Virus record (IMG/VR): IMGVR_UViG_3300035670_000062
Location: 1 to 64,000 of that record
Strand: one strand, 5' to 3'
Source of the DNA: a virus
Length of the DNA stretch: 64,000 nucleotides
In this document: in pieces, positions 1 to 64,000 of the stretch
How the letters are laid out: each line of letters opens with the position of its first letter
How positions within the stretch are numbered: position 1 is the stretch's first letter
Notes under the pieces: model-generated
What the model was told of the DNA's origin: nothing
The model's input: only the letters and a program-made list of their open reading frames with translations
Databases searched by the model: none
Translations under genes and position numbers: made by a program

Positions 1-102
1 GAAGATAAGCCAAATAATGAACGTGTAACAGATTATCAAACGGATGCTAATGTCGGCTGTAAAGAATTTGAACGACCGCCTCAAATATGGGTGGCTTCTT
101 AA
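1..102 (+). CDS. 3' end of an unrecognised protein (partial)
   Basis: An open frame enters from the left edge and stops at 100-102, leaving 33 residues that end PPQIWVAS. I do not recognise the family. Its codons (GTC, GGC, CGA, CCG) are GC-richer than the genes that follow, so it may be recently acquired or lie beyond an element boundary next to the recombinase. Confidence 0.45.
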   Translation, partial: EDKPNNERVTDYQTDANVGCKEFERPPQIWVAS

Positions 103-166
103 ACTGAACGCTAACTATTATATATATGTAATTGTATTTAACTTATTAAAAATTAACTAATTATAA

Positions 167-964
167 ATGAAGATTCTTGAAATTTTTGCAGAAAAATTAA
201 GATATAAAAATTATTCACCTCGAACAATTAATGTATATAAATCATATCTTAGTAATTTTATCCAACTTAATAATATAAAAGACCCACATCAGGTTACAAC
301 CAACCAAATTATTAAGTTTTTGGAATCATATAATTTTACATCAACATCTCAACAGAATCAATACATTGGATGTCTTAAATTATTTGCTAAATATATTCTG
401 AATAAGAAAGACATACATTTATCTAAAATAGAGAGACCTAAACAAGAAAAAAAATTACCTAGAGTTATTGATTCCAAATATATAAAGCTGCAGTTATATA
501 AAATAAAAAACATAAAGCATAAAACCATTTTAACATTAATTTACTCAGTAGGATTAAGGGTTTCTGAAGTTGTTAATTTAAAAATTATGGACATCGATTC
601 AAATAGGATGATTATTCATATTAAAAATGCTAAGGGAAGAAAAGATAGAATAGTACCATTATCTCAAAATGTTTTAGAATTATTGAGAAAATATTACAAA
701 GAATTCAAACCAACTGAATACCTGTTCAATGGACAAAATTCATTTCAATATTCAATAGGAAGCTGCCAGAAAATATACAAAAAATATATTGATTATAATT
801 CTTCTATTCATACTTTAAGACATTCAAGTTTTACAAACTTATTAGAGTCTGGAACTGATTTACGAATTATTCAAAAAATTGCAGGACATAGTTCAAGTAA
901 AACAACTGAAATATACACTCATGTTTCAAATCAACTATTAAATACAGTAAAACTTCCTATATGA
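167..964 (+). CDS. Tyrosine recombinase/integrase (XerC/D type)
   Basis: 265 residues: an N-terminal SAM-like core-binding domain (about 1-90, including NYSPRTINVYKSYL) and a catalytic domain. All catalytic positions are visible: Arg131 in GLRVSE, Lys156 in the KGRKDR turn, His215 and Arg218 in HTLRHS, His241 in AGHSS and Tyr250 in IYTHVS. It should cut and rejoin DNA through a 3'-phosphotyrosine link, for dimer resolution, integration or cassette exchange. It lies alone next to a GC-richer gene tail. I see no obvious att repeat. Activity is likely from the intact residues; the role is inferred. Confidence 0.9.
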   Translation: MKILEIFAEKLRYKNYSPRTINVYKSYLSNFIQLNNIKDPHQVTTNQIIKFLESYNFTSTSQQNQYIGCLKLFAKYILNKKDIHLSKIERPKQEKKLPRVIDSKYIKLQLYKIKNIKHKTILTLIYSVGLRVSEVVNLKIMDIDSNRMIIHIKNAKGRKDRIVPLSQNVLELLRKYYKEFKPTEYLFNGQNSFQYSIGSCQKIYKKYIDYNSSIHTLRHSSFTNLLESGTDLRIIQKIAGHSSSKTTEIYTHVSNQLLNTVKLPI

Positions 965-968
965 TTTG

Positions 969-1001
969 TTTGGTTATTTAAGAAATTATTCATATATTTA
1001 T
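969..1001 (+). promoter_or_regulatory. Class I promoter
   Basis: TTTGG at 969-973 and TATATTTA at 993-1000, 24 nt start-to-start, the same spacing as other copies in the window. It matches the Bacteroidota -33/-7 promoter form and precedes the zinc finger gene at 1024. No dyad in the spacer. Confidence 0.65.
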
Positions 1002-1023
1002 ATATAATTAAAAACCAATACAT

Positions 1024-1314
1024 ATGAACTGTAAAAAATGTAATTCTGTAATTCCTCAAAAACGTCTTGAAATTTTACCTCATACTAAAGTATGTGTAAA
1101 TTGTTCCACTGAAAGTTCAAAAAGAGGAGTTCCTGTGATGAGAGGAACAGGAGACCACACTTGGGTAGATTTAGAAATTCTTACTCAAGAACAATTTAAT
1201 GAATATAATGACATGATGAATAAATCTGTAAATAAATCATTCAAAACTCCTAATGGAGTGGAAGAAGAAACTATGGAAAATAAAAAGATTAATTTAAATG
1301 ATTTAGAAGATTAA
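1024..1314 (+). CDS. DksA/TraR-like C4 zinc finger protein
   Basis: 96 residues. CKKC near the N-terminus and CVNC around residue 24 form a four-cysteine zinc site, with the RLEILPHTKVCVNCS signature typical of the DksA/TraR zinc finger end. Phage members of this family are small and can bind RNA polymerase through its secondary channel; here the long coiled coil of DksA is missing, so only the finger is shared. The C-terminal half is acidic and polar. It is two bases upstream of the next gene and probably cotranscribed from the promoter at 969. Transcription control is an inference. Confidence 0.7.
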   Translation: MNCKKCNSVIPQKRLEILPHTKVCVNCSTESSKRGVPVMRGTGDHTWVDLEILTQEQFNEYNDMMNKSVNKSFKTPNGVEEETMENKKINLNDLED

Positions 1315-1316
1315 TT

Positions 1317-1973
1317 ATGCCATCAGCAAAACCTATATCTAAAACTCAAATAATGGAAGCCCTAGATAAAGTTAACTCAGTTACTGCAGTTGGAAGATAT
1401 CTAGGGGTTTCCTACATTCATATAAAAAAATATATGAAACTTTACATTGATGAAGAATCAGGTAAAACATTATTTGATAAATATAAAAACCCTAAAGGTA
1501 AAGGTATTCCTAAATTTTCTAAAACTAAAGGTTGGGGTAAAGAACCATATTTAAGAGATATTTTAGAGGGAAGAATAAGTGCTCAAAACTTTGACCATAA
1601 TAGACTTAAATATAGATTATTAGATGAAGGGTATCTAGATCAAAGATGTGATAATTGTGGTTTTTGTGAACATAGAATATCAGACTATAAAGTTCCACTA
1701 ATACTTAACTTTAAAGATAAAAATAAAAATAATTGGATTAAAAATAACATACATATGCTATGTTATAATTGTTTTTTCCTTCTTGTAGGTGAAGTATTTA
1801 CTGAAAAAGATATATCCCAACTCGAAACCTCAAACGTCATAAATAAAACATCTGAACATGTTGAATTAGAACTTGATGAATATCAAAAAGAAAGATTAAA
1901 ATCATTAGGTTTAGGTCTTGTAAAAGAAAATAACAATGATGATCCTTATTCTCTAGTTAGTTATAAAGAATAA
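1317..1973 (+). CDS. HNH-like zinc protein lacking catalytic histidines
   Basis: 218 residues. The N-terminus (about 8-45) looks like a helix-turn-helix (AVGRYLGVSYIHIKKYM). The middle has CDNC and CYNC pairs flanking LILNFKDKNKNNW, the layout of an HNH endonuclease in which the usual His-His/Asp active site has become Asn-Phe/Lys. The fold is probably kept and cleavage lost, so a DNA-binding or regulatory role is more likely than homing. The C-terminus is acidic. It follows the zinc finger gene with a 2-bp gap. Confidence 0.55.
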   Translation: MPSAKPISKTQIMEALDKVNSVTAVGRYLGVSYIHIKKYMKLYIDEESGKTLFDKYKNPKGKGIPKFSKTKGWGKEPYLRDILEGRISAQNFDHNRLKYRLLDEGYLDQRCDNCGFCEHRISDYKVPLILNFKDKNKNNWIKNNIHMLCYNCFFLLVGEVFTEKDISQLETSNVINKTSEHVELELDEYQKERLKSLGLGLVKENNNDDPYSLVSYKE

Positions 1974-1975
1974 TA

Positions 1976-1984
1976 TATTTATAA
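1976..1984 (+). promoter_or_regulatory. TATTTATAA box (candidate late promoter)
   Basis: TATTTATAA a few bases before the ATG at 1990, the box that precedes virion genes at the right end of the window. Confidence 0.4.
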
Positions 1985-1989
1985 TTGAG

Positions 1990-2145
1990 ATGAAAAATAA
2001 AAAACATAATAAAATTATTGAAGATTACGATAATCAAAAACAAAAACATCTGGAAAAGTTGGCATCTCAAATTTTAAAAAAAGACGAATATAACCAGAAA
2101 TTAAAAGAAAAAAATATTAAAGGAGATTTTCTAAAAAAATTTTAA
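1990..2145 (+). CDS. Small lysine-rich hypothetical protein
   Basis: 51 codons from ATG to TAA, very Lys/Asn rich and probably helical (EDYDNQKQKHLEKLASQILKK). It sits snugly between the HNH-like gene and the gene at 2151, in the same direction, with a TATTTATAA box just upstream. No family recognised. Confidence 0.5.
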   Translation: MKNKKHNKIIEDYDNQKQKHLEKLASQILKKDEYNQKLKEKNIKGDFLKKF

Positions 2146-2150
2146 TAATT

Positions 2151-2447
2151 ATGGCTACAACTTTAAAAGTAAAGAACGAAGAGGAATGGGAGATGCTTGT
2201 GGAACAAAAAGATATAAGAATATCAAAAGCCTTAATAGATACTGTTATTAAAAATATTAATGGTAAAAAAAGATATTATCATGCTCTTTCAATTGTTTAT
2301 TTAGATGAAGATAGAATATTTGATTTAACTATAGAAAAATCTAATTTTTTATTTACATTAAAAGAAAATCTCCAAATATTCGAAAGAGAAGAACAATACG
2401 AAGAATGTGCTAAAATAAAAAAAGCCATTCAATCATTCGAAAAATAA
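2151..2447 (+). CDS. Hypothetical protein with UVR-like C-terminal helix pair
   Basis: 98 residues, unknown function. The C-terminus (LQIFEREEQYEECAKIKKAI) resembles the UVR motif of UvrB/UvrC, a helical hairpin for protein contacts. The protein at 46920 ends in a similar way. It is directly upstream of the sliding clamp gene, so a link to replication or repair is possible, but that rests on position only. Confidence 0.55.
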   Translation: MATTLKVKNEEEWEMLVEQKDIRISKALIDTVIKNINGKKRYYHALSIVYLDEDRIFDLTIEKSNFLFTLKENLQIFEREEQYEECAKIKKAIQSFEK

Positions 2448-2468
2448 AAAAATATTAAAAAAATAGTT

Positions 2469-3200
2469 ATGAATAAAGGATTAATAGAATCAATAATAAA
2501 GAAATACTATCTTTCTGAAAACGAATCAGTAAAATGGGTTATTAAAGATAATTCATTATCCATTGATTTTACTTCTCAAAATAAAGACCTTATAGGTAGT
2601 ATAAAATGTAATAATGTTGGTATTAATGATTGTGAATTAGCAATATTTGATACAAAGAAATTATTAAACTTAATAAGTATATGTTCTGATAATTTAGATA
2701 TTTACCCATTTTCTCATAAATCAACATTCAATAAGATTCATATTAAAGATGAAAATTATGAATCAATTTACCATTTAGCTGATCCTATATTAATCAAAAA
2801 ACCTGGGACTGTAAATGTACCTAAATGGGATGTTATATTTAATATTCAAAATAAGGATATATTATCATTACTAAAAGCTAAATCAGCCTTATCAGACTCA
2901 AACAACTTATTACTAAAAGTAGAATCAAATCTTCAAACAAATAAAAGTAATTTAATATTTCATTTTGGTGATGAAAATGGATACAATAATAAAATTATGT
3001 ATAACATTCCATTACAAGAGAAATATAATGAAATTTCAATTCCATTTAGTTCAAATCTAGTAGGGAATATATTAAAAGAAAATAAAGATTCAACATCAAG
3101 TCAAATAAGTATATTTGAAAAAGGATTGATGAAAATGGAATTTAAAATTGGAGATATAGAATCAACTTATTATATTGTAAGATTAGAAATAAATAATTAA
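2469..3200 (+). CDS. DNA polymerase sliding clamp (T4 gp45-like)
   Basis: 243 residues, close to the T4 clamp length. The central part (NLDIYPFSHKS...ESIYHLADPILI) carries the gp45-type pattern in which LADP closes the first domain, and two clamp-fold repeats can be inferred. It would form a trimeric ring tethering the polymerase and, in T4-like phages, also late transcription complexes. A gp55-like factor is found at 48857, consistent with clamp-coupled late transcription. Clamp loader genes are not in the window. Confidence 0.72.
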   Translation: MNKGLIESIIKKYYLSENESVKWVIKDNSLSIDFTSQNKDLIGSIKCNNVGINDCELAIFDTKKLLNLISICSDNLDIYPFSHKSTFNKIHIKDENYESIYHLADPILIKKPGTVNVPKWDVIFNIQNKDILSLLKAKSALSDSNNLLLKVESNLQTNKSNLIFHFGDENGYNNKIMYNIPLQEKYNEISIPFSSNLVGNILKENKDSTSSQISIFEKGLMKMEFKIGDIESTYYIVRLEINN

Positions 3201-3213
3201 AATAGTTTTAAAA

Positions 3214-3519
3214 ATGGAAGAACAAAAATTTGAATTAGAACCTTTATTTGACGCAGTAATCGTAAAACCTTTAGAAATAGAGGAGAAAAAATTTGGTAAC
3301 ATTATAGTACCTGATATTGGAAAAGATAGAAATGAACATGGAATAGTAGTAGCAATAGGACCAGGTAGACATGTAGCTGGATTAGGTTGGATACCTACAA
3401 TACTACAACCAGGAGATACAGTCATTTTACCTACAGTTGGGTTTACTAAATTACAACATGAAGGAGAGGATTATTTGATTGGAAATGAAACATTAGTATT
3501 AAGTAAAATAATAAAATAA
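3214..3519 (+). CDS. groES: Co-chaperonin GroES
   Basis: 101 residues, single-domain Cpn10 fold: PLFDAVIVKPLEIEEKKFGNIIVP at the start, the mobile-loop region after it, then GIVVAIGPG and LQPGDTVILP. It is slightly longer than host GroES because of a short insert around RHVAGLGWIP. It sits four bases upstream of groEL, so the phage carries a full chaperonin pair rather than only a co-chaperonin replacement such as T4 gp31. It caps the GroEL ring during folding. Confidence 0.93.
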   Translation: MEEQKFELEPLFDAVIVKPLEIEEKKFGNIIVPDIGKDRNEHGIVVAIGPGRHVAGLGWIPTILQPGDTVILPTVGFTKLQHEGEDYLIGNETLVLSKIIK

Positions 3520-3523
3520 AAAT

Positions 3524-5161
3524 ATGAAAAAACAAGTTATAGAAAATGGCTCAACATCAAGAGAAAAATTATTAAAAGGGATAAATAAACTTTCAGATGC
3601 AGTAGTATGTACTTTAGGACCTAATGGTAGAAATGTTTTATACATTAAAGACCATCAAGTAATCTCAACAAAAGATGGAGTAAGTATAGCAAAACATATT
3701 CAAAATTTAGAAGACCCCATCGAAAATTTGGGAATTCAATTGATTAAACAAGCTTCAATCAAAACTGCTGATAATGCAGGTGATGGTACTACTACATCAA
3801 CGTTATTAGCTTCAAAAATGGTAAATGAGGGTGTAGTTAGACTAAATAATGGTGCTAATGCAATTGACATTAAAAGAGGAATTGATTATGCAGTAGAGAA
3901 AGTAATTAATGAAATTAAAAATGTTTCTCAACCTATAAAATCTCAAGATCAATTAGAACAAATAGCAACAATTTCAGCTAATAATGATGAATCAATTGGA
4001 AAATTAATTTCAACAGCATTAGAAAAAGTAGGAAGAGAAGGTATTGTACATATTGAAAATTCAAAAACAGGAGAAACTTATTTAGAAACAGTTGAAGGTA
4101 TGCAATTCGATAGAGGATATAAATCCCCTTATTTTGTAACTAATAACAATACTATGAGTTGTGTTTTGAATGATGTTTATATATTAATAGCAGATTATAA
4201 ATTTACACAAGTAAGAGAACTATTACCTATTTTAGAAAGTGTTTCTAGTGCAAATAAATCTTTATTAATCATTGCTGAAGATATTGATAATGAAGCATTA
4301 GCAACTTTAATAGTAAATAAAATGAGAGGTATCCTTAAAGTTTGTGCTGTTAAAGCTCCTGATTTTGGGGAAAGAAAAAAATTAATTTTAGAAGATCTTG
4401 CTGTATTAACTGGAGGTCAAGTTTTTTCACCTGAAAAAGGAATGAAATTAGATAAATTTAGTTGGGAATGGTTTGGTGAAGCGAGAGTAGTAACAGTAGG
4501 AAAAGAAAAAACAACTATAATTGATGGAAAAGGTAAAGAAAAAGACATTAATGATAGAATTGAAGAATTAGGTAATCAAATTGGTTTAGCACAAACTCCA
4601 TTTGAAAAAGAAAGATTACAAGATAGAATATCTAAATTTATTGGAGGTGTTGCAATTGTTCATGTTGGTGGAATGACTGAAACTGAGATGTATGAAAAGA
4701 AAGATAGAGTTGATGATGCTTTACATGCTACAAAAGCTGCAATTGAAGAAGGTATTTTACCTGGTGGTGGTGTTGCTTTATTAAAAGCATCTCTTAAATT
4801 AAATGACATCCCAGAAAAAAGTTCAGATTTCAATTTTGGTGTTAGTATTGTTAAAAAAGTATGTAAATCTCCTTTCATCCAAATATTAACAAATGCAGGG
4901 TATGATAATTTAAATATTATAAATCATTTAAATAAAATATTAGAAGATGGAAATGCTTGGTCTGGTTTTGATATTAAAACTAATCAACTCATAGATATGA
5001 AAGAAATGGGTATTATTGATCCTTTAAAGGTTACTAAAAACGCTTTATTAAATGCTTCATCAATTGCTGGGACTATATTATTAACTGAATGTGTAGTGGT
5101 TGATAGGAATGATGATGAAAAAGAAGATAATGGAGTTGATTTGAGTGCTCTAGGTATGTAA
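3524..5161 (+). CDS. groEL: Chaperonin GroEL
   Basis: 545 residues, standard length. The ATP-site motif GDGTTTSTLLASKMV (about residue 86), the apical segment VEGMQFDRGYKSPYFVTN and the GILPGGGVALLKA motif are all present. The C-terminal tail ends DLSALGM rather than the flexible Gly-Gly-Met repeats of host GroEL, so the cavity floor differs. It follows groES by four bases and ends at a clear terminator. Likely role: folding of virion proteins. A complete phage-encoded GroES-GroEL pair is uncommon. Confidence 0.96.
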   Translation: MKKQVIENGSTSREKLLKGINKLSDAVVCTLGPNGRNVLYIKDHQVISTKDGVSIAKHIQNLEDPIENLGIQLIKQASIKTADNAGDGTTTSTLLASKMVNEGVVRLNNGANAIDIKRGIDYAVEKVINEIKNVSQPIKSQDQLEQIATISANNDESIGKLISTALEKVGREGIVHIENSKTGETYLETVEGMQFDRGYKSPYFVTNNNTMSCVLNDVYILIADYKFTQVRELLPILESVSSANKSLLIIAEDIDNEALATLIVNKMRGILKVCAVKAPDFGERKKLILEDLAVLTGGQVFSPEKGMKLDKFSWEWFGEARVVTVGKEKTTIIDGKGKEKDINDRIEELGNQIGLAQTPFEKERLQDRISKFIGGVAIVHVGGMTETEMYEKKDRVDDALHATKAAIEEGILPGGGVALLKASLKLNDIPEKSSDFNFGVSIVKKVCKSPFIQILTNAGYDNLNIINHLNKILEDGNAWSGFDIKTNQLIDMKEMGIIDPLKVTKNALLNASSIAGTILLTECVVVDRNDDEKEDNGVDLSALGM

Positions 5162-5261
5162 TTATTTTAGAAAGTAAAAGTGGTGAGTTAGGTTTAAGGA
5201 TATTACTAACTATTAAATGTGAAGATCGACAATCAACCAACTTCTCTAAAATTAAAGATTT

Positions 5262-5302
5262 GGTTCTCTGTAGATAAAACAGGGAACCATTTCATCTTTT
5301 TT
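5262..5302 (+). terminator. Intrinsic terminator after groEL
   Basis: 10-bp stem GGTTCTCTGT/ACAGGGAACC (one G-U pair), 7-nt loop, then ATTTCATC and six T residues. It ends the groES-groEL unit. About 100 bp lies between groEL and the stem, and I see nothing coding there. Confidence 0.7.
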
Positions 5303-5325
5303 AAATTAAAAAAAAAATAAAAGTT

Positions 5326-6591
5326 ATGTTTTGGTTAATTGAAAATGAGGAACAACTAAATAAGTTCATCAATAAAAAATATGATGATGTATTTATAGAA
5401 ATTATTCCATTCTATAATAAAGAACATCCTATTAATAATCCTATTAGTTTAATTTATATTAGACCCATTAATTATTATAAGGGTTATATGTTAGCTTTAA
5501 ATCATCAAGAAACATTTTCTGTAGATATAGATAAATTAGATGATTTGATTCAATCTTTTGATAAAATTTATACATATAATAAAAAGGATTTCTTATTTTA
5601 TTTTTTTAATAAAAATATTATTGATATCTCCTTAATAAATGATTCATTTAGATCATTTAAAACATCAATCCATAAAAGTTTAGAGAATAAATCTGAATAT
5701 TCAAATTATATAATTCCAATCACAAAACATTATGAATCCTGTGAAGTTAATTTTAAAGAATTAAAACCATATTTTAATAAACCATATAATAAATTTTTCA
5801 ATGATAAAGCAATACTGGTATTCAACCATATCGAGAGAAATACAATCAAACTTGATACAAATAAATCCAAACAATTCTTCCCACACATTGATAAAGATTG
5901 TTTATATTCACACTACAACTTAAAAACAACAACAACTAGACCATCTAATACATTTGACAGTATAAATTTATTGTCTCTTGATAAAAAAAGTGGAGAAAGA
6001 ATATGTATTATTCCTAACAATGACTTATTATTTGAAATAGATATAAGCGCATATCATCCTTATCTACTATCTAAATTAATTGGATATGATTTTGGAAACT
6101 CAGACATCCATGCTGAATTTGCTGAGATATATGGAGTTGATTATGATAAAGCTAAAATTATTACATTTAAACAATTATATGGAGGTATTTGGGATGATTA
6201 TAAAGACATCCCATTTTTCAGAAAAACAATAACATATACAAACAAAATATATGAACAATATATTTCTGAAGGATTTATTGAAGCTCCAATATCAAAATAT
6301 AGATTTGAAAAAGATAAGTTAGGTGATCTTTCTCCTACTAAATTATTAAATTATATACTTCAATCTATTGAAACATCTAATAATGTTAATATATTATGGG
6401 ATATAATTAAAATAATCAGAAAAAAGAAAACAAAATTAATATTATATGTTTTTGATTCATTCTTATTAGATGTAGATAAAGATGAAAAAGATGTTTTATT
6501 TGAGATTCTAGAAATATTTAAAAAAAGAAATCTTAACATAAAAACAAAGTGGGGTTTAAATTATGAAGAATTAAAAAAAATGGAATTATGA
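5326..6591 (+). CDS. Family-A-like DNA polymerase without exonuclease domain
   Basis: 421 residues. Polymerase-I-type palm and finger motifs can be aligned: TTTTRPSNTFDSINLLS at 201 (like TATGRLSSSDPNLQNIP), motif A EIDISAYHPY with Asp239, motif B KIITFKQLYGG at 277-287, the NYILQSIE helix at 342 and motif C YVFDSFLLDVD with Asp377. The N-terminal 200 residues do not show a 3'-5' exonuclease. This matches the split arrangement known from phage RM378, where the exonuclease is a separate gene. It is the best replicative polymerase candidate here and overlaps the next gene by four bases. Confidence 0.72.
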   Translation: MFWLIENEEQLNKFINKKYDDVFIEIIPFYNKEHPINNPISLIYIRPINYYKGYMLALNHQETFSVDIDKLDDLIQSFDKIYTYNKKDFLFYFFNKNIIDISLINDSFRSFKTSIHKSLENKSEYSNYIIPITKHYESCEVNFKELKPYFNKPYNKFFNDKAILVFNHIERNTIKLDTNKSKQFFPHIDKDCLYSHYNLKTTTTRPSNTFDSINLLSLDKKSGERICIIPNNDLLFEIDISAYHPYLLSKLIGYDFGNSDIHAEFAEIYGVDYDKAKIITFKQLYGGIWDDYKDIPFFRKTITYTNKIYEQYISEGFIEAPISKYRFEKDKLGDLSPTKLLNYILQSIETSNNVNILWDIIKIIRKKKTKLILYVFDSFLLDVDKDEKDVLFEILEIFKKRNLNIKTKWGLNYEELKKMEL

Positions 6592-7046
6592 TACAAGAAA
6601 TAAAAAAACAATATATTTATGAGGGTAATAATATTACTCAAGAAATGTTAAAAAACAAATTATTATGTACTTTTGTCAATGAAGAAAGATTAGAATCTTT
6701 CATGGATAATATAATACATAGTTATAACATATCTTTCAATAAACTATTCATATTATCATCAGTTGATAATAATGAATTTATGATTACTTATAATATAGAT
6801 AGTAATAAAGATGGTAGCACAGAACTATCTATTATTGATGGAACTGTAATAGTTCATCGAAAAAAAGATTACAATTGTTTGTATAGTATCAATGCATTAA
6901 ACGCTATAATTAAGGAGCAAAACAATAATACATTAGATAATACGTTTATGATAAATTGGAGTTTATATAAAAACTGTATTTTATTATCTAATGAAGGTTA
7001 TCTTAAAAAAATCCCAACAAAAATATATAAAATTGTAAATTTATAG
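6588..7046 (+). CDS. Hypothetical protein downstream of polymerase
   Basis: 152 residues, ATGA overlap with the polymerase gene, so probably translationally coupled. No motif recognised; mixed alpha/beta character with no membrane segment. Position suggests a replication-associated role, unproven. Confidence 0.6.
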   Translation: MIQEIKKQYIYEGNNITQEMLKNKLLCTFVNEERLESFMDNIIHSYNISFNKLFILSSVDNNEFMITYNIDSNKDGSTELSIIDGTVIVHRKKDYNCLYSINALNAIIKEQNNNTLDNTFMINWSLYKNCILLSNEGYLKKIPTKIYKIVNL

Positions 7047-7097
7047 TTTGGATATTCAAAAAATAGTTATTACATTAAAATCAAAAACAAAACAAAT

Positions 7098-7919
7098 ATG
7101 AACTTAAATGAGATCAAAAACAAGTTGTCTTCATTGAACAACAAGGGGAAGAATCAACCCAAAGAAAAAAAAGATTACACTTTAATTTACTGGAAACCTA
7201 AAACTGAGGGGAAATATCAAATTAGATTTGTTCCTTCTAAAATTAATCAAGACAATCCATTTCAAGAAATTCAAATGCATTATGGGATTGGAAAATTTCC
7301 TATAGTAGCATTAACTAACTGGGGTGAAAAAGATCCAATTGTTGAGTTTGTGAAAGCATTACGTTCATCTTCTGATAGTAATAATTGGGAAATTGCTAAA
7401 AAAATTACCCCAAAATTAAGAATATTTGCTCCTGTTATTGTTAGGGGTGAAGAAGATAAAGGTGTAAGATTATTTGAATTTAGTAAATCATTATATATGG
7501 ATTTATTATCTATTGCTGATGATGAGGATTTTGGAGATTTTACTGATATTAAAAATGGATTTGACTTTACATTAAAAGCAAATAAAATTGATGGGAGGCC
7601 TGGATTTGATTTGAGTGTTACTCCAAAACCAAAACAAACACCATTATCAACAGACTCAAAACTAGTAAGTGAATGGTTAGAAAATCAACCAGAATTACTT
7701 GAAGAAAGATATAAATATACTTATGATAAGTTAAAAGAAGAATTACAAAATTATCTTGCAGGTGGTGATGAAGATGAAGAACCTATTGAAACAAAATCAC
7801 CAACTCCAATAGCTCCTCCTAAATCAACACTTCAACCAAGAACTACACCAAAAGATAAATTTGATGCAACTTTTGAAGATGAAGACGAAGAATATGAAGA
7901 TAATGATTTACCTTTTTAA
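7098..7919 (+). CDS. Single-stranded DNA-binding protein (gp32-like)
   Basis: 273 residues: basic N-terminal arm (LNEIKNKLSSLNNKGKNQPKEKK), a central OB-like core opening with YWKPKTEGKYQIRFVP as in gp32 proteins of T4-like phages, a proline/threonine linker and a very acidic tail ending DNDLPF. The tail copies the acidic tip of bacterial SSB and should recruit replication partners. It lies between the polymerase and recombinase genes, the usual neighbourhood for gp32. Confidence 0.8.
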   Translation: MNLNEIKNKLSSLNNKGKNQPKEKKDYTLIYWKPKTEGKYQIRFVPSKINQDNPFQEIQMHYGIGKFPIVALTNWGEKDPIVEFVKALRSSSDSNNWEIAKKITPKLRIFAPVIVRGEEDKGVRLFEFSKSLYMDLLSIADDEDFGDFTDIKNGFDFTLKANKIDGRPGFDLSVTPKPKQTPLSTDSKLVSEWLENQPELLEERYKYTYDKLKEELQNYLAGGDEDEEPIETKSPTPIAPPKSTLQPRTTPKDKFDATFEDEDEEYEDNDLPF

Positions 7920-7944
7920 ATAAAAAAAATAAAATAGTTATAAA

Positions 7945-9036
7945 ATGGCAAAAAAGAAATCACTTACTGAAGCAGCAAGTAAAGAACTAAAATCTGCTTT
8001 TAGTTTAGATAATTTTAAATCAAATAAAGGTTTAAATAATAATGTTAAATTTAAAGAACAAAAATGGATTCCATTTTCAACACCTTTAGCTGAGGCATTA
8101 TCACTACCAGGAATACCAATGGGTCATATAACATTAGCTAGAGGAAGAAGTGATACTGGGAAAACTACATTAATGATAGAAGCCGCAACAGTAGCTCAAA
8201 AAATGGGTGTATTACCTATTTTTATTATTACTGAGATGAAATGGGATTTTGAGCATGCTATAAAAATGGGATTTGAAGCAACTCCTGTAATAGATCCTGA
8301 AGATCCTGAAAATGTAAATTATGAAGGATTTTTCTTATATGTAGATAGGTCAACTGTATCAACTATTGAAGATGTAGCTTCATTTATTATAGATTTAATG
8401 GATGAACAGAAAAAAGGTAATTTACCATATGACTTATTATTTTTATGGGATTCATCAGGTTCTATTCCATGTAGAATGAGTGTTGAAGCAAAAAGTAACA
8501 ATCCACAATGGAATGCTGGAGCTATGGCAACTCAATTTGGGAATTTTGTAAATCAAAAATTTACAATGTCTAGAAAATCAAATTATCAATATACAAATAC
8601 ATTTTTTGTAATTAATAAAGTAGGAGTTCAACCTGCTGATGGGCCTATGGCTAGACCTAAAATGACTAATAAAGGTGGAGATGCGTTATATTGGGATGCT
8701 TCATTAGTAATTACATTTGGGAATGTTACAAATTCAGGTACTTCTAAAGTAAAAGCTGTAAAAGGAGGTAAAAATGTTGAATTTGCTAAAAAAACAAAAA
8801 TAGCAATAGATAAAATACATTTAGATGGAGGTGTAGCAACTCAATCAACTGTAGTAGTAACACCACATGGTTTCATAGACAATACAGACTCAGCTATTGC
8901 TAAATATAAGAAACAACATTCTAATTCTTGGTTTAATGGAGAAAAAGGAGAAATTTCTATTATTGAAGATAATAGTGAATGGGATGAAAAACAATCCATA
9001 GCTGATATATTAGAAGACCTCAAGGAGGAAAATTAA
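7945..9036 (+). CDS. uvsX: UvsX/RecA-like recombinase
   Basis: 363 residues. Walker A GRSDTGKTT at 67-75 follows PMGHITLARG; Walker B is LLFLWDSSG around 168-176; the ATPase core ends near NTFFVINKVGVQP. It would form filaments on single-stranded DNA and drive strand exchange for repair and recombination-dependent replication. The N-terminus is Lys-rich and the C-terminus acidic, as in UvsX. It is 25 bp downstream of the gp32-like gene and is followed by a class I promoter. Confidence 0.88.
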   Translation: MAKKKSLTEAASKELKSAFSLDNFKSNKGLNNNVKFKEQKWIPFSTPLAEALSLPGIPMGHITLARGRSDTGKTTLMIEAATVAQKMGVLPIFIITEMKWDFEHAIKMGFEATPVIDPEDPENVNYEGFFLYVDRSTVSTIEDVASFIIDLMDEQKKGNLPYDLLFLWDSSGSIPCRMSVEAKSNNPQWNAGAMATQFGNFVNQKFTMSRKSNYQYTNTFFVINKVGVQPADGPMARPKMTNKGGDALYWDASLVITFGNVTNSGTSKVKAVKGGKNVEFAKKTKIAIDKIHLDGGVATQSTVVVTPHGFIDNTDSAIAKYKKQHSNSWFNGEKGEISIIEDNSEWDEKQSIADILEDLKEEN

Positions 9037-9047
9037 ATAAGAAAACG

Positions 9048-9080
9048 TTTGGCTCTGTTAAGAGCCATTCGTATCTTTAT
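9048..9080 (+). promoter_or_regulatory. Class I promoter with spacer dyad
   Basis: TTTGG at 9048 and TATCTTTA at 9072 (24 nt apart). The spacer holds GGCTC...GAGCC, a 5-bp inverted repeat. It reads into the nuclease gene at 9096. Confidence 0.75.
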
Positions 9081-9095
9081 ATTAAATAAAAAACA

Positions 9096-10112
9096 ATGGA
9101 TAAAAAATCACTTTTAAAATTACTATCTGAAACTAGTCAATATACTGAAGAAAATGGGGAAAGATATTTACTTATAGATTCATTAAATTTATTCTTCAGA
9201 AACTTCAGTACAATAAATGCAGTAAATAATAATGGGCATCACATTGGAGGAGTAGGTGGATTCATGAGATCATTAGGTGCTATGATTAAACTTATACAAC
9301 CTACAAAAGTATACTGTATATTTGATGGAATAGGATCTTCACAAAACAGAAAGAACATAATAACCGAATATAAATCAGAAAGACATACTAATAGAATAAC
9401 TAATTGGGATGTATTTGAGGATTTAGATGATGAAGATGAATCTAAAGTAAATCAAATAGTTCGAATTATTCAATATTTAAAAACATTACCTGTTCATACT
9501 ACTTCTTTAGACAGGGCTGAAGCTGATGATATAATTGCTTATATAAGTAAAAAACTAATCAAATCAAAAAATGATAAAGTATTCATATTATCAAGTGATA
9601 AAGATTATCTTCAACTAATAAATAAACAAATCATGGTTTATAGACCTATTGATAAAGTTTTATACACTGAAGATAAATTTATTGAAGAATATGGAATTCA
9701 TCCTAAAAATTTCATTTTATATAAAATGCTAATGGGTGACAATTCAGATAAAATAACAGGAGTTAAAGGATTAGGTAAAACAAAACTACCTAAATTATTC
9801 CCTGAACTATTTGAAGGTGAAATTTCATTTGATGATTTAATTAATATATGTGAAAATAAATTGAAAGAACATATAATATATGCTCGTATATTATTTGAAA
9901 TAGATCGATTTAAAGATAAATTTAAAATAATGGATCTACATAACCCTATGTTAACTGAATATAATAAAATGTATTTAGATGATTTTATAACAAACAACGA
10001 AATCAGATTCCATCCAGAATTATTTATTAAAATGTATAATGAAGATCAAATTGGGAATCTTATTAGGAATGTAGACAGTTGGTTAGATGTTTGTTTTAAA
10101 CAATTAAAATAA
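9096..10112 (+). CDS. 5'-3' exonuclease / RNase H (FEN family)
   Basis: 338 residues, T4 Rnh-like. Metal-binding acidic motifs appear in order: YLLIDSLNLFFRNF, VYCIFDG, RAEADDIIAYISKK (about 143), SSDKDYLQLI and MGDNSDKITGVKGLGKTKLPKLF with the helix-hairpin-helix. It should remove RNA primers and flaps on the lagging strand. It is preceded by its own promoter and followed after six bases by the helicase gene. Confidence 0.87.
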   Translation: MDKKSLLKLLSETSQYTEENGERYLLIDSLNLFFRNFSTINAVNNNGHHIGGVGGFMRSLGAMIKLIQPTKVYCIFDGIGSSQNRKNIITEYKSERHTNRITNWDVFEDLDDEDESKVNQIVRIIQYLKTLPVHTTSLDRAEADDIIAYISKKLIKSKNDKVFILSSDKDYLQLINKQIMVYRPIDKVLYTEDKFIEEYGIHPKNFILYKMLMGDNSDKITGVKGLGKTKLPKLFPELFEGEISFDDLINICENKLKEHIIYARILFEIDRFKDKFKIMDLHNPMLTEYNKMYLDDFITNNEIRFHPELFIKMYNEDQIGNLIRNVDSWLDVCFKQLK

Positions 10113-10118
10113 TAAAAC

Positions 10119-11477
10119 ATGGTGTTAAAAAGTATAGAGGATTATGGACCTCATTTTCAATCAAAATTAATCGCATCTTTATTAACGGATAAAGAATTTT
10201 TAATCAACATTTCAGATAATCTTAATAGTGAGAATTTTTCAAATGATTCTCATAAATGGATTTGTGAGCAGATTATTAAGTATTATAAAATTTATCATAC
10301 TACACCTTCATTAGATTCATTAAAAATCGAAATGAAAAAGGTAGAAAATGATATATTAAAATTAGCAATAAAAGAAAAACTTAGAGAAGCATATTCATTA
10401 GCTGAATCTGATGATTTAAAATATATTCAACAAGAATATTCAACATTTATATTAAATGAAAACATAAAAAGAGCATTACTTACTTCAGTTGACATGTTAA
10501 AAGTTGGGGATTATGATTCAATAAGAACACTAATCAAAAACGCTATCAAATCAGGTGAGGATAAGAATATAGGTCACGATTATAATATTGATATTGAAAC
10601 TAGATATAGGGCTGATGCTCGTTCACCTATCCCATTTCCATGGGATGCATTTAATAAAATAACTCAGGGAGGATATGGTGATGGTGATTTAGTTTTATTG
10701 TTTGGTAATCCAAAAGGGGGTAAATCATGGGGTGCAATTGCTATGGCCGCTGAAGCTATAAAATTAGGTTATGATATCGTTTTTTATGCCTTAGAATTAG
10801 GAGAAAATTACGTTGGTAAACGATTTGATGCATGTTTAACAGGAATACCAGTAGATCAATTAGATAATCATAGAGATGAAGTTGAAAAAATATTAGCTAC
10901 TATTAAAGGTAAGTTAGTAATTAAAGAATATGCGCCTAAAAGAGCAACATTAAATACAATTGAATCACATTTAAATAAACTTGATTTTAAACCTCATGCT
11001 ATATTTATTGATTATTTAGATTTGTTAGCTAACAGGAAATCAAGAAGTGAGAAAAAAGATGATATTGATGATGTGTATGTAGATGCAAAAGGATTAGCAA
11101 AAGAATTAAAAATTCCTATAGTTTCTCCTTCACAAGCAAATAGAACAGGTGCTGATAAAGCTATTTTAGAAAGTGTTCATATAGGTGGAAGTTATGAAAA
11201 AATAATGATTGCCGATATTGTTATTTCATTATCCAGAAATAGAAAAGATAGAGTAGAAGGAACAGGAAGGTGGCATATTATGGGTAATAGATATGGAGCT
11301 GATGGATGTACATTCTATTCAAAGAATATAGATACATCAATGGGTCATTTTGAAATAGATGAAGTCCCTATGGATGACGATGAAATTGAAAACATGCATA
11401 AATCAGCTAAAAAAGAAATAGATAAATCAGAAAAGAAAGCATTAAAAGAAAAATTCTATGAACTAGGATTAGGATAA
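10119..11477 (+). CDS. Replicative DNA helicase (DnaB/gp41-like)
   Basis: 452 residues. A helical N-terminal domain (1-130, EDYGPHFQSKLIASLL) precedes a RecA-fold ATPase with Walker A GNPKGGKS at 196-203 and Walker B IFIDYLDLLA near 300, then the SPSQANRTGADKA segment like the DnaB H4 motif. The C-terminal tail is charged and helical. It would form the hexameric 5'-3' fork helicase; a primase partner is not in this window. Confidence 0.88.
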   Translation: MVLKSIEDYGPHFQSKLIASLLTDKEFLINISDNLNSENFSNDSHKWICEQIIKYYKIYHTTPSLDSLKIEMKKVENDILKLAIKEKLREAYSLAESDDLKYIQQEYSTFILNENIKRALLTSVDMLKVGDYDSIRTLIKNAIKSGEDKNIGHDYNIDIETRYRADARSPIPFPWDAFNKITQGGYGDGDLVLLFGNPKGGKSWGAIAMAAEAIKLGYDIVFYALELGENYVGKRFDACLTGIPVDQLDNHRDEVEKILATIKGKLVIKEYAPKRATLNTIESHLNKLDFKPHAIFIDYLDLLANRKSRSEKKDDIDDVYVDAKGLAKELKIPIVSPSQANRTGADKAILESVHIGGSYEKIMIADIVISLSRNRKDRVEGTGRWHIMGNRYGADGCTFYSKNIDTSMGHFEIDEVPMDDDEIENMHKSAKKEIDKSEKKALKEKFYELGLG

Positions 11478-11486
11478 TATTTATAT
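11478..11486 (+). promoter_or_regulatory. TATTTATA box before nrdB
   Basis: TATTTATAT immediately after the helicase stop and about 14 bases before the nrdB ATG; candidate second-class promoter. AT-rich background makes a single copy weak evidence. Confidence 0.3.
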
Positions 11487-11499
11487 AAAAATTAAAACA

Positions 11500-12453
11500 A
11501 TGTCAGTAACACAACCAAGATTATTTTATAAACCATTCGAATATCAACAAGCATTCGAATTTTTTAAAAACCAACATAGAGCTCACTGGCTGGCAGATGA
11601 AGTACCTTTATCATCAGACATTAATGATTGGAAAATGAAATTAACAGAATCAGAGAAAAATTTAGTTGGTAATATTTTAAAAAGTTTTACTCAAACAGAA
11701 GTACATGTAAATGATTATTGGTCAACTAAAGTATCTTTATGGTTTCCAAAACCTGAAATACAAGCAATGGCTAGAGCATTTGCTGATTTCGAAAGTATCC
11801 ATGCTGAGGCTTATGGAAGATTAAATGAAGAGTTGGGATTGGATGATTTTGAAGCGTTTATGGAAGATGAAACAGCTAAAGCTAAAATAGATAGATTAGT
11901 AGAATTATCTGGAGATACACTTGAAGAAAAAGCATTATCTTTAGCTGTATTTTCTGCGTTTACTGAAGGTGTAAATTTATTTTCATCATTTGCTATATTG
12001 ATGTCTTTTCAATTAAGAAATTTAATGAAGGGAACAGGACAAATAGTTGCATGGAGCGTAAGAGATGAATCATTACATTCGACTGCAGGTTGTTGGTTAT
12101 TTAAAACACTAATAGCAGAACATCCAGAAATTAATACACAAGAATTTAAGAATGAAATCATTAAAGCTTGTAAATTAAGTGTACAACTTGAATTTGACTT
12201 CATTGATAAAGCGTTTGAAATGGGGGATATTGAGGGATTAACAAAAGAACAATTAAAAGCATTTATTAAAGTAAGAGCAAACCAAAAAATAACAGAATTA
12301 GGTTATTCTAATGTTTATTTTAATATTGATGAAGAAGCATATAGTAAAATGGAATGGTTTGGGCATTTGACAAGTGGATTAGAAATGGCTGATTTCTTTT
12401 CTTCTAAAGTATCAACGTATTCTAAATCGACGTCAGATTGGGATGACATTTAA
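11500..12453 (+). CDS. nrdB: Ribonucleotide reductase class I small subunit
   Basis: 317 residues, R2 fold. The di-metal ligands can be placed: Glu in FTQTEVHV, Glu and His in FESIHAEAYG, and later Glu and His in SAFTEGVNLF and RDESLHS. The radical tyrosine position is kept (ESIHAEAY), seven residues after the ligand Glu. The first ligand is Glu rather than the Asp of E. coli R2. It supplies the radical for ribonucleotide reduction. No large subunit gene is visible in the window, so it lies elsewhere in the genome or the host NrdA is used. Confidence 0.9.
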   Translation: MSVTQPRLFYKPFEYQQAFEFFKNQHRAHWLADEVPLSSDINDWKMKLTESEKNLVGNILKSFTQTEVHVNDYWSTKVSLWFPKPEIQAMARAFADFESIHAEAYGRLNEELGLDDFEAFMEDETAKAKIDRLVELSGDTLEEKALSLAVFSAFTEGVNLFSSFAILMSFQLRNLMKGTGQIVAWSVRDESLHSTAGCWLFKTLIAEHPEINTQEFKNEIIKACKLSVQLEFDFIDKAFEMGDIEGLTKEQLKAFIKVRANQKITELGYSNVYFNIDEEAYSKMEWFGHLTSGLEMADFFSSKVSTYSKSTSDWDDI

Positions 12454-12473
12454 TAATCACTTCATGTAAAATG

Positions 12474-12506
12474 TTTGGCTCCATAAGGAGCCATTCGTAT
12501 CTTCAT
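12474..12506 (+). promoter_or_regulatory. Class I promoter with spacer dyad
   Basis: TTTGG at 12474, TATCTTCA at 12498, 24 nt apart; GGCTCC...GGAGCC dyad in the spacer. Precedes the small membrane protein at 12544. Confidence 0.72.
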
Positions 12507-12543
12507 ATTATAAAATTAATTAATAAAAAAAAATAAAACAAAT

Positions 12544-12768
12544 ATGAATAAGATTATTTTAATCATTGTAACATTAATTTTAATAAATGTTGCTTACTTT
12601 TTATCACCTTTTAATGTCATCTTTTTATTAAATGTTGTTAATATGTTATCATTGATATTATTAATGGGAGTTAATTTATTTCTTTTAAGAAACCTAATCA
12701 AAACATACCTTGAAGAAACTATGACGGAGCCAGAATTAACATTACTTGAATTTGATGAAGAAAATTAA
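12544..12768 (+). CDS. Small two-helix membrane protein
   Basis: 74 residues with two hydrophobic helices (about 4-24 and 27-48) and an acidic C-terminal tail. No family recognised. Its own promoter lies upstream and the phosphatase gene follows after about 20 bp. Confidence 0.55.
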   Translation: MNKIILIIVTLILINVAYFLSPFNVIFLLNVVNMLSLILLMGVNLFLLRNLIKTYLEETMTEPELTLLEFDEEN

Positions 12769-12789
12769 TGTAAAACATTTATTAAAAGT

Positions 12790-13497
12790 ATGAGAAAATT
12801 AGTTATAGGAGACATACATGGTTGTTATGAAGAGTTTTTACAAGTCTTATTAAAATGTAGATTTGATACTGAAAAAGATACTTTAATTAGTTTAGGTGAC
12901 TTAGTAGATAGAGGACCTGATTCATTTAAAGTAGTTGATTTTATAATGAAATTACCTAATAAAATTTGTATTAGAGGTAATCATGATAAAGTGTGGGAAG
13001 AATATTTAGAAACTGGTGTGCATCCTTGGAATTTTATGCAAGGATCTCAAGAAACATTAGATTCTTACAATAGAGAAAAAAAACACAACAAAGAATTATT
13101 AGAACAACATTTAGAATTTTTTCAATCACAATTGAATTATTATTTAGACGAAAATGGAAACTTATTTGTTCATGGAGGATTAAATAGACATACTCGTTTA
13201 AAATGTCAAACAGATCACATGTTTTATTGGGACAGAGATTTTTTTATTCAAGCTTTATCAAGTGGATTATTAATAAATAATATGTTTAATAATGAATTTA
13301 AAATAAAAGAACCTACTGTCAAGAGAGTATTTTTAGGTCATACACCTACTGTAGCTTTTAACATACCAGATAACGATAAACCTATATTTGCAGCTAAAGG
13401 TAAAGTAATTAATTTAGACACAGGTTGTTGTTTTGGTAACAAATTATCAATAATGGACATTGATACTTTAGAGTATTGGCAGTCTGATAAAAAGTAA
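12790..13497 (+). CDS. Calcineurin-like metallophosphatase (PrpE/lambda-PP type)
   Basis: 235 residues. The di-metal phosphoesterase motifs are intact: GDIHG at residue 7, GDLVDRGPDS around 37, GNHD around 64, VHGG around 125 and a late GHTP. The lambda phosphatase/ApaH-like branch acts on phosphoproteins or dinucleoside polyphosphates; which substrate is used cannot be told. It is the last gene before a kilobase without genes. Confidence 0.88.
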   Translation: MRKLVIGDIHGCYEEFLQVLLKCRFDTEKDTLISLGDLVDRGPDSFKVVDFIMKLPNKICIRGNHDKVWEEYLETGVHPWNFMQGSQETLDSYNREKKHNKELLEQHLEFFQSQLNYYLDENGNLFVHGGLNRHTRLKCQTDHMFYWDRDFFIQALSSGLLINNMFNNEFKIKEPTVKRVFLGHTPTVAFNIPDNDKPIFAAKGKVINLDTGCCFGNKLSIMDIDTLEYWQSDKK

Positions 13498-14504
13498 TTG
13501 TACCAAATGTAATAATTTAAATAATAATATTTAATTTTCGAAGATAATCAATTTAAAGTAGGAACTTATGAAAATAGGTAAGGGATGAGATTGGGTGAAG
13601 AAAATGTAGCTACTAGGGAACATGGGGGTAAGACTGAAGCAACGAGGTAAGTAAGGAATGAAGTAATGATAAACACGGGTAATAACTGCTATTTAATAAG
13701 AACATGGATCTGACCCATCTTTCCCGCCACTCCAAGCATTTCTTCGCGTTCTTTAATATATCTTCACAGACTTGTGTCCATTATACATATGTGAAAGAAA
13801 AAATAAGTCGAGAAATTAAGCAAAGAATTAAGCAAAGAATTAAGCAATGTGGGTAAGAAATTGCTTAAGGTTCTTAAAACATTATCAAATGTAGACAAGG
13901 TTCATAAATGTTCACAACTCCTCATCTTTTATGTAACCCTTCATCCAACTTTGACTTTTTCCTACATATTTATAACAAATAATGAGACATTATTGTAAAA
14001 TGTAATGTCAAATCGAGTAATGCAAAAGGAGCATAAGCTTGTTATAATGTTGGACAATTTATTTAGTTTTTATAAATAAAGTGAAAAATATTACATTATT
14101 GTTGAAGTTTCGGGATTGGTTACGACGTAGCTGTTAGTATTTCGCCTTGATGGCTCAGAACACAGACTTTCCTACATAAACACAACAGTAATATATGTTT
14201 TTCTATTATTTTAAGGCGATTTAAAACGCTCAAACATAATAAGCGCAGATGATAGCGTATAAACATAAAGTCGCCCATTTAAACGCAGTAGTTTAAGTGA
14301 GCTCACCCCGGGTAAACAAATAAACCATACAAATAGGGGTATATAAAAAGACATCAGGTTGAAAAAGACTTACCTGTGATTGTATGGAGTGAATGTAGGA
14401 TTGAAATATTTTACATTAGCTTTATTAACATGATTAAACGTTTTCATCTTTACATTAATTTGTAAGGACATTATTGTCTCCAGGCATCCACTTCTACATA
14501 AATG
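13498..14504 (+). other. Gene-free kilobase with iterons and hairpins
   Basis: No plausible gene on either strand. It holds three tandem copies of a 12-bp unit AATTAAGCAAAG near 13815-13850 followed by a TTAAGCAAT/ATTGCTTAA hairpin, a TATTTATAA box at 13967, a perfect GTGAGCTCAC palindrome near 14298 followed by CCCCGGG, and a CAGGT...ACCTG hairpin near 14355. Base composition is less AT-biased than the genes around it. It could be a replication origin, a non-coding RNA locus or a regulatory hub; the sequence alone does not decide. Confidence 0.5.
13813..13870 (+). repeat. Tandem 12-bp repeats plus inverted repeat
   Basis: AATTAAGCAAAG occurs three times head to tail (the last copy ends ATG). 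The last copy also forms the left arm of a 9-bp inverted repeat with ATTGCTTAA. Iteron-like arrangement. Confidence 0.6.
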
Positions 14505-14537
14505 CTTGGCTACCTGAATGATGTTACGTATCTTTAC
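14505..14537 (+). promoter_or_regulatory. Class I promoter, GATGTT subclass
   Basis: CTTGG at 14505 and TATCTTTA at 14529, 24 nt apart; spacer GCTACCTGAATGATGTTACG, like the promoters of the NAD-related genes. Reads into 14564. Confidence 0.7.
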
Positions 14538-14563
14538 ATTATAAGAAAATATAAATAAAAGTT

Positions 14564-14866
14564 ATGAAAAATTTAGTAAAAACAATCAATTCATTAAGAG
14601 AAGAAGAACAAATCAAGGTAATGTATAATGGTGAAGAATATTTTATTCAATGCTATTTAGAATTTAGTACAGGTGGTAAATCAATGTCAATGTATAAAAA
14701 ATCTAATTATGGCAGTTACCAGTCAATGAATATTGATAAAATAACCAACAAATATATTTCTTTATACACCTATGATATGCTTGGAAATAGAAATATTGCT
14801 AAAATAAAAATTGCAGACATATCAATGTCAGAAGAGGTTGAAACTGAACAAACACTTTCATTATAG
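14564..14866 (+). CDS. Hypothetical protein
   Basis: 100 residues, mostly beta-strand pattern, no recognised domain. ATG preceded by AAATAAAAGTT, the recurring leader in this window. Has its own upstream promoter and is followed by another. Confidence 0.55.
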   Translation: MKNLVKTINSLREEEQIKVMYNGEEYFIQCYLEFSTGGKSMSMYKKSNYGSYQSMNIDKITNKYISLYTYDMLGNRNIAKIKIADISMSEEVETEQTLSL

Positions 14867-14868
14867 TG

Positions 14869-14901
14869 TTTGGTTATCTGAGATATTCATCGTATCTTTA
14901 T
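14869..14901 (+). promoter_or_regulatory. Class I promoter
   Basis: TTTGG at 14869, TATCTTTA at 14893, 24 nt apart; no clear dyad. Reads into the winged-helix gene. Confidence 0.7.
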
Positions 14902-14936
14902 GGTATAAGATAATTAGTTAATTAAAAATAAAAGTT

Positions 14937-15221
14937 ATGAAAACAATTGCAGATTTAAATTTAACCCAACTTGAAACACAAGTATTAACTTGTTTAATAG
15001 ACATGTTATACGCAGAAGAAGGATTTAGTGACGTAGAAGTTAGAGACATAGCCCATGAAATAAAAGTAACTAGTAAAAGTGTTAGAGGAGCAGTAGGCAG
15101 TTTAGTTAAAAAAGGTATAATATACACTGAGGAAACAAATACATGGGGAGCTCCAAAACATCAATTAATATACTTACAATCAGACTATTATTTCCTTCAC
15201 CCAGAATGGTCTAAACAATAA
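14937..15221 (+). CDS. Winged-helix DNA-binding protein (MarR-like)
   Basis: 94 residues. LTQLETQVLTCLIDMLY, VRDIAHEIKVTSKSVRGAVGSLVKKGIIYTEE and a wing form a compact winged helix-turn-helix; the recognition helix is around TSKSVRGAVGSL. A small phage transcription regulator is likely. It could act on the repeated promoters nearby, but that is a guess from position. Confidence 0.65.
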   Translation: MKTIADLNLTQLETQVLTCLIDMLYAEEGFSDVEVRDIAHEIKVTSKSVRGAVGSLVKKGIIYTEETNTWGAPKHQLIYLQSDYYFLHPEWSKQ

Positions 15222-15235
15222 AAAACATCTACAAC

Positions 15236-15391
15236 ATGAAAGACATAATAATAGGAATTTTAATATATATGATATGGAATTCCTCAGTTCATTTACTTTA
15301 CCCTAATTTACTCCCAGCAATTTTTACTTTATGGATATTAATAATGATTGGGGAATTTATAATTACATTTAACAAAAACAAAACAACATGA
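15236..15391 (+). CDS. Small membrane protein
   Basis: 51 residues with two hydrophobic segments (DIIIGILIYMIW and LLPAIFTLWILIMIGEFIITF). ATG follows the winged-helix gene by 14 bp and its stop overlaps the next start (ATGA). Unknown function. Confidence 0.5.
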   Translation: MKDIIIGILIYMIWNSSVHLLYPNLLPAIFTLWILIMIGEFIITFNKNKTT

Positions 15392-15666
15392 TATACACAA
15401 TAATTTCTATATTCGTATTCCCATCTATAATAGCATACATGACATTAAGTTTAATGGAAGATAAAGCAAAATTCTTTGTAGGACTATTAGTGGCAATTTT
15501 AGTAGCTGGGATAATAATGTTTACTACTATACTTTCTATAATGTACGTCGAAGAAAAAACTATAGAAAATATACATTCAGGTAAGTATGAAGTGATTCGC
15601 ATGTATACTATAGAGCAAGGAGACACAGTTGATACTCGTTTTAAATTGAAGAAAATAAAGAAGTAA
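15388..15666 (+). CDS. Small membrane protein
   Basis: 92 residues with two transmembrane helices (about 1-20 and 28-50) and a basic C-terminal tail. Four-base overlap with the preceding membrane protein suggests the two are made together. Confidence 0.55.
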   Translation: MIYTIISIFVFPSIIAYMTLSLMEDKAKFFVGLLVAILVAGIIMFTTILSIMYVEEKTIENIHSGKYEVIRMYTIEQGDTVDTRFKLKKIKK

Positions 15667-15677
15667 TTGTAGGAATG

Positions 15678-15710
15678 TTTGGCTGCCTAAGAGATGATTC
15701 GTATCTTTAT
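15678..15710 (+). promoter_or_regulatory. Class I promoter
   Basis: TTTGG at 15678, TATCTTTA at 15702, 24 nt apart. Reads into 15735. Confidence 0.72.
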
Positions 15711-15734
15711 GGTATAGGAAATTAGATAAAAGTT

Positions 15735-16130
15735 ATGACTACATTTAAAAAAGGTGACATAGTAGTATTAGTAGAGGATACTATGATGGCTTGTAGGTAT
15801 GGGAGTACAGCAAGAGTTATTAATGGATTAAATGATGATGAGATGATTGAGATTGAGTGGTTGGAGACATTGGATCGTAAGGAAGTTAAGACTCCACATT
15901 CAAGGCAAATGAATGGTTGGTATGATGCTAATAGATTTAAATTATGTCCTGAGTCTATTGTTGATGAAGAATCTCCTAAATTATACACTGCAGAGCAAAT
16001 GATTGAATTTGCTACGATGTTTACTGTATATTCTACTGATGAATTAGAGGCTTATAATGACATATGCAAACAAAGAGAAAATGAAGAGTATGAATTATAC
16101 CTTAAATTAAGTGCTAAATATAATAAATAA
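15735..16130 (+). CDS. Hypothetical protein with KOW/SH3-like start
   Basis: 131 residues. The first 70 (FKKGDIVVLVEDTMMACRYGSTARVI...EIEWLE) resemble a small beta-barrel of KOW/SH3 type; the rest is helical and acidic. Function unknown. AAAGTT ATG leader. Confidence 0.5.
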   Translation: MTTFKKGDIVVLVEDTMMACRYGSTARVINGLNDDEMIEIEWLETLDRKEVKTPHSRQMNGWYDANRFKLCPESIVDEESPKLYTAEQMIEFATMFTVYSTDELEAYNDICKQRENEEYELYLKLSAKYNK

Positions 16131-16143
16131 ATAAATACATACA

Positions 16144-16446
16144 ATGAAGGAAGCAAAACAACGTGGGAGAAAAGCAGGCGTATCGTCTAAAAAATGTTTA
16201 GTAAGAGATGAATTATTACATCCATATGAAATTCATATCGATGAAGGTTCACATACATATTTACTTGTAGATTCAACTACAGGATTGAATGTAGCGTATT
16301 ACACTACTTTACCTCATGTATTAAAAGGTATATTGAGGCATAAATTGGTGCCTAGTGAAAAAGTGTACACGTTGCGACAATATCAAGAGGAAATGGAGAT
16401 GTTGAATGACAGAATGATGGATTTGTTAGGTATGAGACTTACATAA
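16144..16446 (+). CDS. Hypothetical basic protein
   Basis: 100 residues, basic N-terminus (MKEAKQRGRKAGVSSKK) and a compact domain (PYEIHIDEGSHTYLLVDSTT). Not recognised. Codon use is less AT-biased than its neighbours. It is followed by an unusual structured intergenic region. Confidence 0.55.
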   Translation: MKEAKQRGRKAGVSSKKCLVRDELLHPYEIHIDEGSHTYLLVDSTTGLNVAYYTTLPHVLKGILRHKLVPSEKVYTLRQYQEEMEMLNDRMMDLLGMRLT

Positions 16447-16831
16447 ATCTTTCTACCGTACGCTATATGTAACAATAATTTATCATGGTGTATGGTTATC
16501 GCGAAGTTGAATGTATGTAGTTGCGGGGTATTTCCCGCGTACATTGTTCACCATACGGTATGTATGCGTAATTATTATGTATATAGAATGCGCGTTGATA
16601 TCATCGTATATGTATGTAGTGGGTAAGATGTAATTATACTAAAACAGCCAGATCCAATACCCCTTACGCGTCGAAGCATATATATGTATATACCCCAACG
16701 TCCCACACATAAAGTTTACAAATGTGAAATGTTTGTAAAGACCCAAATTACGTAAAAGATTCTTCTTAAAAAAAAGTAGCGATCGACATTGATATATACT
16801 TATATATTTTAAAAACACTTACGTGAGGATA
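16447..16831 (+). ncRNA. Structured intergenic region, candidate RNA
   Basis: No gene in 385 bases. Nested complementary arms at 16490-16496/16550-16556 (GTATGGT/ACCATAC), 16510-16515/16540-16545 (AATGTA/TACATT) and 16523-16527/16534-16538 (GCGGG/CCCGC) predict one long hairpin. TACCGTA at 16454 can instead pair with TACGGTA at 16554, which would exclude the outer arm. A second hairpin TTTACAAA/TTTGTAAA lies near 16710-16735. The region is CpG-rich for this genome. It could be a non-coding RNA, an mRNA 3' element or a switch. Confidence 0.45.
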
Positions 16832-16864
16832 CTTGGCTACGTAGACGATGTTTCGTATCTTTAT
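16832..16864 (+). promoter_or_regulatory. Class I promoter, GATGTT subclass
   Basis: CTTGG at 16832, TATCTTTA at 16856. Its spacer GCTACGTAGACGATGTTTCG is identical to that of the promoter at 19278, which suggests shared control of the genes they drive. Confidence 0.78.
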
Positions 16865-16885
16865 GTATATAAAAAAATAAATAAA

Positions 16886-17737
16886 ATGAAAACATTAAAT
16901 TTAGTAAATATTGAACGAAGTGATATAAAATATCGTATTGATGAATTCCCTGATGGACAACAACAAGTTGTAATAGACACAGTAATTTACATTAGTAATG
17001 AACTTATTGTTGTAAAGTCTCGTTTAAATAACTTTCAAGATCTTGAACTTATTATTTGTGCTACTAAATCGTTACGTAATCTTGGAGTTAAAGAAATTCA
17101 TCTTTATACTCCATATTTTTTAGGTAGCCGAAGCGACAGACAGTTTGAAGAAGGAAGTAATAATTATCTTCGTGATGTAATTTGTCCTATTATCAACAGT
17201 CTTAACTTTGAATCTATAACTGTATTAGATCCTCATAGTGATGTATTAGAAGCTTGTTTAAATAATTTCAGAAAAAAACCAAACTCAGCATTAGTTAAAT
17301 TTGCTTTATATGATTTATATGAAGACATACCTTCTAAACAAAATTTCATTTTAATATCACCAGACGCAGGCGCAAGTAAAAAAATCTACAAGTTAGCCGA
17401 GCAAATTGATTACAAAGGAGACGTGATTACTTGCAGTAAAGATAGAGACGAAAAAGGTAAGTTAACTAAATGTGTTGTACCCTCTATACCATCAGGTAAA
17501 GACATAATCATTGTAGACGATATTTGTGATGGAGGGGCTACTTTTATCAACATTGCCAAAGAAATTAGAAATACTGAAGGATTTAATAATAAAATATGTC
17601 TCATTGTAACTCATGGTATATTTTCTAAAGGATTTAATGAGTTGTCTGAGTATTTTGATAATATATATTGTACAAATAGTTATTCAAATGTAAATGTAGG
17701 TCCTGGTTTTGTTAAACAGTTAGAAACATTTATGTAG
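16886..17737 (+). CDS. PRPP-synthetase-like kinase (Prs or Adps)
   Basis: 283 residues, start taken at ATG 16886 because an upstream in-frame start would lie inside the promoter. It has the Prs fold: YTPYFLGSRSDRQFEEG (like the flexible-loop region), VLDPHSDVLE (ATP/metal His), ISPDAGASKKI and the ribose-phosphate loop IIIVDDICDGGATF. It is shorter than typical Prs (about 315). Next to a NAMPT-like gene, such short Prs-like phage proteins include Adps, which makes ADP-ribose pyrophosphate in the NARP1 NAD+ rebuilding pathway. PRPP synthesis is the alternative. Confidence 0.82.
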   Translation: MKTLNLVNIERSDIKYRIDEFPDGQQQVVIDTVIYISNELIVVKSRLNNFQDLELIICATKSLRNLGVKEIHLYTPYFLGSRSDRQFEEGSNNYLRDVICPIINSLNFESITVLDPHSDVLEACLNNFRKKPNSALVKFALYDLYEDIPSKQNFILISPDAGASKKIYKLAEQIDYKGDVITCSKDRDEKGKLTKCVVPSIPSGKDIIIVDDICDGGATFINIAKEIRNTEGFNNKICLIVTHGIFSKGFNELSEYFDNIYCTNSYSNVNVGPGFVKQLETFM

Positions 17738-17742
17738 GGATG

Positions 17743-17775
17743 TTTGGTTACCTGAGTGATGTTTCGTATCTTTAT
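17743..17775 (+). promoter_or_regulatory. Class I promoter, GATGTT subclass
   Basis: TTTGG at 17743, TATCTTTA at 17767; spacer TTACCTGAGTGATGTTTCG. Drives the NAMPT-like gene separately from the gene upstream. Confidence 0.75.
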
Positions 17776-17794
17776 ATTAACAAATAAATAAAAA

Positions 17795-19270
17795 ATGAGT
17801 TTAAAAATTAATCCTTTACTGATGACAGATGGATACAAAACAAGTCATAGACTTATGTATCCACCAAAAACAACTCTTGTATATAGTAATTATACTTGTA
17901 GAAGTGCTAAATATATGCCTGACATAGCTAAAAATGTTGTTGTGTTTGGCATTCAATATACATTTAGATATATTGATGACATATTCAGAAATGAATTTTT
18001 TAGTAGAGACAAATATCAAGTATGTCAAGAAGCTAAACAATATTTAAGTTCTTATTTAGGGACTGATTATGATGTATCACATTTTGAGGAATTACATGAT
18101 TTAGGTTATTTACCTATTAGGGTGAAGGCTTTGGAAGAAGGTACAGTTGTTCAAACAGGTATTCCTTTGTTTACTATTGTAAATACCCACTCCGATTTCT
18201 TTTGGATAACTAATTTTTTAGAAACTCTTATATCTACATTAATTTGGAAACCTGTACATTCAGCTTCCTTAGCTTATGGTTATAAAAAAATATTAACTAA
18301 ATATGCTGAAGAAACGGGTATAGATCCTATGTTTGTAAATTTTCAAGGACATGATTTTAGTTTTAGAGGCATGCAATCCCCAGAAGCTGCTATTAGTTCA
18401 GGAATGGGATTTTTAACATCTTTTATGGGAACCGATACATTACCTACTTTACAAGCTATAAAATATTATTATGGTGATGATAATGTAGGATTTAGCGTTC
18501 CTGCATCTGAACATAGTGTAATGTGTTCCCATGGTAAAGAAGGGGAAATAAATACTCTTAAATATCTTATGAAACAGTATCCTACAGGTATATTATCTGT
18601 AGTAAGTGATACATGGGATTTATGGAAACTTATTACAGAATATTTACCTCAACTTAAAGAAGAAATTTTATCAAGAGATGGTAAACTTGTAATTAGACCT
18701 GACAGTGGTGATCCTGTTGACATTATTTGTGGTCAACAATTTGATTATAAAATAAAAACTTCTAAACCAGAACATAAAGGAGTAATTGAACTTCTTTGGG
18801 ATATATTTGGTGGTACTGTAAATGAACAGGGTTACAAAGTGTTAGATCCTCATATTGGTTGTATTTATGGCGACAGTATTACTCCCGAAAGAGCTATTCA
18901 AATAGCTGAAAGACTTAAAGCTAAAGGATTTGCTAATCAAGTAGTATTAGGGATTGGTAGTTATTCTATGGGGTATGCCACTAGAGATAATCAAGGAGGT
19001 GCTGTTAAATCTACTTATGTAGAAGTTGATAATGAAGCTAGACCTATATTTAAAGATCCTATTACTGATGATGGTACTAAAAAATCTGCTAAGGGCTTAC
19101 TAATGGTTACTAAAGATGATTTAGAAAATTATATAGTTTTATCTAATGTTAGTAAAGGAGAAGAATCACAAGGGTTATTGAAACTTATTTACGAAGATGG
19201 TAGTTTTTATAATACTACTACATTAAATGAAATAAGAAATAGATTAGAAAGTAATATTAAACATTCATAA
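17795..19270 (+). CDS. NAMPT-like nicotinamide transferase (NadV or Namat)
   Basis: 491 residues, full NAMPT length. Family landmarks: NPLLMTDGYKTSHRLMYP at the N-terminus, FQGHDFSFRGM, SVPASEHSVM (catalytic His region), VVSDTWDLW, VIRPDSGDP and VLGIGSYSMGY. The enzyme joins nicotinamide to an activated ribose: PRPP in NAMPT (giving NMN) or ADP-ribose pyrophosphate in Namat (giving NAD+ directly). Paired with the Prs-like gene upstream, NARP1 is a strong candidate; this pathway counters NAD-depleting defences. Telling the two apart needs active-site comparison. Confidence 0.9.
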   Translation: MSLKINPLLMTDGYKTSHRLMYPPKTTLVYSNYTCRSAKYMPDIAKNVVVFGIQYTFRYIDDIFRNEFFSRDKYQVCQEAKQYLSSYLGTDYDVSHFEELHDLGYLPIRVKALEEGTVVQTGIPLFTIVNTHSDFFWITNFLETLISTLIWKPVHSASLAYGYKKILTKYAEETGIDPMFVNFQGHDFSFRGMQSPEAAISSGMGFLTSFMGTDTLPTLQAIKYYYGDDNVGFSVPASEHSVMCSHGKEGEINTLKYLMKQYPTGILSVVSDTWDLWKLITEYLPQLKEEILSRDGKLVIRPDSGDPVDIICGQQFDYKIKTSKPEHKGVIELLWDIFGGTVNEQGYKVLDPHIGCIYGDSITPERAIQIAERLKAKGFANQVVLGIGSYSMGYATRDNQGGAVKSTYVEVDNEARPIFKDPITDDGTKKSAKGLLMVTKDDLENYIVLSNVSKGEESQGLLKLIYEDGSFYNTTTLNEIRNRLESNIKHS

Positions 19271-19277
19271 TGAAATG

Positions 19278-19310
19278 TTTAGCTACGTAGACGATGTTTC
19301 GTATCTTTAC
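19278..19310 (+). promoter_or_regulatory. Class I promoter, GATGTT subclass
   Basis: TTTAG at 19278, TATCTTTA at 19302; the spacer GCTACGTAGACGATGTTTCG repeats that at 16832 exactly. Reads into the UV endonuclease gene. Confidence 0.72.
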
Positions 19311-19369
19311 AGTGTAAGCATTTAAATACATTTAAATGTCATACTAAACAAATAAACACATTAAATAAT

Positions 19370-20254
19370 ATGACTCAAACAATAGGATACGCGTGTATAT
19401 CTTCTCTACTAAAAGAAAATACCACCAACAGAACAATTAGACTAAAAACATATCAAGAAAAAGGACTAGCTTTAGTGTCTAACTTGGCATTACAAAATGT
19501 AAAAGATCTAGTAAAACTAATAGAACACAATGAAAAAAATGCTATTAGATTTTTTAGAATGTCTTCCAACATATTCCCATGGCAGTCTACTTACGAGTTA
19601 GAAGACCTAGTTGACTACGATGAAATTTACGCTACATTAAAAATTGCTGCTTCATTAATTAAAAAATACAATCATCGTATTACAACTCACCCAGGACAAT
19701 TCAACGTTTTAGCTTCTCCTAAAAAGTCTGTCGTAGACAGAACAGTCAGAGACTTACGAGACCACGCCATCATAATGGACATACTTGAATTAAGCCAAAC
19801 ACCATACAATAAAATCAACATTCACGTAGGTGGTGCATATGGTGACAAAGACAAAGCATTGAAAACATGGTGTGAAAATTTCCAACTCCTACCAGACAAT
19901 GTCAAAAGTAGACTAACTATTGAAAATGACGACAAGGCTGCTAGTTTTAGTGTTAAAGATTTACTGTACATTTATGAAAATTGCAATGTACCTATAGTAT
20001 TCGATTATCATCACCATACGTTTAACACTGGAGGATGCAGTGAGGAAGAAGCGTTTAATTTGGCGTACAATACGTGGCATGGCATTAAACCTATATGTCA
20101 CGTTTCTGAACCAAGAGATCTAAAAAAGCCTAGATCACATCATGATTACATTTTGAAAAAGGTAAATACATACGGTAAAGAAGTAGATTTAATGTTTGAA
20201 TGTAAACAAAAAGACGCAGCTGTGTTGAAATACAGAGAACTTTTTCTTACATAA
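19370..20254 (+). CDS. uvsE: UV damage endonuclease (UvdE family)
   Basis: 294 residues, TIM-barrel. Signature segments: GYACIS at the start, RFFRMSSNIFPW, ITTHPGQFNVLASP, INIHVGGAYGDK, LTIENDDKAAS, VFDYHHHTFN and HVSEPR, which supply the metal-binding His, Glu and Asp residues. It nicks DNA 5' of UV photoproducts to start repair. Codons use C more often than neighbours, hinting at a separate origin. It shares its promoter subclass with the two NAD-linked genes. Confidence 0.9.
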   Translation: MTQTIGYACISSLLKENTTNRTIRLKTYQEKGLALVSNLALQNVKDLVKLIEHNEKNAIRFFRMSSNIFPWQSTYELEDLVDYDEIYATLKIAASLIKKYNHRITTHPGQFNVLASPKKSVVDRTVRDLRDHAIIMDILELSQTPYNKINIHVGGAYGDKDKALKTWCENFQLLPDNVKSRLTIENDDKAASFSVKDLLYIYENCNVPIVFDYHHHTFNTGGCSEEEAFNLAYNTWHGIKPICHVSEPRDLKKPRSHHDYILKKVNTYGKEVDLMFECKQKDAAVLKYRELFLT

Positions 20255-20256
20255 CA

Positions 20257-20289
20257 TTTGGCTTCCTAAGGAACTATTCGTATATTTAT
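20257..20289 (+). promoter_or_regulatory. Class I promoter
   Basis: TTTGG at 20257, TATATTTA at 20281, 24 nt apart. Reads into the ATPase gene. Confidence 0.7.
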
Positions 20290-20315
20290 ATTATAATAAA
20301 AAACAAATAAAAGTT

Positions 20316-21104
20316 ATGGAAACATTAGTAAAAAGAGGTCGTCCAATAAAACAGAAAGAGTCTGTTAAGATTGAAAAAAAAGCTATTTCATTATTTAGAG
20401 GAAATGATTTATATTTCAATGAATCACTTTTTATACCATTTAAAACAAAAACTGAAATAGATTTAATTTTATCAACTGAAGGAGGTTTAATGCCTGGTAC
20501 ATCGATGATGTTAGCAGGTGGTCCTGGGTCAGGGAAATCCACGTTAGTAATGGACATGTTGTCTAAATTTACGATGCAAGGATTAAAATGTTTACTAATT
20601 CAAGGAGAAATGGATCAGATAGGACATTATAAATACTGTAAAAGAGTTCCTACATTTGGTTGCGTTCAGACATTATTTTTAAAGGACTATGTAGACAATG
20701 TAAAAGAAACTTTTGAGGAGGTTCTTGATTTAGGATACGATGTTATTGCAATTGATTCTATAGCTGAGGTTTTAGATATGTATAAAGATCAAAATGGAGG
20801 CACTATTAAACAAGCTGAATCTTGGTTTTTGAAATTACAAGACGAGGTTAAAAAAGGTAAAAATTCTAAAGGATATTATACGTCATTTATTAACATCCAA
20901 CAAATGACTAAATCAGATGAGTTTGCAGGAAGTAATCGTTTGAAACATATGATGGAAGCATTTGCTAAAGTTGAACGTAGTAGAGATGGACTTGAAAGAA
21001 CAATACATTTTGAAAAAAACAGAGACTGTGATAAAGATTTTAAAATCTATTTTTCAATATACAAAGATGGAGTACATTTTGCATTTAACCAAAATGAAGA
21101 ATAA
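20316..21104 (+). CDS. RecA/RadA-like P-loop ATPase
   Basis: 262 residues. Walker A GGPGSGKST near residue 69, after GGLMPGTSMMLAG; Walker B DVIAIDSIAEVL near 145; then SFINIQQMTKS and RTIHFEKNRD, the order seen in RadA/DnaB-type ATPases. It is distinct from the UvsX- and helicase-like proteins upstream. Recombination mediation or repair is likely. A weak GGAGGA/TCCTCC hairpin follows at 21112. Confidence 0.72.
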   Translation: METLVKRGRPIKQKESVKIEKKAISLFRGNDLYFNESLFIPFKTKTEIDLILSTEGGLMPGTSMMLAGGPGSGKSTLVMDMLSKFTMQGLKCLLIQGEMDQIGHYKYCKRVPTFGCVQTLFLKDYVDNVKETFEEVLDLGYDVIAIDSIAEVLDMYKDQNGGTIKQAESWFLKLQDEVKKGKNSKGYYTSFINIQQMTKSDEFAGSNRLKHMMEAFAKVERSRDGLERTIHFEKNRDCDKDFKIYFSIYKDGVHFAFNQNEE

Positions 21105-21111
21105 AGAAAGT

Positions 21112-21130
21112 GGAGGAGTAATCCTCCTTC
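21112..21130 (+). terminator. Weak hairpin after ATPase gene
   Basis: GGAGGA, 4-nt loop GTAA, TCCTCC, then TTCCATATATTT. The U-tract is poor, so this may be an attenuator or mRNA end structure. Confidence 0.35.
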
Positions 21131-21156
21131 CATATATTTAACCAAAATTAAAAAAT

Positions 21157-21276
21157 ATGAGCTGCTCAGGAGGAAAATCAACAAAAAAAGGAAACTATAA
21201 TAAAGCGAATAATTTAAAGAAACCTACAGGATACACTGTAGATAAAAAAGGAAATATTAAACCAATATACAAATAA
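21157..21276 (+). CDS. Tiny basic protein
   Basis: 39 residues (starts MSCSGGKSTKKGNYNKAN, ends KPIYK), Gly/Lys rich. Good ATG, flanked by ATPase and DUF932 genes in the same direction. No family known to me. Confidence 0.5.
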   Translation: MSCSGGKSTKKGNYNKANNLKKPTGYTVDKKGNIKPIYK

Positions 21277-21282
21277 AACGTT

Positions 21283-22092
21283 ATGAAGTACAAATTTATC
21301 CCCGTCGATAACAATATCGATAAAGCGATAGCATTCGCTAACACACTAGATTCAAATAACATTAAAAATGTTCAACGAATCAAACAAAAACCATTTTATA
21401 TCGAAACGTTAGATATAGTTGAAATGCTACAAAACGAAGGTTTTAAATTAAAAGGCGTAGCTGAACAAAGAGGTAAAAGTAAAAAAATTGATTCGCATTA
21501 TCTTGATTTGCATCATCCTGATTTTAAAATGTATGATAGAAAAGGTAATATCGAATCATTGTTTACTGTTAAACTATCAAACAGTACAAGCGGTAACACA
21601 GCGCTTGAAATTCAACCAGGAGCGTTTCGTTATGTTTGCGTAAACAATATGATGCATCGCGATTATGCTGTAGCTAAAGTTAAACATACTGAAGTTGATT
21701 ATAATAAGATTCCGCAAATCATTGCTCAAGTAGTTAATCAAGCTGATATGTATTTAGATTCGTTTAGAAACTTTAAAAATATTATATTAACGCATGAACA
21801 AGCTAATGCTCTTGCTAGAGATGCATATCGAATTAAATTTGATAGTACATTTGATTTGAATAGAGCAGATTATGTTGATTTTTTAAGAAATGCTCAAGTT
21901 GATACTAAGCAAGAAGAAAAAGTATTGCAATTACTTAAAGTTAATCGTGTTGAAGATGAAGGTAACGATTTATGGGCGGTATTCAACAGAATACAAGAAA
22001 ACTTAACAGCTGATGTTCGTAACTTTAAAACAGATATTAAATTAAACCAACAACTATTCAGCTTAGCTGATCAATATGTTTTAGCTGTTTAA
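21283..22092 (+). CDS. DUF932 family protein
   Basis: 269 residues. The pattern VKLSNSTSGNTALEIQPGAFRYVCVNNMM followed by a helical second half ending LADQYVLAV fits the DUF932 phage/plasmid family, whose function is unknown. A second member is at 45927 (258 residues), so the genome keeps two. ATG preceded by AAACGTT. Confidence 0.72.
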   Translation: MKYKFIPVDNNIDKAIAFANTLDSNNIKNVQRIKQKPFYIETLDIVEMLQNEGFKLKGVAEQRGKSKKIDSHYLDLHHPDFKMYDRKGNIESLFTVKLSNSTSGNTALEIQPGAFRYVCVNNMMHRDYAVAKVKHTEVDYNKIPQIIAQVVNQADMYLDSFRNFKNIILTHEQANALARDAYRIKFDSTFDLNRADYVDFLRNAQVDTKQEEKVLQLLKVNRVEDEGNDLWAVFNRIQENLTADVRNFKTDIKLNQQLFSLADQYVLAV

Positions 22093-22108
22093 AAATTATT
22101 TTTTTATA

Positions 22109-22117
22109 TATTTATAA
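22109..22117 (+). promoter_or_regulatory. TATTTATAA box
   Basis: TATTTATAATAAA 14 bases before the ATG at 22131, resembling the boxes ahead of virion genes. Confidence 0.4.
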
Positions 22118-22130
22118 TAAATTTAATTAA

Positions 22131-22613
22131 ATGGCTAAAATTGTAATATTAAGCTGTACTAAGTCGAAACTAGATAAACCATCACAAGCACAAGAATTAT
22201 ACTCAGCCTCTCCTACTTTTCAGAAGACATTGGAATATGGTAAATCATTAAGTCCAGATAAAATGTTTATCTTATCTGCAAAGCATCATTTAGTACCTTT
22301 AGATAAAGTATTATCACCATATGATTTGACATTAAAAGAAATACCTAAAGAAGAAAAGACAAAATGGGGTATAGAAGTTATAAAACAAATGAAATCTAAA
22401 GGTATAAATCCTGAAAAAGATAAATTTGTATTTTTGACAGGTACTGAATATATGAAACCACTACAAGAATATATTCCTGAGTCTAACATTGAAACTCCAT
22501 TAGAGGGTAAACGTATGGGAGAAAGAATGAAATGGCTTAATACTCAAATTAATAAGTTAAATGAAGTGTTTAAAAAAATAAAACAAATGATATATGAAAG
22601 TATCAAAAGATAA
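22131..22613 (+). CDS. DUF6884-like protein
   Basis: 160 residues. VILSCTKSKLDKPSQAQELYSAS and FILSAKHHLVPLDKVLSPYD are the two signature blocks of DUF6884, found in phages and defence-linked contexts; biochemical role unknown. The C-terminal 25 residues are Lys-rich and overlap the next start by 20 bp. Confidence 0.7.
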   Translation: MAKIVILSCTKSKLDKPSQAQELYSASPTFQKTLEYGKSLSPDKMFILSAKHHLVPLDKVLSPYDLTLKEIPKEEKTKWGIEVIKQMKSKGINPEKDKFVFLTGTEYMKPLQEYIPESNIETPLEGKRMGERMKWLNTQINKLNEVFKKIKQMIYESIKR

Positions 22614-22824
22614 ACTACAAGAAATGATAACTTTATATTTAAACGATATAGAGGATTATGGGACTAGTAAAGAATTTTTATTAGCAGAGTCAACATTGTC
22701 TCCTTATAAACAACTCATAACTGAAAATAAAAAGCCAGTTAATGAATTAATAAAAGAAATGATTAGTAGTTCTGGAGATTCTGTGGTTATTGCTGATTTT
22801 TTAGATTATATAAGAGAAATATAG
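22594..22824 (+). CDS. Hypothetical helical protein
   Basis: 76 residues, predicted all-helical, overlapping the DUF6884 gene by 20 bp. No recognised motif. Confidence 0.5.
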   Translation: MKVSKDKLQEMITLYLNDIEDYGTSKEFLLAESTLSPYKQLITENKKPVNELIKEMISSSGDSVVIADFLDYIREI

Positions 22825-22850
22825 TATATTAAAACTTTTCTTACAAAATG

Positions 22851-22883
22851 TTTGGCTCCCCAAGGAGCCATTCGTATTTTTAT
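22851..22883 (+). promoter_or_regulatory. Class I promoter with spacer dyad
   Basis: TTTGG at 22851, TATTTTTA at 22875, with GGCTCC...GGAGCC in the spacer. The gene start is placed downstream at 22902; an ATG just before TTTGG (22848) is rejected. Confidence 0.75.
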
Positions 22884-22901
22884 ATCATAATAAAAAATAA
22901 C

Positions 22902-23198
22902 ATGAATATAAATGAATTAATATTATTAACAAAAGATATATCTATTGAAGTAGCTAAACTTCATTCAATGATAGGATGTGGGCAAAGATGTATTCAAAAT
23001 TTTATAAATGAGAATAATCTTAATGGTGTTGAAATAATTGAATATTTGATAAAAAATCCCAAAAGTAAATTAGATATTAAATGTTTTATTACTAATAGTA
23101 AATGTATTTCAAAGAGAGAAATAAAATTAAGAAAAAAATTTTTAACCAAATTTAAAAATAAAAGTTATGATACAAAAGGGTATAGCTTTAGTTGCTAA
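22902..23198 (+). CDS. Hypothetical basic protein
   Basis: 98 residues. Helical with a Lys-rich C-terminus. Its last 32 bp overlap the start of the degraded frame at 23167, so the last residues may be a readthrough of an older, shorter end. Confidence 0.5.
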   Translation: MNINELILLTKDISIEVAKLHSMIGCGQRCIQNFINENNLNGVEIIEYLIKNPKSKLDIKCFITNSKCISKREIKLRKKFLTKFKNKSYDTKGYSFSC

Positions 23199-23422
23199 AA
23201 ATGTTTATAAGATGAATAGTTAGGAACTAATATTCTTGTTATTGGTAAAGAATATGTTGTAGATTACATTGAGGGAGGAAAATATTTCTCATAACTGAAA
23301 TAGATGTTGATCATGTTTTTAGCTTAATAAAGGGTAAATCAAGCTATTTTAAGAAATTTTTTGATGAAAAAAATCATAATTTATTAAATTCTTTTAAAAA
23401 TGAACAAAATAGATACATATAA
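23167..23422 (+). pseudogene. Frameshifted remnant of a small gene
   Basis: A typical leader (AATAAAAGTT) and ATG start MIQKGIALVAKNVYK, then a stop. GTNILVIGKEYVVDYIEGGKYF follows in another frame, and ITEIDVDHVFSLIKGKSSYF in a third, running to 23422. Joined, they read as one protein of about 85 residues. Two indels, near 23222 and 23288, would explain it. The function of the intact form is unknown. The next gene begins inside its last codons. Confidence 0.55.
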
Positions 23423-23591
23423 TCATATTATTAAATGTTTAGAAAGTGTAAATAATATTATTCAATTAGAAGCAATTTATAATATGATAAATAATTATAT
23501 TAATAAATTTGGTCATGATGAATTTATTGTAGAAGTTGAATGTAAACTTTTGAAATTTTTAGATGGTCATACATCAGATTATATTATATAA
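23400..23591 (+). CDS. Hypothetical small protein
   Basis: 63 residues, helical, no recognised domain. Overlaps the end of the degraded frame. Confidence 0.45.
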   Translation: MNKIDTYNHIIKCLESVNNIIQLEAIYNMINNYINKFGHDEFIVEVECKLLKFLDGHTSDYII

Positions 23592-23603
23592 TGTAAATAA
23601 ACA

Positions 23604-23996
23604 ATGAAAGAGAGAATTAAAAATGAGATTATAAAAATTGCAGGTAAGAATACCACTTTTTTAGAGTCTAAAAAATCAATTGAAAAAAGGGAGAAAAAAT
23701 TATTCATTGAAATGTTAGATGAATTAAGAAAACTCCAAACATTAAGTGATAATCTAATGGAAGATTATGGAATTAATTTATTCATATATGAACAGATTTA
23801 TTGGGATGTTATAGTGAAGCTAATAATTAATAAGTATGGAGATGATGTTGGGTTGGTAATGGTTTGGTGGGCTTGTGATGTATTAGATCCAAAAAGTGAT
23901 GAAAATATTATTATGGATATTGATACAGAAGAAAAATTCATAGTTAAATCCCCTTCTCAAGTATATAATGCTCTTAAAAAACTTAAAAAAATATAA
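23604..23996 (+). CDS. Hypothetical protein
   Basis: 130 residues, helical. MVWWACDVLDP is the most distinctive segment. No family recognised. Four bases separate it from the next gene. Confidence 0.5.
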   Translation: MKERIKNEIIKIAGKNTTFLESKKSIEKREKKLFIEMLDELRKLQTLSDNLMEDYGINLFIYEQIYWDVIVKLIINKYGDDVGLVMVWWACDVLDPKSDENIIMDIDTEEKFIVKSPSQVYNALKKLKKI

Positions 23997-23999
23997 GTT

Positions 24000-24239
24000 A
24001 TGTTATTTGAAATAGATTTTAATAGGGAAGTTGATGATAAATTTTTAGAAAGTATTGGTGCTAAATGGTATGAAACGGGTAGTACAAAATACGCGCCTTT
24101 CGAAATATTAAAAATAGAAATAAATTCTTTTGATGAGTTAGAAGAAATACTTAAAAAAGTAGACAAGGAGAAAGAAGGGATGTATAGTGCTATAGTTAGT
24201 TTTGATCCACCTTGTATATTCTTAGATAAAGAAGTTTGA
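24000..24239 (+). CDS. Hypothetical protein
   Basis: 79 residues, alpha/beta, soluble; not recognised. Starts four bases after the preceding stop, in a run of small genes read together. Confidence 0.5.
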   Translation: MLFEIDFNREVDDKFLESIGAKWYETGSTKYAPFEILKIEINSFDELEEILKKVDKEKEGMYSAIVSFDPPCIFLDKEV

Positions 24240-24241
24240 TT

Positions 24242-24349
24242 ATGGGTACATTTGAAATAATAATGATGGTAATTTTCTCACTAATATTTTTCGTCCCAAT
24301 ATTATTTGGTGATAAGAATGATGATGGGGAAGATGATATAATGGGTTAA
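24242..24349 (+). CDS. Tiny single-helix membrane protein
   Basis: 35 residues: one transmembrane helix (IIMMVIFSLIFFVPILF) and an acidic tail (DKNDDGEDD). Starts two bases after the preceding stop. Unknown role. Confidence 0.45.
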   Translation: MGTFEIIMMVIFSLIFFVPILFGDKNDDGEDDIMG

Positions 24350-24372
24350 AAACATAGAAAAAAATAAAAAAT

Positions 24373-24726
24373 ATGGATAGAATAGAAATAAATGGAATAT
24401 GGTATGTTCGGGAAGACATGTCTACTAATGTAGAAATTGCTAATGAAGTAACTATTTTTGAAGGTGCAGTTTGGGAAGATGATATGTGGTGTTTTGAAGC
24501 TGCTAGGATAAAGAAGGAAGATGGGAGTTTCTATGATGGTTTCAGTATTGATGTTTTAAATAAAAAAACGGAAAAAAAAGACTATATTGATAATATGTTT
24601 TATATGGATGGATTAATAGAAGGATTAGATGAATCTATTAAAGATGCTAAAATATATTTAGATGATAGAGGAATAAATAGTTTAATATCATTTATAAAAT
24701 ATTTAAAAAACGAAGGGTGGTCATGA
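24373..24726 (+). CDS. Hypothetical protein
   Basis: 117 residues, soluble, no recognised motif. Its TGA overlaps the ATG of thymidylate synthase (ATGA), so the two are probably translationally coupled. Confidence 0.55.
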   Translation: MDRIEINGIWYVREDMSTNVEIANEVTIFEGAVWEDDMWCFEAARIKKEDGSFYDGFSIDVLNKKTEKKDYIDNMFYMDGLIEGLDESIKDAKIYLDDRGINSLISFIKYLKNEGWS

Positions 24727-25658
24727 ATAAATTAGATAAAGATTATCAAAATCTTGTAAAAGATATACTAGAAAATGGTGTGATTAAATCAGATCGCACG
24801 GGAACGGGTACAATAAGTCTATTTGGTAAACAAATTAGACATAAAATGAGTGATGGTTTTCCTTTACTTACAACTAAAAAGATGCCATTTAAAACAATTG
24901 TAACTGAGCTTCTTTGGTTTCTCCGTGGAGATTCAGATATTCGTTTTTTATGGAAAAATAATTGCCATATTTGGAATGGAGATTGGTATAAACAATATTC
25001 AAAATCTTGTTCAAATCCTTATTCATTAGAAGAAATGATTAAGTTTGGATTAGAATGGGAACAAAACTCAAGAAATTTTCATAGGTCTATTTGGGATTTA
25101 GGTCCTATCTATGGTCGTCAGTGGAGAAATTGGGATGCTATTTTTGATGGAGGAATAGATCAAATCACAAACCTAATCAACGACCTTAAAACAAATCCAG
25201 ACTCAAGGAGATTAATAGTCTCAGCTTGGAATGTAAGTGAATTAGATAAAATGATTCTTCCTCCTTGTCATAATTTTTTTCAAATGTACTCTATTGAAAA
25301 AGAAGGAAAACGTTATTTAAGCATTATGGTTAATATCAGGTCTAATGATATACCTTTAGGATTACCATTTAATATAGCAAGTTATGGTTTACTACTTGAA
25401 ATTATAGCTAAAGAAGTAAACATGATTTCAGATGAACTTATAATTAATATAGGAGATGCTCATATTTATTTAAATCAAATAGAAGGAATTAAAGAACAAT
25501 TAAATAGAGAACCATTCCAATTACCTAAATTAAAAATTAAACAACATTCTATTGATGAACCAAGTCCCTTAACAAAACCCCAATATTGGTATCCTGAGGA
25601 TTTTGTAGTTGGAAATTACCAATCTCATCCTACTATTAAACTTCCCTTATCAAATTAA
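24723..25658 (+). CDS. thyA: Thymidylate synthase
   Basis: 311 residues, ThyA type. SDRTGTGTISLFG, the nucleophile Cys182 in ILPPCHNFF, IRSNDIPLGLPFNIASY and GDAHIYLNQ are all present. It methylates dUMP to dTMP with methylene-tetrahydrofolate. The ATG overlapping the previous stop is preferred to a GTG six bases upstream. With nrdB it supports phage DNA precursor supply. Confidence 0.95.
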   Translation: MNKLDKDYQNLVKDILENGVIKSDRTGTGTISLFGKQIRHKMSDGFPLLTTKKMPFKTIVTELLWFLRGDSDIRFLWKNNCHIWNGDWYKQYSKSCSNPYSLEEMIKFGLEWEQNSRNFHRSIWDLGPIYGRQWRNWDAIFDGGIDQITNLINDLKTNPDSRRLIVSAWNVSELDKMILPPCHNFFQMYSIEKEGKRYLSIMVNIRSNDIPLGLPFNIASYGLLLEIIAKEVNMISDELIINIGDAHIYLNQIEGIKEQLNREPFQLPKLKIKQHSIDEPSPLTKPQYWYPEDFVVGNYQSHPTIKLPLSN

Positions 25659-25675
25659 AAATAAATGGGGATTTG

Positions 25676-25708
25676 TTTGGTTGTTCAAAAAATGATTCGT
25701 ATCTTTAT
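25676..25708 (+). promoter_or_regulatory. Class I promoter
   Basis: TTTGG at 25676, TATCTTTA at 25700, 24 nt apart; no dyad. Reads into 25738. Confidence 0.7.
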
Positions 25709-25737
25709 AATATAAGAAACAAATAAAAATAAAAGTT

Positions 25738-25959
25738 ATGACAATATTTAATGGTGATATTTATGATTTAGGTCAAACTATAAATGGTGTATCTAAATTT
25801 ATATTCTTCAATGATAAATGGCATTACTACAGTCAGAATATTACAAGAGAATATGAATACTCTCAAGAAGAATTAACTAATCTTATTCATCAAGATAAAT
25901 TAGATGGATGGGATGAGGTTACATTTTTAGGAAATATTTTTTCATATATAAATGATTAA
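25738..25959 (+). CDS. Hypothetical protein
   Basis: 73 residues, beta-rich start, no recognised domain. AAAAGTT leader; its stop codon shares a base with the next start. Confidence 0.5.
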   Translation: MTIFNGDIYDLGQTINGVSKFIFFNDKWHYYSQNITREYEYSQEELTNLIHQDKLDGWDEVTFLGNIFSYIND

Positions 25960-26375
25960 TGAATATGAGTAATAAAAAAATTCCATTAAGTTATACTATT
26001 TTATATGCTAAAGGTTGGTATGAAAAGAGTGACAATCTTATAGAAGATTTAAAAGAAACATTAAGATTGGATGACTATACTCCATTTAGTAAAAATGATG
26101 TCCTTTCTATTCTTATTAGGAATTACCAAGAATATTCAAAAAAAGAACTTATAGATATTATATCTACAATACATCCTGATAATGTATGGAAAGTTAGTTA
26201 TCCTGGGGATAAAGAATGGGATTTATATGATGCTGTAGTGTATTATATTTTATCATACTTTAGGTTTTTAAATAATAATGAATGGGAAATTAAAACTCCT
26301 AATTATAGAGGTAAATTAAAGAGAAACCCAGATATAGAAGTAAAAACAATAATTAAATATTTTAATAATAAATAA
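25959..26375 (+). CDS. Hypothetical protein
   Basis: 138 residues, soluble, Trp/Tyr-rich (WYEKSD, HPDNVWKVSYPGDKEWDLYDAV). Not recognised. Coupled to its neighbours by one- and two-base gaps. Confidence 0.5.
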   Translation: MNMSNKKIPLSYTILYAKGWYEKSDNLIEDLKETLRLDDYTPFSKNDVLSILIRNYQEYSKKELIDIISTIHPDNVWKVSYPGDKEWDLYDAVVYYILSYFRFLNNNEWEIKTPNYRGKLKRNPDIEVKTIIKYFNNK

Positions 26376-26376
26376 T

Positions 26377-27717
26377 ATGAAATTAGAAATTTTAGAAAAC
26401 AGTAAAAATTATACATGCTCAGTTGTAGAAATACGAGATGTATTTGACATTGAAGGAGCAGATAACATTAAGAGAACTATTGTAAATGGTAATACAGTAG
26501 TCATACCTAAATCAGTTAATATAGGCGATAAAATGCTATATTTTGTGTCGGGTACTAAATTATCACATGATTATTGTCATAAAAATAATTTATACGATAA
26601 GAGTGAGGAAAACTATGATAATACTAAAAAAGGTTTTATCTCATTTAAAAATAAAAGAGTAAAAGCAATTAAACTCAGAGGTATTATCTCAGATGGTATG
26701 TTAATGAGTTTAGATTCATTATTACCATTTATTGAAAAAGGAAACATTTTTTCATTAAAAGTAGGAGATGAATTTAATACTATTAATGGTAATATATTAT
26801 GTGAAAAATATATTGTTGTTGAAAAAAATTCAGGGTTAAGTAATAAGTCTCAAAAAACAAAAACTCCTAAAATATCTAGATTAGTTGACAATCAATTTCA
26901 TTTTCATAATGACACTTCTAATCTTAGAAAAAATATACATAAGATAGATCCTAATGACACTATTAGTATTCATTATAAAAAACATGGTACTAGTTTTGTT
27001 GCAGGAAATATTTTAGTAAAAAAGAATTTAAAATGGTATGAAAAGTTCCTACAAAAACTAGGAGTAAATATTGTAGATACTGAATATGATGTTGTTTATT
27101 CTTCAAGGAAAGTAGTTAAAAATCAACATTTAAATTCTAATACTGAGCATTTCTATCAAGATGATATTTGGGGGTTGGTTACGAAGGATATTAAACATTT
27201 AATACCTAAGAATTGGACATTATATGGTGAGATAGTAGGATACACTCCATGGGGTTCACCCATACAAGGTAAATATGATTATGGTTGCAAACCAGGAGAA
27301 TATAAAACTTACATATATAAAATATCTATTGTTAATCCTGATGGTAAAGTTATTTATCTAACTGATAAACAAATTCAGGAATGGTGTGATAAAGTAGGAT
27401 TATTATATTCAGATACCTTTATTTATTATGGTACTATAGATAGTTTATTTGAAAGTATGGAATTTAATGATTGGGATGCTTTGCATAGGGAAGTAGAAAG
27501 AGATACTTGGCAGGAAACATTATTAGATTATTTAGAATATAAATACAATGAAAAAGACTGTTACATGTGTATAAATAAAGTTCCAGAAGAAGGTATTATT
27601 CTTAGAGTTGAAAAATTTGAGGAATATGAAGCATACAAACTTAAATCCAAAAGATTTACTCTGATGGAATCAGATGAACAAGAAAATGGAGTAAGTAATA
27701 TTGAGGATAATAACTAA
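26377..27717 (+). CDS. RNA ligase (DraRnl/Rnl5 family)
   Basis: 446 residues. The N-terminal 140 residues match the OB-like domain of Deinococcus DRB0094-type ligases (VEIRDVFDIEGADNI, IPKSVNIGDKMLYF). The nucleotidyltransferase core follows: motif I KKHG at 201-204 with Lys201 as the adenylate acceptor, then YGEIVGYTPWGSPIQ and EEGIILRVE with the metal Glu, and YKLKSKRF with motif V lysines. This family seals nicks with a 3'-OH RNA end. In a genome with so many tRNA genes, repair of cleaved tRNA is a likely use. Confidence 0.82.
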   Translation: MKLEILENSKNYTCSVVEIRDVFDIEGADNIKRTIVNGNTVVIPKSVNIGDKMLYFVSGTKLSHDYCHKNNLYDKSEENYDNTKKGFISFKNKRVKAIKLRGIISDGMLMSLDSLLPFIEKGNIFSLKVGDEFNTINGNILCEKYIVVEKNSGLSNKSQKTKTPKISRLVDNQFHFHNDTSNLRKNIHKIDPNDTISIHYKKHGTSFVAGNILVKKNLKWYEKFLQKLGVNIVDTEYDVVYSSRKVVKNQHLNSNTEHFYQDDIWGLVTKDIKHLIPKNWTLYGEIVGYTPWGSPIQGKYDYGCKPGEYKTYIYKISIVNPDGKVIYLTDKQIQEWCDKVGLLYSDTFIYYGTIDSLFESMEFNDWDALHREVERDTWQETLLDYLEYKYNEKDCYMCINKVPEEGIILRVEKFEEYEAYKLKSKRFTLMESDEQENGVSNIEDNN

Positions 27718-27732
27718 TTAAAACATAGGAAA

Positions 27733-27984
27733 ATGAATGTAGAAGATATTATAGCTAAAAATGATTTTATTATCACTAAGTATTGGAAAGAAGGATTAAA
27801 ATTTGTAAAAGAGAAAAAATGGGATGAAGCTCAAGATTGTTTTGATATGGGGATAGCTATTATTTCATTTTTATCTTTGAATAATGGAGTCAAAGATGAT
27901 GATGTATTAGAAAAAGTGAAAAAAGAAGTTTGGTTACAGAGGTTTTGGGTATTAGGATTAGAAAATAATAATTTATTACTTTAA
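27733..27984 (+). CDS. Hypothetical helical protein (TPR-like)
   Basis: 83 residues, helical. WKEGLKFVKEKKWDEAQDCFDMGIA resembles a single TPR-type helix pair. Function unknown. Confidence 0.45.
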   Translation: MNVEDIIAKNDFIITKYWKEGLKFVKEKKWDEAQDCFDMGIAIISFLSLNNGVKDDDVLEKVKKEVWLQRFWVLGLENNNLLL

Positions 27985-27986
27985 TT

Positions 27987-28433
27987 ATGAGTGAAAATAA
28001 AAAATACTTTATTCTTTTATTTGTTATTATGATTGGATTCATATTTACAAATACATCTACTAAAAATGTTTATTATAATGATAAACTTATAACTCAAGAA
28101 TCTATTGGAGATTCCTTAACATTAGATAATATTCGAGATTATATATTAGTAATAGGTATAAAAAAGCCTGACATAGTATTAAGGCAAGCTATTTTAGAAA
28201 CTGGGTGGATGAAATGTAAAAATTGTAGTTTAGATTATAATAATTTATTTGGTTTTAGATATCGTAAAAAGTATATTAAATTTAATCATTGGAAAGAATC
28301 TGTTCATTATTATGCTAATTGGCAATATTATAAAGGATATGTTGAAGGAGATGATTATTATGAATGGTTGGAAAATATTGGATATGCTGAAGATATTAAT
28401 TATAAAGTTAAATTAGAATCTGTAAAATTATGA
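27987..28433 (+). CDS. Membrane-anchored glucosaminidase-like hydrolase
   Basis: 148 residues. An N-terminal transmembrane helix (IILL-like, about 7-23) precedes a glucosaminidase-type core: VLRQAILETGW with the catalytic Glu, NNLFGFRYRKKY and HWKESVHYYANWQYY. Such domains cut the glycan strand of peptidoglycan. It may help exit or modify the wall. It is separate from the amidase-type endolysin at 43951. Confidence 0.7.
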   Translation: MSENKKYFILLFVIMIGFIFTNTSTKNVYYNDKLITQESIGDSLTLDNIRDYILVIGIKKPDIVLRQAILETGWMKCKNCSLDYNNLFGFRYRKKYIKFNHWKESVHYYANWQYYKGYVEGDDYYEWLENIGYAEDINYKVKLESVKL

Positions 28434-28636
28434 GGTATTTATATAATCATAATGATATATTATATATGGTAATTGAATCTAGATTCTGTCATAATTTTAA
28501 GGATTTAGAAGAAGTTAAAAAGTATAAGGAAATTATTGAAGTAGACCATGTATTAAAAACAAATTCTAAATACTTATTTTGTCTAAAAATAGAAGATGCT
28601 GAGGTTGTTGATAATATAGAAAATATCTCGGAATAA
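28430..28636 (+). CDS. Hypothetical small protein
   Basis: 68 residues, ATGA overlap with the glucosaminidase-like gene; no motif recognised. Confidence 0.45.
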   Translation: MRYLYNHNDILYMVIESRFCHNFKDLEEVKKYKEIIEVDHVLKTNSKYLFCLKIEDAEVVDNIENISE

Positions 28637-28639
28637 TAA

Positions 28640-28650
28640 TATTTATTATA
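28640..28650 (+). promoter_or_regulatory. TATTTATTATA box
   Basis: TATTTATTATA just before the ATG at 28653, a variant of the box that precedes virion genes. Weak on its own. Confidence 0.3.
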
Positions 28651-28652
28651 AA

Positions 28653-28880
28653 ATGAGTTTCCCTATTTCATTCGAAAATTTTAAAAATTCTCCAACTACC
28701 GCATTAGCGTTTTTATTATTGATTGTTGTTGGGTATTTATATGTTGATAATAAATTAGTATATAAAGATACTATATTAGAACATAAACAAAGAATTGAAA
28801 AAATTGAGAATGATAATAAAGAATTAGAAAATAAAATAGAAGTTTTAAATCAAAAATTAATCCAATGCTTAAATACTTAA
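28653..28880 (+). CDS. Small membrane protein with coiled coil (i-spanin-like?)
   Basis: 75 residues: one transmembrane helix (ALAFLLLIVVGYLYV) followed by a heptad-rich coil (IEKIENDNKELENKIEVL). This N-in, coil-out layout, with an overlapping partner gene at 28865 and a wall hydrolase nearby, is that of an inner-membrane spanin. The assignment rests on shape and position only. Confidence 0.45.
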   Translation: MSFPISFENFKNSPTTALAFLLLIVVGYLYVDNKLVYKDTILEHKQRIEKIENDNKELENKIEVLNQKLIQCLNT

Positions 28881-29182
28881 CTCTTATACTAATAATATTA
28901 GCTTTAATATTCATTAACTTATATTATTCAGACACCAAACAATTATATACATATAGATCTAACAAATCCTCAGTTTTATCACAGTCTGATAGTTTAATTG
29001 CTAATTTTGAAGTTGACATTAGAGCTAAAACTTTATATAATGATAGTTTAATTAATGTAATTTCAAATAAAGATAAAAAAATAGAAGAATTAAATGGAAT
29101 TATTAAAGATTTAAAATACTTAATTAAAATAAATAACAAACCTAAAAAAATAGAAATAATTCATGATGATATAGATATGTAA
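28865..29182 (+). CDS. Small membrane protein with coiled coil
   Basis: 105 residues: N-terminal hydrophobic helix (TLILIILALIFINLYY) without a lipobox cysteine, then helices with coiled-coil character. It overlaps the previous gene by 16 bp in another frame. Possible partner in envelope disruption; unproven. Confidence 0.45.
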   Translation: MLKYLTLILIILALIFINLYYSDTKQLYTYRSNKSSVLSQSDSLIANFEVDIRAKTLYNDSLINVISNKDKKIEELNGIIKDLKYLIKINNKPKKIEIIHDDIDM

Positions 29183-29200
29183 ATCATATCTAGTAAAATG

Positions 29201-29233
29201 TTTGGCTATATGAATTATTATTCGTATCTTTAT
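29201..29233 (+). promoter_or_regulatory. Class I promoter
   Basis: TTTGG at 29201, TATCTTTA at 29225, 24 nt apart. Reads into 29261. Confidence 0.72.
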
Positions 29234-29260
29234 GTTATAAGAAATTAAAAAAAAATAATT

Positions 29261-29458
29261 ATGAAAAACAGATTATCATTAGAGGAAGAAAAGTATTTAA
29301 ATAAATTAAATAGAATGAATGCTTTAGAAATTATTGATGAAGAAGCTATAAAATGTATTGATATCATTTATATAGAAGATGAAGAAGATTACATGATTAT
29401 AGAGAAACAAATTGCAATGATTGACGCTGTTCTTAAAGCTAGAATGATTAAAAATTAA
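29261..29458 (+). CDS. Hypothetical acidic helical protein
   Basis: 65 residues, helical, acidic middle (YIEDEEDYMIIEK). Own promoter. Not recognised. Confidence 0.45.
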   Translation: MKNRLSLEEEKYLNKLNRMNALEIIDEEAIKCIDIIYIEDEEDYMIIEKQIAMIDAVLKARMIKN

Positions 29459-29463
29459 TAATT

Positions 29464-29559
29464 ATGTTACCTTTTCAAATTATACTTATATTCCTTGTAA
29501 CTTATGTAGTTGGGATTATAATATTAGAGAAAGAAAAAAAGGATGAAAATAAGCATTAA
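29464..29559 (+). CDS. Tiny membrane peptide
   Basis: 31 residues: one transmembrane helix (PFQIILIFLVTYVVGIIIL) and a charged tail. Starts five bases after the preceding stop. Could be non-coding by chance, but length and layout resemble other tiny membrane genes here. Confidence 0.35.
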   Translation: MLPFQIILIFLVTYVVGIIILEKEKKDENKH

Positions 29560-29563
29560 AATG

Positions 29564-29596
29564 TTTGGTTATTTAGAAAAATATTCGTATCTTTAT
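29564..29596 (+). promoter_or_regulatory. Class I promoter
   Basis: TTTGG at 29564, TATCTTTA at 29588, 24 nt apart. Reads into 29636 and possibly on into the tRNA cluster. Confidence 0.7.
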
Positions 29597-29635
29597 ATCA
29601 CACGATTAAATAATAAATAAAAAAAAATAAAAGTT

Positions 29636-29821
29636 ATGAAAAAACAAGAAAAACAAAATTTGTTAGTTACATTAAATGGTTTAGAAAGAAAAAATAAATT
29701 TAACTCAACTTGGGATAATAGAGTAAAAATGTGTTTCGATAAATCAGGTTCATATAGTTTTGAAGAATTAATATCAAAAGATTTCAATTCAGCAAAACAA
29801 TTAGTATTAATGTTTAAATAA
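29636..29821 (+). CDS. Hypothetical small basic protein
   Basis: 61 residues, basic, AAAAGTT leader. Unknown. Confidence 0.45.
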   Translation: MKKQEKQNLLVTLNGLERKNKFNSTWDNRVKMCFDKSGSYSFEELISKDFNSAKQLVLMFK

Positions 29822-29829
29822 TAAATTAT

Positions 29830-30045
29830 ATGAGTGATTTTTATAAAAATATTCTTGAATTTCAAGATAAAAGAGTTTCAAAACTTTGTGTAACTTTTGG
29901 TATAACTAAAGGTTATTTAGATATGTTGATGAGTCAAGATAAAATCTCTAAAAAAGATGTTGAAGTTCTAATTAACAGAATGGAAAAACTTTGGGGACAA
30001 ATTCAAGATTCAAAACTTGATAAGATACAAATGGAATTACTGTAA
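29830..30045 (+). CDS. Hypothetical small protein with HTH-like segment
   Basis: 71 residues. VSKLCVTFGITKGYLDMLMSQDKISKKDVEVL could be a helix-turn-helix; weak evidence. It ends eight bases before the first tRNA gene and may be on the same transcript. Confidence 0.45.
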   Translation: MSDFYKNILEFQDKRVSKLCVTFGITKGYLDMLMSQDKISKKDVEVLINRMEKLWGQIQDSKLDKIQMELL

Positions 30046-30052
30046 ATTCCTT

Positions 30053-30126
30053 GGACTCGTAGCTCAGGTGGTTAGAGCAAGAAACTCATAATTTCGAGGT
30101 CGGGAGTTCGAATCTCTCCGGGTCCA
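30053..30126 (+). tRNA. tRNA with anticodon CAT (elongator Met or Ile2)
   Basis: GGACTCG/CGGGTCC acceptor, canonical D arm, anticodon loop CTCATAA and T arm. The CAT anticodon could read AUG, or AUA if modified to lysidine; the body resembles both tRNA types. No encoded CCA. Confidence 0.85.
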
Positions 30127-30131
30127 CTACA

Positions 30132-30140
30132 TATTTATAA
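30132..30140 (+). promoter_or_regulatory. TATTTATAA box within tRNA cluster
   Basis: TATTTATAA between the first and second tRNA genes, eight bases before the initiator-like tRNA. Confidence 0.3.
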
Positions 30141-30147
30141 GATATAT

Positions 30148-30218
30148 CGCGGTTTGGTGTAATTGGTAGCATTCAGGGCTCATAACCCAGAGGCCAGGTT
30201 CGAGTCCTGAATCCGCAA
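30148..30218 (+). tRNA. Initiator tRNA-fMet(CAT)
   Basis: The anticodon loop CTCATAA is flanked by GGG and CCC, the three G-C pairs that mark initiators. If the molecule starts at C30148, its first pair is C1-A72, the mismatch that lets formylation and IF2 recognition occur. Both traits together point to a true initiator. There is one acceptor mismatch (T-T). About 71 nt, no CCA. Confidence 0.7.
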
Positions 30219-30228
30219 CTAAAAATAA

Positions 30229-30314
30229 GCATCTATGGCGGAATTGGTAGACGCGCGGGACTTAAAATCCCGTCCTCAGAAATGGGGGTGTAGGTTCGAT
30301 TCCTACTTGATGCA
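30229..30314 (+). tRNA. tRNA-Leu(TAA)
   Basis: 86 nt with the long variable arm of class II tRNAs; anticodon loop CTTAAAA. GCATC/GATGC acceptor base. No encoded CCA. Confidence 0.9.
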
Positions 30315-30323
30315 CTTAAATAA

Positions 30324-30394
30324 TGCCGAATCGTCTAATGGCAGGACATTAGGTTTTGGTCCTAAGTGTGGAGGTTCGAATCCTTCTTCGGCAA
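30324..30394 (+). tRNA. tRNA-Gln(TTG)
   Basis: TGCCGAA/TTCGGCA acceptor; anticodon loop TTTTGGT within a TTAGG/CCTAA stem. 71 nt. Confidence 0.9.
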
Positions 30395-30402
30395 CATAAA
30401 AT

Positions 30403-30474
30403 GCTCCGTTCGACAAGTGGTTAAGTCATTGCCCTTTCACGGCAAAGTCACGGGTTCGAATCCCGTACGGAGTA
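30403..30474 (+). tRNA. tRNA-Glu(TTC)
   Basis: GCTCCGT/ACGGAGT acceptor (one G-U), anticodon stem TTGCC/GGCAA with loop CTTTCAC, canonical T arm. 72 nt. Confidence 0.9.
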
Positions 30475-30506
30475 CTAAATATTAAATTAAAATAAATAAA
30501 TCGGTT

Positions 30507-31433
30507 ATGAAAAACAAATCATTGGCTACAAAAGGGTTATCAATTTCTCAAGCACAATCAATTTCTAATCTTTGTTTTCAAAGAGCAAGAGAAATAGCTG
30601 CGGAATTATCTAAAGTAAATAATAGTTCTAAAACTATTTTTATTGATGGTTTAGAATTTACTAAACAACAACCTAATCCAATACCTGAAAATGTAATTAG
30701 TTTGCTTGAATTAAAAGCTAAATTACATGCAACTCAAGCATTTCTAATGGAAAATATTAAAGCTAAGGATCAATTAATTAAATCTATTAAATTTGAAGAG
30801 CTAGATTTATCTGAATTTTCATCATTGAATCCTAGACCCGTTATGGAAACATATTCAGAAAAATTACCTGAATTAGTAGATGAAATTTTGGGATGGGGTC
30901 AGTTATCTGAAACAGAGTATAATGAATATTTAGAGGCTGAGGCTTATGCTTCTCATATAGGTCAATTTATCCATAAAGATGGTAAATTAGATATTTTAAG
31001 AAATGAACTTTCTAGCATGGATTCATTAGAATTTATGGAGATAGAAACAGGCAAAAAGACTCCAGTTAGAGTAAGTTCACATCATACTCCTGAGCAGCTT
31101 TATAATATCCATGAACAATTGGCTACGTTGCATAGAAAATATGAGCAAAAAGTTAATTATTTTAAGGCTAAAGTTAAGAACCTAGTCACAATGGAAAATG
31201 CTAGGATTTCTAAAGAAAAACAAATTATATCTTCTAGGATTGAGTCTAAAAATAAAGAATTAAAAGAAAAATATGAATCAGAAATGAATGAGTATTCTAA
31301 TAAAATTAGCAATGAAATATTTAAATTTGAAGAAGCTAAATATGATAGAATCAAAGAAGCATCAGAACTTAAAATTAATGTTGATAGTAGGTTTCAAGAT
31401 GTTGTAGATATGTTTTTAAATAAAATTGAATAA
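30507..31433 (+). CDS. Coiled-coil hypothetical protein
   Basis: 308 residues, almost entirely helical. Residues about 200-295 are Lys/Glu rich with coiled-coil periodicity (KQIISSRIESKNKELKEKYESEM). No enzymatic motif. Preceded by CGGTT ATG and followed by a strong terminator, so it closes the transcription unit that begins upstream of the first tRNA cluster. Structural or scaffolding role possible; unknown. Confidence 0.6.
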   Translation: MKNKSLATKGLSISQAQSISNLCFQRAREIAAELSKVNNSSKTIFIDGLEFTKQQPNPIPENVISLLELKAKLHATQAFLMENIKAKDQLIKSIKFEELDLSEFSSLNPRPVMETYSEKLPELVDEILGWGQLSETEYNEYLEAEAYASHIGQFIHKDGKLDILRNELSSMDSLEFMEIETGKKTPVRVSSHHTPEQLYNIHEQLATLHRKYEQKVNYFKAKVKNLVTMENARISKEKQIISSRIESKNKELKEKYESEMNEYSNKISNEIFKFEEAKYDRIKEASELKINVDSRFQDVVDMFLNKIE

Positions 31434-31445
31434 TATTGTGGTGGT

Positions 31446-31486
31446 AATTTAGGGAGTAGACATAAGTTGATCTCCCTAAATTTTTA
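31446..31486 (+). terminator. Strong intrinsic terminator
   Basis: Perfect 11-bp stem AATTTAGGGAG/CTCCCTAAATT with a 15-nt loop, followed by a T tract (TTTTTATA). Confidence 0.8.
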
Positions 31487-31524
31487 TATAAAGGAATAAA
31501 GATACATGTAAATTAATATTGACT

Positions 31525-31545
31525 TATGCATTAAGATGCATATAC
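31525..31545 (+). repeat. ATGCAT hairpin
   Basis: ATGCAT-TAAG-ATGCAT inverted repeat in the gap between the terminator and the structured RNA candidate. Confidence 0.4.
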
Positions 31546-31585
31546 ATATAATTATTTGTAAAATAATTAAAACAAAATTATATCG

Positions 31586-31736
31586 CTCCTTTTACAATAA
31601 AAATAATCTGAGATAGAACTCATCCAATATTCAGGTTACTGAAATTCATAGAGAAAGTATAAAAACTTTACCACTAGACAGATAATTGAATATTAAAAGA
31701 GACTTAGCATTTGACATTGCCTTTATGTAAAAGGAG
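31586..31736 (+). ncRNA. Candidate structured RNA, 151 nt
   Basis: The ends CTCCTTTTACA (31586-31596) and TGTAAAAGGAG (31726-31736) are perfectly complementary over 11 bp. Inside, AATATTCA (31626-31633) pairs with TGAATATT (31687-31694), and AAAGT/ACTTT makes a small hairpin within that. The element lies between a terminator and a promoter with no gene of its own, so it looks like an independent RNA or processed leader. No known class recognised. Confidence 0.5.
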
Positions 31737-31810
31737 GTCTTTGAATTTGTTGTTGAATTTGATTTAGTCTATTTTCTTTATTTCTTTATAACACCATTTA
31801 TTGTATTTTG

Positions 31811-31843
31811 TTTGGCTCCCCAGGGAGCCATTCGTATCTTTAG
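31811..31843 (+). promoter_or_regulatory. Class I promoter with spacer dyad
   Basis: TTTGG at 31811, TATCTTTA at 31835; GGCTCC-CC-AGGGAGCC dyad in the spacer. Gene start taken at 31873, after the promoter. Confidence 0.8.
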
Positions 31844-31872
31844 TATATAAGAAACAAATAAAAATAAAAGTT

Positions 31873-32778
31873 ATGACAACACAAACAAAAATGAAAATTG
31901 GTTACGATTCAATTACTAAATTGTATACATTCTTAAATGGGGATTTTTTATATAATGGTAAATCAACAAAAGATCCATTAAGAGCTAATACTTACAATAC
32001 CTTAATTACAACCTCAGAAAAACCAATTACAATTGAAAAATCAACTTCTATAAAGAAATTAATTGGATATCAAAATGAAAAAGATAATACTATTATATCT
32101 CAAGATGAATATGATAATTTATTAGAAGGGATTAATAAAGAGTGGAATGATGATGAAAATGAATGGGAATTTGGAAATATAGAAGACGAGATAAAATATA
32201 ATATTATATGTAAATCTTATACTCCCAAATATGAATATGAAACTCAATTAACTCAAATCGAATTTGAAATAATTGAATATCCAGCAAGTCAATATGATGA
32301 AATTATTCCATTATATTCATTAGATGCTAAAAATATTTTTGAAACTAAATGTACTTTTACTCCAAATCTATTTAAAACTTTTAGAGAAATATGTGAAAGG
32401 GAATATGGAATAGAAGCCAAAAATATAGAAAATGCAACTCATTCAGGAATTAGATATATAAAAATTAATAATGAATATATTCAAGGAATGGATGATTTTA
32501 ATATGAGATATAATAAATCTATTATAGATTCATATGATGGATGTATTGAAAGAATGGATACTCTTAAAAAAGATTTAAATAATATATTATCATTTCATTT
32601 TGCTAAAAAATCTCAAAAAATTCTAGATACTACTACATTAGGAGGATTTTTAACCGAATTAGATTCTATTAGAAATACCATTTATAAGTTAGAAATCAAA
32701 ACTAAAAGTTATGGAGATTACCAAAATGCATGTGGAAAAATCAATAAATTAATTAATCTAATCATTGAAAAAAATTAA
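31873..32778 (+). CDS. Hypothetical protein
   Basis: 301 residues, start at ATG 31873 after the AAAAGTT leader; an upstream TTG would run through the promoter. Mixed alpha/beta first half, helical second half (RMDTLKKDLNNILSFHFAKKSQKILDTT). No family recognised. Confidence 0.6.
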   Translation: MTTQTKMKIGYDSITKLYTFLNGDFLYNGKSTKDPLRANTYNTLITTSEKPITIEKSTSIKKLIGYQNEKDNTIISQDEYDNLLEGINKEWNDDENEWEFGNIEDEIKYNIICKSYTPKYEYETQLTQIEFEIIEYPASQYDEIIPLYSLDAKNIFETKCTFTPNLFKTFREICEREYGIEAKNIENATHSGIRYIKINNEYIQGMDDFNMRYNKSIIDSYDGCIERMDTLKKDLNNILSFHFAKKSQKILDTTTLGGFLTELDSIRNTIYKLEIKTKSYGDYQNACGKINKLINLIIEKN

Positions 32779-32779
32779 A

Positions 32780-32959
32780 ATGAATAATAAATTTTATAAA
32801 TCTAAAATAATAGGCAAATCATACTCCGCAAATGAATATATTAACCATGGTTATGGTGGTATAATGTATGGTAAAAAAGATTTACCACATAATGAATATC
32901 CTTATGAAATAATTTATGAAACACAGAAAAAATATATTAGGAGGCAGTACCTCAAATAA
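32780..32959 (+). CDS. Hypothetical small protein
   Basis: 59 residues, Tyr/Gly/Lys rich (YINHGYGGIMYGKKD). ATG two bases after the previous stop. A TTG start at 32765 is possible but would overlap. Unknown. Confidence 0.45.
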   Translation: MNNKFYKSKIIGKSYSANEYINHGYGGIMYGKKDLPHNEYPYEIIYETQKKYIRRQYLK

Positions 32960-33206
32960 ACCTACATCAACCATAGAATTAGTTAAAGTTCCTGATGAAG
33001 TTATTGTTGAAATACAAAGAGAAGAAATAGAGACCCTTAAAAAAGAAATAGATAAGTTAAAATATAAATCCGAAAATAAGATAATAACAGAACTTAAAGA
33101 TAAAAATAGAAGATTAAAATCTGAAAATAAGAAGTTAAAACTTCAATTAGATGTTTTAAATAATAAAATTAGGAAGTTTAATTCAAAAACCTTACCAAGA
33201 GGATAA
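32916..33206 (+). CDS. Coiled-coil protein
   Basis: 96 residues. From about residue 30 it is a continuous charged heptad coil (EEIETLKKEIDKLKYKSENK). Overlaps the previous gene by 44 bp in another frame. No enzymatic motif. Confidence 0.5.
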   Translation: MKHRKNILGGSTSNKPTSTIELVKVPDEVIVEIQREEIETLKKEIDKLKYKSENKIITELKDKNRRLKSENKKLKLQLDVLNNKIRKFNSKTLPRG

Positions 33207-33225
33207 TAATTTCTATTTGATTTTG

Positions 33226-33258
33226 TTTGGCTCCCCAGGGAGCCATTCGTATCTTTAG
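33226..33258 (+). promoter_or_regulatory. Class I promoter with spacer dyad
   Basis: TTTGG at 33226, TATCTTTA at 33250; the whole element repeats that at 31811 base for base through the dyad. Confidence 0.8.
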
Positions 33259-33281
33259 CGTATAAGAAACAAATAAAAGTT

Positions 33282-33686
33282 ATGTTATACGAATTGATTG
33301 TAAAAAGTAAAATTAATACTTATAGAAGTAGAATTACTTCTTCTAATACTATTAATATTTCTAATGGAATTTATAGAGAATTTAAATATCAATATTCTCA
33401 CCCCATTATACCACCTAGTTTAGTAAGTTTAAATGATAAAAAATTTATAGTACCTGAGTGGATAGAGGTTCATCCTAATACTGAATTAACAGATATTGAG
33501 TGGATAAAACCTATAAAAGAATATGTAAAACCTAATATTGAAATAATTGAATTTAAATCATCATCTAGTTCAGAAATTCATAGAGTTACTATTAAAGATG
33601 GGAAGATGAAATGTTCATGTATGGGATTCTTTAGGGGGAGAGGAAAGTGTAAACATACAAAAGAAGTTGAAGAAAGTAGAAAGTAA
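33282..33686 (+). CDS. SWIM zinc finger protein
   Basis: 134 residues. The C-terminus carries CSC, an eight-residue gap and CKH, the CxC...CxH form of a SWIM zinc finger, a DNA- or protein-binding element. The N-terminal part is beta-rich and not recognised. Own promoter; the DNA ligase gene follows behind another. Confidence 0.68.
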   Translation: MLYELIVKSKINTYRSRITSSNTINISNGIYREFKYQYSHPIIPPSLVSLNDKKFIVPEWIEVHPNTELTDIEWIKPIKEYVKPNIEIIEFKSSSSSEIHRVTIKDGKMKCSCMGFFRGRGKCKHTKEVEESRK

Positions 33687-33697
33687 GTAATGATTTG

Positions 33698-33730
33698 TTT
33701 GGCTCCACAAGGAGCCATTTGTATCTTTAG
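33698..33730 (+). promoter_or_regulatory. Class I promoter with spacer dyad
   Basis: TTTGG at 33698, TATCTTTA at 33722; GGCTCC-ACAA-GGAGCC dyad in the spacer. Drives the DNA ligase gene. Confidence 0.78.
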
Positions 33731-33773
33731 CGTATAAGAAATTAAAAATAATTGTAGAAGAAATAGAAAAAAT

Positions 33774-34847
33774 ATGAAAAAATTACCAACATTATATAAG
33801 TATAATACTAAAAATAAAGCTCAACAATGGGAAATTATTGTTGAGGGAAATTCATTTTACACCATAGAGGGATTGGTAGATGGTAAATTAACTATTTCTT
33901 CTTCTACATTATGTGAATCTAAAAATGTAGGTAAATCAAATGAAACTACTCCTCAAGAACAAGCTTTTTTTGAAGCTAAAGCTAAATGGCAAAAGAAACT
34001 AGATGAAGGTTATAATGAAGTTTTAACTACTCAAGTTAAATTTATTAAACCTATGTTAGCTCAAAAATATGAAGATTATAAGAAATTAATGTTTAAAAAT
34101 AGAACATTTATTCAACCTAAATTAGATGGTTTAAGATGTGTAAATGGGAGTAATAAACAAATGAGTAGAACAGGTAAAGAATATTTGTCTACTCCTCATT
34201 TAAATCAATCAACTACATTATTAGATGGTGAGTTATATTCCCATGAGTATAAACATGATTTTAATACTATAGTAAGTTTATGTCGTAAGACTAAACCTAC
34301 AAAAGAAGACATTGAGTTGAGTTCTAAAATAATTGAATATTGGATATATGATTTACCTAATGATGGTAGAGTATTTTCTAAAAGATTTGAAGATGTTTTA
34401 AAATTAGTTGAATTAAATCCCATGTTTAAAGTAGTACCTACGTATGAGGTTTTTAATGAAGAAGATATCGAAAAATATCACTTACAGTTTATCGAAGAAG
34501 GATATGAGGGAAGTATTATTAGAATGGATATGGGAGGTTACGAAAATAAAAGAAGTAAACAATTATTGAAAAAGAAAGATTGGATGGATGAAGAGTTTAC
34601 AATATTAGATATAGAATCAGGTAAGGGACAGTTGAGTGAAATTGCTGCTAGACTTATACTTCAACTACCTAATGGTGAAACTTTTAATAGTGCATTAAAT
34701 TGTAATCATGAAGAAATGAGTAGAATTTTTGTTAATAAAGAAAGTATAATAGGTAGACAAGCTACTGTTAAGTTTTTTGATTACACTCCAGATGGAAAAC
34801 CTAGATTTCCAAAAGTTGTAGTTATTGATAGATGGAGTTTTGAATAA
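33774..34847 (+). CDS. ATP-dependent DNA ligase
   Basis: 357 residues. An N-terminal WGR-like region (LYKYNTKNKAQQWEI...KNVGKSNETTPQEQA) is typical of phage ligases of this type. Motif I is FIQPKLDGLRCV with the adenylated Lys116; LDGELYSH (motif III), EGYEGSIIRM (motif IV) and LLKKKDW (motif V) follow, with a C-terminal OB fold. It seals nicks in duplex DNA at Okazaki junctions and repairs. Confidence 0.92.
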   Translation: MKKLPTLYKYNTKNKAQQWEIIVEGNSFYTIEGLVDGKLTISSSTLCESKNVGKSNETTPQEQAFFEAKAKWQKKLDEGYNEVLTTQVKFIKPMLAQKYEDYKKLMFKNRTFIQPKLDGLRCVNGSNKQMSRTGKEYLSTPHLNQSTTLLDGELYSHEYKHDFNTIVSLCRKTKPTKEDIELSSKIIEYWIYDLPNDGRVFSKRFEDVLKLVELNPMFKVVPTYEVFNEEDIEKYHLQFIEEGYEGSIIRMDMGGYENKRSKQLLKKKDWMDEEFTILDIESGKGQLSEIAARLILQLPNGETFNSALNCNHEEMSRIFVNKESIIGRQATVKFFDYTPDGKPRFPKVVVIDRWSFE

Positions 34848-34944
34848 TATTAAACAAGCAAAAAACTAATCAAATACCAAGTTTCATTACCCTTAATAGG
34901 ATGTGTTTTAAAGGTATTTTATAAATTAATTATATTATTATATT

Positions 34945-35268
34945 ATGAAAAAAGTTATTATAATGTGTTTATTTCCTATAACTATGTGGAGTCAACAATC
35001 TACATTGAACTATAAAACACCCATTAAATTCAACCTAAATACAAACAATGTAACTTATTCAAGTTATTCTTATTCACCTATAGGTCCTGGTTTGATGTTA
35101 GGTGGTGCTATTTTTACTACAGCAGCATTATTAACTGTACCTAATTATAATGTAAGGGGAGTTCAACAATATTCTCCTTATGTAAAAACAACACCTAGAT
35201 TTACAGCTATGATGTTGGGAATTGGTTGTTTCAGTATTGGGACTGTTTTAACAATTGGGGGAAGATGA
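34945..35268 (+). CDS. Hypothetical secreted or membrane protein
   Basis: 107 residues. A short signal-like N-terminus (MKKVIIMCLFPITMWSQQ) and two later hydrophobic stretches (GLMLGGAIFTTAALL, MMLGIGCFSIGTVL). Resembles small envelope proteins of Bacteroidota; no family recognised. Confidence 0.5.
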   Translation: MKKVIIMCLFPITMWSQQSTLNYKTPIKFNLNTNNVTYSSYSYSPIGPGLMLGGAIFTTAALLTVPNYNVRGVQQYSPYVKTTPRFTAMMLGIGCFSIGTVLTIGGR

Positions 35269-35582
35269 AACTTATTTATAAAATAATATCAGATCACCCT
35301 GAGGTGAAAGATCATCCAGATGTTGTAAAATTAATAGATTATATTGATAATCTTGAGGAGAGTAAAATTAAGAAGGAACAAGATTTAAAATTTAATAAGG
35401 AATTATTATATCTTGAATTACTCAGAGAAATTTATAAAGATATATTATTTCAAATCGAACAAGATGAATTATCAATAAGATTTAAAGAAACAAATAGAGT
35501 TGATTTTAAAGAATGTTTAATTTATTTAAAGAAATATTTAGATAAATTTCAAGAGGAAAATAAAGTAAATTTAAATAGATAA
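35265..35582 (+). CDS. Hypothetical helical protein
   Basis: 105 residues, charged and helical. Start at ATG 35265, which overlaps the previous stop (ATGA). Unknown role. Confidence 0.5.
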   Translation: MKLIYKIISDHPEVKDHPDVVKLIDYIDNLEESKIKKEQDLKFNKELLYLELLREIYKDILFQIEQDELSIRFKETNRVDFKECLIYLKKYLDKFQEENKVNLNR

Positions 35583-35601
35583 AAAAACTCCCACGAAATC
35601 A

Positions 35602-35634
35602 TTTGGTTACCTGAAAAATGGTTCGTATATTTAC
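35602..35634 (+). promoter_or_regulatory. Class I promoter before tRNA array
   Basis: TTTGG at 35602, TATATTTA at 35626, 24 nt apart. Candidate promoter for the small frame at 35689; a terminator at 35835 separates it from the tRNA array. Confidence 0.65.
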
Positions 35635-35688
35635 AGTATAAGAAAGAAAAGATCGACTTAAAAAAGAAAACACATATTTATAATAAAA

Positions 35689-35808
35689 ATGAAAAATTGT
35701 AGCCTAAATATTAACCTTACGAATACATGGAGTCGCCCGACTAATCATGATGGGGTCTATTCATTTAGAGCGAAATCATCAGACAAAATAAAACCACCCG
35801 GTTTATAA
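35689..35808 (+). CDS. Possible 39-residue protein
   Basis: ATG to TAA reading MKNCSLNINLTNTWSRPTN and ending PPGL, between a promoter and a terminator. GC-richer than neighbours. It may be a real leader peptide or chance. Confidence 0.35.
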   Translation: MKNCSLNINLTNTWSRPTNHDGVYSFRAKSSDKIKPPGL

Positions 35809-35834
35809 ATAGAATTATATATAATAATTATATC

Positions 35835-35869
35835 AACCCGGGTTTACAAAGTTAAGCTCGGGTTTTTTT
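35835..35869 (+). terminator. Intrinsic terminator
   Basis: AACCCG/CGGGTT stem with a 18-nt loop, then seven T residues, ending seven bases before the first gene of the large tRNA array. Confidence 0.6.
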
Positions 35870-35875
35870 GTTTTA

Positions 35876-35949
35876 AGGCTTTTTAGTTTAATTGGTAAAA
35901 TACGATACTTGTAATATTGAGAAAATGGTTCGAATCCATTAATGGCCTC
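35876..35949 (+). tRNA. tRNA-Thr(TGT)
   Basis: Anticodon arm CGATA-CTTGTAA-TATTG; TTCGAAT T loop; acceptor AGGCTTT/ATGGCCT has one mismatch and one G-U. Confidence 0.75.
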
Positions 35950-35986
35950 TTAAAATTGTTCTTTGACATATTGGAAATTAAAAAAT

Positions 35987-36069
35987 GGAAGTGATCCGGC
36001 TGGATGAGGAGCTGTTCTTGAAAAGCAGTAATGCTTATGGTATTGTGAGTTCGAGTCTCACCGCTTCCG
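35987..36069 (+). tRNA. tRNA-Ser(TGA)
   Basis: GGAAGTG/CGCTTCC acceptor, anticodon loop CTTGAAA, long variable arm, G at the discriminator position. 83 nt. Confidence 0.88.
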
Positions 36070-36075
36070 CAATAA

Positions 36076-36151
36076 CGAGTAGTAGAGGAGTCAGGTTTAT
36101 CTCGCTTGGTTTGGGACCAAGAGCACGCAGGTTCGGATCCTGCCTACTCGA
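36076..36151 (+). tRNA. tRNA-Pro(TGG)
   Basis: CGAGTAG/CTACTCG acceptor; anticodon arm CTTGG-TTTGGGA-CCAAG; T loop TTCGGAT. Confidence 0.9.
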
Positions 36152-36193
36152 CTAAAAATAAAATCATATAATTATGAAAAGTGACAAACAAAC

Positions 36194-36267
36194 GCTCTCG
36201 TAACTCAGTTGGATAGAGTACTAAGCTTTTAACTTAGGAGTCAATGGTTCAAATCCATTCGGGAGCA
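36194..36267 (+). tRNA. tRNA-Lys(TTT)
   Basis: GCTCTCG/CGGGAGC acceptor; anticodon arm CTAAG-CTTTTAA-CTTAG. 74 nt. Confidence 0.92.
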
Positions 36268-36274
36268 CAAAAAT

Positions 36275-36349
36275 GGTCTATTGGTGAAGTGGCTATCATC
36301 TCTGCCTGTCACGCAGAAGTAGACGGATCGTAACCGTCATGGACCGCCA
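36275..36349 (+). tRNA. tRNA-Asp(GTC)
   Basis: GGTCTAT/ATGGACC acceptor, anticodon arm TCTGC-CTGTCAC-GCAGA, encoded GCCA end. The T loop is ATCGTAA, lacking the usual T54. Confidence 0.88.
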
Positions 36350-36353
36350 AAAT

Positions 36354-36429
36354 ATATCCTTAGCTCAGTTGGAAGAGTAACATGTTTACATCATGAAGGT
36401 CCTAGGTTCAAGTCCTAGAGGATATACCA
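36354..36429 (+). tRNA. tRNA-Val(TAC)
   Basis: ATATCCT/AGGATAT acceptor, anticodon loop TTTACAT, TTCAAGT T loop and encoded ACCA end. Confidence 0.88.
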
Positions 36430-36439
36430 TCACAAGTAG

Positions 36440-36485
36440 AGGACATTGGCCGTGTAAAGGTGCCACTACCAAGAAAGATGTCCAA
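36440..36485 (+). other. Hairpin between tRNA genes
   Basis: GGACAT...ATGTCC with TTGG/CCAA inside encloses about 43 nt. It is too short for a tRNA and lacks a recognisable anticodon or T arm; possibly a tRNA remnant or processing element. Confidence 0.35.
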
Positions 36486-36489
36486 ATTT

Positions 36490-36570
36490 GGGAGATTATA
36501 CCGTAGAGGTAGCGGGGCAGCCTGTAAAGTTGTTACGAAAGTTCGGGTGGTTCGACTCCATCATCTCCCA
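36490..36570 (+). tRNA. tRNA-Tyr(GTA)
   Basis: GGGAGAT/ATCTCCC acceptor; anticodon loop CTGTAAA in a wobble-rich stem; long variable region as expected for bacterial Tyr. 81 nt. Confidence 0.88.
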
Positions 36571-36577
36571 CTTCTAA

Positions 36578-36691
36578 GGGTAAAACGCTTCCTGAACCGA
36601 TGTTGGGAGGTTATTGAAGAGTGGTTAAAGGCCATAATATATCTTTGTCGGGGATATATAGTTTTGTAAAAGCTTCAATTTAGTTTTACCC
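36578..36691 (+). ncRNA. Candidate structured RNA in tRNA array, 114 nt
   Basis: GGGTAAAAC (36578-36586) and GTTTTACCC (36683-36691) are perfectly complementary over 9 bp. Inside are TTGAAG/CTTCAA and ATATATC/GGATATAT arms, so it folds as a multi-arm RNA of tRNA-like size. I find no T loop or acceptor-anticodon layout, so it is not an ordinary tRNA. T4 has stable RNAs C and D in its tRNA cluster; this may be a counterpart. Confidence 0.45.
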
Positions 36692-36701
36692 CCGGTACTT
36701 T

Positions 36702-36773
36702 GGCTCTATGGTGAAATGGTTATCACTGCGGACTGTTAATCCGTCATTCCAAGTTCGAGTCTTGGTGGAGCCG
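36702..36773 (+). tRNA. tRNA-Asn(GTT)
   Basis: GGCTCTA/TGGAGCC acceptor; anticodon arm GCGGA-CTGTTAA-TCCGT; G discriminator. 72 nt. Confidence 0.92.
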
Positions 36774-36782
36774 CAATAAAAC

Positions 36783-36859
36783 AGACACATATACCCTCCG
36801 CCTGATACGCGGTAGAAAGGTTAATTGGTTGCATGTAGGTTCAAGTCCTACTGTGTCTA
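36783..36859 (+). tRNA. tRNA-Ile(GAT)-like, atypical, D arm missing or displaced
   Basis: Acceptor AGACACA/TGTGTCT (7 bp) and T arm GTAGG-TTCAAGT-CCTAC are perfect. The anticodon arm CCGC-CTGATAC-GCGG has a canonical loop (T33, GAT, A37), but only eight bases separate it from the acceptor, leaving no room for a D arm. A 20-nt stretch with D-arm-like AATTGGTTGC follows instead of a short variable loop. It may be non-functional or an unusual shape. Confidence 0.5.
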
Positions 36860-36864
36860 CATTT

Positions 36865-36947
36865 GGAAAATAAAATAGAGAGGATCTATAACCGCCTGCT
36901 AAGCGAGTTGTACCATCAGGTATGTGTTTCGAGTACACTGTTTTCCG
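36865..36947 (+). tRNA. tRNA-Ser(GCT)
   Basis: GGAAAAT/GTTTTCC acceptor, D stem TAGA/TCTA, anticodon loop CTGCTAA, variable arm TACC-ATCA-GGTA, G discriminator. 83 nt. Confidence 0.82.
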
Positions 36948-36949
36948 CT

Positions 36950-37024
36950 GTGTTCATAGTGTTAAGGGTTAGCACGTTTGGTTGTGGTTCAAAAAGTATG
37001 GGTTCAAATCCCATTGAACACCCC
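36950..37024 (+). tRNA. tRNA-His(GTG)
   Basis: G at the -1 position opposite C73, the His identity pair; anticodon loop TTGTGGT; encoded CCA end. Confidence 0.88.
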
Positions 37025-37028
37025 AATT

Positions 37029-37100
37029 GCGGATTAGGTTATGGTAACCAAGAGGCCTCCAAAACCTCAGGACAAGGTTCGATTCCTTGAGTCTGCGCCA
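37029..37100 (+). tRNA. tRNA-Trp(CCA)
   Basis: GCGGATT/AGTCTGC acceptor with two G-U pairs, short D loop (GGTT-ATGGT-AACC), anticodon loop CTCCAAA, G discriminator and encoded CCA. Confidence 0.85.
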
Positions 37101-37105
37101 TGTAA

Positions 37106-37178
37106 GGGAGTATAGCAAAGATGGTTTATGCGCTGGACTGAAAATCCAGAGATACAGGATCGTTACCTGTTGCTCCCA
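37106..37178 (+). tRNA. tRNA-Phe(GAA)
   Basis: GGGAGTA/TGCTCCC acceptor; anticodon arm CTGGA-CTGAAAA-TCCAG; T loop ATCGTTA lacks T54, as in the Asp gene. Confidence 0.88.
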
Positions 37179-37190
37179 CAAAAATAAAAT

Positions 37191-37263
37191 GGGTCTGTGT
37201 CCGAGTGGTTACAGGTGACTTCCTGCAAAGTTGTTTACATAGGTTCGAATCCTATAAGACCCT
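37191..37263 (+). tRNA. tRNA-Cys(GCA)
   Basis: GGGTCT/AGACCC acceptor, anticodon loop CTGCAAA, T73 discriminator as expected for Cys. The anticodon stem is weak, with two T-T oppositions. Confidence 0.78.
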
Positions 37264-37270
37264 CTAAAAT

Positions 37271-37344
37271 GCCTATATGGCGGAATTGGTAGACGCGCTT
37301 GATTTAGGATCAAGATTTTACAGGTTCGAGTCCTGTTATGGGTA
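37271..37344 (+). tRNA. tRNA-Leu(TAG) with short variable loop
   Basis: Anticodon arm CTTGA-TTTAGGA-TCAAG. The D arm resembles that of the Leu(TAA) gene (GGCGGAATTGGTAGACGCGC), but the variable region is only about five bases, where bacterial Leu tRNAs have a long arm. Acceptor pairs with two wobbles. Confidence 0.82.
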
Positions 37345-37349
37345 CAAAA

Positions 37350-37422
37350 GTATTCTTAGTTCAATTGGATAGAACCTCTAACTACGGATTAGAGAATGTA
37401 TGTTCGAGTCATACAGAATACT
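37350..37422 (+). tRNA. tRNA-Arg(ACG)
   Basis: GTATTCT/AGAATAC acceptor; anticodon arm TCTAA-CTACGGA-TTAGA. Needs A34-to-inosine editing by host TadA. Confidence 0.9.
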
Positions 37423-37427
37423 CAAAT

Positions 37428-37499
37428 GTCTCTATAGTTCAATGGATAGAATTTTTCTCTTCTAAAGAAAAGATGCTGGTTCGAATCCAGCTAGGGATA
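37428..37499 (+). tRNA. tRNA-Arg(TCT)
   Basis: GTCTCTA/TAGGGAT acceptor with wobbles; anticodon arm TTTCT-CTTCTAA-AGAAA. Reads AGA, a codon very common in this phage. Confidence 0.88.
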
Positions 37500-37505
37500 C
37501 TAAAA

Positions 37506-37578
37506 GCGGGTATCGTATAATGGTTAATTACACTAGCCTTCCAAGCCTGTGATGTTGGTTCGATTCCAACTACCCGCT
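37506..37578 (+). tRNA. tRNA-Gly(TCC)
   Basis: Perfect GCGGGTA/TACCCGC acceptor; anticodon loop CTTCCAA; T discriminator. Anticodon stem has two mismatches. Confidence 0.85.
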
Positions 37579-37596
37579 CATATATTTATTTTAAAT

Positions 37597-37670
37597 GGGG
37601 ACGCATGTACCAAGACTGGCGAAGGATACTTGCAATATCCTTGTGGTGGATTTGATTTCCACCGTCTCCA
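37597..37670 (+). tRNA. tRNA-Ala(TGC)
   Basis: GGGGACG/CGTCTCC acceptor; anticodon arm GGATA-CTTGCAA-TATCC; T loop TTTGATT is atypical. Confidence 0.82.
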
Positions 37671-37680
37671 CTTTATTTTA

Positions 37681-37850
37681 CTGGATTGGGCCAGTTAAAA
37701 TAGTTGCTTAAGCCCAAAGCGTTATATTACATAATATAGATGCAATGCATGTAGTTTAGCAGCTTAGACACCATTCGAGTGAAAGCTGTAGGGATAGATA
37801 CCTAGTATTTTAAGAGAAGAATAGTAACTTAATCTCAAACCATCTATGCG
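37681..37850 (+). ncRNA. Candidate structured RNA after tRNA array
   Basis: No gene here. TTGGGC/GCCCAA (37686/37712) makes one hairpin. ATAGATG (37736-37742) and CATCTAT (37841-37847) enclose a domain with CAGCTT/AAGCTG (37760/37783) capped by CAC/GTG around a CATTCGA loop, and TAGG/CCTA. The layout suggests a stable non-coding RNA read with the tRNAs. Confidence 0.42.
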
Positions 37851-37856
37851 AATTTG

Positions 37857-37889
37857 TTTGGCTCCTCAGGGAGCCATTCGTATCTTTAT
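37857..37889 (+). promoter_or_regulatory. Class I promoter with spacer dyad
   Basis: TTTGG at 37857, TATCTTTA at 37881; GGCTCC-TC-AGGGAGCC dyad. Reads into 37919. Confidence 0.8.
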
Positions 37890-37918
37890 GGTATAAGAAA
37901 CAAATAAAAATAAAAGTT

Positions 37919-38464
37919 ATGAAAACATTAGTTAAGCATCTTAAAAATGAGAGAATTGGAGAGATAATCAAAGAAAATCCCAAAACATTTTTAGTTAAAA
38001 CTCTAAAAGTAGGATATGAAACTATATATGAAAAGGTTTTATGGAAAAAGGAAGATGTATCATCTTATACAGAACCAGTTAAAGAAAAATCATTTTATGA
38101 TAAAATGAGAGAACGAAATATGGAAGACGCAAAAAACCTACCTACAACTCCTAAAGAAGCATCTCAAACAATTTTGTTGTTAAAAATGGCTATTATAGAT
38201 AGAGTAGAAAAAATTGAAAAAAGAGATCATAAAGAAGATAACATATTTACTTTTAGAGAAAAATCTACAGACAGATTTGGCTTTACAGAAAATTATGTTA
38301 ATATATTAATGCAAATGGCTTATGATGAGGGTCATAAAAATGCAACCGAAACTTTAACTAAAAGATATAATTCTTCTACTCAATTAATGAAAGATGCTTT
38401 AGATAAAATAAAGGATGCTTTAGATGATGCTAATTGGATTGAAGAATGTAATTGTAATTATTAA
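37919..38464 (+). CDS. Hypothetical protein
   Basis: 181 residues. A small N-terminal beta domain (LKNERIGEIIKENPKTFLVKTL) then charged helices; the C-terminus ends EECNCNY. First of three closely spaced unknown genes. Confidence 0.55.
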   Translation: MKTLVKHLKNERIGEIIKENPKTFLVKTLKVGYETIYEKVLWKKEDVSSYTEPVKEKSFYDKMRERNMEDAKNLPTTPKEASQTILLLKMAIIDRVEKIEKRDHKEDNIFTFREKSTDRFGFTENYVNILMQMAYDEGHKNATETLTKRYNSSTQLMKDALDKIKDALDDANWIEECNCNY

Positions 38465-38467
38465 AAT

Positions 38468-38734
38468 ATGAGGAAAGAAAAAGTTATATCCTTAATATCA
38501 GGAAGGATTCAAACAGAATATGAGAAATATTCTGATAAGGGAATGGATTGGGCTCAAATTTCAGCTAAAAAAATATATTCTTCTCTATTTATGGATAAAG
38601 AGGGGGGTAAAGAATTTTATAGTAAAGATGAAGTTAGTTCATTATTATTTAAAGCAATAATAGAAAATAAAGAGTTCCCTACCTATACAGACTTAACAAA
38701 CCACATAAAACAATTTAAAGAAAAAAATATGTAA
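38468..38734 (+). CDS. Hypothetical protein
   Basis: 88 residues, helical, soluble. Three-base gap from the previous gene. Not recognised. Confidence 0.5.
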   Translation: MRKEKVISLISGRIQTEYEKYSDKGMDWAQISAKKIYSSLFMDKEGGKEFYSKDEVSSLLFKAIIENKEFPTYTDLTNHIKQFKEKNM

Positions 38735-38736
38735 TT

Positions 38737-39267
38737 ATGAAAAATTTAATAAGAACTTTTAAAAATGGAGTAAAAAATTTAATAAAATGGTTTCCTATTA
38801 TTTGGAAAGATAGAGATTGGGACCAACATTATATTTATGAAGTTTTAAAATTTAAACTCCAAAAACAGGCAAAATATATTTCTCAAAGAGGAAACCATCT
38901 TTCAGCTCAAAAAGATGCTCGTAATATGAATATATGTACTTCCCTTATTCAAAAAATCCAAGATGGTTATTACGAGTTAGAATATATGAATTATTGTATA
39001 GATAAGACTTGGTTTGAACCTATTAAAGATTCATATTCATGGGAAAGAGAAATATTAGATGAAAATTATGATTCATATTTCAAATTATATCCCTTAATCT
39101 ATAAAAAAGTTATTAATGATGAAATAAAATATTATGATATTAATAATGTTCATGGCAGCGAACGAAAAGAAAGGATTGCTATGAGTATAGCTCAATATAA
39201 TCAAAAAAGAGCCCAAGACTTATTATTTAAAATAATGAATGAACAGATTAATAGTTGGTGGGATTAA
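38737..39267 (+). CDS. Hypothetical protein
   Basis: 176 residues, Trp/Tyr-rich (WFPIIWKDRDWDQHYIYE), ends NSWWD. Helical; no membrane segment of full length. Two-base gap from the previous gene. Unknown. Confidence 0.5.
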   Translation: MKNLIRTFKNGVKNLIKWFPIIWKDRDWDQHYIYEVLKFKLQKQAKYISQRGNHLSAQKDARNMNICTSLIQKIQDGYYELEYMNYCIDKTWFEPIKDSYSWEREILDENYDSYFKLYPLIYKKVINDEIKYYDINNVHGSERKERIAMSIAQYNQKRAQDLLFKIMNEQINSWWD

Positions 39268-39315
39268 TGTAGAATAACAAATAACTTTATATTTATATAT
39301 AAACAATATACTATT

Positions 39316-42300
39316 ATGAAACTAACAAAACTTTTAAGTCTATTTATAACGTTTATTGCTGTATTTATTAATATTAATACATACGCACAATACAACACAG
39401 GATTCGAAGGGTCAGATGAAACTAAAACATCCTATGCTTCTGGTGATGTTATTTTAAGTGGTATTCAATGGAATATGACTGAGGCATTGATTGGTACTCT
39501 TTCTAATGATAAAAAGATTGGTAGTCGATCCATGCGTATGAGGAGAAATGGTACTATTCCAGGAACAGCAACTATGTTGAATGATAAACCTGATGGGATT
39601 GGTACTATATCCTTTAAATATGCTAGATTTGGTACTGAAACAGGTCAGCCAACGTTATTTGTGGAATATAGTATAGATGGGGGTATTTCATGGACTCAGG
39701 CAGGATCATCCATAACATCTTTCCCAAATAGTTTAACAAATTGGTCAGCAACTATTAATCAGGGTGGGAATGTTAGGATTAGATTTAGAACAAATACTGG
39801 TGGTACCAGTCAAAGAAGGTTTAATATAGATGACATTCAATTAACCAACTACATACCAGCATGCTATCAACCAACTGCTTTTGGAACAGCATCAGCTCCA
39901 ACAACTCCAACTCCCCTTACAATAAGCACGTGTACATACGCAGGAGAATACAACACTATAAACTCTATAGTCTCAGGTCAAACTTATCAATTCGAATCTA
40001 GTATTGGAAGTGATTGGCTTGTTTTAACTGATGCTTCAAATAATCTTATTACTTCAGGCACCTCTCCTATAAATTGGACAGCAAACTTTAGTGGTACAGT
40101 TAGATTACATATTAGTACTAACTCTAATTGCGGGACTCAAAATATATGCAGAACAACCAAAGTAACTTGTCTTTCTTGCATTCCACCTCCTTGCATCCAA
40201 CCAACACCATTTATATCAATTAATGCCCCAACAACTCAGTCTCAACTAACAATAAGCACGTGTACTTATGCAGGGGAGTATAACACTATAAATTCTGTAG
40301 TTTCTGGGAGTACTTATCTATTTGAGTCTAGCATTAATACAGATTGGCTTGTTTTAACTGATGCTCAAAATAACCTACTCGCATCAGGTACCTCATCAAT
40401 TAACTGGACAGCAACCTTTAGTGGTACAGTTAGATTGCATGTTAGTGTGGATAATAACTGTGGCATTCAGAATGTATGTAGAACAACTAGTGTAATATGT
40501 ACTTCATGCATTCCAGTTCCTTGTACTCAACCTACACCATATGTGTCAATAAACGCACCTACAATTCCAACTCCCCAAATCATCACCAACTGTACATACG
40601 CTGGAGAATACAATACTATAAATTCTGTAGTTTCTGGGAGTACTTATCAATTCGAATCTAGCGTTGGAACTGACTGGCTTGTTTTAACCGATGCTTCAAA
40701 TAATGTAATCGTTTCTGGAAGTTCACCTATAAATTGGACGGCAAATTTTAATGGCACAGTCCGACTTCATGTTAGTACCAACTCTAATTGTGGAACTCAA
40801 AATGTATGTAGAACAACTACTATAACATGTAACTCTTGTCAATTTCCTCCTATTATAAGCTCTTTTACTCCAACTAATACTTGCTTTAACAGCAACGAAC
40901 AAATTATCATAACAGGACAAAACTTTACAAATGTTATAAGTGTAAGTTTAGGAAACAATAATGTTCAATCATTTGTTGTAAATAGCTCAACTCAGATAAC
41001 CATTTCAATTGGTTCAAGTATGTCTGGTTTTATTACTGTAGTTACACCTGGAGGTAGTACAACTAGTTCGAGTATTTTTACAGTAAATGCATCTCCCTCT
41101 CAGTCAGTTTCGGTTATTAATGTTGGATGTTTTGGTGATTCTAGTGGAAATATTAACCTAACTCCATCAGGTGGAAGTGCTCCATATTCCTTTAGTTGGA
41201 ACAATGGCGTCACTACTGAAGACTTAACAAACGTACCCGCTGGGATATATTCAGTAATTATCACCGATCAAAATAATTGTACCACTTCAACGTCAGTAAC
41301 AATAACCCAACCAACATCAACTTTAAACGATTCTATTGTTAAAACTAATGTTCTTATTTATGGTAACTCAACAGGAGCAATAGACTTAACAATGTCGGGT
41401 GGTACAGCTCCATACACATACTTATGGTCTAACGGAGCGACCACTGAAGACCTTACTGGTCTTGCCGCAGGAACCTACACTGTAACAGTTACTGATGCTA
41501 ATGGTTGTCAGCTTATAACAAGTGTAATAATTGAAGAACCTATTGATTGTACTATTGGTGATATTGAAGGGGCTCAAATATTATGTGGTTACTCTCAAGT
41601 CAGTTACACAATAGAAATACCTTCATGTGTTGTAAACTACTATTGGAATATGCCACAAGGAATGACGATAATTGATGAGGACACTGACGTAGCTGGATAT
41701 ATTACTGTGGATGTTTCAATTGATGAGTTAGATTTTGTATCGGGTGATATAATTTTTACTGCTGTTTATAGTGGAGGTACAAGTTCAGATACACTAGCTG
41801 TTAGTCAAATTCCATTTACACCAGAATTTATAACTACGGCTACTTGTGGTATACCTAATACTACTGTCACTTTTGAAGTAGAAGAAATTGAAGGTGTTGA
41901 AAGTTATGTTTGGACTCAACCAAATTTATCTAGTTTATTGTTTGGGCAAAATACAGACTCAGTTCGTGTAAAATTTGGTTCATTGTTTAATAGTGGAACA
42001 CTTTCGGTTGTTGCTACCAACCTTTGCGGTTCGAGTCCTGCTGCTGAATTCTTTATTTTAGCACCTCCCGCTACTGCAAATAATATTCAAGGACCAACTA
42101 CAATATGTTCAGTGGAGCCTTCACAACTTTATTATGTGGATTCGGTTGCCAATGCTTCCTACTACATTTGGGGTATGCCAAACGGAGCAACAATTATTTC
42201 AAATCCAGCTACTAATGATTCGGTTAATGTAATGTTCCAAAACTTTAGTTCGGGTGTAATTTCTGTGAAATCAGCAAATACCTGCGGAAGTTCCTCAATG

Positions 42301-43689
42301 AAATACTTAACTGTAACGGCTCCTTCTATTGCTGCACCAACGGGAATATCTGGTCCACAATCAGTTTGTTCGTATGTAGGAACAGGTCAGATTGTCAATT
42401 ACACAACCCCAATGGTGTCTGGAGTGACTAATTATATTTGGTCTATGCCTTCAGGAGCAACTATAAGTAATGGTTTGGGAACCAATACAATTGGTGTTCA
42501 GTTTGCTGCTGGATTTACAGGTGGTAACATAGGAGTGTCATTAAGTAATGGCTGTAGTTTAAGTCAACAATCAACATTACAATTATTGGGTGTGTCTGCA
42601 GGAGGTGCACCTCAATATATAGATCTTAATGGACAGTCTAGTGTTTGTTCGTTCATCGGTACTGGCAGCACTGTTTATAGTGTTACTCCTCCAATAGGAG
42701 CAAACAGTTATGTTTGGTCGGTACCTAATGATGCAACTATCATCAGTGGTTCAGGTACATCAAGTATTACTGTTTCGTTTGCTTCAAGTTTTGTAACCGG
42801 TACGATATCTGTTACCGTAATAACGAATTGTGGGACAACCTATCAACAATCTAAAACAGTGACAAAAATCCCTTCTGATGCTGGAGCGATAACTGGACCA
42901 AATTGTATTTTACTTGGATCAACTTATACCTATTCAATAGCAGCAGTTTCTGGAGCCACATCTTATCACTGGACGGTACCTTCAAATGCCACTATTACTA
43001 GTGGACAATGGACTTCAAGTATTACTGTACAATACTCAAATTCGTTTTCTGGTGGGGATATGACAGTTACACCTATTAATAGTTGTGGTAATGGAACATC
43101 CTCAACTATTACTATAGGTTTGGCAATAGTTGTACCGAGTCAAATTTTTGGTGCTACTTCGGTTTGTTTAGGTCAAACATTGACCTACTATGTTACACCT
43201 GTACCTACTGCCACATACTATATTTGGGCTGTTCCAGTTGGTATGGCTATAATTGGATATCAATATGGTGATAGTATCGTTGTGTCAGTAGATAATCAAT
43301 TTATTTCAGGTTTAATTTCTTGTAAATCTGTAAATGACTGTGGCAGTAGTCCAATGCGATACTCAAACACTATTTCAACCGGCAACTGTTCTACGGCTAT
43401 ATCAACATCACCTCAAGTTATTACTAAAATAAGTATAAATGAAAATAATGAAGTTGGATTATATCCAAATCCAACAAATGATAAAACATTTATTAAACTA
43501 ATAAACAATGAAGAAAAGTTAATAAAAATTATAATTTATGATAATAGTGGTAGATGTATATTTAATCAAGTTATAGATATAGATGGAGATTCAAACTTTA
43601 TAGATTTATCTATGTATAATTCTGGGGTTTATTTAGTTTTTATTATAACAAGTAATAGCAAGGATATATATAGAGTAATTAAAATTTAA
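39316..43689 (+). CDS. Large secreted surface protein with T9SS sorting domain
   Basis: 1457 residues. Signal peptide 1-24 (LLSLFITFIAVFININTYA). Domains: a jelly-roll-like region (25-178); three repeats of about 105 residues (about 183-505) sharing TYAGEYNTINS and DWLVLTDA; an IPT/TIG-like domain (about 513-590); two SprB-type repeats ending AGIYSVIITD and AGTYTVTVTD; six or so PKD/Ig-like domains with YIW/NYIWSMP motifs; and a type A T9SS C-terminal domain (about 1388-1457, GLYPNPTNDKTFIKL, YNSGVYLVFI). This is the form of Bacteroidota adhesins exported by type IX secretion. Codons use more C and G than the rest, so host origin is likely. Confidence 0.88.
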   Translation: MKLTKLLSLFITFIAVFININTYAQYNTGFEGSDETKTSYASGDVILSGIQWNMTEALIGTLSNDKKIGSRSMRMRRNGTIPGTATMLNDKPDGIGTISFKYARFGTETGQPTLFVEYSIDGGISWTQAGSSITSFPNSLTNWSATINQGGNVRIRFRTNTGGTSQRRFNIDDIQLTNYIPACYQPTAFGTASAPTTPTPLTISTCTYAGEYNTINSIVSGQTYQFESSIGSDWLVLTDASNNLITSGTSPINWTANFSGTVRLHISTNSNCGTQNICRTTKVTCLSCIPPPCIQPTPFISINAPTTQSQLTISTCTYAGEYNTINSVVSGSTYLFESSINTDWLVLTDAQNNLLASGTSSINWTATFSGTVRLHVSVDNNCGIQNVCRTTSVICTSCIPVPCTQPTPYVSINAPTIPTPQIITNCTYAGEYNTINSVVSGSTYQFESSVGTDWLVLTDASNNVIVSGSSPINWTANFNGTVRLHVSTNSNCGTQNVCRTTTITCNSCQFPPIISSFTPTNTCFNSNEQIIITGQNFTNVISVSLGNNNVQSFVVNSSTQITISIGSSMSGFITVVTPGGSTTSSSIFTVNASPSQSVSVINVGCFGDSSGNINLTPSGGSAPYSFSWNNGVTTEDLTNVPAGIYSVIITDQNNCTTSTSVTITQPTSTLNDSIVKTNVLIYGNSTGAIDLTMSGGTAPYTYLWSNGATTEDLTGLAAGTYTVTVTDANGCQLITSVIIEEPIDCTIGDIEGAQILCGYSQVSYTIEIPSCVVNYYWNMPQGMTIIDEDTDVAGYITVDVSIDELDFVSGDIIFTAVYSGGTSSDTLAVSQIPFTPEFITTATCGIPNTTVTFEVEEIEGVESYVWTQPNLSSLLFGQNTDSVRVKFGSLFNSGTLSVVATNLCGSSPAAEFFILAPPATANNIQGPTTICSVEPSQLYYVDSVANASYYIWGMPNGATIISNPATNDSVNVMFQNFSSGVISVKSANTCGSSSMKYLTVTAPSIAAPTGISGPQSVCSYVGTGQIVNYTTPMVSGVTNYIWSMPSGATISNGLGTNTIGVQFAAGFTGGNIGVSLSNGCSLSQQSTLQLLGVSAGGAPQYIDLNGQSSVCSFIGTGSTVYSVTPPIGANSYVWSVPNDATIISGSGTSSITVSFASSFVTGTISVTVITNCGTTYQQSKTVTKIPSDAGAITGPNCILLGSTYTYSIAAVSGATSYHWTVPSNATITSGQWTSSITVQYSNSFSGGDMTVTPINSCGNGTSSTITIGLAIVVPSQIFGATSVCLGQTLTYYVTPVPTATYYIWAVPVGMAIIGYQYGDSIVVSVDNQFISGLISCKSVNDCGSSPMRYSNTISTGNCSTAISTSPQVITKISINENNEVGLYPNPTNDKTFIKLINNEEKLIKIIIYDNSGRCIFNQVIDIDGDSNFIDLSMYNSGVYLVFIITSNSKDIYRVIKI
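39870..40845 (+). repeat. Three tandem coding repeats of about 315-325 bp
   Basis: Three copies of the segment encoding TCTYAGEYNTINS through CRTT, one after another, with high nucleotide similarity (for example AATTCTGTAGTTTCTGGGAG in copies two and three). Prone to recombination and copy-number change. Confidence 0.75.
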
Positions 43690-43697
43690 TATTTATA
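43689..43697 (+). promoter_or_regulatory. TATTTATAT box before holin-like gene
   Basis: TATTTATAT right at the end of the surface protein gene and 15 bases before the ATG at 43712; late-box type. Confidence 0.4.
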
Positions 43698-43711
43698 TTA
43701 AAATAATTAGT

Positions 43712-43954
43712 ATGAAAAAATTTATAATGACTATGCTTTCTAATAATTCAGGAGTATCTTCAAAACGAGTAATTGCATTTATAGGGTTCTTATTTTTATC
43801 AATAAGTATGTTTATTACTGTCTTTAAAAAAGAAGCAACCCCATCTCAATCATTAGTAACAGCAGTTGAAACTATTATAATAGTAGCATTAGGTGGTTCT
43901 ACTGTTGAAAAATTTTCAAAACAAAACTCAAAAATCAATCCAGAAGACGAATGA
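43712..43954 (+). CDS. Holin-like membrane protein
   Basis: 80 residues with two transmembrane helices (about 20-38 and 49-64) and a polar, charged C-terminus. Overlaps the endolysin gene by four bases. Size, topology and position fit a class II holin that permeabilises the inner membrane. Confidence 0.65.
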   Translation: MKKFIMTMLSNNSGVSSKRVIAFIGFLFLSISMFITVFKKEATPSQSLVTAVETIIIVALGGSTVEKFSKQNSKINPEDE

Positions 43955-44826
43955 TACTACAAAAAGGAAGCAAAGGTAAATTAGTTATTAACCTACAAAA
44001 TTTTCTAAAAATAACCCCAGATGGTAATTTTGGGCCTATGACTGAAGTGGCAGTTAGAAATTGGCAATTAAAAAATAATATTAAAGTAACAGGAGTTGTT
44101 GATTCTGTAACTTGGGATTCAATGGGATTAGCATCTACAGATGAATCTGAAAGAAACAACCATCAGGAAAATATTATAATAAATAAAGATTTTCTTCCTA
44201 AAGGAGAATATATGAATGGACCAACTAAAAAAGAATGGTTATTTTTACATCATACTGCTGGGTGGAATGATCCTTATAAAGTAATAAAATCATGGGGTAG
44301 AGACAATAGAGGAGCTATTGCTACTGAATTTGTATTAGGTGGTCCTAGTATAACTAATAATGATAATAAGTTTGATGGTGAAATTGTTCAAGCGTTTCCT
44401 GAAGGAGGATATGGTTGGCATTTAGGGACAGGAAATAATGAAATGCATAGAAATTCTGTTGGTATTGAAGTGTGTAATTTTGGTTACATTAAAGATGGTA
44501 AAACATACACAGGTAATGTAGTAAATCCTAATCAAATTGTTGAGTTAAAACAACCATTTAGAAAATATAAACAATGGCATAAATATTCTGACAATCAGTT
44601 AAATGCTCTTAAAAATCTTATTCTATATATAGCCAACAGAGACAACATTGATGTTAGAAAAGGATTACCTGAGTTGATTAAAACTATGGGAGTAGATGCT
44701 TTTGATTTTGTTAATATAAAACATGTAGAAACTAATAAAGGTTTATGGAATCATACAAACGTGAGATCAGACAAATTTGACATGTTTCCTCAACAAGAAC
44801 TTATAGACATGTTATTAAGTTTATAA
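43951..44826 (+). CDS. Endolysin: N-acetylmuramoyl-L-alanine amidase
   Basis: 291 residues. N-terminal peptidoglycan-binding domain (2-55, LQKGSKGKLVINLQNFL, DGNFGPMTEVAVRNWQ), then a type 2 amidase: LFLHHTAGW with the first zinc His pair, YGWHLGTG, NSVGIEVCNFG and NIKHVETNKG with a late His. It cuts the lactyl-amide bond between muramic acid and the stem peptide. No signal peptide, so release depends on the holin-like protein upstream. Confidence 0.88.
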   Translation: MILQKGSKGKLVINLQNFLKITPDGNFGPMTEVAVRNWQLKNNIKVTGVVDSVTWDSMGLASTDESERNNHQENIIINKDFLPKGEYMNGPTKKEWLFLHHTAGWNDPYKVIKSWGRDNRGAIATEFVLGGPSITNNDNKFDGEIVQAFPEGGYGWHLGTGNNEMHRNSVGIEVCNFGYIKDGKTYTGNVVNPNQIVELKQPFRKYKQWHKYSDNQLNALKNLILYIANRDNIDVRKGLPELIKTMGVDAFDFVNIKHVETNKGLWNHTNVRSDKFDMFPQQELIDMLLSL

Positions 44827-44828
44827 TA

Positions 44829-45836
44829 ATGAAAAAATATATATTCCCTTTTATAATTGCTCTATCTGCAATTAGTGTTAGTGCGTCTGCTGCTTTCTAT
44901 AGTGTATATGGTTTATTTAAATTATTTAGTGGTGCAGGTATTGCTATTATTATTATGGCTTCTGCACTTGAAATATCAAAATTAGTAGTAGCTTCATTGT
45001 TACATCAGTATTGGAAGGAGTTAAATAAGTTACTTAAAATATATTTGTCTGTAGCTTTAGGGATATTAATGCTTATTACTAGTTTAGGTATATATGGATT
45101 TTTAACTCATTCATATCAGCAAACATATAATGCATCTATGATGGTTGAAAATCAATTAGAATTAATTGAAAATAAACTCGATTATTTTAATAATAATATA
45201 GATAATATAAACTCACAAATATCCCTTAAATCTCAACGAATTATCACTTTAGTTGAACTTAGAACTCAACAAGAAACTAGATTAGATTCATTATATAATA
45301 AAAATAAATACAAACAAGCTAAAGCAACTGAAGGGGTTATATTTGAAGCTAATAATGATATTAAGTTTTTGGAAAAGGAAATGGATACTTTAAATATAAA
45401 TTTAAATAAATGGAATGATTCAATTAATATTACTAAATATAAAATATTAGAATTAACCAACAATAATCAAGCTTCAGCTGAGTTAGGTCCCTTAAAATAT
45501 TTATCAAACCTATTAAATAAACCAATGGATCAGATTATAAATTGGTATATGCTTTTAATCATATTTGTATTTGATCCTTTAGCTATAGCTTTAGTATTAG
45601 TTGCTAATTTTACTTTTTCAAAGATTAAACCTAAAAAATTATATTATACTAAAGATTCACCTGTTATATATGAAGAAAAGAAGGAGGAAATAATCTCCCA
45701 ACAAAGTGATTTACCTGAAGATGTAATTGATATTGATGATAGAATTAGTAACATATTGAATAGTGATTTAAGTGAAAAAAAGAAAAATAAAATAATTAAT
45801 CAAATAAAAAATGATGATTTAACTATAAATTATTAA
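44829..45836 (+). CDS. Multi-pass membrane protein with periplasmic-type coil
   Basis: 335 residues. Transmembrane helices near 5-30, 33-58 and 72-95, a long coiled coil (about 110-215), another helix (about 232-258) and an acidic tail. Two bases after the endolysin gene, so it is part of the lysis block. Could act in lysis timing or envelope change; no family recognised. Confidence 0.55.
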   Translation: MKKYIFPFIIALSAISVSASAAFYSVYGLFKLFSGAGIAIIIMASALEISKLVVASLLHQYWKELNKLLKIYLSVALGILMLITSLGIYGFLTHSYQQTYNASMMVENQLELIENKLDYFNNNIDNINSQISLKSQRIITLVELRTQQETRLDSLYNKNKYKQAKATEGVIFEANNDIKFLEKEMDTLNINLNKWNDSINITKYKILELTNNNQASAELGPLKYLSNLLNKPMDQIINWYMLLIIFVFDPLAIALVLVANFTFSKIKPKKLYYTKDSPVIYEEKKEEIISQQSDLPEDVIDIDDRISNILNSDLSEKKKNKIINQIKNDDLTINY

Positions 45837-45855
45837 AACCACTTCTATGAATTTG

Positions 45856-45888
45856 TTTGGCTCCACAGGGAGCCATTCGTATCTTTAT
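45856..45888 (+). promoter_or_regulatory. Class I promoter with spacer dyad
   Basis: TTTGG at 45856, TATCTTTA at 45880; GGCTCC-AC-AGGGAGCC dyad. Drives the DUF932 gene. Confidence 0.8.
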
Positions 45889-45926
45889 ATTATAAGATTA
45901 ATTAATAAAAACAAAAAATAAAAGTT

Positions 45927-46703
45927 ATGAAAACAAAACAATGGTTACAAGAAAATGTAAAATCAATTTTTACAACAAGTGGTAGTGAAAATACATCAGA
46001 AAAATACACACATATCCCAACTTATAAAGTTGTAGAAGACATGGAATTATTGGGATGGGAAGTTGAAGAAGCTAAAGAAGTTAAAGCTAGAAAAAATGTA
46101 GGTTTCCAAAAACATCTTTTAATTTTTAGAAATCCAAATGTTGTCATTAATGGAAAAGATGGTGATACAATTCAACCACAAATCATATTAACTAATTCAA
46201 GTGATGGTAAGAATGCATTTTCTTTCAGAGCAGGTATGTATAGATTCATTTGCGAAAATGGATTAATAATTGGTGAAAATATTGTTGAACCAATTAAAAT
46301 AAGACATATGGGTTATTCATTTGAGGATTTAAGAATTAGTATTAATTCAATAATTGAAAAACTTCCACTTACTGTTGAGTCAATGAATAAAATGAAAGAA
46401 ATTGAATTAAATGAAACTCAATTAGTTGAATTTGCTAACAAAGCCTTAACTGTTAGATTTACAGAAGAAGAATTAAAAACATATAAAGTTGACATCTTTA
46501 ATTTACTTCAACCAACACGAGATGCTGATTCAGGAAATGGTTTATGGGAAATATTTAATGTATTTCAAGAAAAAATTATTAAAGGAAATTTTCAATATTT
46601 CAATGGTAAAAAATATAGAAAAGCTCGCCCAATTAAAAACTTCAATCAAGATTTAGAAGTCAATTCAAAATTATTCGATTTAGCATTAGAATATGTTTCA
46701 TAG
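45927..46703 (+). CDS. DUF932 family protein
   Basis: 258 residues, paralogue of the protein at 21283: shared layout IILTNSSDGKNAFSFRAGMYRFICENGL, central helices, DSGNGLWEIFNVFQEKI and a C-terminal LFDLALEYV. Function unknown; related proteins are common in phages and plasmids. Own dyad promoter and own terminator, so a single-gene unit. Confidence 0.72.
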   Translation: MKTKQWLQENVKSIFTTSGSENTSEKYTHIPTYKVVEDMELLGWEVEEAKEVKARKNVGFQKHLLIFRNPNVVINGKDGDTIQPQIILTNSSDGKNAFSFRAGMYRFICENGLIIGENIVEPIKIRHMGYSFEDLRISINSIIEKLPLTVESMNKMKEIELNETQLVEFANKALTVRFTEEELKTYKVDIFNLLQPTRDADSGNGLWEIFNVFQEKIIKGNFQYFNGKKYRKARPIKNFNQDLEVNSKLFDLALEYVS

Positions 46704-46721
46704 AAATATGAAAAAATAATT

Positions 46722-46748
46722 AAAGCTCCTATAAATGGAGCTTTTTTT
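46722..46748 (+). terminator. Intrinsic terminator
   Basis: AAAGCTCC/GGAGCTTT, 7-nt loop, followed by T residues; ends the DUF932 unit. Confidence 0.85.
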
Positions 46749-46887
46749 ATCTAATCTTATATATAAACATATGTTTATTTCTTACTTTAAGTCGATTTAA
46801 AACCATTTAAATTAAAAATCATATATTTCATCAATAGTAATAATATAACGTTTTTAATTAATCTTATCTTAATTGATTATTATTTTG

Positions 46888-46916
46888 TTTGGTTATATTT
46901 TATTCGTATATTTATA
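46888..46916 (+). promoter_or_regulatory. Promoter-like element with short spacer
   Basis: TTTGG at 46888 and TATATTTA at 46907, only 19 nt apart instead of 24. The ATG at 46920 follows after six bases, so the transcript would be nearly leaderless. Confidence 0.45.
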
Positions 46917-46919
46917 ATC

Positions 46920-47354
46920 ATGAATGTAAATAAAATATTTAATCTTTTTGGGAATGATGAAGTTCCTGAGGATAATAATGAAATTGATAATATTATTGAT
47001 TGGAGGGATACACCTACATATAAAATAGGTATGTTCAAGAAAATCATTATTAATAATAAGATGATTAAAAATGTTTTTATAAAAAATTTAAAGGAAAATG
47101 GCATTATAGATTTAGATGAAGAAGACATGGAAAAAGCTGGTGAATTTTTAGCTTATAATAGGTCATGGGATTATATTAAAGATTGTGATATTAATAATGA
47201 TGTTTGGAAAGATGCATTGTTGTTATCAAATAAAGAAGAAATTATTTCTATATTAATCAATTCAATCTTATTCTTTGAAAATTCTGAAGAATATGAAAAA
47301 TGTGCACTTTTAAAAAGTATTTTGGATTTTTTAAATTTAAATTTGGCTTCGTAA
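46920..47354 (+). CDS. Hypothetical protein with UVR-like end
   Basis: 144 residues, acidic start, helical. The C-terminus (FFENSEEYEKCALLKSILDFL) resembles that of the 98-residue protein at 2151. Unknown function. Confidence 0.5.
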   Translation: MNVNKIFNLFGNDEVPEDNNEIDNIIDWRDTPTYKIGMFKKIIINNKMIKNVFIKNLKENGIIDLDEEDMEKAGEFLAYNRSWDYIKDCDINNDVWKDALLLSNKEEIISILINSILFFENSEEYEKCALLKSILDFLNLNLAS

Positions 47355-47545
47355 AAAAAGTTTTATAACTATACGATAGGGGTGTTTAGAGAGATACTTA
47401 AAAGTATAAATAACATGAGAGAGATGAGAGATAGGAGAACATGAGATAACTGAGATAATAGGTGGTTATATGTTTACATATATCGCTAAGGAAAATGAGT
47501 TATAAAATAACATAATAAGAATTATAAATAATATAAATATAGAAA
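47355..47545 (+). other. Purine-rich gap
   Basis: About 190 bases without a gene. It contains a run of GAGA/GATA-type units (ATGAGAGAGATGAGAGATAG, then more GAGATA) followed by ATGTTTACATAT. No terminator or known site recognised. Confidence 0.35.
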
Positions 47546-47716
47546 ATGAGAAACAAAGAACTAACATTGAGACGATTGAGAACCTTAAGTGGAATGTTAA
47601 AACAACTAGATACTCTAGTTAGACGAGGGGGGAGTTTGACAGATATAAACAATCTACAAATAGAAATAACCAATATTATTCAGGATATCGATGATATTAT
47701 TTCAAGAGAAGATTAA
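47546..47716 (+). CDS. Small basic helical protein
   Basis: 56 residues (MRNKELTLRRLRTLSGML...), amphipathic helices, less AT-biased than neighbours. Good ATG-to-TAA frame filling a gap. No family known to me. Confidence 0.5.
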   Translation: MRNKELTLRRLRTLSGMLKQLDTLVRRGGSLTDINNLQIEITNIIQDIDDIISRED

Positions 47717-47759
47717 TACGCTCTAATTAACTTACATAAATATAAAATAAAAAACAGTT

Positions 47760-48566
47760 ATGAACTTAACACCAGAACAACTTAAACAAAATTGGGATAC
47801 ATTAATCAATTATATTGAAACATATATCTCCAACCCTAGAAAAAAACATCTATTAAATTTCTATAATAAATTTCAGGATAGGTTAATGTTTATCCCAGCA
47901 TCAGGAAAAAAAGAATATCACAATGCATTCCCAGGTGGATACATAGATCATATTAATAGAGTAGTTGAATGTGCTTTAAAATTACATGGTGTTTGGACTG
48001 AAATGGGTTCAAATTCAAATACATATTCAATTGAAGAACTTGTATTTGCTGCTATAAATCATGATTTAGGTAAATTAGGAGATGAATATGAAGATGCATA
48101 TATTCCTCAAACAGATCAATGGAGACGAGAAAAATTAGGAGAGGATTATATGAATAACAATAAAATAGCATATGCATCAATTCCTGATAGAGGATTATAT
48201 TTACTTCAATTACATGATATTAAATATACATTCAATGAAATGGTAGCTATTCAGACTCATGATGGTTTATATGATGAGGGTAATAAAAAATATTTAATGG
48301 GATATCATGCAGACACTAAACCTAGAACTAACTTAATTTATATATTACATCAAGCAGATATGATGGCTTCAAGAATTGAATTTGAAAAAGAATATAAGTT
48401 CCCTTCAATCAAATCCCCTTCAGAAAAACTATCATCTAAAAAGTCAGATGATAATTTTAGTTTAGTTAATTCAATGCAACCTAAAACCTCAACTTCAAAA
48501 TCAAAAGAAAAAGCATTATCAACAATTAAAAGTGATAATTTGTTGGATATGTTAAATAAAATGTAA
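47760..48566 (+). CDS. HD-domain phosphohydrolase
   Basis: 268 residues. Metal-site residues of the HD fold: His64 in GGYIDHINRV, His101-Asp102 in INHDLGKLGDEYE, a His in IQTHDGLYD and an Asp in LHQADMMASRIEFE. The C-terminal 60 residues are low-complexity Ser/Lys. Substrates in this superfamily range from nucleotides to cyclic dinucleotides and 3' RNA ends, so activity cannot be named. AACAGTT leader. Confidence 0.8.
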   Translation: MNLTPEQLKQNWDTLINYIETYISNPRKKHLLNFYNKFQDRLMFIPASGKKEYHNAFPGGYIDHINRVVECALKLHGVWTEMGSNSNTYSIEELVFAAINHDLGKLGDEYEDAYIPQTDQWRREKLGEDYMNNNKIAYASIPDRGLYLLQLHDIKYTFNEMVAIQTHDGLYDEGNKKYLMGYHADTKPRTNLIYILHQADMMASRIEFEKEYKFPSIKSPSEKLSSKKSDDNFSLVNSMQPKTSTSKSKEKALSTIKSDNLLDMLNKM

Positions 48567-48570
48567 ATAT

Positions 48571-48873
48571 ATGATATACATAATAATAACATTGTCAATA
48601 CTATTAATATTAGCTATTTTTATTATAGTTAATCTATTAATAAGAAACGAAAAACAAGAAGATATACTAATTGAATATTTTAAATACATTGATAAAATAT
48701 CTAAAGTAATAACAATATCTTCAAAAAAGATAAAAGAAGTAGATTATGCTGGTTCATTTGAAAATGATGATGAAACTGGGACTATATTTAAATCAATAAA
48801 GGAAATCCAAGATATTTTAAATCAATTTATAGTACATACAATTAAAGAAGAAGAAGATGCCAAAAAAATCTAA
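48571..48873 (+). CDS. Single-pass membrane protein
   Basis: 100 residues: one N-terminal transmembrane helix (IIITLSILLILAIFIIVNLLI), then a charged helical part (EVDYAGSFENDDETGTIFKSIKEI). It overlaps the sigma-like gene by 17 bp. Role unknown. Confidence 0.5.
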   Translation: MIYIIITLSILLILAIFIIVNLLIRNEKQEDILIEYFKYIDKISKVITISSKKIKEVDYAGSFENDDETGTIFKSIKEIQDILNQFIVHTIKEEEDAKKI

Positions 48874-49732
48874 AAATCAATACTTCACAAGAGAAACTGA
48901 GGATGCAATTGTATTATACAATAATACAACAGATCCTATTGAAAAAAATAAAATATATGAATTAAAAATTCATCAACCTTTATTTAAGTTGACTCAAAAT
49001 ATTATTCATACATTTAAATTTTATTATACTGAAGTAGATAATATTGAACATCTTCAACATGAATTAATAATTTTTGCTTTAAGTAAAATCCATTTATATG
49101 ATAGAAAAACAAGTCTTAATAAAAGATTTAATAAAATAATTACAAAGGAGTTTAATGAAATATATAATGGTGATTTTGAAGCTTATATAGGTGATCATGA
49201 TGATGTAACTCAAGATCAAATCAATGATTTTATATCAACATTAAATATATCTGAAAAATGTAAGGAGAAACTATTAAAGATAACTCCTCCTAAAGCATTT
49301 TCATATTTTGGTACTATTATTAAAAGATGGTTAATTAATTATAATAAAGAAAATTATAAAAAATTATTAAATAATACTCCAACAGGTGACTTAAAGGAAG
49401 CAGACCAACTAATTGATGAAAATAATGAAGATCCTATTATATCTGAATTTTTAGATTTTTACATTTCATATGTAGAAAAGAATTTTGATAAATTATTCAT
49501 AAAGTATGAAGATAAACAAATAGCTGATGCTGTATTGGAAGTAATAAGAAGAAGAAATTCAATTGATATAATTCATAAAAAAGCATTATATTTACAAATA
49601 AGAGAAATATTACATATAAATGGTATCACAGAAGTAAAATCACCAAGAATTACAAAAAATACCAAAAAATTATACACTATTCTTAAAGAAAAATACTATG
49701 AATTCAATGAGAATATGAATGATGGCTATTAA
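48857..49732 (+). CDS. Late sigma factor (T4 gp55-like), candidate
   Basis: 291 residues. EDAIVLYNNTTDPIEKNKIYELKIHQPLFKL and HELIIFALSKIHLYD fit a diverged sigma region 2 start, and PPKAFSYFGTIIKRWLINYNKEN matches the aromatic helix of gp55-like factors (region 2.3-2.4, promoter melting). The C-terminus is helical and basic. It stands just upstream of the virion genes, which carry TATTTATAA boxes. In T4, gp55 with the clamp directs late transcription. Similarity is motif-level only. Confidence 0.62.
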   Translation: MPKKSKNQYFTRETEDAIVLYNNTTDPIEKNKIYELKIHQPLFKLTQNIIHTFKFYYTEVDNIEHLQHELIIFALSKIHLYDRKTSLNKRFNKIITKEFNEIYNGDFEAYIGDHDDVTQDQINDFISTLNISEKCKEKLLKITPPKAFSYFGTIIKRWLINYNKENYKKLLNNTPTGDLKEADQLIDENNEDPIISEFLDFYISYVEKNFDKLFIKYEDKQIADAVLEVIRRRNSIDIIHKKALYLQIREILHINGITEVKSPRITKNTKKLYTILKEKYYEFNENMNDGY

Positions 49733-49735
49733 TAA

Positions 49736-49744
49736 TATTTATAC
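49736..49744 (+). promoter_or_regulatory. TATTTATAC box
   Basis: TATTTATAC upstream of the ATG at 49759; candidate late promoter for the baseplate block. Confidence 0.4.
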
Positions 49745-49758
49745 CAAATATAATAAAT

Positions 49759-50118
49759 ATGAGCTTAGATAAAAAAATATTTAAAAATAAAACATATTCA
49801 GACTTACTGGGTGAGATTTATACTAATCAAAAAAAGAAAGAAACACAAATAAGTGCATTAATCAATGAATTAAAACCATTAATTAATGAGATAGGTGATG
49901 CTACATTACTAGTTCCATTAATTAAAGAATACATGGAATTAGGTATTAAAAACGATGAAGCATTAATAAAACTAGCAACAATCTTCCAAAGAATATTCTC
50001 AAATACTCCATCAGAAGATGGAAATTATGGCTTATCAGAAGCAGAAAAAGAACAGATATTAAAAGAAGCTAAAAACATAGGTAAATCACTCCCTCCAGGA
50101 GAAACTAAAAATGATTAA
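49759..50118 (+). CDS. Hypothetical virion-region protein
   Basis: 119 residues, helical. It overlaps the gp5-like gene by eight bases, so it is probably made with baseplate proteins. No domain recognised. Confidence 0.55.
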   Translation: MSLDKKIFKNKTYSDLLGEIYTNQKKKETQISALINELKPLINEIGDATLLVPLIKEYMELGIKNDEALIKLATIFQRIFSNTPSEDGNYGLSEAEKEQILKEAKNIGKSLPPGETKND

Positions 50119-51361
50119 TAGAAAAGGAATTAATGCTAATAATCCATCAACAGCTCCATCCTCATTAAATAAAAAAAATTCAAATAACAATAGAATAGGA
50201 AGAGTTAAGGATATAATTCTAAATGAAAATTTTCCAAATATTGAACAATATGGTGGTGTAAATGCTATTGGTAGTGTATTCTATGAAGACGCAGAAGTAA
50301 TAGGTAATAGTTTAGGTCTTGCTAAACCATTAAATCCCAACATTCAATCTTACCCATTAATAAATGAATTAGTAATAATCCATAAATTACCTTCACAAAA
50401 CATAGGAGAAAATAACACCGATAAAGTATCATATTATTCTCAAATAATTAATATTTGGAATCACCCCCATCATAACGCTTATCCATCTACATTAGATTTT
50501 TTAAATCAAGGTAGTGCTAATCTTAATGAATCTTATAAAGATAATGAAGCTGGAGTAATAAAAACTAGTGAAAATAATTTTGAAGATATATCATTAGATA
50601 GTCCATCAAACCCAACCCAACCAAAATTTATAGAAAAAAGCAATATTCAACCTCTACTTCCTTTCCCTGGAGATAATATTATACAGGGGAGATTTGGAAA
50701 TAGTATTAGATTTGGAAGTACTTCATTTAATGACAGAGATTTACTAAATAATTGGTCTGATGATGGAGAGAATGGAAACCCAATAACTATAATCAGAAAT
50801 GGCCAACCAGATGGAGAAAATGAAGGTTGGAAACATATTACTGAAGATATAAATAATGATAAATCATCAATATATTTAACTTCAAATCAAAAAATTAATA
50901 TTAAATTACCTAGTAATAAATTTAATTCTTTTAGACAACTCCCAACATTACCTTCACAATATAAGGATTCTCAAATATTAATATGTTCAAATCAAATAAC
51001 AATATCTTCAAAAAAAGATAATATATTTATAAATTCAAATAAATCTATAAGTTTATCTTCAAATGAAAATGTAAATATAGATTCAAAACAAACAGTAGTA
51101 AGTTCATCTGATATTAAATTAGGTGGTGAAAATGCTGAGGAAAGACTAGTTAAGGGAGATACTTTATTAAAAAATCTAAATTTTATGTTAGATTCATTAT
51201 CTTTACTTGTATCTGCTATGGAAGTACAGCAGTTATGGCCTGGTGGTCTTCCTACTCCTGATGGAGTTACAATGATGACCGCCAACACATTAAAAAATAA
51301 TATTAAATTAGTAAAAAAAGACTTAACAAACATCTTATCAAAAACCACTAAAGTAATATGA
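50111..51361 (+). CDS. Baseplate hub spike protein (gp5-like)
   Basis: 416 residues. An OB-like N-terminal domain (IGRVKDIILNENFPN...NELVIIHKLP) is followed by a linker and a repetitive beta part (SNKSISLSSNENVNIDSKQTVVSSSDIKLGG) like the triple-stranded needle of gp5/VgrG. The lysozyme domain that T4 gp5 carries between these is missing. It would form the membrane-piercing trimer at the tail tip. Overlaps the next gene by four bases. Confidence 0.72.
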   Translation: MINRKGINANNPSTAPSSLNKKNSNNNRIGRVKDIILNENFPNIEQYGGVNAIGSVFYEDAEVIGNSLGLAKPLNPNIQSYPLINELVIIHKLPSQNIGENNTDKVSYYSQIINIWNHPHHNAYPSTLDFLNQGSANLNESYKDNEAGVIKTSENNFEDISLDSPSNPTQPKFIEKSNIQPLLPFPGDNIIQGRFGNSIRFGSTSFNDRDLLNNWSDDGENGNPITIIRNGQPDGENEGWKHITEDINNDKSSIYLTSNQKINIKLPSNKFNSFRQLPTLPSQYKDSQILICSNQITISSKKDNIFINSNKSISLSSNENVNIDSKQTVVSSSDIKLGGENAEERLVKGDTLLKNLNFMLDSLSLLVSAMEVQQLWPGGLPTPDGVTMMTANTLKNNIKLVKKDLTNILSKTTKVI

Positions 51362-52461
51362 AATTTAAAACATCAGGAACTATAATCAATTCCCAAGAGG
51401 AACCAATAATAGGATGTATTATAACTTCATCTAATGGATATTCTACTGTTACTGATAAAGAAGGAAAGTTCATATTAAAAGGAGAATATGAAAAGGGATT
51501 TCCATTCACTATTGAAATTTCTAATCCCCTTTATTCTTCAATAAGTAAAATCCCCTTTACTTTAAATGGTGATATAATAGAAAATGTAGGAATTATAAAA
51601 TTGATTCAACAGGACAAAACATTAAAAGATTCTACTATTTCAAATTCATTAATATCATCTCAACATCTAGAATTATTAAAATCATCAAAATCTAATTTTG
51701 AGACTTTACAAATGAATACTTTAATTGGAGTTGGAGAAAAAATTAAATATGATATCTTACCAAGACTAATAGAAGAAATTGTAAAATTTGGTATAACTTT
51801 AACACCTAAAATAAATCCTAATAATATTTTAGATCAAAAAATATTTTGTCCATCTGATATTAATATTATTATATCAAATAAAAATAAATTAGTCAAGAGA
51901 ATAAATATTATTTATCAAACATTAAATAGAGTTAAAATTGTAGTATCAACAACAGATAAAATAATAACAGCATCACAAATAGCAATTGAAATATTAAAAC
52001 TTACACCTACACCTGCCCCTCCTGGTGTGTCAAGTTCCCTGATTGAAATTGAAAATAAACTAAGAAAATATAAAATCATATCATCCGTTACTCTTATTAT
52101 CTTAACGATAATAATCGATTTACTCAGGCAGTTAATTGATATGTTAAATATGCTAGATAAATTAGTTGCTCATTGTATTCCTGATAATACAAATAATATG
52201 GAATTATTATCACAAGAATTGCTTGCTTTAACTCAACAACAATCACAAATACAACCAGTCATAACTAATGTAAATGGTTTTGAAATGGGTGTAGAAAGTG
52301 AACCTAATACTATTAATCAAATAAAAAGAAAAAGAGCTATAGCAAAAAATAAAAAAGGAATAATAATGCTAAAAGGAGAATGGTCTTACAGTTCAATTGA
52401 ACAAATTTTGATAGATGAATTAGTGTTCTATATTCAACAAAACGATTTAAAAGCAGATTAA
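51358..52461 (+). CDS. Baseplate-region protein with carboxypeptidase-regulatory-like domain
   Basis: 367 residues. The first 85 (GTIINSQEEPIIGCIITSSNGYSTVTDKEGKFIL) form a CarboxypepD-regulatory-like beta sandwich, common on phage virion proteins. The rest is helical, including a hydrophobic stretch (ISSVTLIILTIIIDLL). Location between gp5- and gp25-like genes makes it a baseplate or hub part. Confidence 0.62.
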   Translation: MKFKTSGTIINSQEEPIIGCIITSSNGYSTVTDKEGKFILKGEYEKGFPFTIEISNPLYSSISKIPFTLNGDIIENVGIIKLIQQDKTLKDSTISNSLISSQHLELLKSSKSNFETLQMNTLIGVGEKIKYDILPRLIEEIVKFGITLTPKINPNNILDQKIFCPSDINIIISNKNKLVKRINIIYQTLNRVKIVVSTTDKIITASQIAIEILKLTPTPAPPGVSSSLIEIENKLRKYKIISSVTLIILTIIIDLLRQLIDMLNMLDKLVAHCIPDNTNNMELLSQELLALTQQQSQIQPVITNVNGFEMGVESEPNTINQIKRKRAIAKNKKGIIMLKGEWSYSSIEQILIDELVFYIQQNDLKAD

Positions 52462-52466
52462 CTTAA

Positions 52467-52475
52467 TATTTATAA
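52467..52475 (+). promoter_or_regulatory. TATTTATAA late-promoter candidate
   Basis: TATTTATAACAA ending three bases before the ATG at 52479. Confidence 0.5.
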
Positions 52476-52478
52476 CAA

Positions 52479-52808
52479 ATGAAAACATCAGAACTAAAAA
52501 ATTTAATAAAAGAGGCAGTAAGAGAGGCAATTAAAGAAGAATTAAAAGAAATATTATTAGAAGCAATAAAATCTCCTAAATCTCAAATTAATGAACATAT
52601 GATACCTCAAGTAAATTTATCCTCATCATCACCTCAAACAATGATAGATAAAAGAAGAGCGTATCAAGATGTAATAAATCAAACATCTCTAAATTTTTCA
52701 TCTAAAGATATATCACAACCATTTATCCCAACTCAAACAGATCCTATAAATGGTGCATTACCTTCTGGTGAATTAAGTATGGATCAAATAATGAATCTAA
52801 TGAAATAA
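52479..52808 (+). CDS. Virion-region protein with MKxSEL N-terminal tag
   Basis: 109 residues. The N-terminus MKTSELKNLIKEAVREAI is an amphipathic helix shared with the proteins at 55575 and 61852; the rest is Ser/Gln/Pro rich and likely disordered. Overlaps the gp25-like gene by one base. The common tag may direct packaging or assembly. Confidence 0.6.
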   Translation: MKTSELKNLIKEAVREAIKEELKEILLEAIKSPKSQINEHMIPQVNLSSSSPQTMIDKRRAYQDVINQTSLNFSSKDISQPFIPTQTDPINGALPSGELSMDQIMNLMK

Positions 52809-53215
52809 TGGCATTTAACCAACAACAAATAAATCCCCTAGATATAGATCCTAATGTTGCTATTGGAATTAATATTCCATTTTCTGCATTAGCTGTATTT
52901 ACATCTAATTATACAACAAAAGATGCAATTAGAAATAATTTATTAAATTACTTTTTAACTAATAATGGGGAAAGATTCATGAATCCATTATTTGGAGGTG
53001 GGTTAAGAGGATTTTTATTTGAACAAATAACAAATAATAATTTAGAATTTCTTGAAGGAACTATTAGTAATGATATAGCTGATTCATTTCCTAATGTTAT
53101 AGTAGATACTTTAAATATATTAAAAAATGAAGATAAAAACACTATAATAATAGAATTTAAATACAGCATAAGAAATACTAATATTCAAGATTCAATAGAA
53201 ATATCATTTCAATAA
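52808..53215 (+). CDS. Baseplate wedge protein (gp25-like)
   Basis: 135 residues. NLLNYFLTNNGERFMNPLFGGGLRGFLFE is the diagnostic core of the gp25/GpW family, a sheath-initiating wedge part. Stop and next start share a base. Confidence 0.87.
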   Translation: MAFNQQQINPLDIDPNVAIGINIPFSALAVFTSNYTTKDAIRNNLLNYFLTNNGERFMNPLFGGGLRGFLFEQITNNNLEFLEGTISNDIADSFPNVIVDTLNILKNEDKNTIIIEFKYSIRNTNIQDSIEISFQ

Positions 53216-55065
53216 TGGAAAATAAATCAATAAAATACATAAATAGAGACTTTTCAAGTTTTAAAACAAAATTAGTAGAATTTGCTAAAACATATTTTCC
53301 TAATTCATATAATGATTTCTCACCCTCTTCGCCAGGGATGATGTTTATGGAAATGTCAGCCTATGTTGGAGATGTTATGTCATTTTACTTAGATAATCAA
53401 ATCCAAGAAACATTCATACAATATGCGAGACAAGATAATAATTTATATGAATTAGCATACATGTTTGGATATAAACCAAAAATTTCAACAGCAGCTCAAA
53501 CAACAATAGACATATACCAACAAGTCCCAGCAATATTATCAGGTTCTAGTTATATACCTGATTATTCTTATGCTTTAACATTAAATGAAAATACTACATT
53601 ATCATCACCTATATCAGATAAAGTTAGTTTTTTAATAGAAGATAGATGTGATTTCAGTGTTTCAAGTTCATTTGATCCAACTGAAGTTTCTATATACCAA
53701 ATAGCAGGTAATATACCTCAATATTTTTTATTAAAAAAATCAAGAAAAGCAGTTTCAGCAAATATAAAAACTCAATCATTTATATTCAATGATTTTACAC
53801 CATTTCCAACAATATCAATAACTGATAATAAGATATTAGGAATACTTGATATAACTGATAGTGATGGAAATAAATGGTATGAAGTAGATCATTTAGGACA
53901 AGAAATGGTATTTGATAATATAAAAAATACAAATCCAAATGACCCAAATACATACACAGATATTGATGTTCCATTTTTATTAAAATTAAAGAAAATCCAA
54001 AAAAGATTCTCAACAAGAATTTTAAATAAAACAACACTCCAAATCCAGTTTGGTGCTGGTAATCCTAATTCAATTGATGAAGAAATAACTCCTAACCCAA
54101 ATAATGTAGGTTTAGGATTACCATTTAAAAAAACAAAACTTACAACAGCTTTCTCACCTGATAATTTCTTATTTACAAATACTTATGGAATTGCTCCAAC
54201 TAATACAACTCTAACAGTAAGGTATTTGTCTGGTGGTGGGGTTGAAGCTAATGTCCCCTCAAATTCTTTAACAAGAATAAATAAAAATACAATAAAATTT
54301 AATTCAATAAATTTAAACTCATCAACAGCTGACTATATATTCAATTCATTATCAACAACTAATCCTCAAGCAGCAGATGGAGGAGGATCAGGAGACTCAA
54401 TTGAAATTATAAGACAAAACACATTAATGAGTATTTCAGCTCAAAATAGATCAGTAACATCAAATGATTATTTAATTAGAGCTCTTAGTATGCCTAGTGA
54501 TTATGGTACAATTTCAAAAGCTCATATACAACAACCTCAATTAGTAGATAATCAAGTATCAACAATTGAAACATTAAATTTATTTGTTTTATCTAAAGAT
54601 AATAATGGGTATTTATCAACATCATCAAATACTTTAAAAAATAATCTAAGAACATACTTGTCTCAATATAGAATGATTGGAGATAACATTGAAATAAGAG
54701 ATGCTTTTATAATTAATATAGCAGTTGATTTTGAAATTATAGTACTTCCTAATTTTAATAATAATCAAGTAATTTTATCTTGTATAGAAGTATTAAAATC
54801 ACATTTCAATATAGATAATTGGCAAATCAATCAACCAATTTTCTTACGTGATATATATGTAAAATTAGATAGAGTAGAAGGAGTACAAACAGTAAAAAAC
54901 ATAAAAATAAGTAATAAAGCTGGAGTATCCCTTGGATACTCAGAATATGGTTATGATATTGAAGGAGCAACACAAAATCAAATAATTTACCCATCATTAG
55001 ATTCAAGTATATTTGAACTAAAATACCCAAACCAAGATATAAAAGGGAAAATATCACCATTATAA
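53215..55065 (+). CDS. Baseplate wedge protein (gp6-like, J-like)
   Basis: 616 residues. The N-terminus INRDFSSFKTKLVEFAKTYFP and SPGMMFMEMSAYVGDVMSFYLDNQ, with a middle IRQNTLMSISAQNRSVTSNDYL and a later GDNIEIRDAFIINIAVDFEI, match gp6-type baseplate proteins. It forms the wedge ring that holds the baseplate together. Confidence 0.82.
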   Translation: MENKSIKYINRDFSSFKTKLVEFAKTYFPNSYNDFSPSSPGMMFMEMSAYVGDVMSFYLDNQIQETFIQYARQDNNLYELAYMFGYKPKISTAAQTTIDIYQQVPAILSGSSYIPDYSYALTLNENTTLSSPISDKVSFLIEDRCDFSVSSSFDPTEVSIYQIAGNIPQYFLLKKSRKAVSANIKTQSFIFNDFTPFPTISITDNKILGILDITDSDGNKWYEVDHLGQEMVFDNIKNTNPNDPNTYTDIDVPFLLKLKKIQKRFSTRILNKTTLQIQFGAGNPNSIDEEITPNPNNVGLGLPFKKTKLTTAFSPDNFLFTNTYGIAPTNTTLTVRYLSGGGVEANVPSNSLTRINKNTIKFNSINLNSSTADYIFNSLSTTNPQAADGGGSGDSIEIIRQNTLMSISAQNRSVTSNDYLIRALSMPSDYGTISKAHIQQPQLVDNQVSTIETLNLFVLSKDNNGYLSTSSNTLKNNLRTYLSQYRMIGDNIEIRDAFIINIAVDFEIIVLPNFNNNQVILSCIEVLKSHFNIDNWQINQPIFLRDIYVKLDRVEGVQTVKNIKISNKAGVSLGYSEYGYDIEGATQNQIIYPSLDSSIFELKYPNQDIKGKISPL

Positions 55066-55067
55066 TA

Positions 55068-55076
55068 TATTTATAA
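55068..55076 (+). promoter_or_regulatory. TATTTATAA late-promoter candidate
   Basis: TATTTATAATAAA right after the gp6-like stop, nine bases before the ATG at 55085. Confidence 0.5.
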
Positions 55077-55084
55077 TAAAAAAT

Positions 55085-55573
55085 ATGAAAATTTTAAACG
55101 AAATAGGAAATTTAATACTACTTTTAATAGCTGTAGTTTTAGGTTCAATATTATTACCTATAGGTATTTTATGGAATGTGTATAAATCTATATTGAAATC
55201 TAAAGGTTATAAATTTTTAACAACTATTAAATTAATATTATTATATTGGTTGAGATTGTTATATCAAGTGTGGGTTGTTATTAAACAAACATTTCTATAT
55301 GTTGCTTATTTAATAGATTTATTAGGTAATGTGATATTAGGAGAATTATTAGAATCAACAATGTCTAAATCACCTCAACATCTATTTGGGAGAGGGGAAA
55401 TAACAATTTCTGCAGCTTTAGGATACTTAAAAAGAAGAAATGAATTAACATTAGTTGGGAAAATTTTATGTAAAATATTAAATAAATTAGACCCACATTA
55501 TGAAGATCATTGCATATCATCTATTGAGTTATATGAATATAAAGAATCTTTAAAAACAAAATCAAAAAAATAA
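55085..55573 (+). CDS. Membrane-associated hypothetical protein
   Basis: 162 residues. Two or three hydrophobic helices in the first 90 residues (LILLLIAVVLGSILLPIGILW; YLIDLLGNVILGELL), then a soluble part. Unusual among baseplate genes. One base before the next gene. Unknown. Confidence 0.5.
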   Translation: MKILNEIGNLILLLIAVVLGSILLPIGILWNVYKSILKSKGYKFLTTIKLILLYWLRLLYQVWVVIKQTFLYVAYLIDLLGNVILGELLESTMSKSPQHLFGRGEITISAALGYLKRRNELTLVGKILCKILNKLDPHYEDHCISSIELYEYKESLKTKSKK

Positions 55574-55574
55574 A

Positions 55575-55871
55575 ATGAAAAGAAGTGAATTAAGACAACT
55601 TATTAGAGAAACATTAAACCAAGTTAATGAAAACGAATATTATGGTGAAATCCAAGAACCATTAAACCTATATGATAAATTAGATGAAGTCCTAACAGAT
55701 TCTATGATGACATTCAGTATGGGAACCTCTGAAGAAGATTTTGACTCAGCTGATAATACTCAAAAAGATAAAATTCAAGATATAATGGATCAAGCTATCA
55801 ATTATTTACATAAATCAAAAATATCATTTGATGAGGTAATACGATTAATAGGAAAAGATTACCAAAAATAA
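55575..55871 (+). CDS. Virion-region protein with MKxSELR tag
   Basis: 98 residues. Starts MKRSELRQLIRETLNQV, the tag shared with 52479 and 61852; the rest is acidic and helical. Candidate internal or assembly protein. Confidence 0.58.
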   Translation: MKRSELRQLIRETLNQVNENEYYGEIQEPLNLYDKLDEVLTDSMMTFSMGTSEEDFDSADNTQKDKIQDIMDQAINYLHKSKISFDEVIRLIGKDYQK

Positions 55872-55898
55872 AAAAATAACAGTTATTAAATAAAAATT

Positions 55899-56636
55899 AT
55901 GGAAGAAAAAAAGTATGATTTCCCAACGGAAACAGTAGAATTACCATCAAAAGGATTAATATATCCTAAAGACAATCCACTATCATCTGGTAAGATAGAA
56001 ATGAGATACATGACAGCATATCATGAGGATATTCTTACGAATCAAAACTACATTAAACAAGGTATTGTATTAGATAAATTAATCCAAGCATTAATAGTAT
56101 CGAATGTTAACTATGATGATTTAATAGTAGGAGATAGAAACGCAATCCTAATATCAGCAAGAATATTAGCTTATGGTAAAGATTATACATTTTTATATAA
56201 AGATGAAGAAATTACAGTCGATTTAAGTGAACTTGAATTAAAATACCTAGATGAAAAAGACATAACTCCAGGTATAAATCAATTTCATTTCCAATTACCT
56301 CATACAAATACATCAATAACATATAAATTATTGACTAATGAAGACGAGAGAAAAATTGATAATGAAATAAAAGGTATTAAAAAAATTCATAAAACAGCCT
56401 CACCTGAATTATCAACAAGATTGAAATATTTAATTACATCTGTTAATGGAGATAGTGATACTAAAACTATTAGAGAATTTGTTGATAAACATATGTTAGC
56501 AAGAGATTCAAGAGCCTTAAGAGAACATATCAAAAACACTCAACCAGATATTTTATTAACATTTAATAATGGTACAGAGGAGGGTACAGTGCCTATTACG
56601 GCAGGATTTTTTTGGCCTGACTCTGGAATATCGTAA
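55899..56636 (+). CDS. Baseplate hub assembly protein (gp26-like)
   Basis: 245 residues. ETVELPSKGLIYP at the start, MRYMTAYHEDILTN and a chaperone-like C-terminal domain ending GFFWPDSGIS are typical of T4 gp26-like hub assembly proteins. The last part overlaps an open frame in the +1 register that continues into the gene at 56650. A run of seven T residues (56607-56613) lies at the junction. Confidence 0.75.
   Translation: MEEKKYDFPTETVELPSKGLIYPKDNPLSSGKIEMRYMTAYHEDILTNQNYIKQGIVLDKLIQALIVSNVNYDDLIVGDRNAILISARILAYGKDYTFLYKDEEITVDLSELELKYLDEKDITPGINQFHFQLPHTNTSITYKLLTNEDERKIDNEIKGIKKIHKTASPELSTRLKYLITSVNGDSDTKTIREFVDKHMLARDSRALREHIKNTQPDILLTFNNGTEEGTVPITAGFFWPDSGIS
56604..56617 (+). promoter_or_regulatory. 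Possible +1 frameshift site
   Basis: GGA TTT TTT TGG: skipping one T moves the ribosome from the gp26-like frame into the frame of the 56650 gene, giving a product of about 331 residues. Tail assembly genes of many phages use programmed shifts. The alternative is separate starts. Confidence 0.35.
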
Positions 56637-56649
56637 AAGTTTATTTATT

Positions 56650-56895
56650 ATGATCCATCAAATAGTTACATTTGGTGGAGGTGGGTATGATTTTGAAACA
56701 GTATATAGAATGCCTATTTGGTTAAGAAAATTTACATACTTACAAATAGTAGAACAAAAACAAGCTGAAAAAGAAGAAATAAACAAAGTAAAAAATAAAT
56801 CAAATTCAAATCAAACAAAATTTAATTTGGGAGATAAAGTCCCTCAACAATTAAAACAAACAAACAACACATACAACACAACAATGAAAAAATAA
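56650..56895 (+). CDS. Small protein downstream of gp26-like gene
   Basis: 81 residues from ATG 56650: MIHQIVTFGGGGYDFETVY and MPIWLRKFTYLQIVEQ, then a Lys/Asn/Gln-rich tail. T4-like phages often have a small gene of this look here. No strong start signal, and the frame is open upstream to 56569, so it may be the C-terminal half of a frameshift product. Ends at a strong terminator. Confidence 0.6.
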   Translation: MIHQIVTFGGGGYDFETVYRMPIWLRKFTYLQIVEQKQAEKEEINKVKNKSNSNQTKFNLGDKVPQQLKQTNNTYNTTMKK

Positions 56896-56917
56896 AGCCC
56901 TAAATAGGGCTTTTTTT
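56894..56917 (+). terminator. Intrinsic terminator, copy 1
   Basis: AAAGCCCTA/TAGGGCTTT stem with T run. The same terminator plus downstream late box recurs at 62185. Confidence 0.88.
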
Positions 56918-56920
56918 GTC

Positions 56921-56929
56921 TATTTATAA
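56921..56929 (+). promoter_or_regulatory. TATTTATAA late-promoter candidate
   Basis: Directly after the terminator and 12 bases before the tape measure ATG. The terminator-box pairing strengthens the promoter call. Confidence 0.6.
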
Positions 56930-56941
56930 TAAAATAAAGAT

Positions 56942-59308
56942 ATGGCTGATTCTGAAGAAATAGAAAGAAATAAAGCATTACAAGAATCATTAGATTTAAT
57001 GGATGAATTATTATTTGCAAGTAGGGATTTTACCTCAGAAGTTAGAAAAGTTGCTAAATTACATTTCCAAAATAATGAACAAGTAAATGCTACTGTAAAA
57101 GGATTTAGAGATATTTCAAAATCAGTAGCTTCATATTCTACTATTATTAAAGATGTTTATAAAGGAACAGCATCAATAAGAACTCTTGAAAAAGAACAAG
57201 AAAAATTTTTAAAAACTAGAAAAAACTTTGAAGTCGAATTCAATCAAGCTCTTGGTTCAATAAAACTCACAGAAGAACAAATTAATAAAATAAAAAAAGG
57301 ACAATTAGATGTATTTGCTGCTATAGGGGATAAGGGAAGTGAATTTGGAGATCAAACTAATAAGCTTACAGAAGTACAATTTTCACTTTTAGAATTATAC
57401 CAGGAACAATTAAGTATATTAAGGGAAGAGAATGAAGCAATGGAAGAGGCTTCTCGAAGAGCTAAAAATATTGAAGCATCTATGGGAGGGGTAGGAACTG
57501 CATTTGAAGGAATAGAAGGAGTCATGGATAAACTTGGACTTGGAAGTTTAAGTAAAAAAATGGGATTTGCTAAAGCACAAGCAGACATGAAAGAACTAGC
57601 AGCAGAGATTACAGATGGTGGAGATAGAAGTGCTACATTAGGAGAAAAATTTAAAATAGCAGGAGCAGGTATAAAATCCATGGCTTCAAGTTTAGCATCA
57701 GCTTTTGGACCTATGGCTATAGCATTGATTGTTATAACACAAATAGTAAAAGCATTTAAGGCATTAGATGAACAATCAGGAAAACTAGCTAAAAGTATGG
57801 GTATATCATATAATGAAGCAGTAAATCTAAATGCAGAATTTAGAGACATGGCTTCTAATTATGGAGATTCACTAGTTACTTCTAAAGATATAGCAGAGTC
57901 CCAATCTAAATTAAACGAATTATTTGGAACAGGAGTTAAATTTTCAGGAGAAATGGCTGCTGAATTCTCATCAGTCCAAAAAAGATTAGACTTGTCAGAT
58001 GAAGCTATGAAATTATTTACTAAAAATCAATTAATTTCTGGTAAAAGTATTAAAACTCAATTAAAAGATGTCAATGCTACTACATTAAAAATGAATGAAC
58101 AATATGGTTTAGGTTTAAGTTTTAAACAAGTTCAAGAAGGTATAAGCAAAGCATCTAACGCAGTACAATTAACAAATAAAGGAAATGTAAAAGAACTTAC
58201 AAAAGCTGTTTTTGCTGCTAAAAATTTAGGAGTAGAAATGTCTAAAGTAGAAGCTATATCAAACAGTTTATTAGATTTTGAATCTTCAATAGCATCTGAA
58301 CTTGAAGCTGAATTACTGTTAGGTAAAGACATAAATCTTGAAACAGCTAGACAAGCAGCATTACAAGGAGATGTAGCTAAAGTAGCTGATGAAGTTATGA
58401 AAAATAAAGCTATAATGAATGCTTTCGACACTAAAAATGTTATAGCACAAGAAGCAGCAGCTAAAGCATTAGGTATGAATAGAGATGAATTAGCTGACAT
58501 GATAATGCAACAAAAACAATTAGAAGGTATAAGAAAAAATGGCTTTGAAAATATGGCCGCTGCTCAGGAAGAATATAATAAATTAAGAGCACAAGGCATG
58601 TCTGCCGAGGAAGCAGCAGCTAAAATAGGAGATAAATCATTACAAGATCAACTAGAATCAGTGTCAGTAGCACAAAACCTTGAAGCAGTAATGGCTTCTA
58701 TACAAGAAATATTTGTAGGTATGGTTGAACCTATATTGATGGCAGTAAATTCAATGATAGAATTAGTTGGTGGAGCTGATAATTTGGCTGCTATATTAGT
58801 AACAATATTAGGTATTTACACAGCTATAAAATTAGCTATACTAGGAGCTAATATGGCGGCAACTATAGGATTAGCTCTTAAGAAAAAAGAAGTAAAAGAA
58901 GAAAAATCAAAAGCATTAGCATCAGCTGGCAGTATTACTTCAGCTTTTATTCTAAATCCAATAGCAGCAGGTATTGGATTAATAGCAGGATTAGCAGCAA
59001 CAGCCTTGGTTATTAGTCAAATGAAAGATGGTATGATTGATCCTAAAGGAGGAATGATAGTTTCAGGAGAAAAAGGTACAATCCAATTAGATAAAGAAGA
59101 TAGTATAATAGCAGGAACAAATTTATTTGGAGGAGGAAATGGAAAAAATCAAACATCAAATAACAATCAAGATAATTCTCAAATAATAGCCCTACTCCAA
59201 CAACAAAACCAACTACTGAGACAAATGTTATCTAAATCTACAACATTAGAAATGAATGGAGATAAAGTAGGTCAAGGTATCCAAAAGGCAGACAGAGCAA
59301 TACAATAA
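56942..59308 (+). CDS. Tail tape measure protein
   Basis: 788 residues. Long helical and Ala-rich segments, hydrophobic stretches near 245-270 (SLASAFGPMAIALIVITQIV) and 610-690 (AAILVTILGIYTAIKLAIL; AGIGLIAGLAATALVIS), a Gly-rich turn after MIVSGEKGTIQLDKEDSII and a final coil (LLQQQNQLLRQML). Length, composition and place after the hub assembly genes fit a tape measure, which sets tail length. Confidence 0.82.
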   Translation: MADSEEIERNKALQESLDLMDELLFASRDFTSEVRKVAKLHFQNNEQVNATVKGFRDISKSVASYSTIIKDVYKGTASIRTLEKEQEKFLKTRKNFEVEFNQALGSIKLTEEQINKIKKGQLDVFAAIGDKGSEFGDQTNKLTEVQFSLLELYQEQLSILREENEAMEEASRRAKNIEASMGGVGTAFEGIEGVMDKLGLGSLSKKMGFAKAQADMKELAAEITDGGDRSATLGEKFKIAGAGIKSMASSLASAFGPMAIALIVITQIVKAFKALDEQSGKLAKSMGISYNEAVNLNAEFRDMASNYGDSLVTSKDIAESQSKLNELFGTGVKFSGEMAAEFSSVQKRLDLSDEAMKLFTKNQLISGKSIKTQLKDVNATTLKMNEQYGLGLSFKQVQEGISKASNAVQLTNKGNVKELTKAVFAAKNLGVEMSKVEAISNSLLDFESSIASELEAELLLGKDINLETARQAALQGDVAKVADEVMKNKAIMNAFDTKNVIAQEAAAKALGMNRDELADMIMQQKQLEGIRKNGFENMAAAQEEYNKLRAQGMSAEEAAAKIGDKSLQDQLESVSVAQNLEAVMASIQEIFVGMVEPILMAVNSMIELVGGADNLAAILVTILGIYTAIKLAILGANMAATIGLALKKKEVKEEKSKALASAGSITSAFILNPIAAGIGLIAGLAATALVISQMKDGMIDPKGGMIVSGEKGTIQLDKEDSIIAGTNLFGGGNGKNQTSNNNQDNSQIIALLQQQNQLLRQMLSKSTTLEMNGDKVGQGIQKADRAIQ

Positions 59309-59310
59309 TG

Positions 59311-59319
59311 TATTTATAA
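59311..59319 (+). promoter_or_regulatory. TATTTATAA late-promoter candidate
   Basis: TATTTATAATAAAA just after the tape measure stop, 14 bases before the ATG at 59334. Confidence 0.5.
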
Positions 59320-59333
59320 TAAAACCAATAACT

Positions 59334-59561
59334 ATGTCATTACTAAATAAACTTCAAACACAAGGTTCTCCATTATCAAATAATGGTGTAACACCTTTAA
59401 CATCAGTATTTATTACAACTGGATCACCATTACATAATCAATATTCATTAAATGGTAATCCTACATTATCAGGAAAACCATCACCATCATTATTAGATAT
59501 GAATGGTCAAGTACCACCTTACAATTATGCAGACAATGCACCTGAAGGGGCTAGCTTTTAA
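59334..59561 (+). CDS. Small Ser/Pro/Asn-rich virion-region protein
   Basis: 75 residues, low-complexity and probably disordered (TGSPLHNQYSLNGNPTLSGKPSP). One-base overlap with the next structural gene. Function unknown. Confidence 0.5.
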   Translation: MSLLNKLQTQGSPLSNNGVTPLTSVFITTGSPLHNQYSLNGNPTLSGKPSPSLLDMNGQVPPYNYADNAPEGASF

Positions 59562-61480
59562 TGAGTCTAATAACTAAAAATACAAATTTAAAATCATTAG
59601 GGTTTGGTAAGGATAGACCTGGTGGTGGGAGTAGTAATCAACCATACATCAAGTCAAAACCTGAATCTCAAACTCCAAATGAGGATTTTATCCTTAGAGG
59701 AGGACTTAGAGCACCTGAAAGAGCAGCTGAAGATTTAGAAAGAATGACTAAAATGTTATTCGATTTAAAATCACCTAAAGGATTATTATTCACTGTAAAA
59801 CAAAATTTATTATCTAGACTTTCCGTAGCCACTGAAGCCAGTATAGGACCTGCATATGGTAGTCCATCATTCATAAACACATCAACAAATGATTTACTAT
59901 GGACTAAATCAGCCGTAAATCAAGGTATTTACAACCCATTATCTTCCCTACTTCAAGTAAGTACAGGATATCTAGGCAACCACCTAAATACATTTGGTAT
60001 CAACCCATATTCGCCTTTAACTAACGTCATTGAAACTAATTTCTTACCTAATCTAGGATTAATTAGATATGAAGACGCAGTTAAACAAACTACTACTCTT
60101 ACTAAAAGAATAAAAGTTCAAGAGTATAAACAAGACCCCAATGGAAGAAAAGATAGTTTTCTAGGAACAATTCCTTACACTATAGTTTCATCTAATAAAA
60201 GAGTACCTATAGGTGAAAATGGTCAGCAAAATAGATTAATTTATCTATATGAAAAACATACAGCAATTAAATCAGAAAACCCAACATTATTAATAGAATA
60301 TAATGGTGGTCCTGGTGCTGTTATGGGAGTAGGTAAAACTCAAATTAAATTTTCAAGGGAACAAAGAACGGGTATAAATAATTTTAATTTAACAACTAAT
60401 CCATTTTTCCTTAAGGGAGGAATTGAATCATCTCCAACTTCAAGAGAAGATGACCTTAAAACAATAAATCTATTAGGATTATCAAAACTATCAAAACAAT
60501 CAGAATTATCTGAACCCCTTGAAGAAAATTTAACCTTAGATAAATACACTGGATATAATGAAGATTTCCAAAAAATTACAATAGAACCAGAAATAAAATC
60601 TGAACCAATAATTGTTGATTTTAGAGGATTATACCCATATAGTGATTCAAGTAAAGTAATTGAAGGAAATGATGGTTCAAGAATAAATCAAAGATCCCCA
60701 GGGAGAAAAGATGTTGAAGGTAAGACTTTAAATAAATATTCATTATCCAACAAACCAAAAGCAGTTGATAAAATAAATGCATATCCAATATATGAATCAC
60801 CACTAAGAACAAAAACAGAAACAGAAGATATTGGAAATGATTTAGTAAAATTCAGAATAGGAGTTATAAATGGTAATAAAAAAGAATATATCCATTTTAG
60901 AGCATTTATAGATTCATTTAGTGATTCATATTCAGGAAAATGGGACCCATTAAATTACATGGGAAGGGGAGAAAGTTTTTACAAATATGGTGGGTTTGAG
61001 AGAAATATAAGTCTTTCATTTACAGTAGCAGCCCAATCAAGAGCAGAATTAATACCACAATATCAAAAATTAAACTTTCTAGCTTCAACTTTAGCTCCTA
61101 ATTATGGAGGTTCTGATTATATGGGAGGTCAATTAATTTCTTTGACTATGGGTGGATGGTTATATGAACAAATAGGATTTATTTCTCAAATAACTTTAGA
61201 TGTTCCACAGGAATCCCCATGGGAAATAGGTATTGATGATGATGGGAATTATAGTAGAAATGAAAAAGACGAATATAATAAAACAGTTAAAGAATTACCT
61301 CACATAGTAAAAGTTACTGGTCTCCAATTCACTCCAATCCACTCATTTAGACCTGAAAAACAAAAAATTGATTTTAACGAAAGTGGAGATATAGAATCAT
61401 ATGGTGAACAAAGATTTATTGCTTTGGATGCAGGAAGGGAAGATACTAATGGTTGGAGTTATATCCCCCCAAAACCATAA
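59561..61480 (+). CDS. Large baseplate/tail-tube-junction protein (candidate)
   Basis: 639 residues. The C-terminal third has a block seen in tail tube initiator-like proteins of T4-type phages: FRAFIDSFSDSYSGKW, GRGESFYKYGGFERNISLSFTVAAQSR, LASTLAPNYGG and VPQESPWEIG. The N-terminal part is not recognised. In order with tape measure and gp53-like genes it should lie at the baseplate-tube junction (gp48/gp54 role). Confidence 0.6.
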   Translation: MSLITKNTNLKSLGFGKDRPGGGSSNQPYIKSKPESQTPNEDFILRGGLRAPERAAEDLERMTKMLFDLKSPKGLLFTVKQNLLSRLSVATEASIGPAYGSPSFINTSTNDLLWTKSAVNQGIYNPLSSLLQVSTGYLGNHLNTFGINPYSPLTNVIETNFLPNLGLIRYEDAVKQTTTLTKRIKVQEYKQDPNGRKDSFLGTIPYTIVSSNKRVPIGENGQQNRLIYLYEKHTAIKSENPTLLIEYNGGPGAVMGVGKTQIKFSREQRTGINNFNLTTNPFFLKGGIESSPTSREDDLKTINLLGLSKLSKQSELSEPLEENLTLDKYTGYNEDFQKITIEPEIKSEPIIVDFRGLYPYSDSSKVIEGNDGSRINQRSPGRKDVEGKTLNKYSLSNKPKAVDKINAYPIYESPLRTKTETEDIGNDLVKFRIGVINGNKKEYIHFRAFIDSFSDSYSGKWDPLNYMGRGESFYKYGGFERNISLSFTVAAQSRAELIPQYQKLNFLASTLAPNYGGSDYMGGQLISLTMGGWLYEQIGFISQITLDVPQESPWEIGIDDDGNYSRNEKDEYNKTVKELPHIVKVTGLQFTPIHSFRPEKQKIDFNESGDIESYGEQRFIALDAGREDTNGWSYIPPKP

Positions 61481-61485
61481 AGACA

Positions 61486-61518
61486 TTTGGCTACCTCCTA
61501 ATTTCTTCTTATATTTAT
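61486..61518 (+). promoter_or_regulatory. Class I promoter overlapping a late box
   Basis: TTTGG at 61486 and TATATTTA at 61510, 24 nt apart, yet TATTTATAA (61512-61520) overlaps the second box. The only place where both promoter classes coincide so closely. Confidence 0.5.
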
Positions 61519-61535
61519 AACAAATAACAAACTAA

Positions 61536-61835
61536 TTGTCTAGATACTCTCAAATACCTCAAATTAAATCCCCTAATAGGAAATTAATGTATAAAAACAT
61601 TAAATATCCTCAAATACCAAGAAATATTAATGATATTTATGTTTACACTACTATAGGAGACAGATTTGATACTTTAGCATTACAATATTATAATGATTCT
61701 TCATTATGGTGGATTATATCAATTGCAAATGAATCATTACTTCAAGATTCTTTAATTCCCCCAATTGGGTCTCAAATTAGAATACCTACAAATTATTTAA
61801 ATATTTTAGATGAATTTAATAGAATAAACATATAA
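61536..61835 (+). CDS. Baseplate wedge protein (gp53-like, LysM-type)
   Basis: 99 residues from a TTG start (MSRYSQIPQI); an ATG start at 61587 is possible but would lose this conserved-looking beginning. VYTTIGDRFDTLALQYYNDSSLWWIISIANES and IPPIGSQIRIP form a LysM-like fold as in gp53. Its final codons are duplicated at 62157. Confidence 0.75.
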   Translation: MSRYSQIPQIKSPNRKLMYKNIKYPQIPRNINDIYVYTTIGDRFDTLALQYYNDSSLWWIISIANESLLQDSLIPPIGSQIRIPTNYLNILDEFNRINI

Positions 61836-61836
61836 A
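61806..61836 (+). repeat. 31-bp direct repeat, left copy
   Basis: The end of the gp53-like gene (encoding LDEFNRINI and stop) recurs at 62157-62187 with one mismatch. The two copies flank the MKxSELR gene. Confidence 0.85.
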
Positions 61837-61851
61837 AATAAACAAATAAAC

Positions 61852-62154
61852 ATGAAAAAATCAGAACTAAGACAAATCATTAAAGAAGAAATTTCTAAAG
61901 TATTAAAAGAAGATACAAATACTGAAGTCCAAATAACTCCATATTATGATTTTTATAAAATAATTTTTCCATCAGGATTCGAAGATGAATTTTTCGAATC
62001 TAAAGATGAAACTAAATTATTTACAGATACAATAATGGGAAACAACCATTATAATAAATTAATTGATAATTTAAAGAAGAACAATATTCCATATAAAGAA
62101 AGAAAAGCAAGATTAGATAATTCTGTTAGAATAGAAATACCTAGAACTTTATGA
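61852..62154 (+). CDS. MKxSELR-tagged protein between direct repeats
   Basis: 100 residues. Starts MKKSELRQIIKEEISKVL, the tag shared with 52479 and 55575; the rest is alpha/beta with an FESKDETKLF middle. Flanked by a duplicated 31-bp stretch, which suggests insertion as a separate cassette. No known domain. Confidence 0.6.
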   Translation: MKKSELRQIIKEEISKVLKEDTNTEVQITPYYDFYKIIFPSGFEDEFFESKDETKLFTDTIMGNNHYNKLIDNLKKNNIPYKERKARLDNSVRIEIPRTL

Positions 62155-62156
62155 AA

Positions 62157-62187
62157 TTAGATGAATTTAACAGAATAAACATATAAA
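62157..62187 (+). repeat. 31-bp direct repeat, right copy
   Basis: Copy of 61806-61836 with a single T-to-C change. Encodes nothing here, since it follows the stop of the inserted gene, so it is a remnant of the gp53-like 3' end. Confidence 0.85.
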
Positions 62188-62208
62188 GCCCTAAATAGGG
62201 CTTTTTTT
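62185..62208 (+). terminator. Intrinsic terminator, copy 2
   Basis: AAAGCCCTA/TAGGGCTTT plus T run, the same as the terminator at 56894. Confidence 0.88.
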
Positions 62209-62211
62209 ATC

Positions 62212-62220
62212 TATTTATAA
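62212..62220 (+). promoter_or_regulatory. TATTTATAA late-promoter candidate
   Basis: Directly after the terminator, 11 bases before the ATG at 62232, repeating the arrangement at 56894-56929. Confidence 0.6.
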
Positions 62221-62231
62221 TAAAATCAGGT

Positions 62232-63350
62232 ATGGCTAATATAATAGGAGAACCTTTTAAAGATTATGTAAATAGTCAAATTGAAGCTAGACAAGAAGTT
62301 CATGGTAAAATTTCTGATAGGACTATAGATGAAATTCAATATCTTAATTCAAGAAATGCTTGGATTAAAATGGCATCTGGTATAACTATAGATAAAGAAA
62401 GATTAGGCTATTTAAAAAAATCTAACCCACTAATCACAGATTCTATGTTAGGTAAAGAGTTAGCAATGAAATACATTTTATTTAATGGAATATCGACAGT
62501 AAGTCAAACATTAATAAATGATCCTAATGATTCAACCAAACAAATCCAGCAAGGAACATTATCTCAAAAGTCTGGTTTAAGTGATAAAAACTCTTCATAC
62601 GATTATACCTCTCAATTTAAATATTCTCCAATGCCTGGTATATTGAATGCTGATATAAGATGTATAAATAGAGGTTCAATCAAAAAAGCAACAATTAATA
62701 TTAAAGTTCATAATAAATATCAGTTAGATATAATTGATACTTTATATATGAGATTAGGATATACTGTAATGTTAGAATGGGGTTATGATAAATATTGGGA
62801 TGATAAAACTAAATCATTAGAAAAAATGGGTCCATCTTTAATAGACAATGAATATTGGCAAGATATATACAACAATACTGATTATTCAAAATGGTTACCT
62901 AAAATAGAAGAGAGAAGAAAGATATGTAGAGGAAATTATGATGGAATGATGGGTATGGTTACTAACTTTTCTTGGAATTTTAATAGTGATGGTAGTTATG
63001 ATGTTAAAATAGAAGTAATAAGTTTAGGAGATATCATAGAATCACTTAAAGTAAATTTACCTCCACTATCAACAGAAACAGACAAAAGTTTATACGCACA
63101 ATTTGCAACAAATAGTTTTGGAATATCTGCCGAAGTTCTAGAAGCATACAGAAATAGCCAAGATGAAAATTTCTTCTCTTTACTAGAAAAAAATAAGAGT
63201 AAAAACAGAATATATAATTATTTTTATAATATAAGAAAATACTACAATACTCTCCCACAATCAGATATAGAATATTATACAAATACAGGTGAAGAACGTT
63301 TCGATTATACAACCACCAAACCAATTCCTGGATTAAGTGGAGCAGGCTAA
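62232..63350 (+). CDS. Structural protein, tail/baseplate hub-like
   Basis: 372 residues. Segments such as INRGSIKKATINIKVHNKYQLDIIDTLYMRLGYTVMLEWG and NYDGMMGMVTNFSWNFNSDGSYDVKIEVISLG point to a virion protein with hub/tail-tube-like beta sheets, as found in large far-T4 structural proteins. Exact counterpart unclear. Behind a terminator and late box, 13 bp before the next gene, which may be functionally its other half. Confidence 0.55.
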   Translation: MANIIGEPFKDYVNSQIEARQEVHGKISDRTIDEIQYLNSRNAWIKMASGITIDKERLGYLKKSNPLITDSMLGKELAMKYILFNGISTVSQTLINDPNDSTKQIQQGTLSQKSGLSDKNSSYDYTSQFKYSPMPGILNADIRCINRGSIKKATINIKVHNKYQLDIIDTLYMRLGYTVMLEWGYDKYWDDKTKSLEKMGPSLIDNEYWQDIYNNTDYSKWLPKIEERRKICRGNYDGMMGMVTNFSWNFNSDGSYDVKIEVISLGDIIESLKVNLPPLSTETDKSLYAQFATNSFGISAEVLEAYRNSQDENFFSLLEKNKSKNRIYNYFYNIRKYYNTLPQSDIEYYTNTGEERFDYTTTKPIPGLSGAG

Positions 63351-63363
63351 ATAAAAAAATATA

Positions 63364-64000
63364 ATGAGTAAGAAAATAGAATTTAATATAAATAATATAG
63401 GACTTAATGAAATAGGTAAAACATTAAATCCAACTATAGAAGATACTTCCGAGAATGTGAGGAATAATTATATGAATGAATGGAATACTAATGTTACATA
63501 CCCCATATACACTCCCGAAATTGACTCATCAGATATAATAAAACTATTTATTAAAAATGAAGAAGAAAGTTTTTTTATTAGATTAGGTACTTTATTAGGA
63601 TTCATTAATGATAAAATAATTCCTAAGATAGAATCAACCTCCCAACCATTAATTACTATAGATACTGATGAAAAAACTAACATATGTTATGTTATAGATA
63701 ATATTATATCTAACGATATAAGAAAAGTAATAATAAAAAATGATAGATTTTATAATGGAACTGAAACTGAAGATTTTTTATTTACTGGGTTAAATGATTT
63801 TATAGTAGAAGAGTATGATAGTAGTACATTATATGGTCAAATAATGAACATTTATATAAATTTTAATGAAGTGTTAACGTTATTTGATAATGTAGATGAA
63901 AAAAATGAAATTAATTTATTTGAAATTTTATCCTCTATATGTAAAATGATAAATCAATGTTTAGGAAATGTAAATAATTTAGAACCTATAATTGATGAAG
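63364..64000 (+). CDS. Structural protein, 3' end beyond window (partial)
   Basis: Starts MSKKIEFNINNIGLNEIGK and is open through the right edge (212 codons visible). The part TLYGQIMNIYINFNEVLTLFD...SSICKMINQCLGNVNNLEPIIDE suggests a virion protein of the same cluster. No enzymatic motif. Close spacing to the preceding structural gene. Confidence 0.65.
   Translation, partial: MSKKIEFNINNIGLNEIGKTLNPTIEDTSENVRNNYMNEWNTNVTYPIYTPEIDSSDIIKLFIKNEEESFFIRLGTLLGFINDKIIPKIESTSQPLITIDTDEKTNICYVIDNIISNDIRKVIIKNDRFYNGTETEDFLFTGLNDFIVEEYDSSTLYGQIMNIYINFNEVLTLFDNVDEKNEINLFEILSSICKMINQCLGNVNNLEPIIDE

Follow-up and report, generated by a model that had tools for sequence, protein, structure and literature searches.

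The stretch of DNA analysed here (the window) comprises the first 64 kb of a virus record of 113,098 bases. It carries a Prs-like gene and a NAMPT-like gene, arranged head to tail with a gap of 57 bases, whose products match ribose-phosphate pyrophosphokinase (PHROG_619, 4.9e-62, for 16886-17737) and nicotinamide phosphoribosyl transferase (PHROG_448, 2.8e-189, for 17795-19270). These matches bear out the side-by-side pair that the initial annotation had read at this locus. Both products are predicted to be the enzymes of a NARP1 pair, with adps lying within 10 genes of Namat (here adjoining). The features of the locus are the following:

16833..16863, + strand: putative promoter element of the Adps gene, TTGG-N19-TATCTTTA, of the Bacteroidota -33/-7 type (repeat search, family of 16, four-copy alignment)
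16886..17737, + strand: predicted Adps gene, Prs-like, 283 aa (PHROG_619, loop signature, AlphaFold2 model)
17743..17774, + strand: putative promoter element of the Namat gene, TTTGG-N19-TATCTTTA (repeat search, alignment, family)
17795..19270, + strand: predicted Namat gene, NAMPT-like, 491 aa (PDB matches, residues, tree, fold match)
19278..19309, + strand: copy of the promoter element ahead of a UvdE-like endonuclease gene (repeat search, alignment)

A GTG start at 16823 for the Adps gene was dropped, given that the longer reading frame merely translates the promoter repeat, and the ATG at 16886 is preferred. Downstream of Namat lies the UvdE-like endonuclease gene (19370-20254), which is outside the NAD+ pathway. 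The phage is large and also encodes a tyrosine recombinase (167-964; Phage_integrase, 2.2e-33), a GroEL-like chaperonin (3524-5161; PHROG_5725, 4.1e-147), a baseplate gene, a replisome and 20 tRNA genes.

A repeat search with 0 mismatches, for which 0 copies are expected by chance, found the same element at 16844-16863 and 17755-17774, and also at 14517 and 19290. It is clear that both genes of the pair stand behind elements of one family, as had been proposed from the sequence. This family comprises 16 promoter-like elements of the form TTTGG-N18/19-TATCTTTA, each placed 24-68 nt upstream of the start of an open reading frame. The promoter of Bacteroidota has TTTG at -33 and TAnnTTTG at -7, and the form of the elements resembles it; a pattern of this type gave 29 overlapping matches versus 1.2 expected from shuffled sequence, while a scan for sigma-70 promoters gave no excess over shuffles. 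In six of the 16 elements (9048-9079, 31811-31842, 33226-33257, 33698-33729, 37857-37888 and 45856-45887) an inverted repeat, GGCTCC-N4-GGAGCC or a variant of it, lies exactly between the -33-like and the -7-like parts, and the NARP1 promoters have a different conserved spacer in its place. The two types of spacer may mark two classes of expression, or an operator.

Shine-Dalgarno-like sequences precede only 4 of the 104 open reading frames, and the stretches upstream are rich in A. Furthermore, a protein of 1457 aa (39316-43689) ends in a C-terminal Por secretion tail, the tail by which proteins of Bacteroidota are addressed to type IX secretion. Given the form of the promoters, the scarcity of Shine-Dalgarno sites and this type IX secretion cargo gene, the host is likely a member of the Bacteroidota. 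The 1457-aa protein also contains seven PKD-like domains and SprB repeats ahead of its type IX sorting domain, and its gene lies in a stretch richer in G+C, beside an endolysin-like gene. A phage gene for an adhesin-like surface protein exported by the type IX system of the host would be unusual.

The product of the first gene keeps the catalytic residues of Prs (H117, D160, K185, R187 and D211-D212), and its AlphaFold2 model (pLDDT 93.5) has the Prs fold, with a Z of 26.1 to 6nfe over 266 residues. At the position of the ribose-5-phosphate loop it reads DDICDGGATF, versus approximately DD-(I/M)-(I/V)-(D/S)-T-(G/A)-G-T in the Prs of E. coli and in most solved Prs, where this loop is the binding site for the 5-phosphate of the substrate ribose-5-phosphate. 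The pattern DD[IL]x.[GYF]G.TF, which the window protein matches, is shared by 60 of the 62 Adps-like proteins encoded beside Namat genes and by none of 71 Prs; since the pattern is defined here, not in the literature, and was drawn from the Adps set on which it was scored, the first count is descriptive and it is the zero among Prs that is informative. The Prs controls are mostly chromosomal and were obtained by scanning genome contigs with Adps, to which they are 21-30% identical. No structure of an Adps is known (PMC12774641). With glycine in place of Thr/Ser, the loop would have space for the AMP part of ADP-ribose (ADPR). The assignment of the first gene to Adps rather than to Prs is well supported at the level of sequence.

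The second protein finds its highest scores in the PDB with HdNadV (9ke8, 473 bits) and with the Namat of the Bacillus phage SPbetaL1 (9w5x/9w5w, 466 bits), and human NAMPT scores approximately 231 bits. A control Nampt from Rhizobium phage B1VFA, encoded beside a NadM-type adenylyltransferase, scores 438 bits with the Nampt of Xcc and 243-245 bits with Namat/NadV. In a maximum-likelihood tree of 47 rows, the window protein falls in a Namat clade of 39 rows (support 100/99), together with SPbetaL1, FADO, Staphylococcus phage ISP, ICP1 and other Adps-linked Namats. Human NAMPT, that of Xcc (Xanthomonas) and the phage Nampts linked to adenylyltransferases (B1VFA, GAP32, Yut3) are outside this clade. 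The best fold match of the AlphaFold2 model (pLDDT 92.0) is Namat 9w5w (Z 47.4, rmsd 1.4, 469 residues), with NAMPT at a Z of approximately 42. Nonetheless, NadV of Haemophilus ducreyi, which is described as NMN-forming and has the motif GAQTYQRNTRD without the clamp aromatics, also falls within the Namat clade. Clade membership alone is, therefore, insufficient to indicate the use of ADPR-PP, and the argument for Namat rests on the clamp residues, which are present in the window protein.

The consensus of the Namat clamp helix is GSX-phi-X-phi-X-phi-TRD, where the aromatics at positions 3 and 7 stack on the adenine (PMC12774641). The window protein reads GSYSMGYATRD, with tyrosines at both stacking positions (Y390 and Y394). 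Its clamp loop, S-A-K39-Y40, is of the type with a lysine followed by a stacking fourth residue, the accepted forms being an arginine at the third position, or a lysine or tyrosine there together with a stacking fourth residue. The catalytic core is also kept (F188, D214, R301, D303 and H240, the counterparts of Phe189, Asp215, Arg306, Asp308 and the catalytic His). The crystal structure of SPbetaL1 Namat with NAD+ provides 20 contacting residues (PMC12774641), which map here to D12, Y14, K39, F188, S189, R191, D214, A237, R301, D303, G359, D360, S361, G388, S389, Y390, Y394, T396, R397 and D398. Seventeen of the 20 are identical in the two proteins, the substitutions being R40->K, A362->S and F392->Y; K39, S361 and Y390 are often seen in other Namats linked to Adps, and each change recurs in other NARP1 phages.

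The comparison of active sites that the initial annotation had called for, made here by sequence, shows that the adenine clamp of the window protein (S389, Y390, Y394, T396, R397 and D398, with K39-Y40) is of the Namat type. In the numbering of the substitutions above, Ser391 followed by an aromatic at 392 is found in all 57 Adps-linked homologues and in none of the Nampt set of five, and Tyr or Phe occupies 396 in 51 of the 57; in the Nampt set the three positions hold Gly, Ala/Gly/Lys and Lys/Glu/Gly, respectively. The Nampts thus have neither the aromatic pair of the clamp nor the equivalent of Ser389, and all five have glycine at both positions where the window protein has the Namat-type Ser189 and Ser389. 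These observations make the assignment of the second gene to Namat rather than to Nampt well supported. In the middle of the clamp helix the window protein has Met-Gly versus Tyr-Gln in most Namats, and with four other loci (L020, L021, L022 and L078) it forms a subclade in which the helix reads Tyr-Ser-Met/Leu-Gly-Tyr-Ala versus Phe-Thr-Tyr-Gln-Tyr-Asn in most. There is a slim chance that this subclade prefers a phosphorylated or otherwise modified ADP-ribose donor, which would lead to NADP+ or to a variant of NAD+.

Among known systems, the pair is most readily compared with NARP1 of SPbetaL1 (PDB 9w5w, 9w5x), with which it shares the gene pair and its order, a Namat that is 49% identical, the NAD+-contacting residues, the adenine clamp and the lack of an adjoining NMN adenylyltransferase gene. 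The two differ in that the Adps proteins are only approximately 29% identical, with the loop DDLSSFGGTF in SPbetaL1; in that SPbetaL1 has one operon, while here separate promoter elements precede the two genes; in the clamp loop (Lys-Tyr here, Arg in SPbetaL1) and the Met-Gly in the middle of the clamp helix; and in the host, which here is probably a member of the Bacteroidota. Adps and Namat with the clamp motif are also encoded by the crAss-like phages DAC15, which likewise infects a member of the Bacteroidota, and cr85_1, and by Leptolyngbya phage Lbo-JY46, whose Adps is the closest named relative of the window Adps (55% by BLAST). In these three phages, however, Namat comes first, with intervening genes in two of the three, the Namats are only 48-50% identical to that of the window, and no shared neighbourhood was seen. 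The NARP2-like Nampts of Rhizobium phage B1VFA and Cronobacter phage GAP32 have the NAMPT fold and the catalytic core in common with the window protein, but they are linked to an adenylyltransferase with no Adps in the stretch, lack the clamp aromatics, are 33-34% identical and belong to a separate clade. H. ducreyi NadV (PDB 9ke8, plasmid pNAD1; L188:3828-5315) is 48-50% identical, and pNAD1 differs in having no adps gene. Given that this NadV lies in the Namat clade without the clamp aromatics and without an adps partner, its ancestor is suggested to have been a Namat that reverted to PRPP.

The sample of homologous loci numbered 89, including some near-identical ones and three Nampt controls. 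Of these, 67 have an adps-like gene in the same stretch, always on the same strand; Adps comes first in 51 and Namat in 16, with the two genes adjoining or up to 2.9 kb apart, and the neighbouring genes are otherwise mostly unshared. In the Adps tree the window joins locus L098 (72-73% identity), which has a Namat of the Leptolyngbya-phage group, while in the Namat tree it joins L020 (73%), which has an Adps from a distant group (33-35%). An Adps tree constrained to unite the window with L020 is rejected (p-AU 6.6e-5), and so is a Namat tree constrained to unite it with L098 (p-AU 1.0e-5). The discordance of the two trees (AU p < 1e-4 both ways) indicates that the partners have been exchanged separately between phages. 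Such an exchange is in keeping with enzymes whose sole connection is a diffusible intermediate; it also fits the pull-down of SPbetaL1 Adps with Namat, which was negative and gave no stable complex (PMC12774641). A megaplasmid of Persicobacter (Bacteroidota; L189:2163-4473) carries an unannotated pair of Adps and Namat with the clamp motif intact. Two further loci (L092:3953-6388 and L081:3992-6427) encode, directly after an Adps-like gene, an 812-aa protein in which a Namat part is accompanied by approximately 300 extra residues.

From the characterised relatives, both reactions and a role against host defence can be proposed for the pair. Adps would take pyrophosphate from ATP and attach it to the free ribose of ADP-ribose. 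The adenine of the resulting ADPR-PP would be held by the aromatic clamp of Namat while nicotinamide displaces the pyrophosphate, forming NAD+ directly. Host defences that act as NADases release ADPR and nicotinamide, and the pair would thus allow the phage to refill NAD+ and to escape the block. The sequence gives no hint that Thoeris, rather than another such defence, is the one answered.

Three other explanations have to be weighed. A canonical two-step salvage, where the phage Prs makes PRPP, Nampt makes NMN and an NMN adenylyltransferase of the host completes NAD+, would agree with the folds of both proteins, which are those of Prs and NAMPT, with the NMN-forming description of the H. ducreyi relative in the clade, and with the observation that SPbetaL1 Namat retains the formation of NMN from PRPP in vitro (PMC12774641). 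It is nonetheless very unlikely, and a canonical Prs and Nampt pair was rejected, in view of the clamp aromatics and the two serines of the second protein, the loop signature that none of the 71 Prs displays, and the separate clade of the phage Nampts linked to NMN adenylyltransferases. The initial annotation had noted that no NMN adenylyltransferase gene is visible next to the pair, and this holds further afield: PF01467, which covers these enzymes and was found in 14 of 14 control genomes, was not found in the 113,098-base record. This too counts against the two-step route, since NARP2 and canonical systems encode the adenylyltransferase with Nampt, although the record may be a fragment and such a gene could lie outside it. 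The preference for NARP1 over a two-step NMN route is upheld by the clamp residues, the Namat clade, the fold match to 9w5w and the Adps loop signature. It is extremely improbable that the Prs-like gene encodes an independent PRPP synthetase serving nucleotide synthesis and lies beside Namat by chance. The phage does encode a ribonucleotide reductase small subunit and a thymidylate synthase, and the Adps and Namat trees disagree, but an adps-like gene recurs near Namat on the same strand in loci of varied phages (the 67 of 89 given above), and the loop signature tracks the linkage to Namat.

The enzymes could also be Adps and Namat and yet serve mainly, as auxiliary metabolic genes, the general supply of NAD+ during infection. 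This is consistent with the neighbouring genes, which belong to DNA metabolism (UvdE, RadA-like ATPase) and among which no anti-defence gene was recognised, and with the presence of NARP1 on bacterial chromosomes as well (PMC12774641). Against it, ADPR is a product of NADases and not a normal intermediate of NAD+ synthesis, and Kongming and SPARSA are both systems from which related pairs rescue cells (PMC12774641), which makes a mainly metabolic role unlikely. Among partners that could feed or use ADPR, no NADAR, macro domain or Nudix was found in the record; the RyR/RyDEP query had no match in the record either, but the RyR query matched no control, so that its negative result carries no weight. 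Taken in full, with the role against defence included, the reading of the locus as NARP1, in a phage whose host is probably a member of the Bacteroidota, is given a probability of roughly 0.84.

The pathway is a known anti-defence pathway, of which this pair is a convincing further member, with nothing new in kind. With it, NARP1 is seen complete, with both enzymes, in a probable phage of Bacteroidota, and the comparison provides short tests that can be made on sequence: a loop of the DDICDGGxTF type separates Adps from Prs, and the clamp aromatics together with serine for glycine at two phosphate contacts separate Namat from Nampt. Such tests should help to correct many of the 'Prs' and 'NAMPT' labels found in the annotation of phages.

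Follow-up and report, generated by a model that had tools for sequence, protein, structure and literature searches.

A phage genome with tRNA genes for all 20 amino acids carries, within its tRNA array, a tRNA-Ile(GAT) gene whose D-loop is placed 3' of the anticodon arm, with the two D strands facing each other across that arm. Covariation among relatives establishes this secondary structure for a family of phage Ile and Arg genes. From sequence comparison we conclude that these swapped-core RNAs are most probably working tRNAs of an undescribed topology; their charging by the host and the reason for the fold we infer. The DNA studied comprises positions 1-64,000 of IMG/VR record IMGVR_UViG_3300035670_000062 (the window; 64,000 nt, one strand). 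We judge it likely that the array is genuine and forms a complete and nearly minimal tRNA set, that the phage carrying it is myovirus-like and a distant relative of Flavobacterium phage immuto, and that the Ile gene of the array belongs to a phage Ile/Arg tRNA family of altered topology.

A tRNA array for 20 amino acids

The initial annotation had described 24 tRNA-like genes in two clusters, with anticodons for every standard amino acid, and both statements hold. Using ARAGORN, Rfam and homology together, 24 tRNA genes were placed within 30053-37670, five at 30053-30475 and 19 at 35877-37670, serving 20/20 amino acids. ARAGORN, which had been proposed as a check, found 20 of the 24 and called no tRNA in 200 dinucleotide shuffles of 29500-38000. 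Rfam RF00005 reported 22 tRNAs in the whole record, 21 of them above the gathering score, adding Ile(GAT) (32.0 bits) and Ser(TGA) (28.6 bits, just below the gathering score of 29) to the ARAGORN set. Neither program called Ser(GCT) or Ala(TGC). Over 59 nt, Ser(GCT) shares 81% identity with a gene of relative L114 that ARAGORN calls Ser(gct), and Ala(TGC) is a member of a phage Ala type with 42 distinct sequences, a Vibrio phage relative being annotated as tRNA-Ala; Ser(TGA) shares 89.8% identity with an ARAGORN-called Ser(tga) gene of relative L116. CCA is encoded in 4/24 array genes (Asp, Val, His and Trp), and N73 of the Ala gene is an A at 37670. The array consists of the following genes:

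30053..30127, + strand: tRNA-Met/Ile2(CAT), elongator type (ARAGORN; Rfam 62.6 bits)
30148..30219, + strand: tRNA-fMet(CAT), initiator-like (ARAGORN; Rfam 39.3 bits; C1xA72 and GGG/CCC by eye)
30229..30315, + strand: tRNA-Leu(TAA) (ARAGORN, Rfam)
30324..30395, + strand: tRNA-Gln(TTG) (ARAGORN, Rfam)
30403..30475, + strand: tRNA-Glu(TTC) (ARAGORN, Rfam; 95.9% to the LR745206 copy)
35877..35949, + strand: tRNA-Thr(TGT) (ARAGORN, Rfam)
35987..36070, + strand: tRNA-Ser(TGA) (Rfam below gathering; homology)
36076..36152, + strand: tRNA-Pro(TGG) (ARAGORN, Rfam)
36194..36268, + strand: tRNA-Lys(TTT) (ARAGORN, Rfam)
36275..36349, + strand: tRNA-Asp(GTC) (ARAGORN, Rfam)
36354..36429, + strand: tRNA-Val(TAC) (ARAGORN, Rfam)
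36490..36571, + strand: tRNA-Tyr(GTA) (ARAGORN; Rfam 31.2 bits)
36702..36774, + strand: tRNA-Asn(GTT) (ARAGORN, Rfam)
36783..36859, + strand: swapped-core tRNA-Ile(GAT) (R1 model, Rfam, covariation; no ARAGORN call)
36863..36949, + strand: tRNA-Ser(GCT) (homology)
36950..37025, + strand: tRNA-His(GTG) (ARAGORN, Rfam)
37029..37100, + strand: tRNA-Trp(CCA) (ARAGORN, Rfam)
37106..37179, + strand: tRNA-Phe(GAA) (ARAGORN, Rfam)
37191..37264, + strand: tRNA-Cys(GCA) (ARAGORN, Rfam)
37271..37345, + strand: tRNA-Leu(TAG) (ARAGORN, Rfam)
37350..37423, + strand: tRNA-Arg(ACG), canonical (ARAGORN, Rfam)
37428..37500, + strand: tRNA-Arg(TCT) (ARAGORN, Rfam)
37506..37579, + strand: tRNA-Gly(TCC) (ARAGORN, Rfam)
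37597..37670, + strand: non-standard tRNA-Ala(TGC) with a short D-arm, 7-bp anticodon stem and G3:U70 (homology)
37680..37745, + strand: predicted Pistol self-cleaving ribozyme, just 3' of the array (Rfam RF02679)

C1xA72 and the GGG/CCC anticodon stem are features that we take to mark initiators, so that the CAT gene at 30148 looks like an initiator. The ribozyme scores 55.8 bits, above the Rfam gathering threshold of 34.5. Core patterns of Pistol had no match in viral contigs, and the family was absent from three further relatives and from 38 related records, the latter an absence that is weakly supported since the control genomes gave no match either. Theta ribozymes adjoin tRNA genes of Bacteroidota-type phages (PMC10879173), a likeness to the small ribozyme next to the tRNA genes here; unlike the theta systems, the window has a Pistol ribozyme and has it downstream of the last tRNA. 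The gap elements at 31434-31800, 36430-36489, 36572-36701 and 37746-37850 have no relatives among the related loci compared.

Completeness of the set and dependence on the host

The initial annotation had taken the full set to suggest near independence from host tRNAs; the set is real, and the independence is not borne out. The other CAT gene, at 30053, is either elongator Met or Ile2, leaving either AUA or AUG elongation uncovered, and AUA accounts for 524/1172 Ile codons. Which codons the array can read was judged by wobble rules. CGG, which occurs in 0/12,797 codons, has no cognate anticodon and no obvious reader in the array, and the array thus falls short of decoding all 61 sense codons without host tRNAs. 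Neither a CCA-adding enzyme (PF01743) nor a TilS-type ATPase (PF01171) was found in the 113-kb record, which is possibly incomplete. The array tRNAs presumably need host synthetases.

Complete tRNA sets are already known in phages: Xanthomonas phage XacN1 has tRNAs for all 20 amino acids, with 26 canonical tRNAs per terminal repeat of its 385-kb genome (PMC5852040). In this the window phage resembles it, and by gene count alone would be only a new member. We gave an appreciable minority chance to the reading that the full set only compensates for codon use in a genome of 28% GC and plays no part against loss of host tRNAs. The phage's own codon use is strongly AT-biased, as compensation would have it, but the array supplies one tRNA for nearly every codon box, rarely used boxes included, and in a relative (G030) the same 24 anticodons recur, differently ordered. 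That relative (G030/L114) has 25 ARAGORN tRNAs for 20/20 amino acids in a differing gene order, plus a swapped Ile(TAT); being independently complete in a different order, it argues for selection for completeness.

Swapped core of the Ile(GAT) gene

A canonical tRNA runs in the order acceptor, D stem, D-loop, D stem, anticodon arm, variable loop, T arm and acceptor. In the swapped tRNA the order is acceptor, D strand, anticodon arm, D strand, D-loop, T arm and acceptor, and its elements in Ile(GAT) are as follows:

36783..36789, + strand: acceptor stem 5' strand, pairing with 36852-36858 (7/7 pairs covary)
36793..36795, + strand: D-stem-equivalent 5' strand ACC, pairing with GGT at 36819-36821 (outer pair AU/CG/UA/GC in the family)
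36802..36808, + strand: anticodon loop CTGATAC with anticodon GAT (flanking 4-bp stem covaries)
36822..36830, + strand: transposed D-loop TAATTGGTT with G18G19-like GG and U20-like T (family comparison)

The acceptor stem is separated from the anticodon stem by only 8 nt, which leaves no room for a D-arm, and the D-loop-like TAATTGG follows 3' of the anticodon arm. Other canonical features are present: a 7-bp acceptor stem and a 5-bp T stem, paired in 98.5% and 97.2% of pair cells across the family alignment, a T-loop (TTCAAGT) of the TTCRANY form, and a 7-nt anticodon loop that contains U33 and is closed by a 4-bp stem, one pair short of the usual five. The window copy has the hallmarks of the swapped family, namely D strands pairing across the anticodon arm (ACC/GGT), then TAANNGG followed by T for Ile or A for Arg (TAATTGGT, with GAT). 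It scores 92.4 bits in the R1 model, whose training set included this sequence, and folded on its own it has an unremarkable free energy (z -1.12). The initial annotation had reckoned with rejection of Ile(GAT) by a covariance model. The canonical score is indeed low, at 32 bits, because the topology is non-canonical and not because the gene is dead. We rejected a Leu(UUA) reading, as in the EGole record, since the triplet concerned has no stem around it and the covarying stem instead surrounds GAT.

Covariation and identity bases in the family

Relatives were collected with a search pattern that fixes the 8-nt spacer, two D-strand pairs, and CT before and A after the anticodon, leaving free the outer D-strand pair and the base after the D-loop GG. 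Among the matches listed, and with two copies at contig ends left out, there were 109 distinct relatives, 82 with Ile and 27 with Arg anticodons and no other; their six different anticodons cover the Ile and Arg codon boxes. Omitting four of 100 sequences without the usual linker, and then 31 of 96 in a diversity filter, gave an alignment of 65. In these diverse sequences 98.5% of pair cells are paired, 16/19 pairs have changed on both sides, and covariation is 0.910 vs 0.212 when shuffled and at most 0.158 when slid; RNAalifold, unaided, predicts the same fold. The outer, diagnostic D-strand pair is Watson-Crick in 100/100 copies (CG 49, AU 42, UA 5, GC 4), while at the remaining two of the three the bases are set by the pattern and hence invariant in the pattern-found alignment. 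Variation at these two does occur in diverged copies (CTC/GAG, CGG/CCG, CGA/TCG, CGT/ACG), with at least three strict Watson-Crick D-strand pairs in only 14/22. The spacer between acceptor and anticodon stem is 7-9 nt in 21/21 parsed diverged copies and 8 nt, as fixed by the pattern, in the 109; the anticodon stem is consistently just 4 bp.

That the gene is a degenerate pseudogene or an assembly artefact has next to no probability: its low score in the canonical model and the missing ARAGORN call would fit, but covariation in 65 diverse sequences from independent assemblies refutes this reading, and copies occur in sequenced phage isolates (Streptomyces, Microbacterium and Bacteroides hosts).

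The base after the D-loop GG follows the amino acid, being U in 73/73 Ile copies and A in 27/27 Arg copies; it was as expected in 21 of 22 model-found copies outside the 65-sequence alignment, the last not being parsed. Canonical Arg tRNAs of the same loci have A at the corresponding position in 74/76. N73 is A in 68/73 Ile copies. According to an excerpt of PMC9976931, bacterial ArgRS uses A20 as a determinant, and both D20 and D21 are of importance to E. coli IleRS. Both Ile and Arg thus have a position-20 D-loop determinant reported in bacteria. A model search of 157 sources added one CAT copy (L259) and, among parsed matches, none above 35 bits for other amino acids; the limit to Ile and Arg anticodons is conditional on patterns requiring CT before and A after the anticodon. 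Two model matches look decayed (L210:5159 and L256:912).

Spread and replacement of canonical genes

The family is apparently widespread and phage-restricted. Its pattern occurs in at least 120 viral stretches and, in 84,980 prokaryote genomes, in six stretches, all MAG records; beyond the centre genome, the family was found in 0/394 and, as a weak match, in 1/391. Single-protein searches found no close relatives; a baseplate protein profile did find relatives. In XacN1, a diverged Arg(ACG) copy of the swapped type lies at 47790-47866, with no tRNA annotation in the record, and another match lies at 366585-366661. Of nine swapped copies in eight loci, four pass the canonical Rfam model with 29-41 bits, and the family is thus not invisible to every tool.

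Swapped copies sit in tRNA arrays: of 138 copies, from 134 loci, 134 have their nearest canonical tRNA on the same strand, none has it on the opposite strand and four have no canonical tRNA, the median distance being 83.5 nt. They also replace the canonical gene of the same anticodon. Canonical Ile(gat) was present in 2/21 GAT-copy loci vs 11/20 Arg-copy loci (p 0.0025), and canonical Arg(acg) in 0/20 Arg-copy loci vs 12/21 GAT-copy loci (p 5e-5), in a test restricted to loci with at least five canonical tRNAs and drawn mostly from partial contigs. A canonical Ile(gat) stands beside the swapped copy in one locus (L132), and Kehishuvirus tikkala, a swapped-copy carrier, also has an annotated tRNA-Ile.

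These data bear on the reading that the RNA is a tRNA-like decoy that keeps synthetase identity elements without decoding and titrates IleRS/ArgRS, an anticodon nuclease or some other host factor that binds tRNA. An unusual topology that retains the anticodon, position 20 and N73 has all that a synthetase decoy needs. Replacement of the canonical gene speaks against it, as do the six anticodons spanning both codon boxes, the CCA encoded in 23/27 Arg copies, and the arrays in which GAT and TAT copies occur together, as decoding would require; we regard a decoy as improbable.

Discussion

Circularly permuted tRNA genes are restored by processing, and tRNASec, tRNAPyl and allo-tRNA retain the canonical arm order. 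We know of no mechanism that swaps internal segments of a tRNA. Permuted genes exist in nature, according to an excerpt of PMC3978253, and resemble the swapped tRNA in the non-standard order of their segments; unlike them, it has normal ends and a changed interior. The transcript might nevertheless be cut and religated into a canonical tRNA, perhaps by a phage RNA ligase, for which a gene lies at 26377-27717. This is very improbable, as the gene already has its acceptor and T arms in continuity at both ends, leaving only an internal swap to be made, and the D strands covary across the anticodon arm in gene order. The natural tRNAs with non-canonical arm sizes (tRNASec, tRNAPyl, allo-tRNA; PMC7609411) share non-canonical arms with the swapped tRNA. 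The same review, which has no mention of permuted tRNAs, describes mitochondrial tRNAs with a connector in place of the D-arm; these too have no canonical D-arm between acceptor and anticodon arm, but the swapped tRNA keeps the D-loop-like GG and position 20, moved 3' of the anticodon arm.

The D strands lengthen the anticodon arm so that the two form a single continuous hairpin, followed by the D-loop and its GG as a 3' linker. In the working-tRNA reading that we prefer, this linker would fold back on the T-loop like a normal D-loop, giving the L shape. The RNA would be charged by host IleRS and ArgRS, both of which use D-loop position 20 in recognition, and may serve translation in infected cells at times when host tRNAs are scarce or being attacked. 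The likeliest reason for the fold is that it hides the tRNA from host nucleases or modifying enzymes that recognise the canonical core; this is the weakest step, and a doubtful one. On the whole we consider it probable that this is a second natural tRNA topology, and that Ile/Arg tRNAs active in translation, with the D-loop 3' of the anticodon arm and the synthetase identity base kept, occur in many phages infecting Bacteroidota, Actinomycetota and other hosts, the fold being retained because it escapes recognition by host tRNA-targeting defences or core-modifying enzymes.

To our knowledge, the order of tRNA arms has been treated as universal. If the reading is true, gene finders pass over swapped genes, and for many genomes the phage tRNA counts and claims of missing Ile/Arg tRNAs are therefore mistaken. 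The isolates on Streptomyces, Microbacterium and Bacteroides hosts make swapped tRNAs testable now, and as an orthogonal scaffold the swapped tRNA may be of use in tRNA engineering. A family that covaries and departs from the arm order while keeping its synthetase identity bases would be a natural experiment on the requirements for charging and use, and if the fold protects against tRNA-cleaving immunity, it would represent a new escape route beside anticodon-loop changes.

An Ile(GAT) tRNA with a swapped core

The element at 36783-36859 (plus strand) contains an acceptor arm, a T arm and a GAT anticodon loop, but the acceptor arm is separated from the anticodon stem by only 8 nt. In this swapped core one D strand precedes the anticodon arm, while the other, followed by the D-loop, lies between the anticodon and T arms. 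The same arrangement occurs in LR756500, a 462-kb phage, with a different acceptor stem and one swapped anticodon-stem pair. A single sequence pattern for the swapped core matched 15 viral stretches, and a looser one, which put no constraint on the anticodon, the acceptor, the outer D pair or the base following GG, matched at least 120 viral stretches and 6 in genome_contigs, each from a MAG record and 4 of them also carrying canonical tRNAs. Extraction yielded 109 distinct sequences of 80 nt, with anticodons TAT (54), GAT (28), ACG (19), TCT (4), TCG (2) and CCT (2). Conditional on the pattern, these specify Ile and Arg only; because it requires CT before the anticodon and A after it, it may miss copies that specify other amino acids from a different loop context.

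Covariation of the fold

An alignment of 65 sequences, any two of them at least 9 bases apart, supported all four helices, with 98.5% of 1235 cells paired and both-side changes in 452 cells versus 138 expected from shuffles. The covariation score was 0.910, compared to 0.212 for shuffles and at most 0.158 for slid controls, and RNAalifold, given no input structure, returned the identical 19 pairs. The diagnostic helix of the fold is the D-stem equivalent, whose outer pair is Watson-Crick in all 100 of 100 distinct copies and uses all four pair types. Searching 157 sources with R1, a covariance model of the family trained on sequences including the window copy, recovered diverged copies absent from the pattern matches; jumbo phages and sequenced phage isolates yielded more. 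Among 22 diverged copies, 14 have at least three strict Watson-Crick D pairs, 7 have two and one was unparsed; their D strands vary widely (CTC/GAG, CGT/ACG, CGG/CCG, CGA/TCG, CCG/CGG).

The base after GG and amino acid identity

The base following the D-loop GG is position 20 of canonical tRNA. In the transposed loop all 73 Ile copies have T at this place and all 27 Arg copies have A, and the base matches expectation in 21 of the 22 diverged copies, the remaining one being unparsed. Canonical tRNAs of the same loci have A20 in 74/76 cases for Arg and T20 in 17/25 for Ile. A20 serves as a determinant of arginine identity in both E. coli and T. thermophilus; in E. coli, G16, D20 and D21 matter for isoleucylation and editing (reviewed in PMC9976931). 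We take this agreement as the best evidence that the transposed loop retains D-loop function and that the RNA would be charged.

Genomic context and distribution

For 138 copies at 134 loci, the nearest canonical tRNA lay on the same strand in 134 cases and on the opposite strand in none; 4 copies had no canonical tRNA within the locus. Among loci with 5 or more canonical tRNAs, each distinct copy being represented by a single locus, canonical Ile(gat) was present at 2/21 GAT-copy loci versus 11/20 Arg-copy loci (Fisher p 0.0025). For canonical Arg(acg) the counts were 0/20 at Arg-copy loci versus 12/21 at GAT-copy loci (Fisher p 5e-5). Replacement has exceptions, such as the copy-bearing locus L132. 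Model searches gave no match beyond the centre genome in 395 genomes of one phylum, and the centre genome plus a single 35.6-bit match in 392 genomes of another; given this near-absence, the swapped-core family is a phage family with rare copies on MAG contigs.

ARAGORN calls overlap 3 of the 138 copies, and the Rfam tRNA model passes 4 of 9 tested (29-41 bits). The copies are unlabelled in the records of Streptomyces phage Targaryen, Braelyn, Microbacterium phage A3Wally, Kehishuvirus tikkala and XacN1 (47790-47866), and labelled tRNA-Leu in EGole. The swapped arrangement was not found among titles and abstracts of open-access literature on odd, permuted or missed phage tRNAs, though subscription papers or preprints may describe it; in a review of non-canonical tRNAs (PMC7609411), neither "permut" nor "virus" had a match.

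The complete tRNA set

The coverage of all 20 amino acids proposed in the initial annotation was borne out, with 24 tRNA genes at 30053-37670. ARAGORN called 20 of them, leaving 4 without a call, and found no tRNAs in 200 shuffles. The Rfam model added Ser(TGA) (28.6 bits) and Ile(GAT) (32.0 bits), and Ser(GCT) and Ala(TGC) were assigned by homology. The set cannot read every codon, because one of the two CAT genes is initiator-like and the other serves AUG, or AUA if modified; AUA accounts for 524 of 12,797 codons. A full set is not by itself unusual: the tRNAs of XacN1 are reported to cover all 20 amino acids (PMC5852040), and Shigella phage Sf14 is reported to carry 26 tRNAs for 19 (PMC12482277).

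The window covers bases 1-64000 of a 113,098-base IMG/VR virus record, among whose products are DnaB helicase, a UvsX-like recombinase, GroEL, ligases for DNA and for RNA, nicotinamide phosphoribosyltransferase, thymidylate synthase, ribonucleotide reductase, UvdE and a baseplate wedge protein. This last protein shares 46% identity with its counterpart in Flavobacterium phage immuto and has relatives encoded on at least 598 viral stretches. At 16823-19270 the nicotinamide phosphoribosyltransferase gene adjoins one with a phosphoribosyltransferase domain, a pairing likewise seen in NAD+ rebuilding pathways. A tyrosine integrase gene at the record start (167-964) is unexpected in a large myovirus-like phage.

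A tRNA match was obtained in 12 of 36 related records, the 36 being mostly fragments. One relative of the same baseplate lineage (G030, locus L114) has 25 ARAGORN tRNAs for all 20 amino acids, comprising every window anticodon plus CCG in a different gene order, and its complete array includes a GOLLD RNA (L114:9767-10183, 277.9 bits). This RNA lies among the tRNA genes of L114; in the window, the intergenic stretch at 31434-31800 lies between the two tRNA clusters.

Other elements in and near the array

31434-31800: 367-nt intergenic stretch between the tRNA clusters; long predicted stem, no Rfam match
36430-36489: array gap folding into stems, with GGACAT/ATGTCC
36572-36701: 130-nt array gap; 9-bp closing stem GGGTAAAAC/GTTTTACCC, z -1.52
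37597-37670: Ala(TGC), of a second type of non-standard phage tRNA
37680-37745: Pistol ribozyme, 55.8 bits
37746-37850: gap stretch 3' of the ribozyme, folding into stems
~31810-31845, 33224-33260, 33697-33735, 37855-37892: repeated intergenic element, a GGCTCC..GGAGCC hairpin and, after it, a Bacteroidota promoter motif resembling TATCTTTA

None of the three gap stretches had relatives among the loci compared. The Ala(TGC) type, with a short D-arm, CCAAGGC(T)TGG, an anticodon stem of 6-7 bp and G3:U70 in the acceptor stems inspected, was found on 64 viral stretches (42 distinct sequences), with ARAGORN overlap in only 22 of the 64. The ribozyme starts about 10 nt 3' of the Ala tRNA and may separate the tRNA array from downstream RNA; no report of a phage tRNA paired with a Pistol ribozyme was found among titles and abstracts of open-access literature.

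Proposed mechanism

The comparisons establish the fold, anticodons, identity base, array position and replacement of a canonical gene for the swapped tRNAs. In the mechanism we propose, the linker would dock on the T-loop to give an L shape, host class I synthetases would charge the RNA, and the charged tRNA would serve translation. Phage tRNAs help against tRNA-cleaving defences (PMC11555353, PMC10264068). It is conceivable, though on balance doubtful, that the altered core lets the tRNA escape tRNA-cleaving enzymes and that the fold is kept for this reason.

Follow-up and report, generated by a model that had tools for sequence, protein, structure and literature searches.

Why does a phage carry, next to its lysis genes, a gene for a giant protein that ends in a sorting domain of the bacterial type IX secretion system (T9SS)? 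We addressed this question in the window, i.e. the whole analysed stretch of 64,000 nucleotides (positions 1 to 64,000 of the IMG/VR virus record IMGVR_UViG_3300035670_000062). The original prediction had placed a 1457-aa protein at positions 39316-43689 of the plus strand, and both length and coordinates proved exact; the open reading frame starts with ATG and has 0 internal stops. The gene and its surroundings contain the following features.

38737-39267, + strand: upstream neighbour, homolog of immuto26A_37 (52% over 172 aa)
39290-39303, + strand: late-type upstream motif, one edit from TATTTATAATAAA (edit distance 1)
39316-43689, + strand: T9SS type A cargo gene, intact open reading frame with Pfam and NCBIfam matches
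39316-39387, + strand: predicted Sec signal peptide, residues 1-24, read from the sequence (basic n-region, hydrophobic core, TYA followed by Q)
39385-39861, + strand: N-terminal module, residues 24-182 (47% identity to Flavobacteriaceae protein L286)
39862-40179, + strand: triplicated domain, copy 1, residues 183-288 (self-alignment; beta sandwich model)
40192-40509, + strand: triplicated domain, copy 2, residues 293-398 (self-alignment; bacterial relatives L102-L105)
40522-40839, + strand: triplicated domain, copy 3, residues 403-508 (self-alignment; 54% to a Flavobacteriales MAG over residues 182-510)
41104-41550, + strand: two SprB repeats, residues about 597-745 (PF13573, 67.4 bits, 2 stretches)
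41548-43365, + strand: seven PKD_6 domains, residues about 745-1350 (PF19408, 307 bits, 7 stretches)
43459-43683, + strand: T9SS type A sorting domain, residues 1382-1456 (PF18962 and TIGR04183 over curated cut-offs; YPNPT and GVY motifs)
43690-43702, + strand: late-type motif before the holin-like gene, at an edit distance of one
43712-43954, + strand: holin-like small membrane protein, 80 aa, two predicted TM helices (from the sequence; weak PHROG membrane-protein match)
43951-44826, + strand: endolysin (PG_binding_1 and Amidase_2; domain matches, viral relatives)
44829-45836, + strand: membrane/coiled-coil protein, homolog of immuto26A_86 (39% over 318 aa)

Both ends of the protein point to export. 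The predicted signal peptide (MKLTKLLSLFITFIAVFININTYA followed by Q), judged by eye and with a simple rule, showed no lipobox cysteine at its cleavage site upon sequence inspection, which sets the protein apart from the lipoprotein class of superinfection-exclusion proteins. At the C-terminus, PF18962 (Por_Secre_tail) matched residues 1382-1451 with 43.5 bits (cut-off 27) and TIGR04183 matched residues 1382-1456 of 1457 with 44.6 bits (cut-off 23). Only this type A domain was found in Pfam and NCBIfam; the type B domain (CHU_C/TIGR04131) was not matched. In between, self-alignment revealed three copies of a 106-aa domain with 72-76% mutual identity, whose boundaries given above are approximate, and Pfam identified the two SprB repeats (E 8e-19) and the seven PKD_6 domains (E 2e-93). 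Signal peptide, triplication, SprB-type and PKD repeats and type A sorting domain had each been predicted beforehand, and all were borne out. Domain searches of the protein returned no enzymatic or membrane-active domain. The N-terminal module gave a weak match to Reelin_subrepeat-B, below the Pfam cut-off, and no reliable fold when modelled alone in AlphaFold (pLDDT 39). Copy 1 of the triplicated domain was modelled as a beta sandwich with a pLDDT mostly above 90 within the domain. A fold search with the repeat domain retrieved many small beta sandwiches (PPC/collagen-binding, GOLD, CUB) and a single, weak match at E<0.001, the lysozyme inhibitor PliG; we give these matches little weight, since over half of the model is of low confidence. 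A sequence search of the PDB gave a phage decoration protein as its one marginal match (E 0.068). Judged by its sequence, the protein is almost certainly a T9SS cargo, and it is very likely exported during infection.

On either side of the cargo gene, the contig aligns collinearly with immuto, a T4-like Flavobacterium phage, and, as predicted, the gene lies between phage genes, namely the immuto26A_37 homolog, and the lysis block of the holin-like and endolysin genes. The 80-aa product would be the holin; the endolysin has relatives in 80 viral loci (56-63% identity). A chimeric assembly, named beforehand as grounds for refutation, is contradicted by the immuto-collinear flanks on both sides, which mark a genuine phage contig. 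Chimeric assembly and host contamination were thus rejected, as both flanks are phage and homologs occur in other phage contigs. Together with the matched sorting domain, this upholds the predicted phage-encoded type A cargo that is not of the virion type. Immuto, the nearest named phage, has no counterpart of the gene in the genome comparison. It infects Flavobacterium sp. (strain LMO8 in the cultured pair), a genus that possesses a T9SS, and, going by this nearest named phage, the host of the window virus is presumably Flavobacterium-like and equipped with a T9SS.

Proteins of 1850 aa in the viral contigs L203, L209, L210 and L211 are collinear with the window protein, at 33-35% identity over ~870 aa; their contigs are phage, and one bears a T4-type portal. 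These proteins share the signal peptide, the repeat domain and the order SprB, PKD_6, type A sorting domain, but a glycine-rich N-terminal domain replaces the window module, the repeat domain is present in a single copy instead of three, and the genes lie away from the endolysin, whereas the window gene is located in the lysis-gene neighbourhood. Among L209, L210 and L211, the SprB-to-PKD region is a variable patch. An unrelated T9SS cargo family of ~1000 aa adjoins the same endolysin in related phages, in which short proteins with the C-terminal sorting domain (CTD) are also present; further phage T9SS cargo comprises SprB/type B families and a protein of the cultured phage immuto. An exact-peptide search of viral_contigs for near relatives yielded none, and a short survey with the CTD alone was unproductive. 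For 84 of 121 surveyed cargo genes, no tested lysis relative was present within 4 kb. Among 72 complete phage open reading frames with SprB repeats, 21 had both signal peptide and CTD, 50 had neither, one had only the signal peptide and none only the CTD (Fisher p 2.8e-17; 4e-5 by 50%-identity clusters). Those without signal peptide or CTD include proteins that look virion-type (e.g. L217, L246 and L271); unlike these 50, the window protein has both. Purifying selection acts on phage cargo families, with a dN/dS of about 0.2 in three families of other phages. As far as their sequences tell, T9SS cargo genes are widespread in related phages, and since similar or swapped-in genes occur in related viruses, this looks like a common, little-studied phage strategy.

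The elevated GC content had been read as codon use indicative of capture from the host. The gene is indeed richer in GC (about 36% versus 26% in the surroundings), but the excess lies mostly at codon position 2, where GC reaches 0.50 (versus 0.30 ± 0.055), while GC3 is 0.198 (versus 0.141 ± 0.034) and stays within the phage range (maximum of the other genes 0.271). The excess thus reflects amino-acid composition more than codon choice. A similar rise occurs in 82 cargo genes of other viral contigs (mean +3.4 points, 99% positive). Given the GC3, this shared rise and the collinear homologs in other phages, the argument for recent capture fails. By sequence similarity, the gene is a mosaic of bacteria-like and phage-like parts. 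The N-terminal module (residues 11-210, 47% to L286) and the SprB repeats have their nearest relatives among bacterial sequences, so that some exchange with bacteria took place, and the PKD array is closest to the phage homologs. By its own patterns, the triplicated domain has relatives in four bacterial genomes (L102-L105) and no confirmed viral relative. The searches of 400 genomes scored only two or three candidates per genome and may miss bacterial matches. A phylum-wide search with the PKD array, run without a positive control, returned nothing at E<=1e-20.

The gliding adhesins SprB and RemA of Flavobacterium resemble the window protein in their SprB repeats and in T9SS export to the surface, which is predicted for the window protein. 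SprB is far larger, its CTD is of type B and its gene is accompanied by sprC/D/F; by contrast, the window protein has a type A CTD, and Pfam detected no sprC/D/F companions among the neighbouring genes. Closer in lineage is the immuto protein immuto26A_15 (MW353175.1), which likewise has a signal peptide and a type A CTD over both cut-offs, but is 243 aa long, contains a cohesin domain and is encoded in another genome region, inside a run of exported-protein genes. Phage-encoded T9SS cargo was known before from Cryophage and crAss-like phages. Cryophage genes encode proteins with a type A sorting domain, for which export through the T9SS of the host is presumed (Bellas et al. 2020, PMC7468147); their passengers comprise an endoglucanase, a GH39 and a PA14 protein, whereas the window encodes an SprB/PKD giant beside lysis genes. 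While the Cryophage case was termed a unique occurrence by its authors (PMC7468147), many phages have such genes here. The crAss-like phages, in which open reading frames with T9SS sorting domains were described (de Jonge et al. 2019, PMC6949934), one of them combining the domain with BACON repeats, form another phage group, carry these genes near head genes and use other repeat domains.

Export is well supported; as to the biological role, we infer the following. On balance, position and motif suggest that the cargo gene is late: ~1% of Markov upstream-like sequences reach edit distance 1. Counted against the motif were its deviation by one edit and the p of 0.05 from an ungapped PWM. The 1457-aa protein would then probably be made late, from a gene next to the lysis genes. 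The predicted signal peptide would bring it into the periplasm via Sec, and the type A CTD would take it through the host T9SS; by analogy to known type A cargo, the CTD would be cleaved off, and the protein would either stay attached to the infected cell or be set free. In its displayed form, a long PKD/SprB stalk would present binding-type beta domains at the N-terminal tip. The protein may thereby coat or mask receptors on the cell, with the gliding adhesins or the surface glycans that flavobacterial phages use as plausible targets, and masking would spare virions from loss on doomed cells and debris. Some flavobacterial phages require gliding proteins, and possible receptors are SprB/RemA (PMC13288928; PMC7345892). 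Llp of phage T5 keeps phages from adsorbing in vain to cells already infected and to debris (PMC9586334); the likeness lies in the possible logic only, an envelope-located phage product preventing wasted adsorption, as Llp is a small, early, periplasmic lipoprotein that has neither sequence nor pathway in common with the window protein. Counted against masking was that the superinfection-exclusion proteins known so far are small and often early (PMC9586334), whereas the window protein is giant and probably late. Counted in favour of the whole chain were signal peptide and CTD, phage flanks, collinear homologs, the co-occurrence of signal peptide and CTD, dN/dS and the late-type motif; the unrelated cargo family beside the same endolysin, phage use of gliding proteins and the T5 Llp precedent were counted as further support. 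The whole chain, a late T9SS-exported protein that coats the infected cell and curbs wasteful adsorption, is a plausible though tentative reading, and receptor masking as such is a possibility that we put forward with reserve.

The displayed protein might instead stick the infected cell to surfaces, particles or neighbours, or alter its gliding, such that the burst occurs among dense hosts. Both the repeat domain and the repeats of the SprB and PKD types are characteristic of surface adhesins in bacteria, the variable patch of the 1850-aa proteins fits such a role, and in immuto a gene for an exported C-type lectin adjoins the T9SS cargo gene. Probably late timing, however, would leave little time for a change of behaviour before lysis, and SprB itself has the other CTD type; we regard an adhesin as rather unlikely. 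A very large cargo with a host-type CTD could also fill the T9SS and displace SprB/RemA, whereby gliding would stop and phage receptors would be lost. T9SS and gliding are coupled, and gliding proteins play a part in phage entry (PMC13288928), but signal peptide and CTD would suffice for competition, yet passengers are conserved at a dN/dS of about 0.2, and related phages also have the short CTD proteins. This competition appears improbable.

An exported protein that helps lysis by weakening the outer membrane or the surface layer would suit the adjoining holin-like and endolysin genes, in the window as in related phages, but this agrees poorly with the lack of matched enzymatic or membrane-active domains and with the 84 of 121 cargo genes away from tested lysis relatives; we consider such help in lysis very improbable. 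No better are the prospects of a recently acquired host gene without phage function, or of misjoined host DNA: the closest relatives of the N-terminal module and SprB repeats are bacterial and immuto lacks a counterpart, but phage genes lie on both flanks, homologs occur in other phage contigs, cargo families of other phages are under purifying selection and codon use is within range. Least probable is a tail part whose CTD mimics host cargo, for example by binding the T9SS as receptor. SprB repeats do occur in proteins of virion-type appearance such as L217, L246 and L271, but these lack the signal peptide and CTD that the window protein has, and a signal peptide would take the protein out of the virion-assembly compartment, which argues against a virion role.

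The proposed coating of the infected cell is directly testable, since immuto, a phage in culture, itself encodes a T9SS cargo protein. Beyond this locus, we see an even balance for the view that T4-like and huge Bacteroidota phages routinely carry dedicated, selected T9SS-export genes with exchangeable passengers on a shared plan from signal peptide to CTD, often beside lysis genes, as a general strategy of surface remodelling; with different passengers, the cargo families may differ in role. Display of proteins via a host secretion system is not generally attributed to tailed phages. If they do use this route, infected Bacteroidota cells would bear giant surface proteins chosen by the phage, perhaps shortly before lysis, and superinfection, receptor availability, adhesion and gliding would be affected.

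The virus record encodes a T4-like terminase and gp20 portal, and its closest named relative is Flavobacterium phage immuto (L099, MW353175.1; portal identity 60-65%). Comparing both ORF by ORF revealed collinear blocks throughout, with immuto matches flanking the cargo block (38737-39267 upstream, 52%; the membrane/coiled-coil protein gene 44829-45836 past the endolysin, 39%), and no immuto counterparts of the cargo gene, the holin-like gene (43712-43954) or the endolysin gene (43951-44826). The contig is thus phage DNA and not a chimera: its backbone is that of a phage, and the three genes form an accessory block within it. Two clusters comprising 20 tRNA genes occupy 30053-37579, the last just ahead of the cargo region. 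The cargo gene is present as a single copy in the 113,098-bp record and has the following architecture.

39316-43689, + strand: cargo gene, intact ORF of 1457 aa
N-terminal end of the protein: predicted Sec signal peptide (SP)
Residues 24-182, after the SP: N-terminal module
Residues about 183-508: three 106-aa repeats, 72-76% identical among copies
Between these repeats and the SprB repeats: short linker region
After the linker, before the PKD_6 array: two SprB repeats
Between SprB repeats and sorting domain: seven PKD_6 domains
Residues 1382-1456: type A sorting domain (CTD) of the type IX secretion system (T9SS), exceeding both curated cut-offs

The C-terminal match confirms the sorting domain of the original prediction. 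Its argument from codon use for host capture of the gene did not hold up: GC3 lies inside the range of other genes, and the GC rise falls chiefly on codon position 2, as expected for a Ser/Thr/Gly-rich protein. A rise in GC likewise occurs in 82 cargo genes of other viral contigs. Homologs on the contigs L203, L209, L210 and L211 are collinear with residues ~597-1457 (33-35% identity) and share the SprB-PKD_6-CTD order, the signal peptides and the repeat domain; on L203, a 203-kb viral contig with a T4-type portal, a homolog of 38737-39267 is located 2.6 kb away from the cargo gene. When compared to bacterial loci from a search of 400 Flavobacteriaceae genomes, the PKD array aligned better with phages (best single alignment, 205-234 bits versus 71-88 for the best bacterial loci found), while the SprB repeats showed the reverse (bacteria 165, phages 134) and relatives of module 24-182 were found in bacteria only. 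We read the gene as a mosaic, in which a phage-resident stalk and CTD carry modules exchanged with bacteria.

An endolysin-anchored search yielded 80 related loci, and PF18962 exceeded its cut-off in 13 of the 50 records first searched and in one of 30 others, mostly short. These endolysin-linked type A ORFs (985-1096 aa where complete) bear signal peptides and Cys-rich GCxDPxxxNY repeats, and their passenger is unrelated to that of the window protein; the family is common, as searching with it gave at least 600 matches. Of nine such related records >100 kb, type A cargo is present in four and type B cargo in another four; since several of these records hardly differ in length or match, this amounts to cargo in about four of five independent lineages. 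Cargo-bearing contigs with a gp20 portal include G020, G091, G114, G122 and G126. Two phages of 630-640 kb (LR756502.1 and LR745206.1; L005, L101) encode several T9SS CTD proteins each, among these a 1670-aa protein that combines a type B CTD with 13 SprB repeats. Three consecutive type B genes occur on a 166-kb viral contig (L222:3884-12613). The cultured phage immuto encodes a cohesin plus type A protein; it lies in a run of signal-peptide genes (10527-15868) directly after the ribonucleotide reductase genes, together with a C-type lectin protein and further exported proteins, one CsgG-like by eye and without Pfam match. Past the giant cargo gene, L211:12867-15700 harbors four extra signal-peptide genes, the last with a type B CTD, and all four are absent from the matching place in L209 (12775-12937), indicating that an exported-protein cassette was gained or lost.

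Among 72 complete SprB-repeat ORFs, 21 possessed both SP (simple rule of our own) and CTD (custom-built HMM, checked on PF18962-found records), 50 neither, one SP alone and none CTD alone (pairing p 2.8e-17; counted by clusters, 4e-5). Many SprB proteins of L204-L279 lacking both (e.g. L217, L246, L271) have a virion-type look, so that the repeats appear common to probable virion proteins and secreted cargo. Three cargo families are under purifying selection (dN/dS about 0.16-0.23), hence phages maintain these genes; the variable patch among L209/L210/L211 is the SprB-to-PKD region. Of 121 surveyed cargo ORFs (≥500 aa), 37 lay within 4 kb of a gene related to the endolysin, to a holin of immuto, to the membrane protein at 44829 or, in two cases, to the 38737 gene. 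This count is descriptive, as the loci are interrelated and partly picked via endolysin.

The motif TATTTATAATAAA is located directly upstream of structural genes, with exact copies at ten of the starts past 48 kb; it also occurs in immuto. One-edit forms precede the cargo and holin-like genes (about 1% chance each; ungapped test, p 0.05), whereas 37919 and 45927 have another, probably early signal, TTTGGCT..TTCGTATCTTTA. Late expression of the cargo gene is therefore likely, judged by these motifs. TTTGGCT..TTCGTATCTTTA is found at 37857-37888, 45856-45887 and elsewhere ahead of accessory genes, often accompanied by a GGCTCC/GGAGCC inverted repeat.

T9SS cargo as such is known from Cryophage (PMC7468147) and crAss-like phages (PMC6949934). 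In the open-access literature, to which our search was confined, we found neither a report of the giant SprB/PKD form in phages nor one on how frequent it is among T4-like phages. The cargo protein would be made late in infection, exported via Sec and then the host T9SS, and displayed on the infected cell surface. Our hypothesis is that it masks surface receptors there; the main rival is a role as an adhesin. Some flavobacterial phages require gliding-machinery genes, and SprB and RemA, adhesins that the T9SS exports, are possible receptors (PMC13288928, PMC7345892). The Llp protein of T5 shows that phages protect themselves from adsorption that would be wasted on infected cells and debris (PMC9586334).
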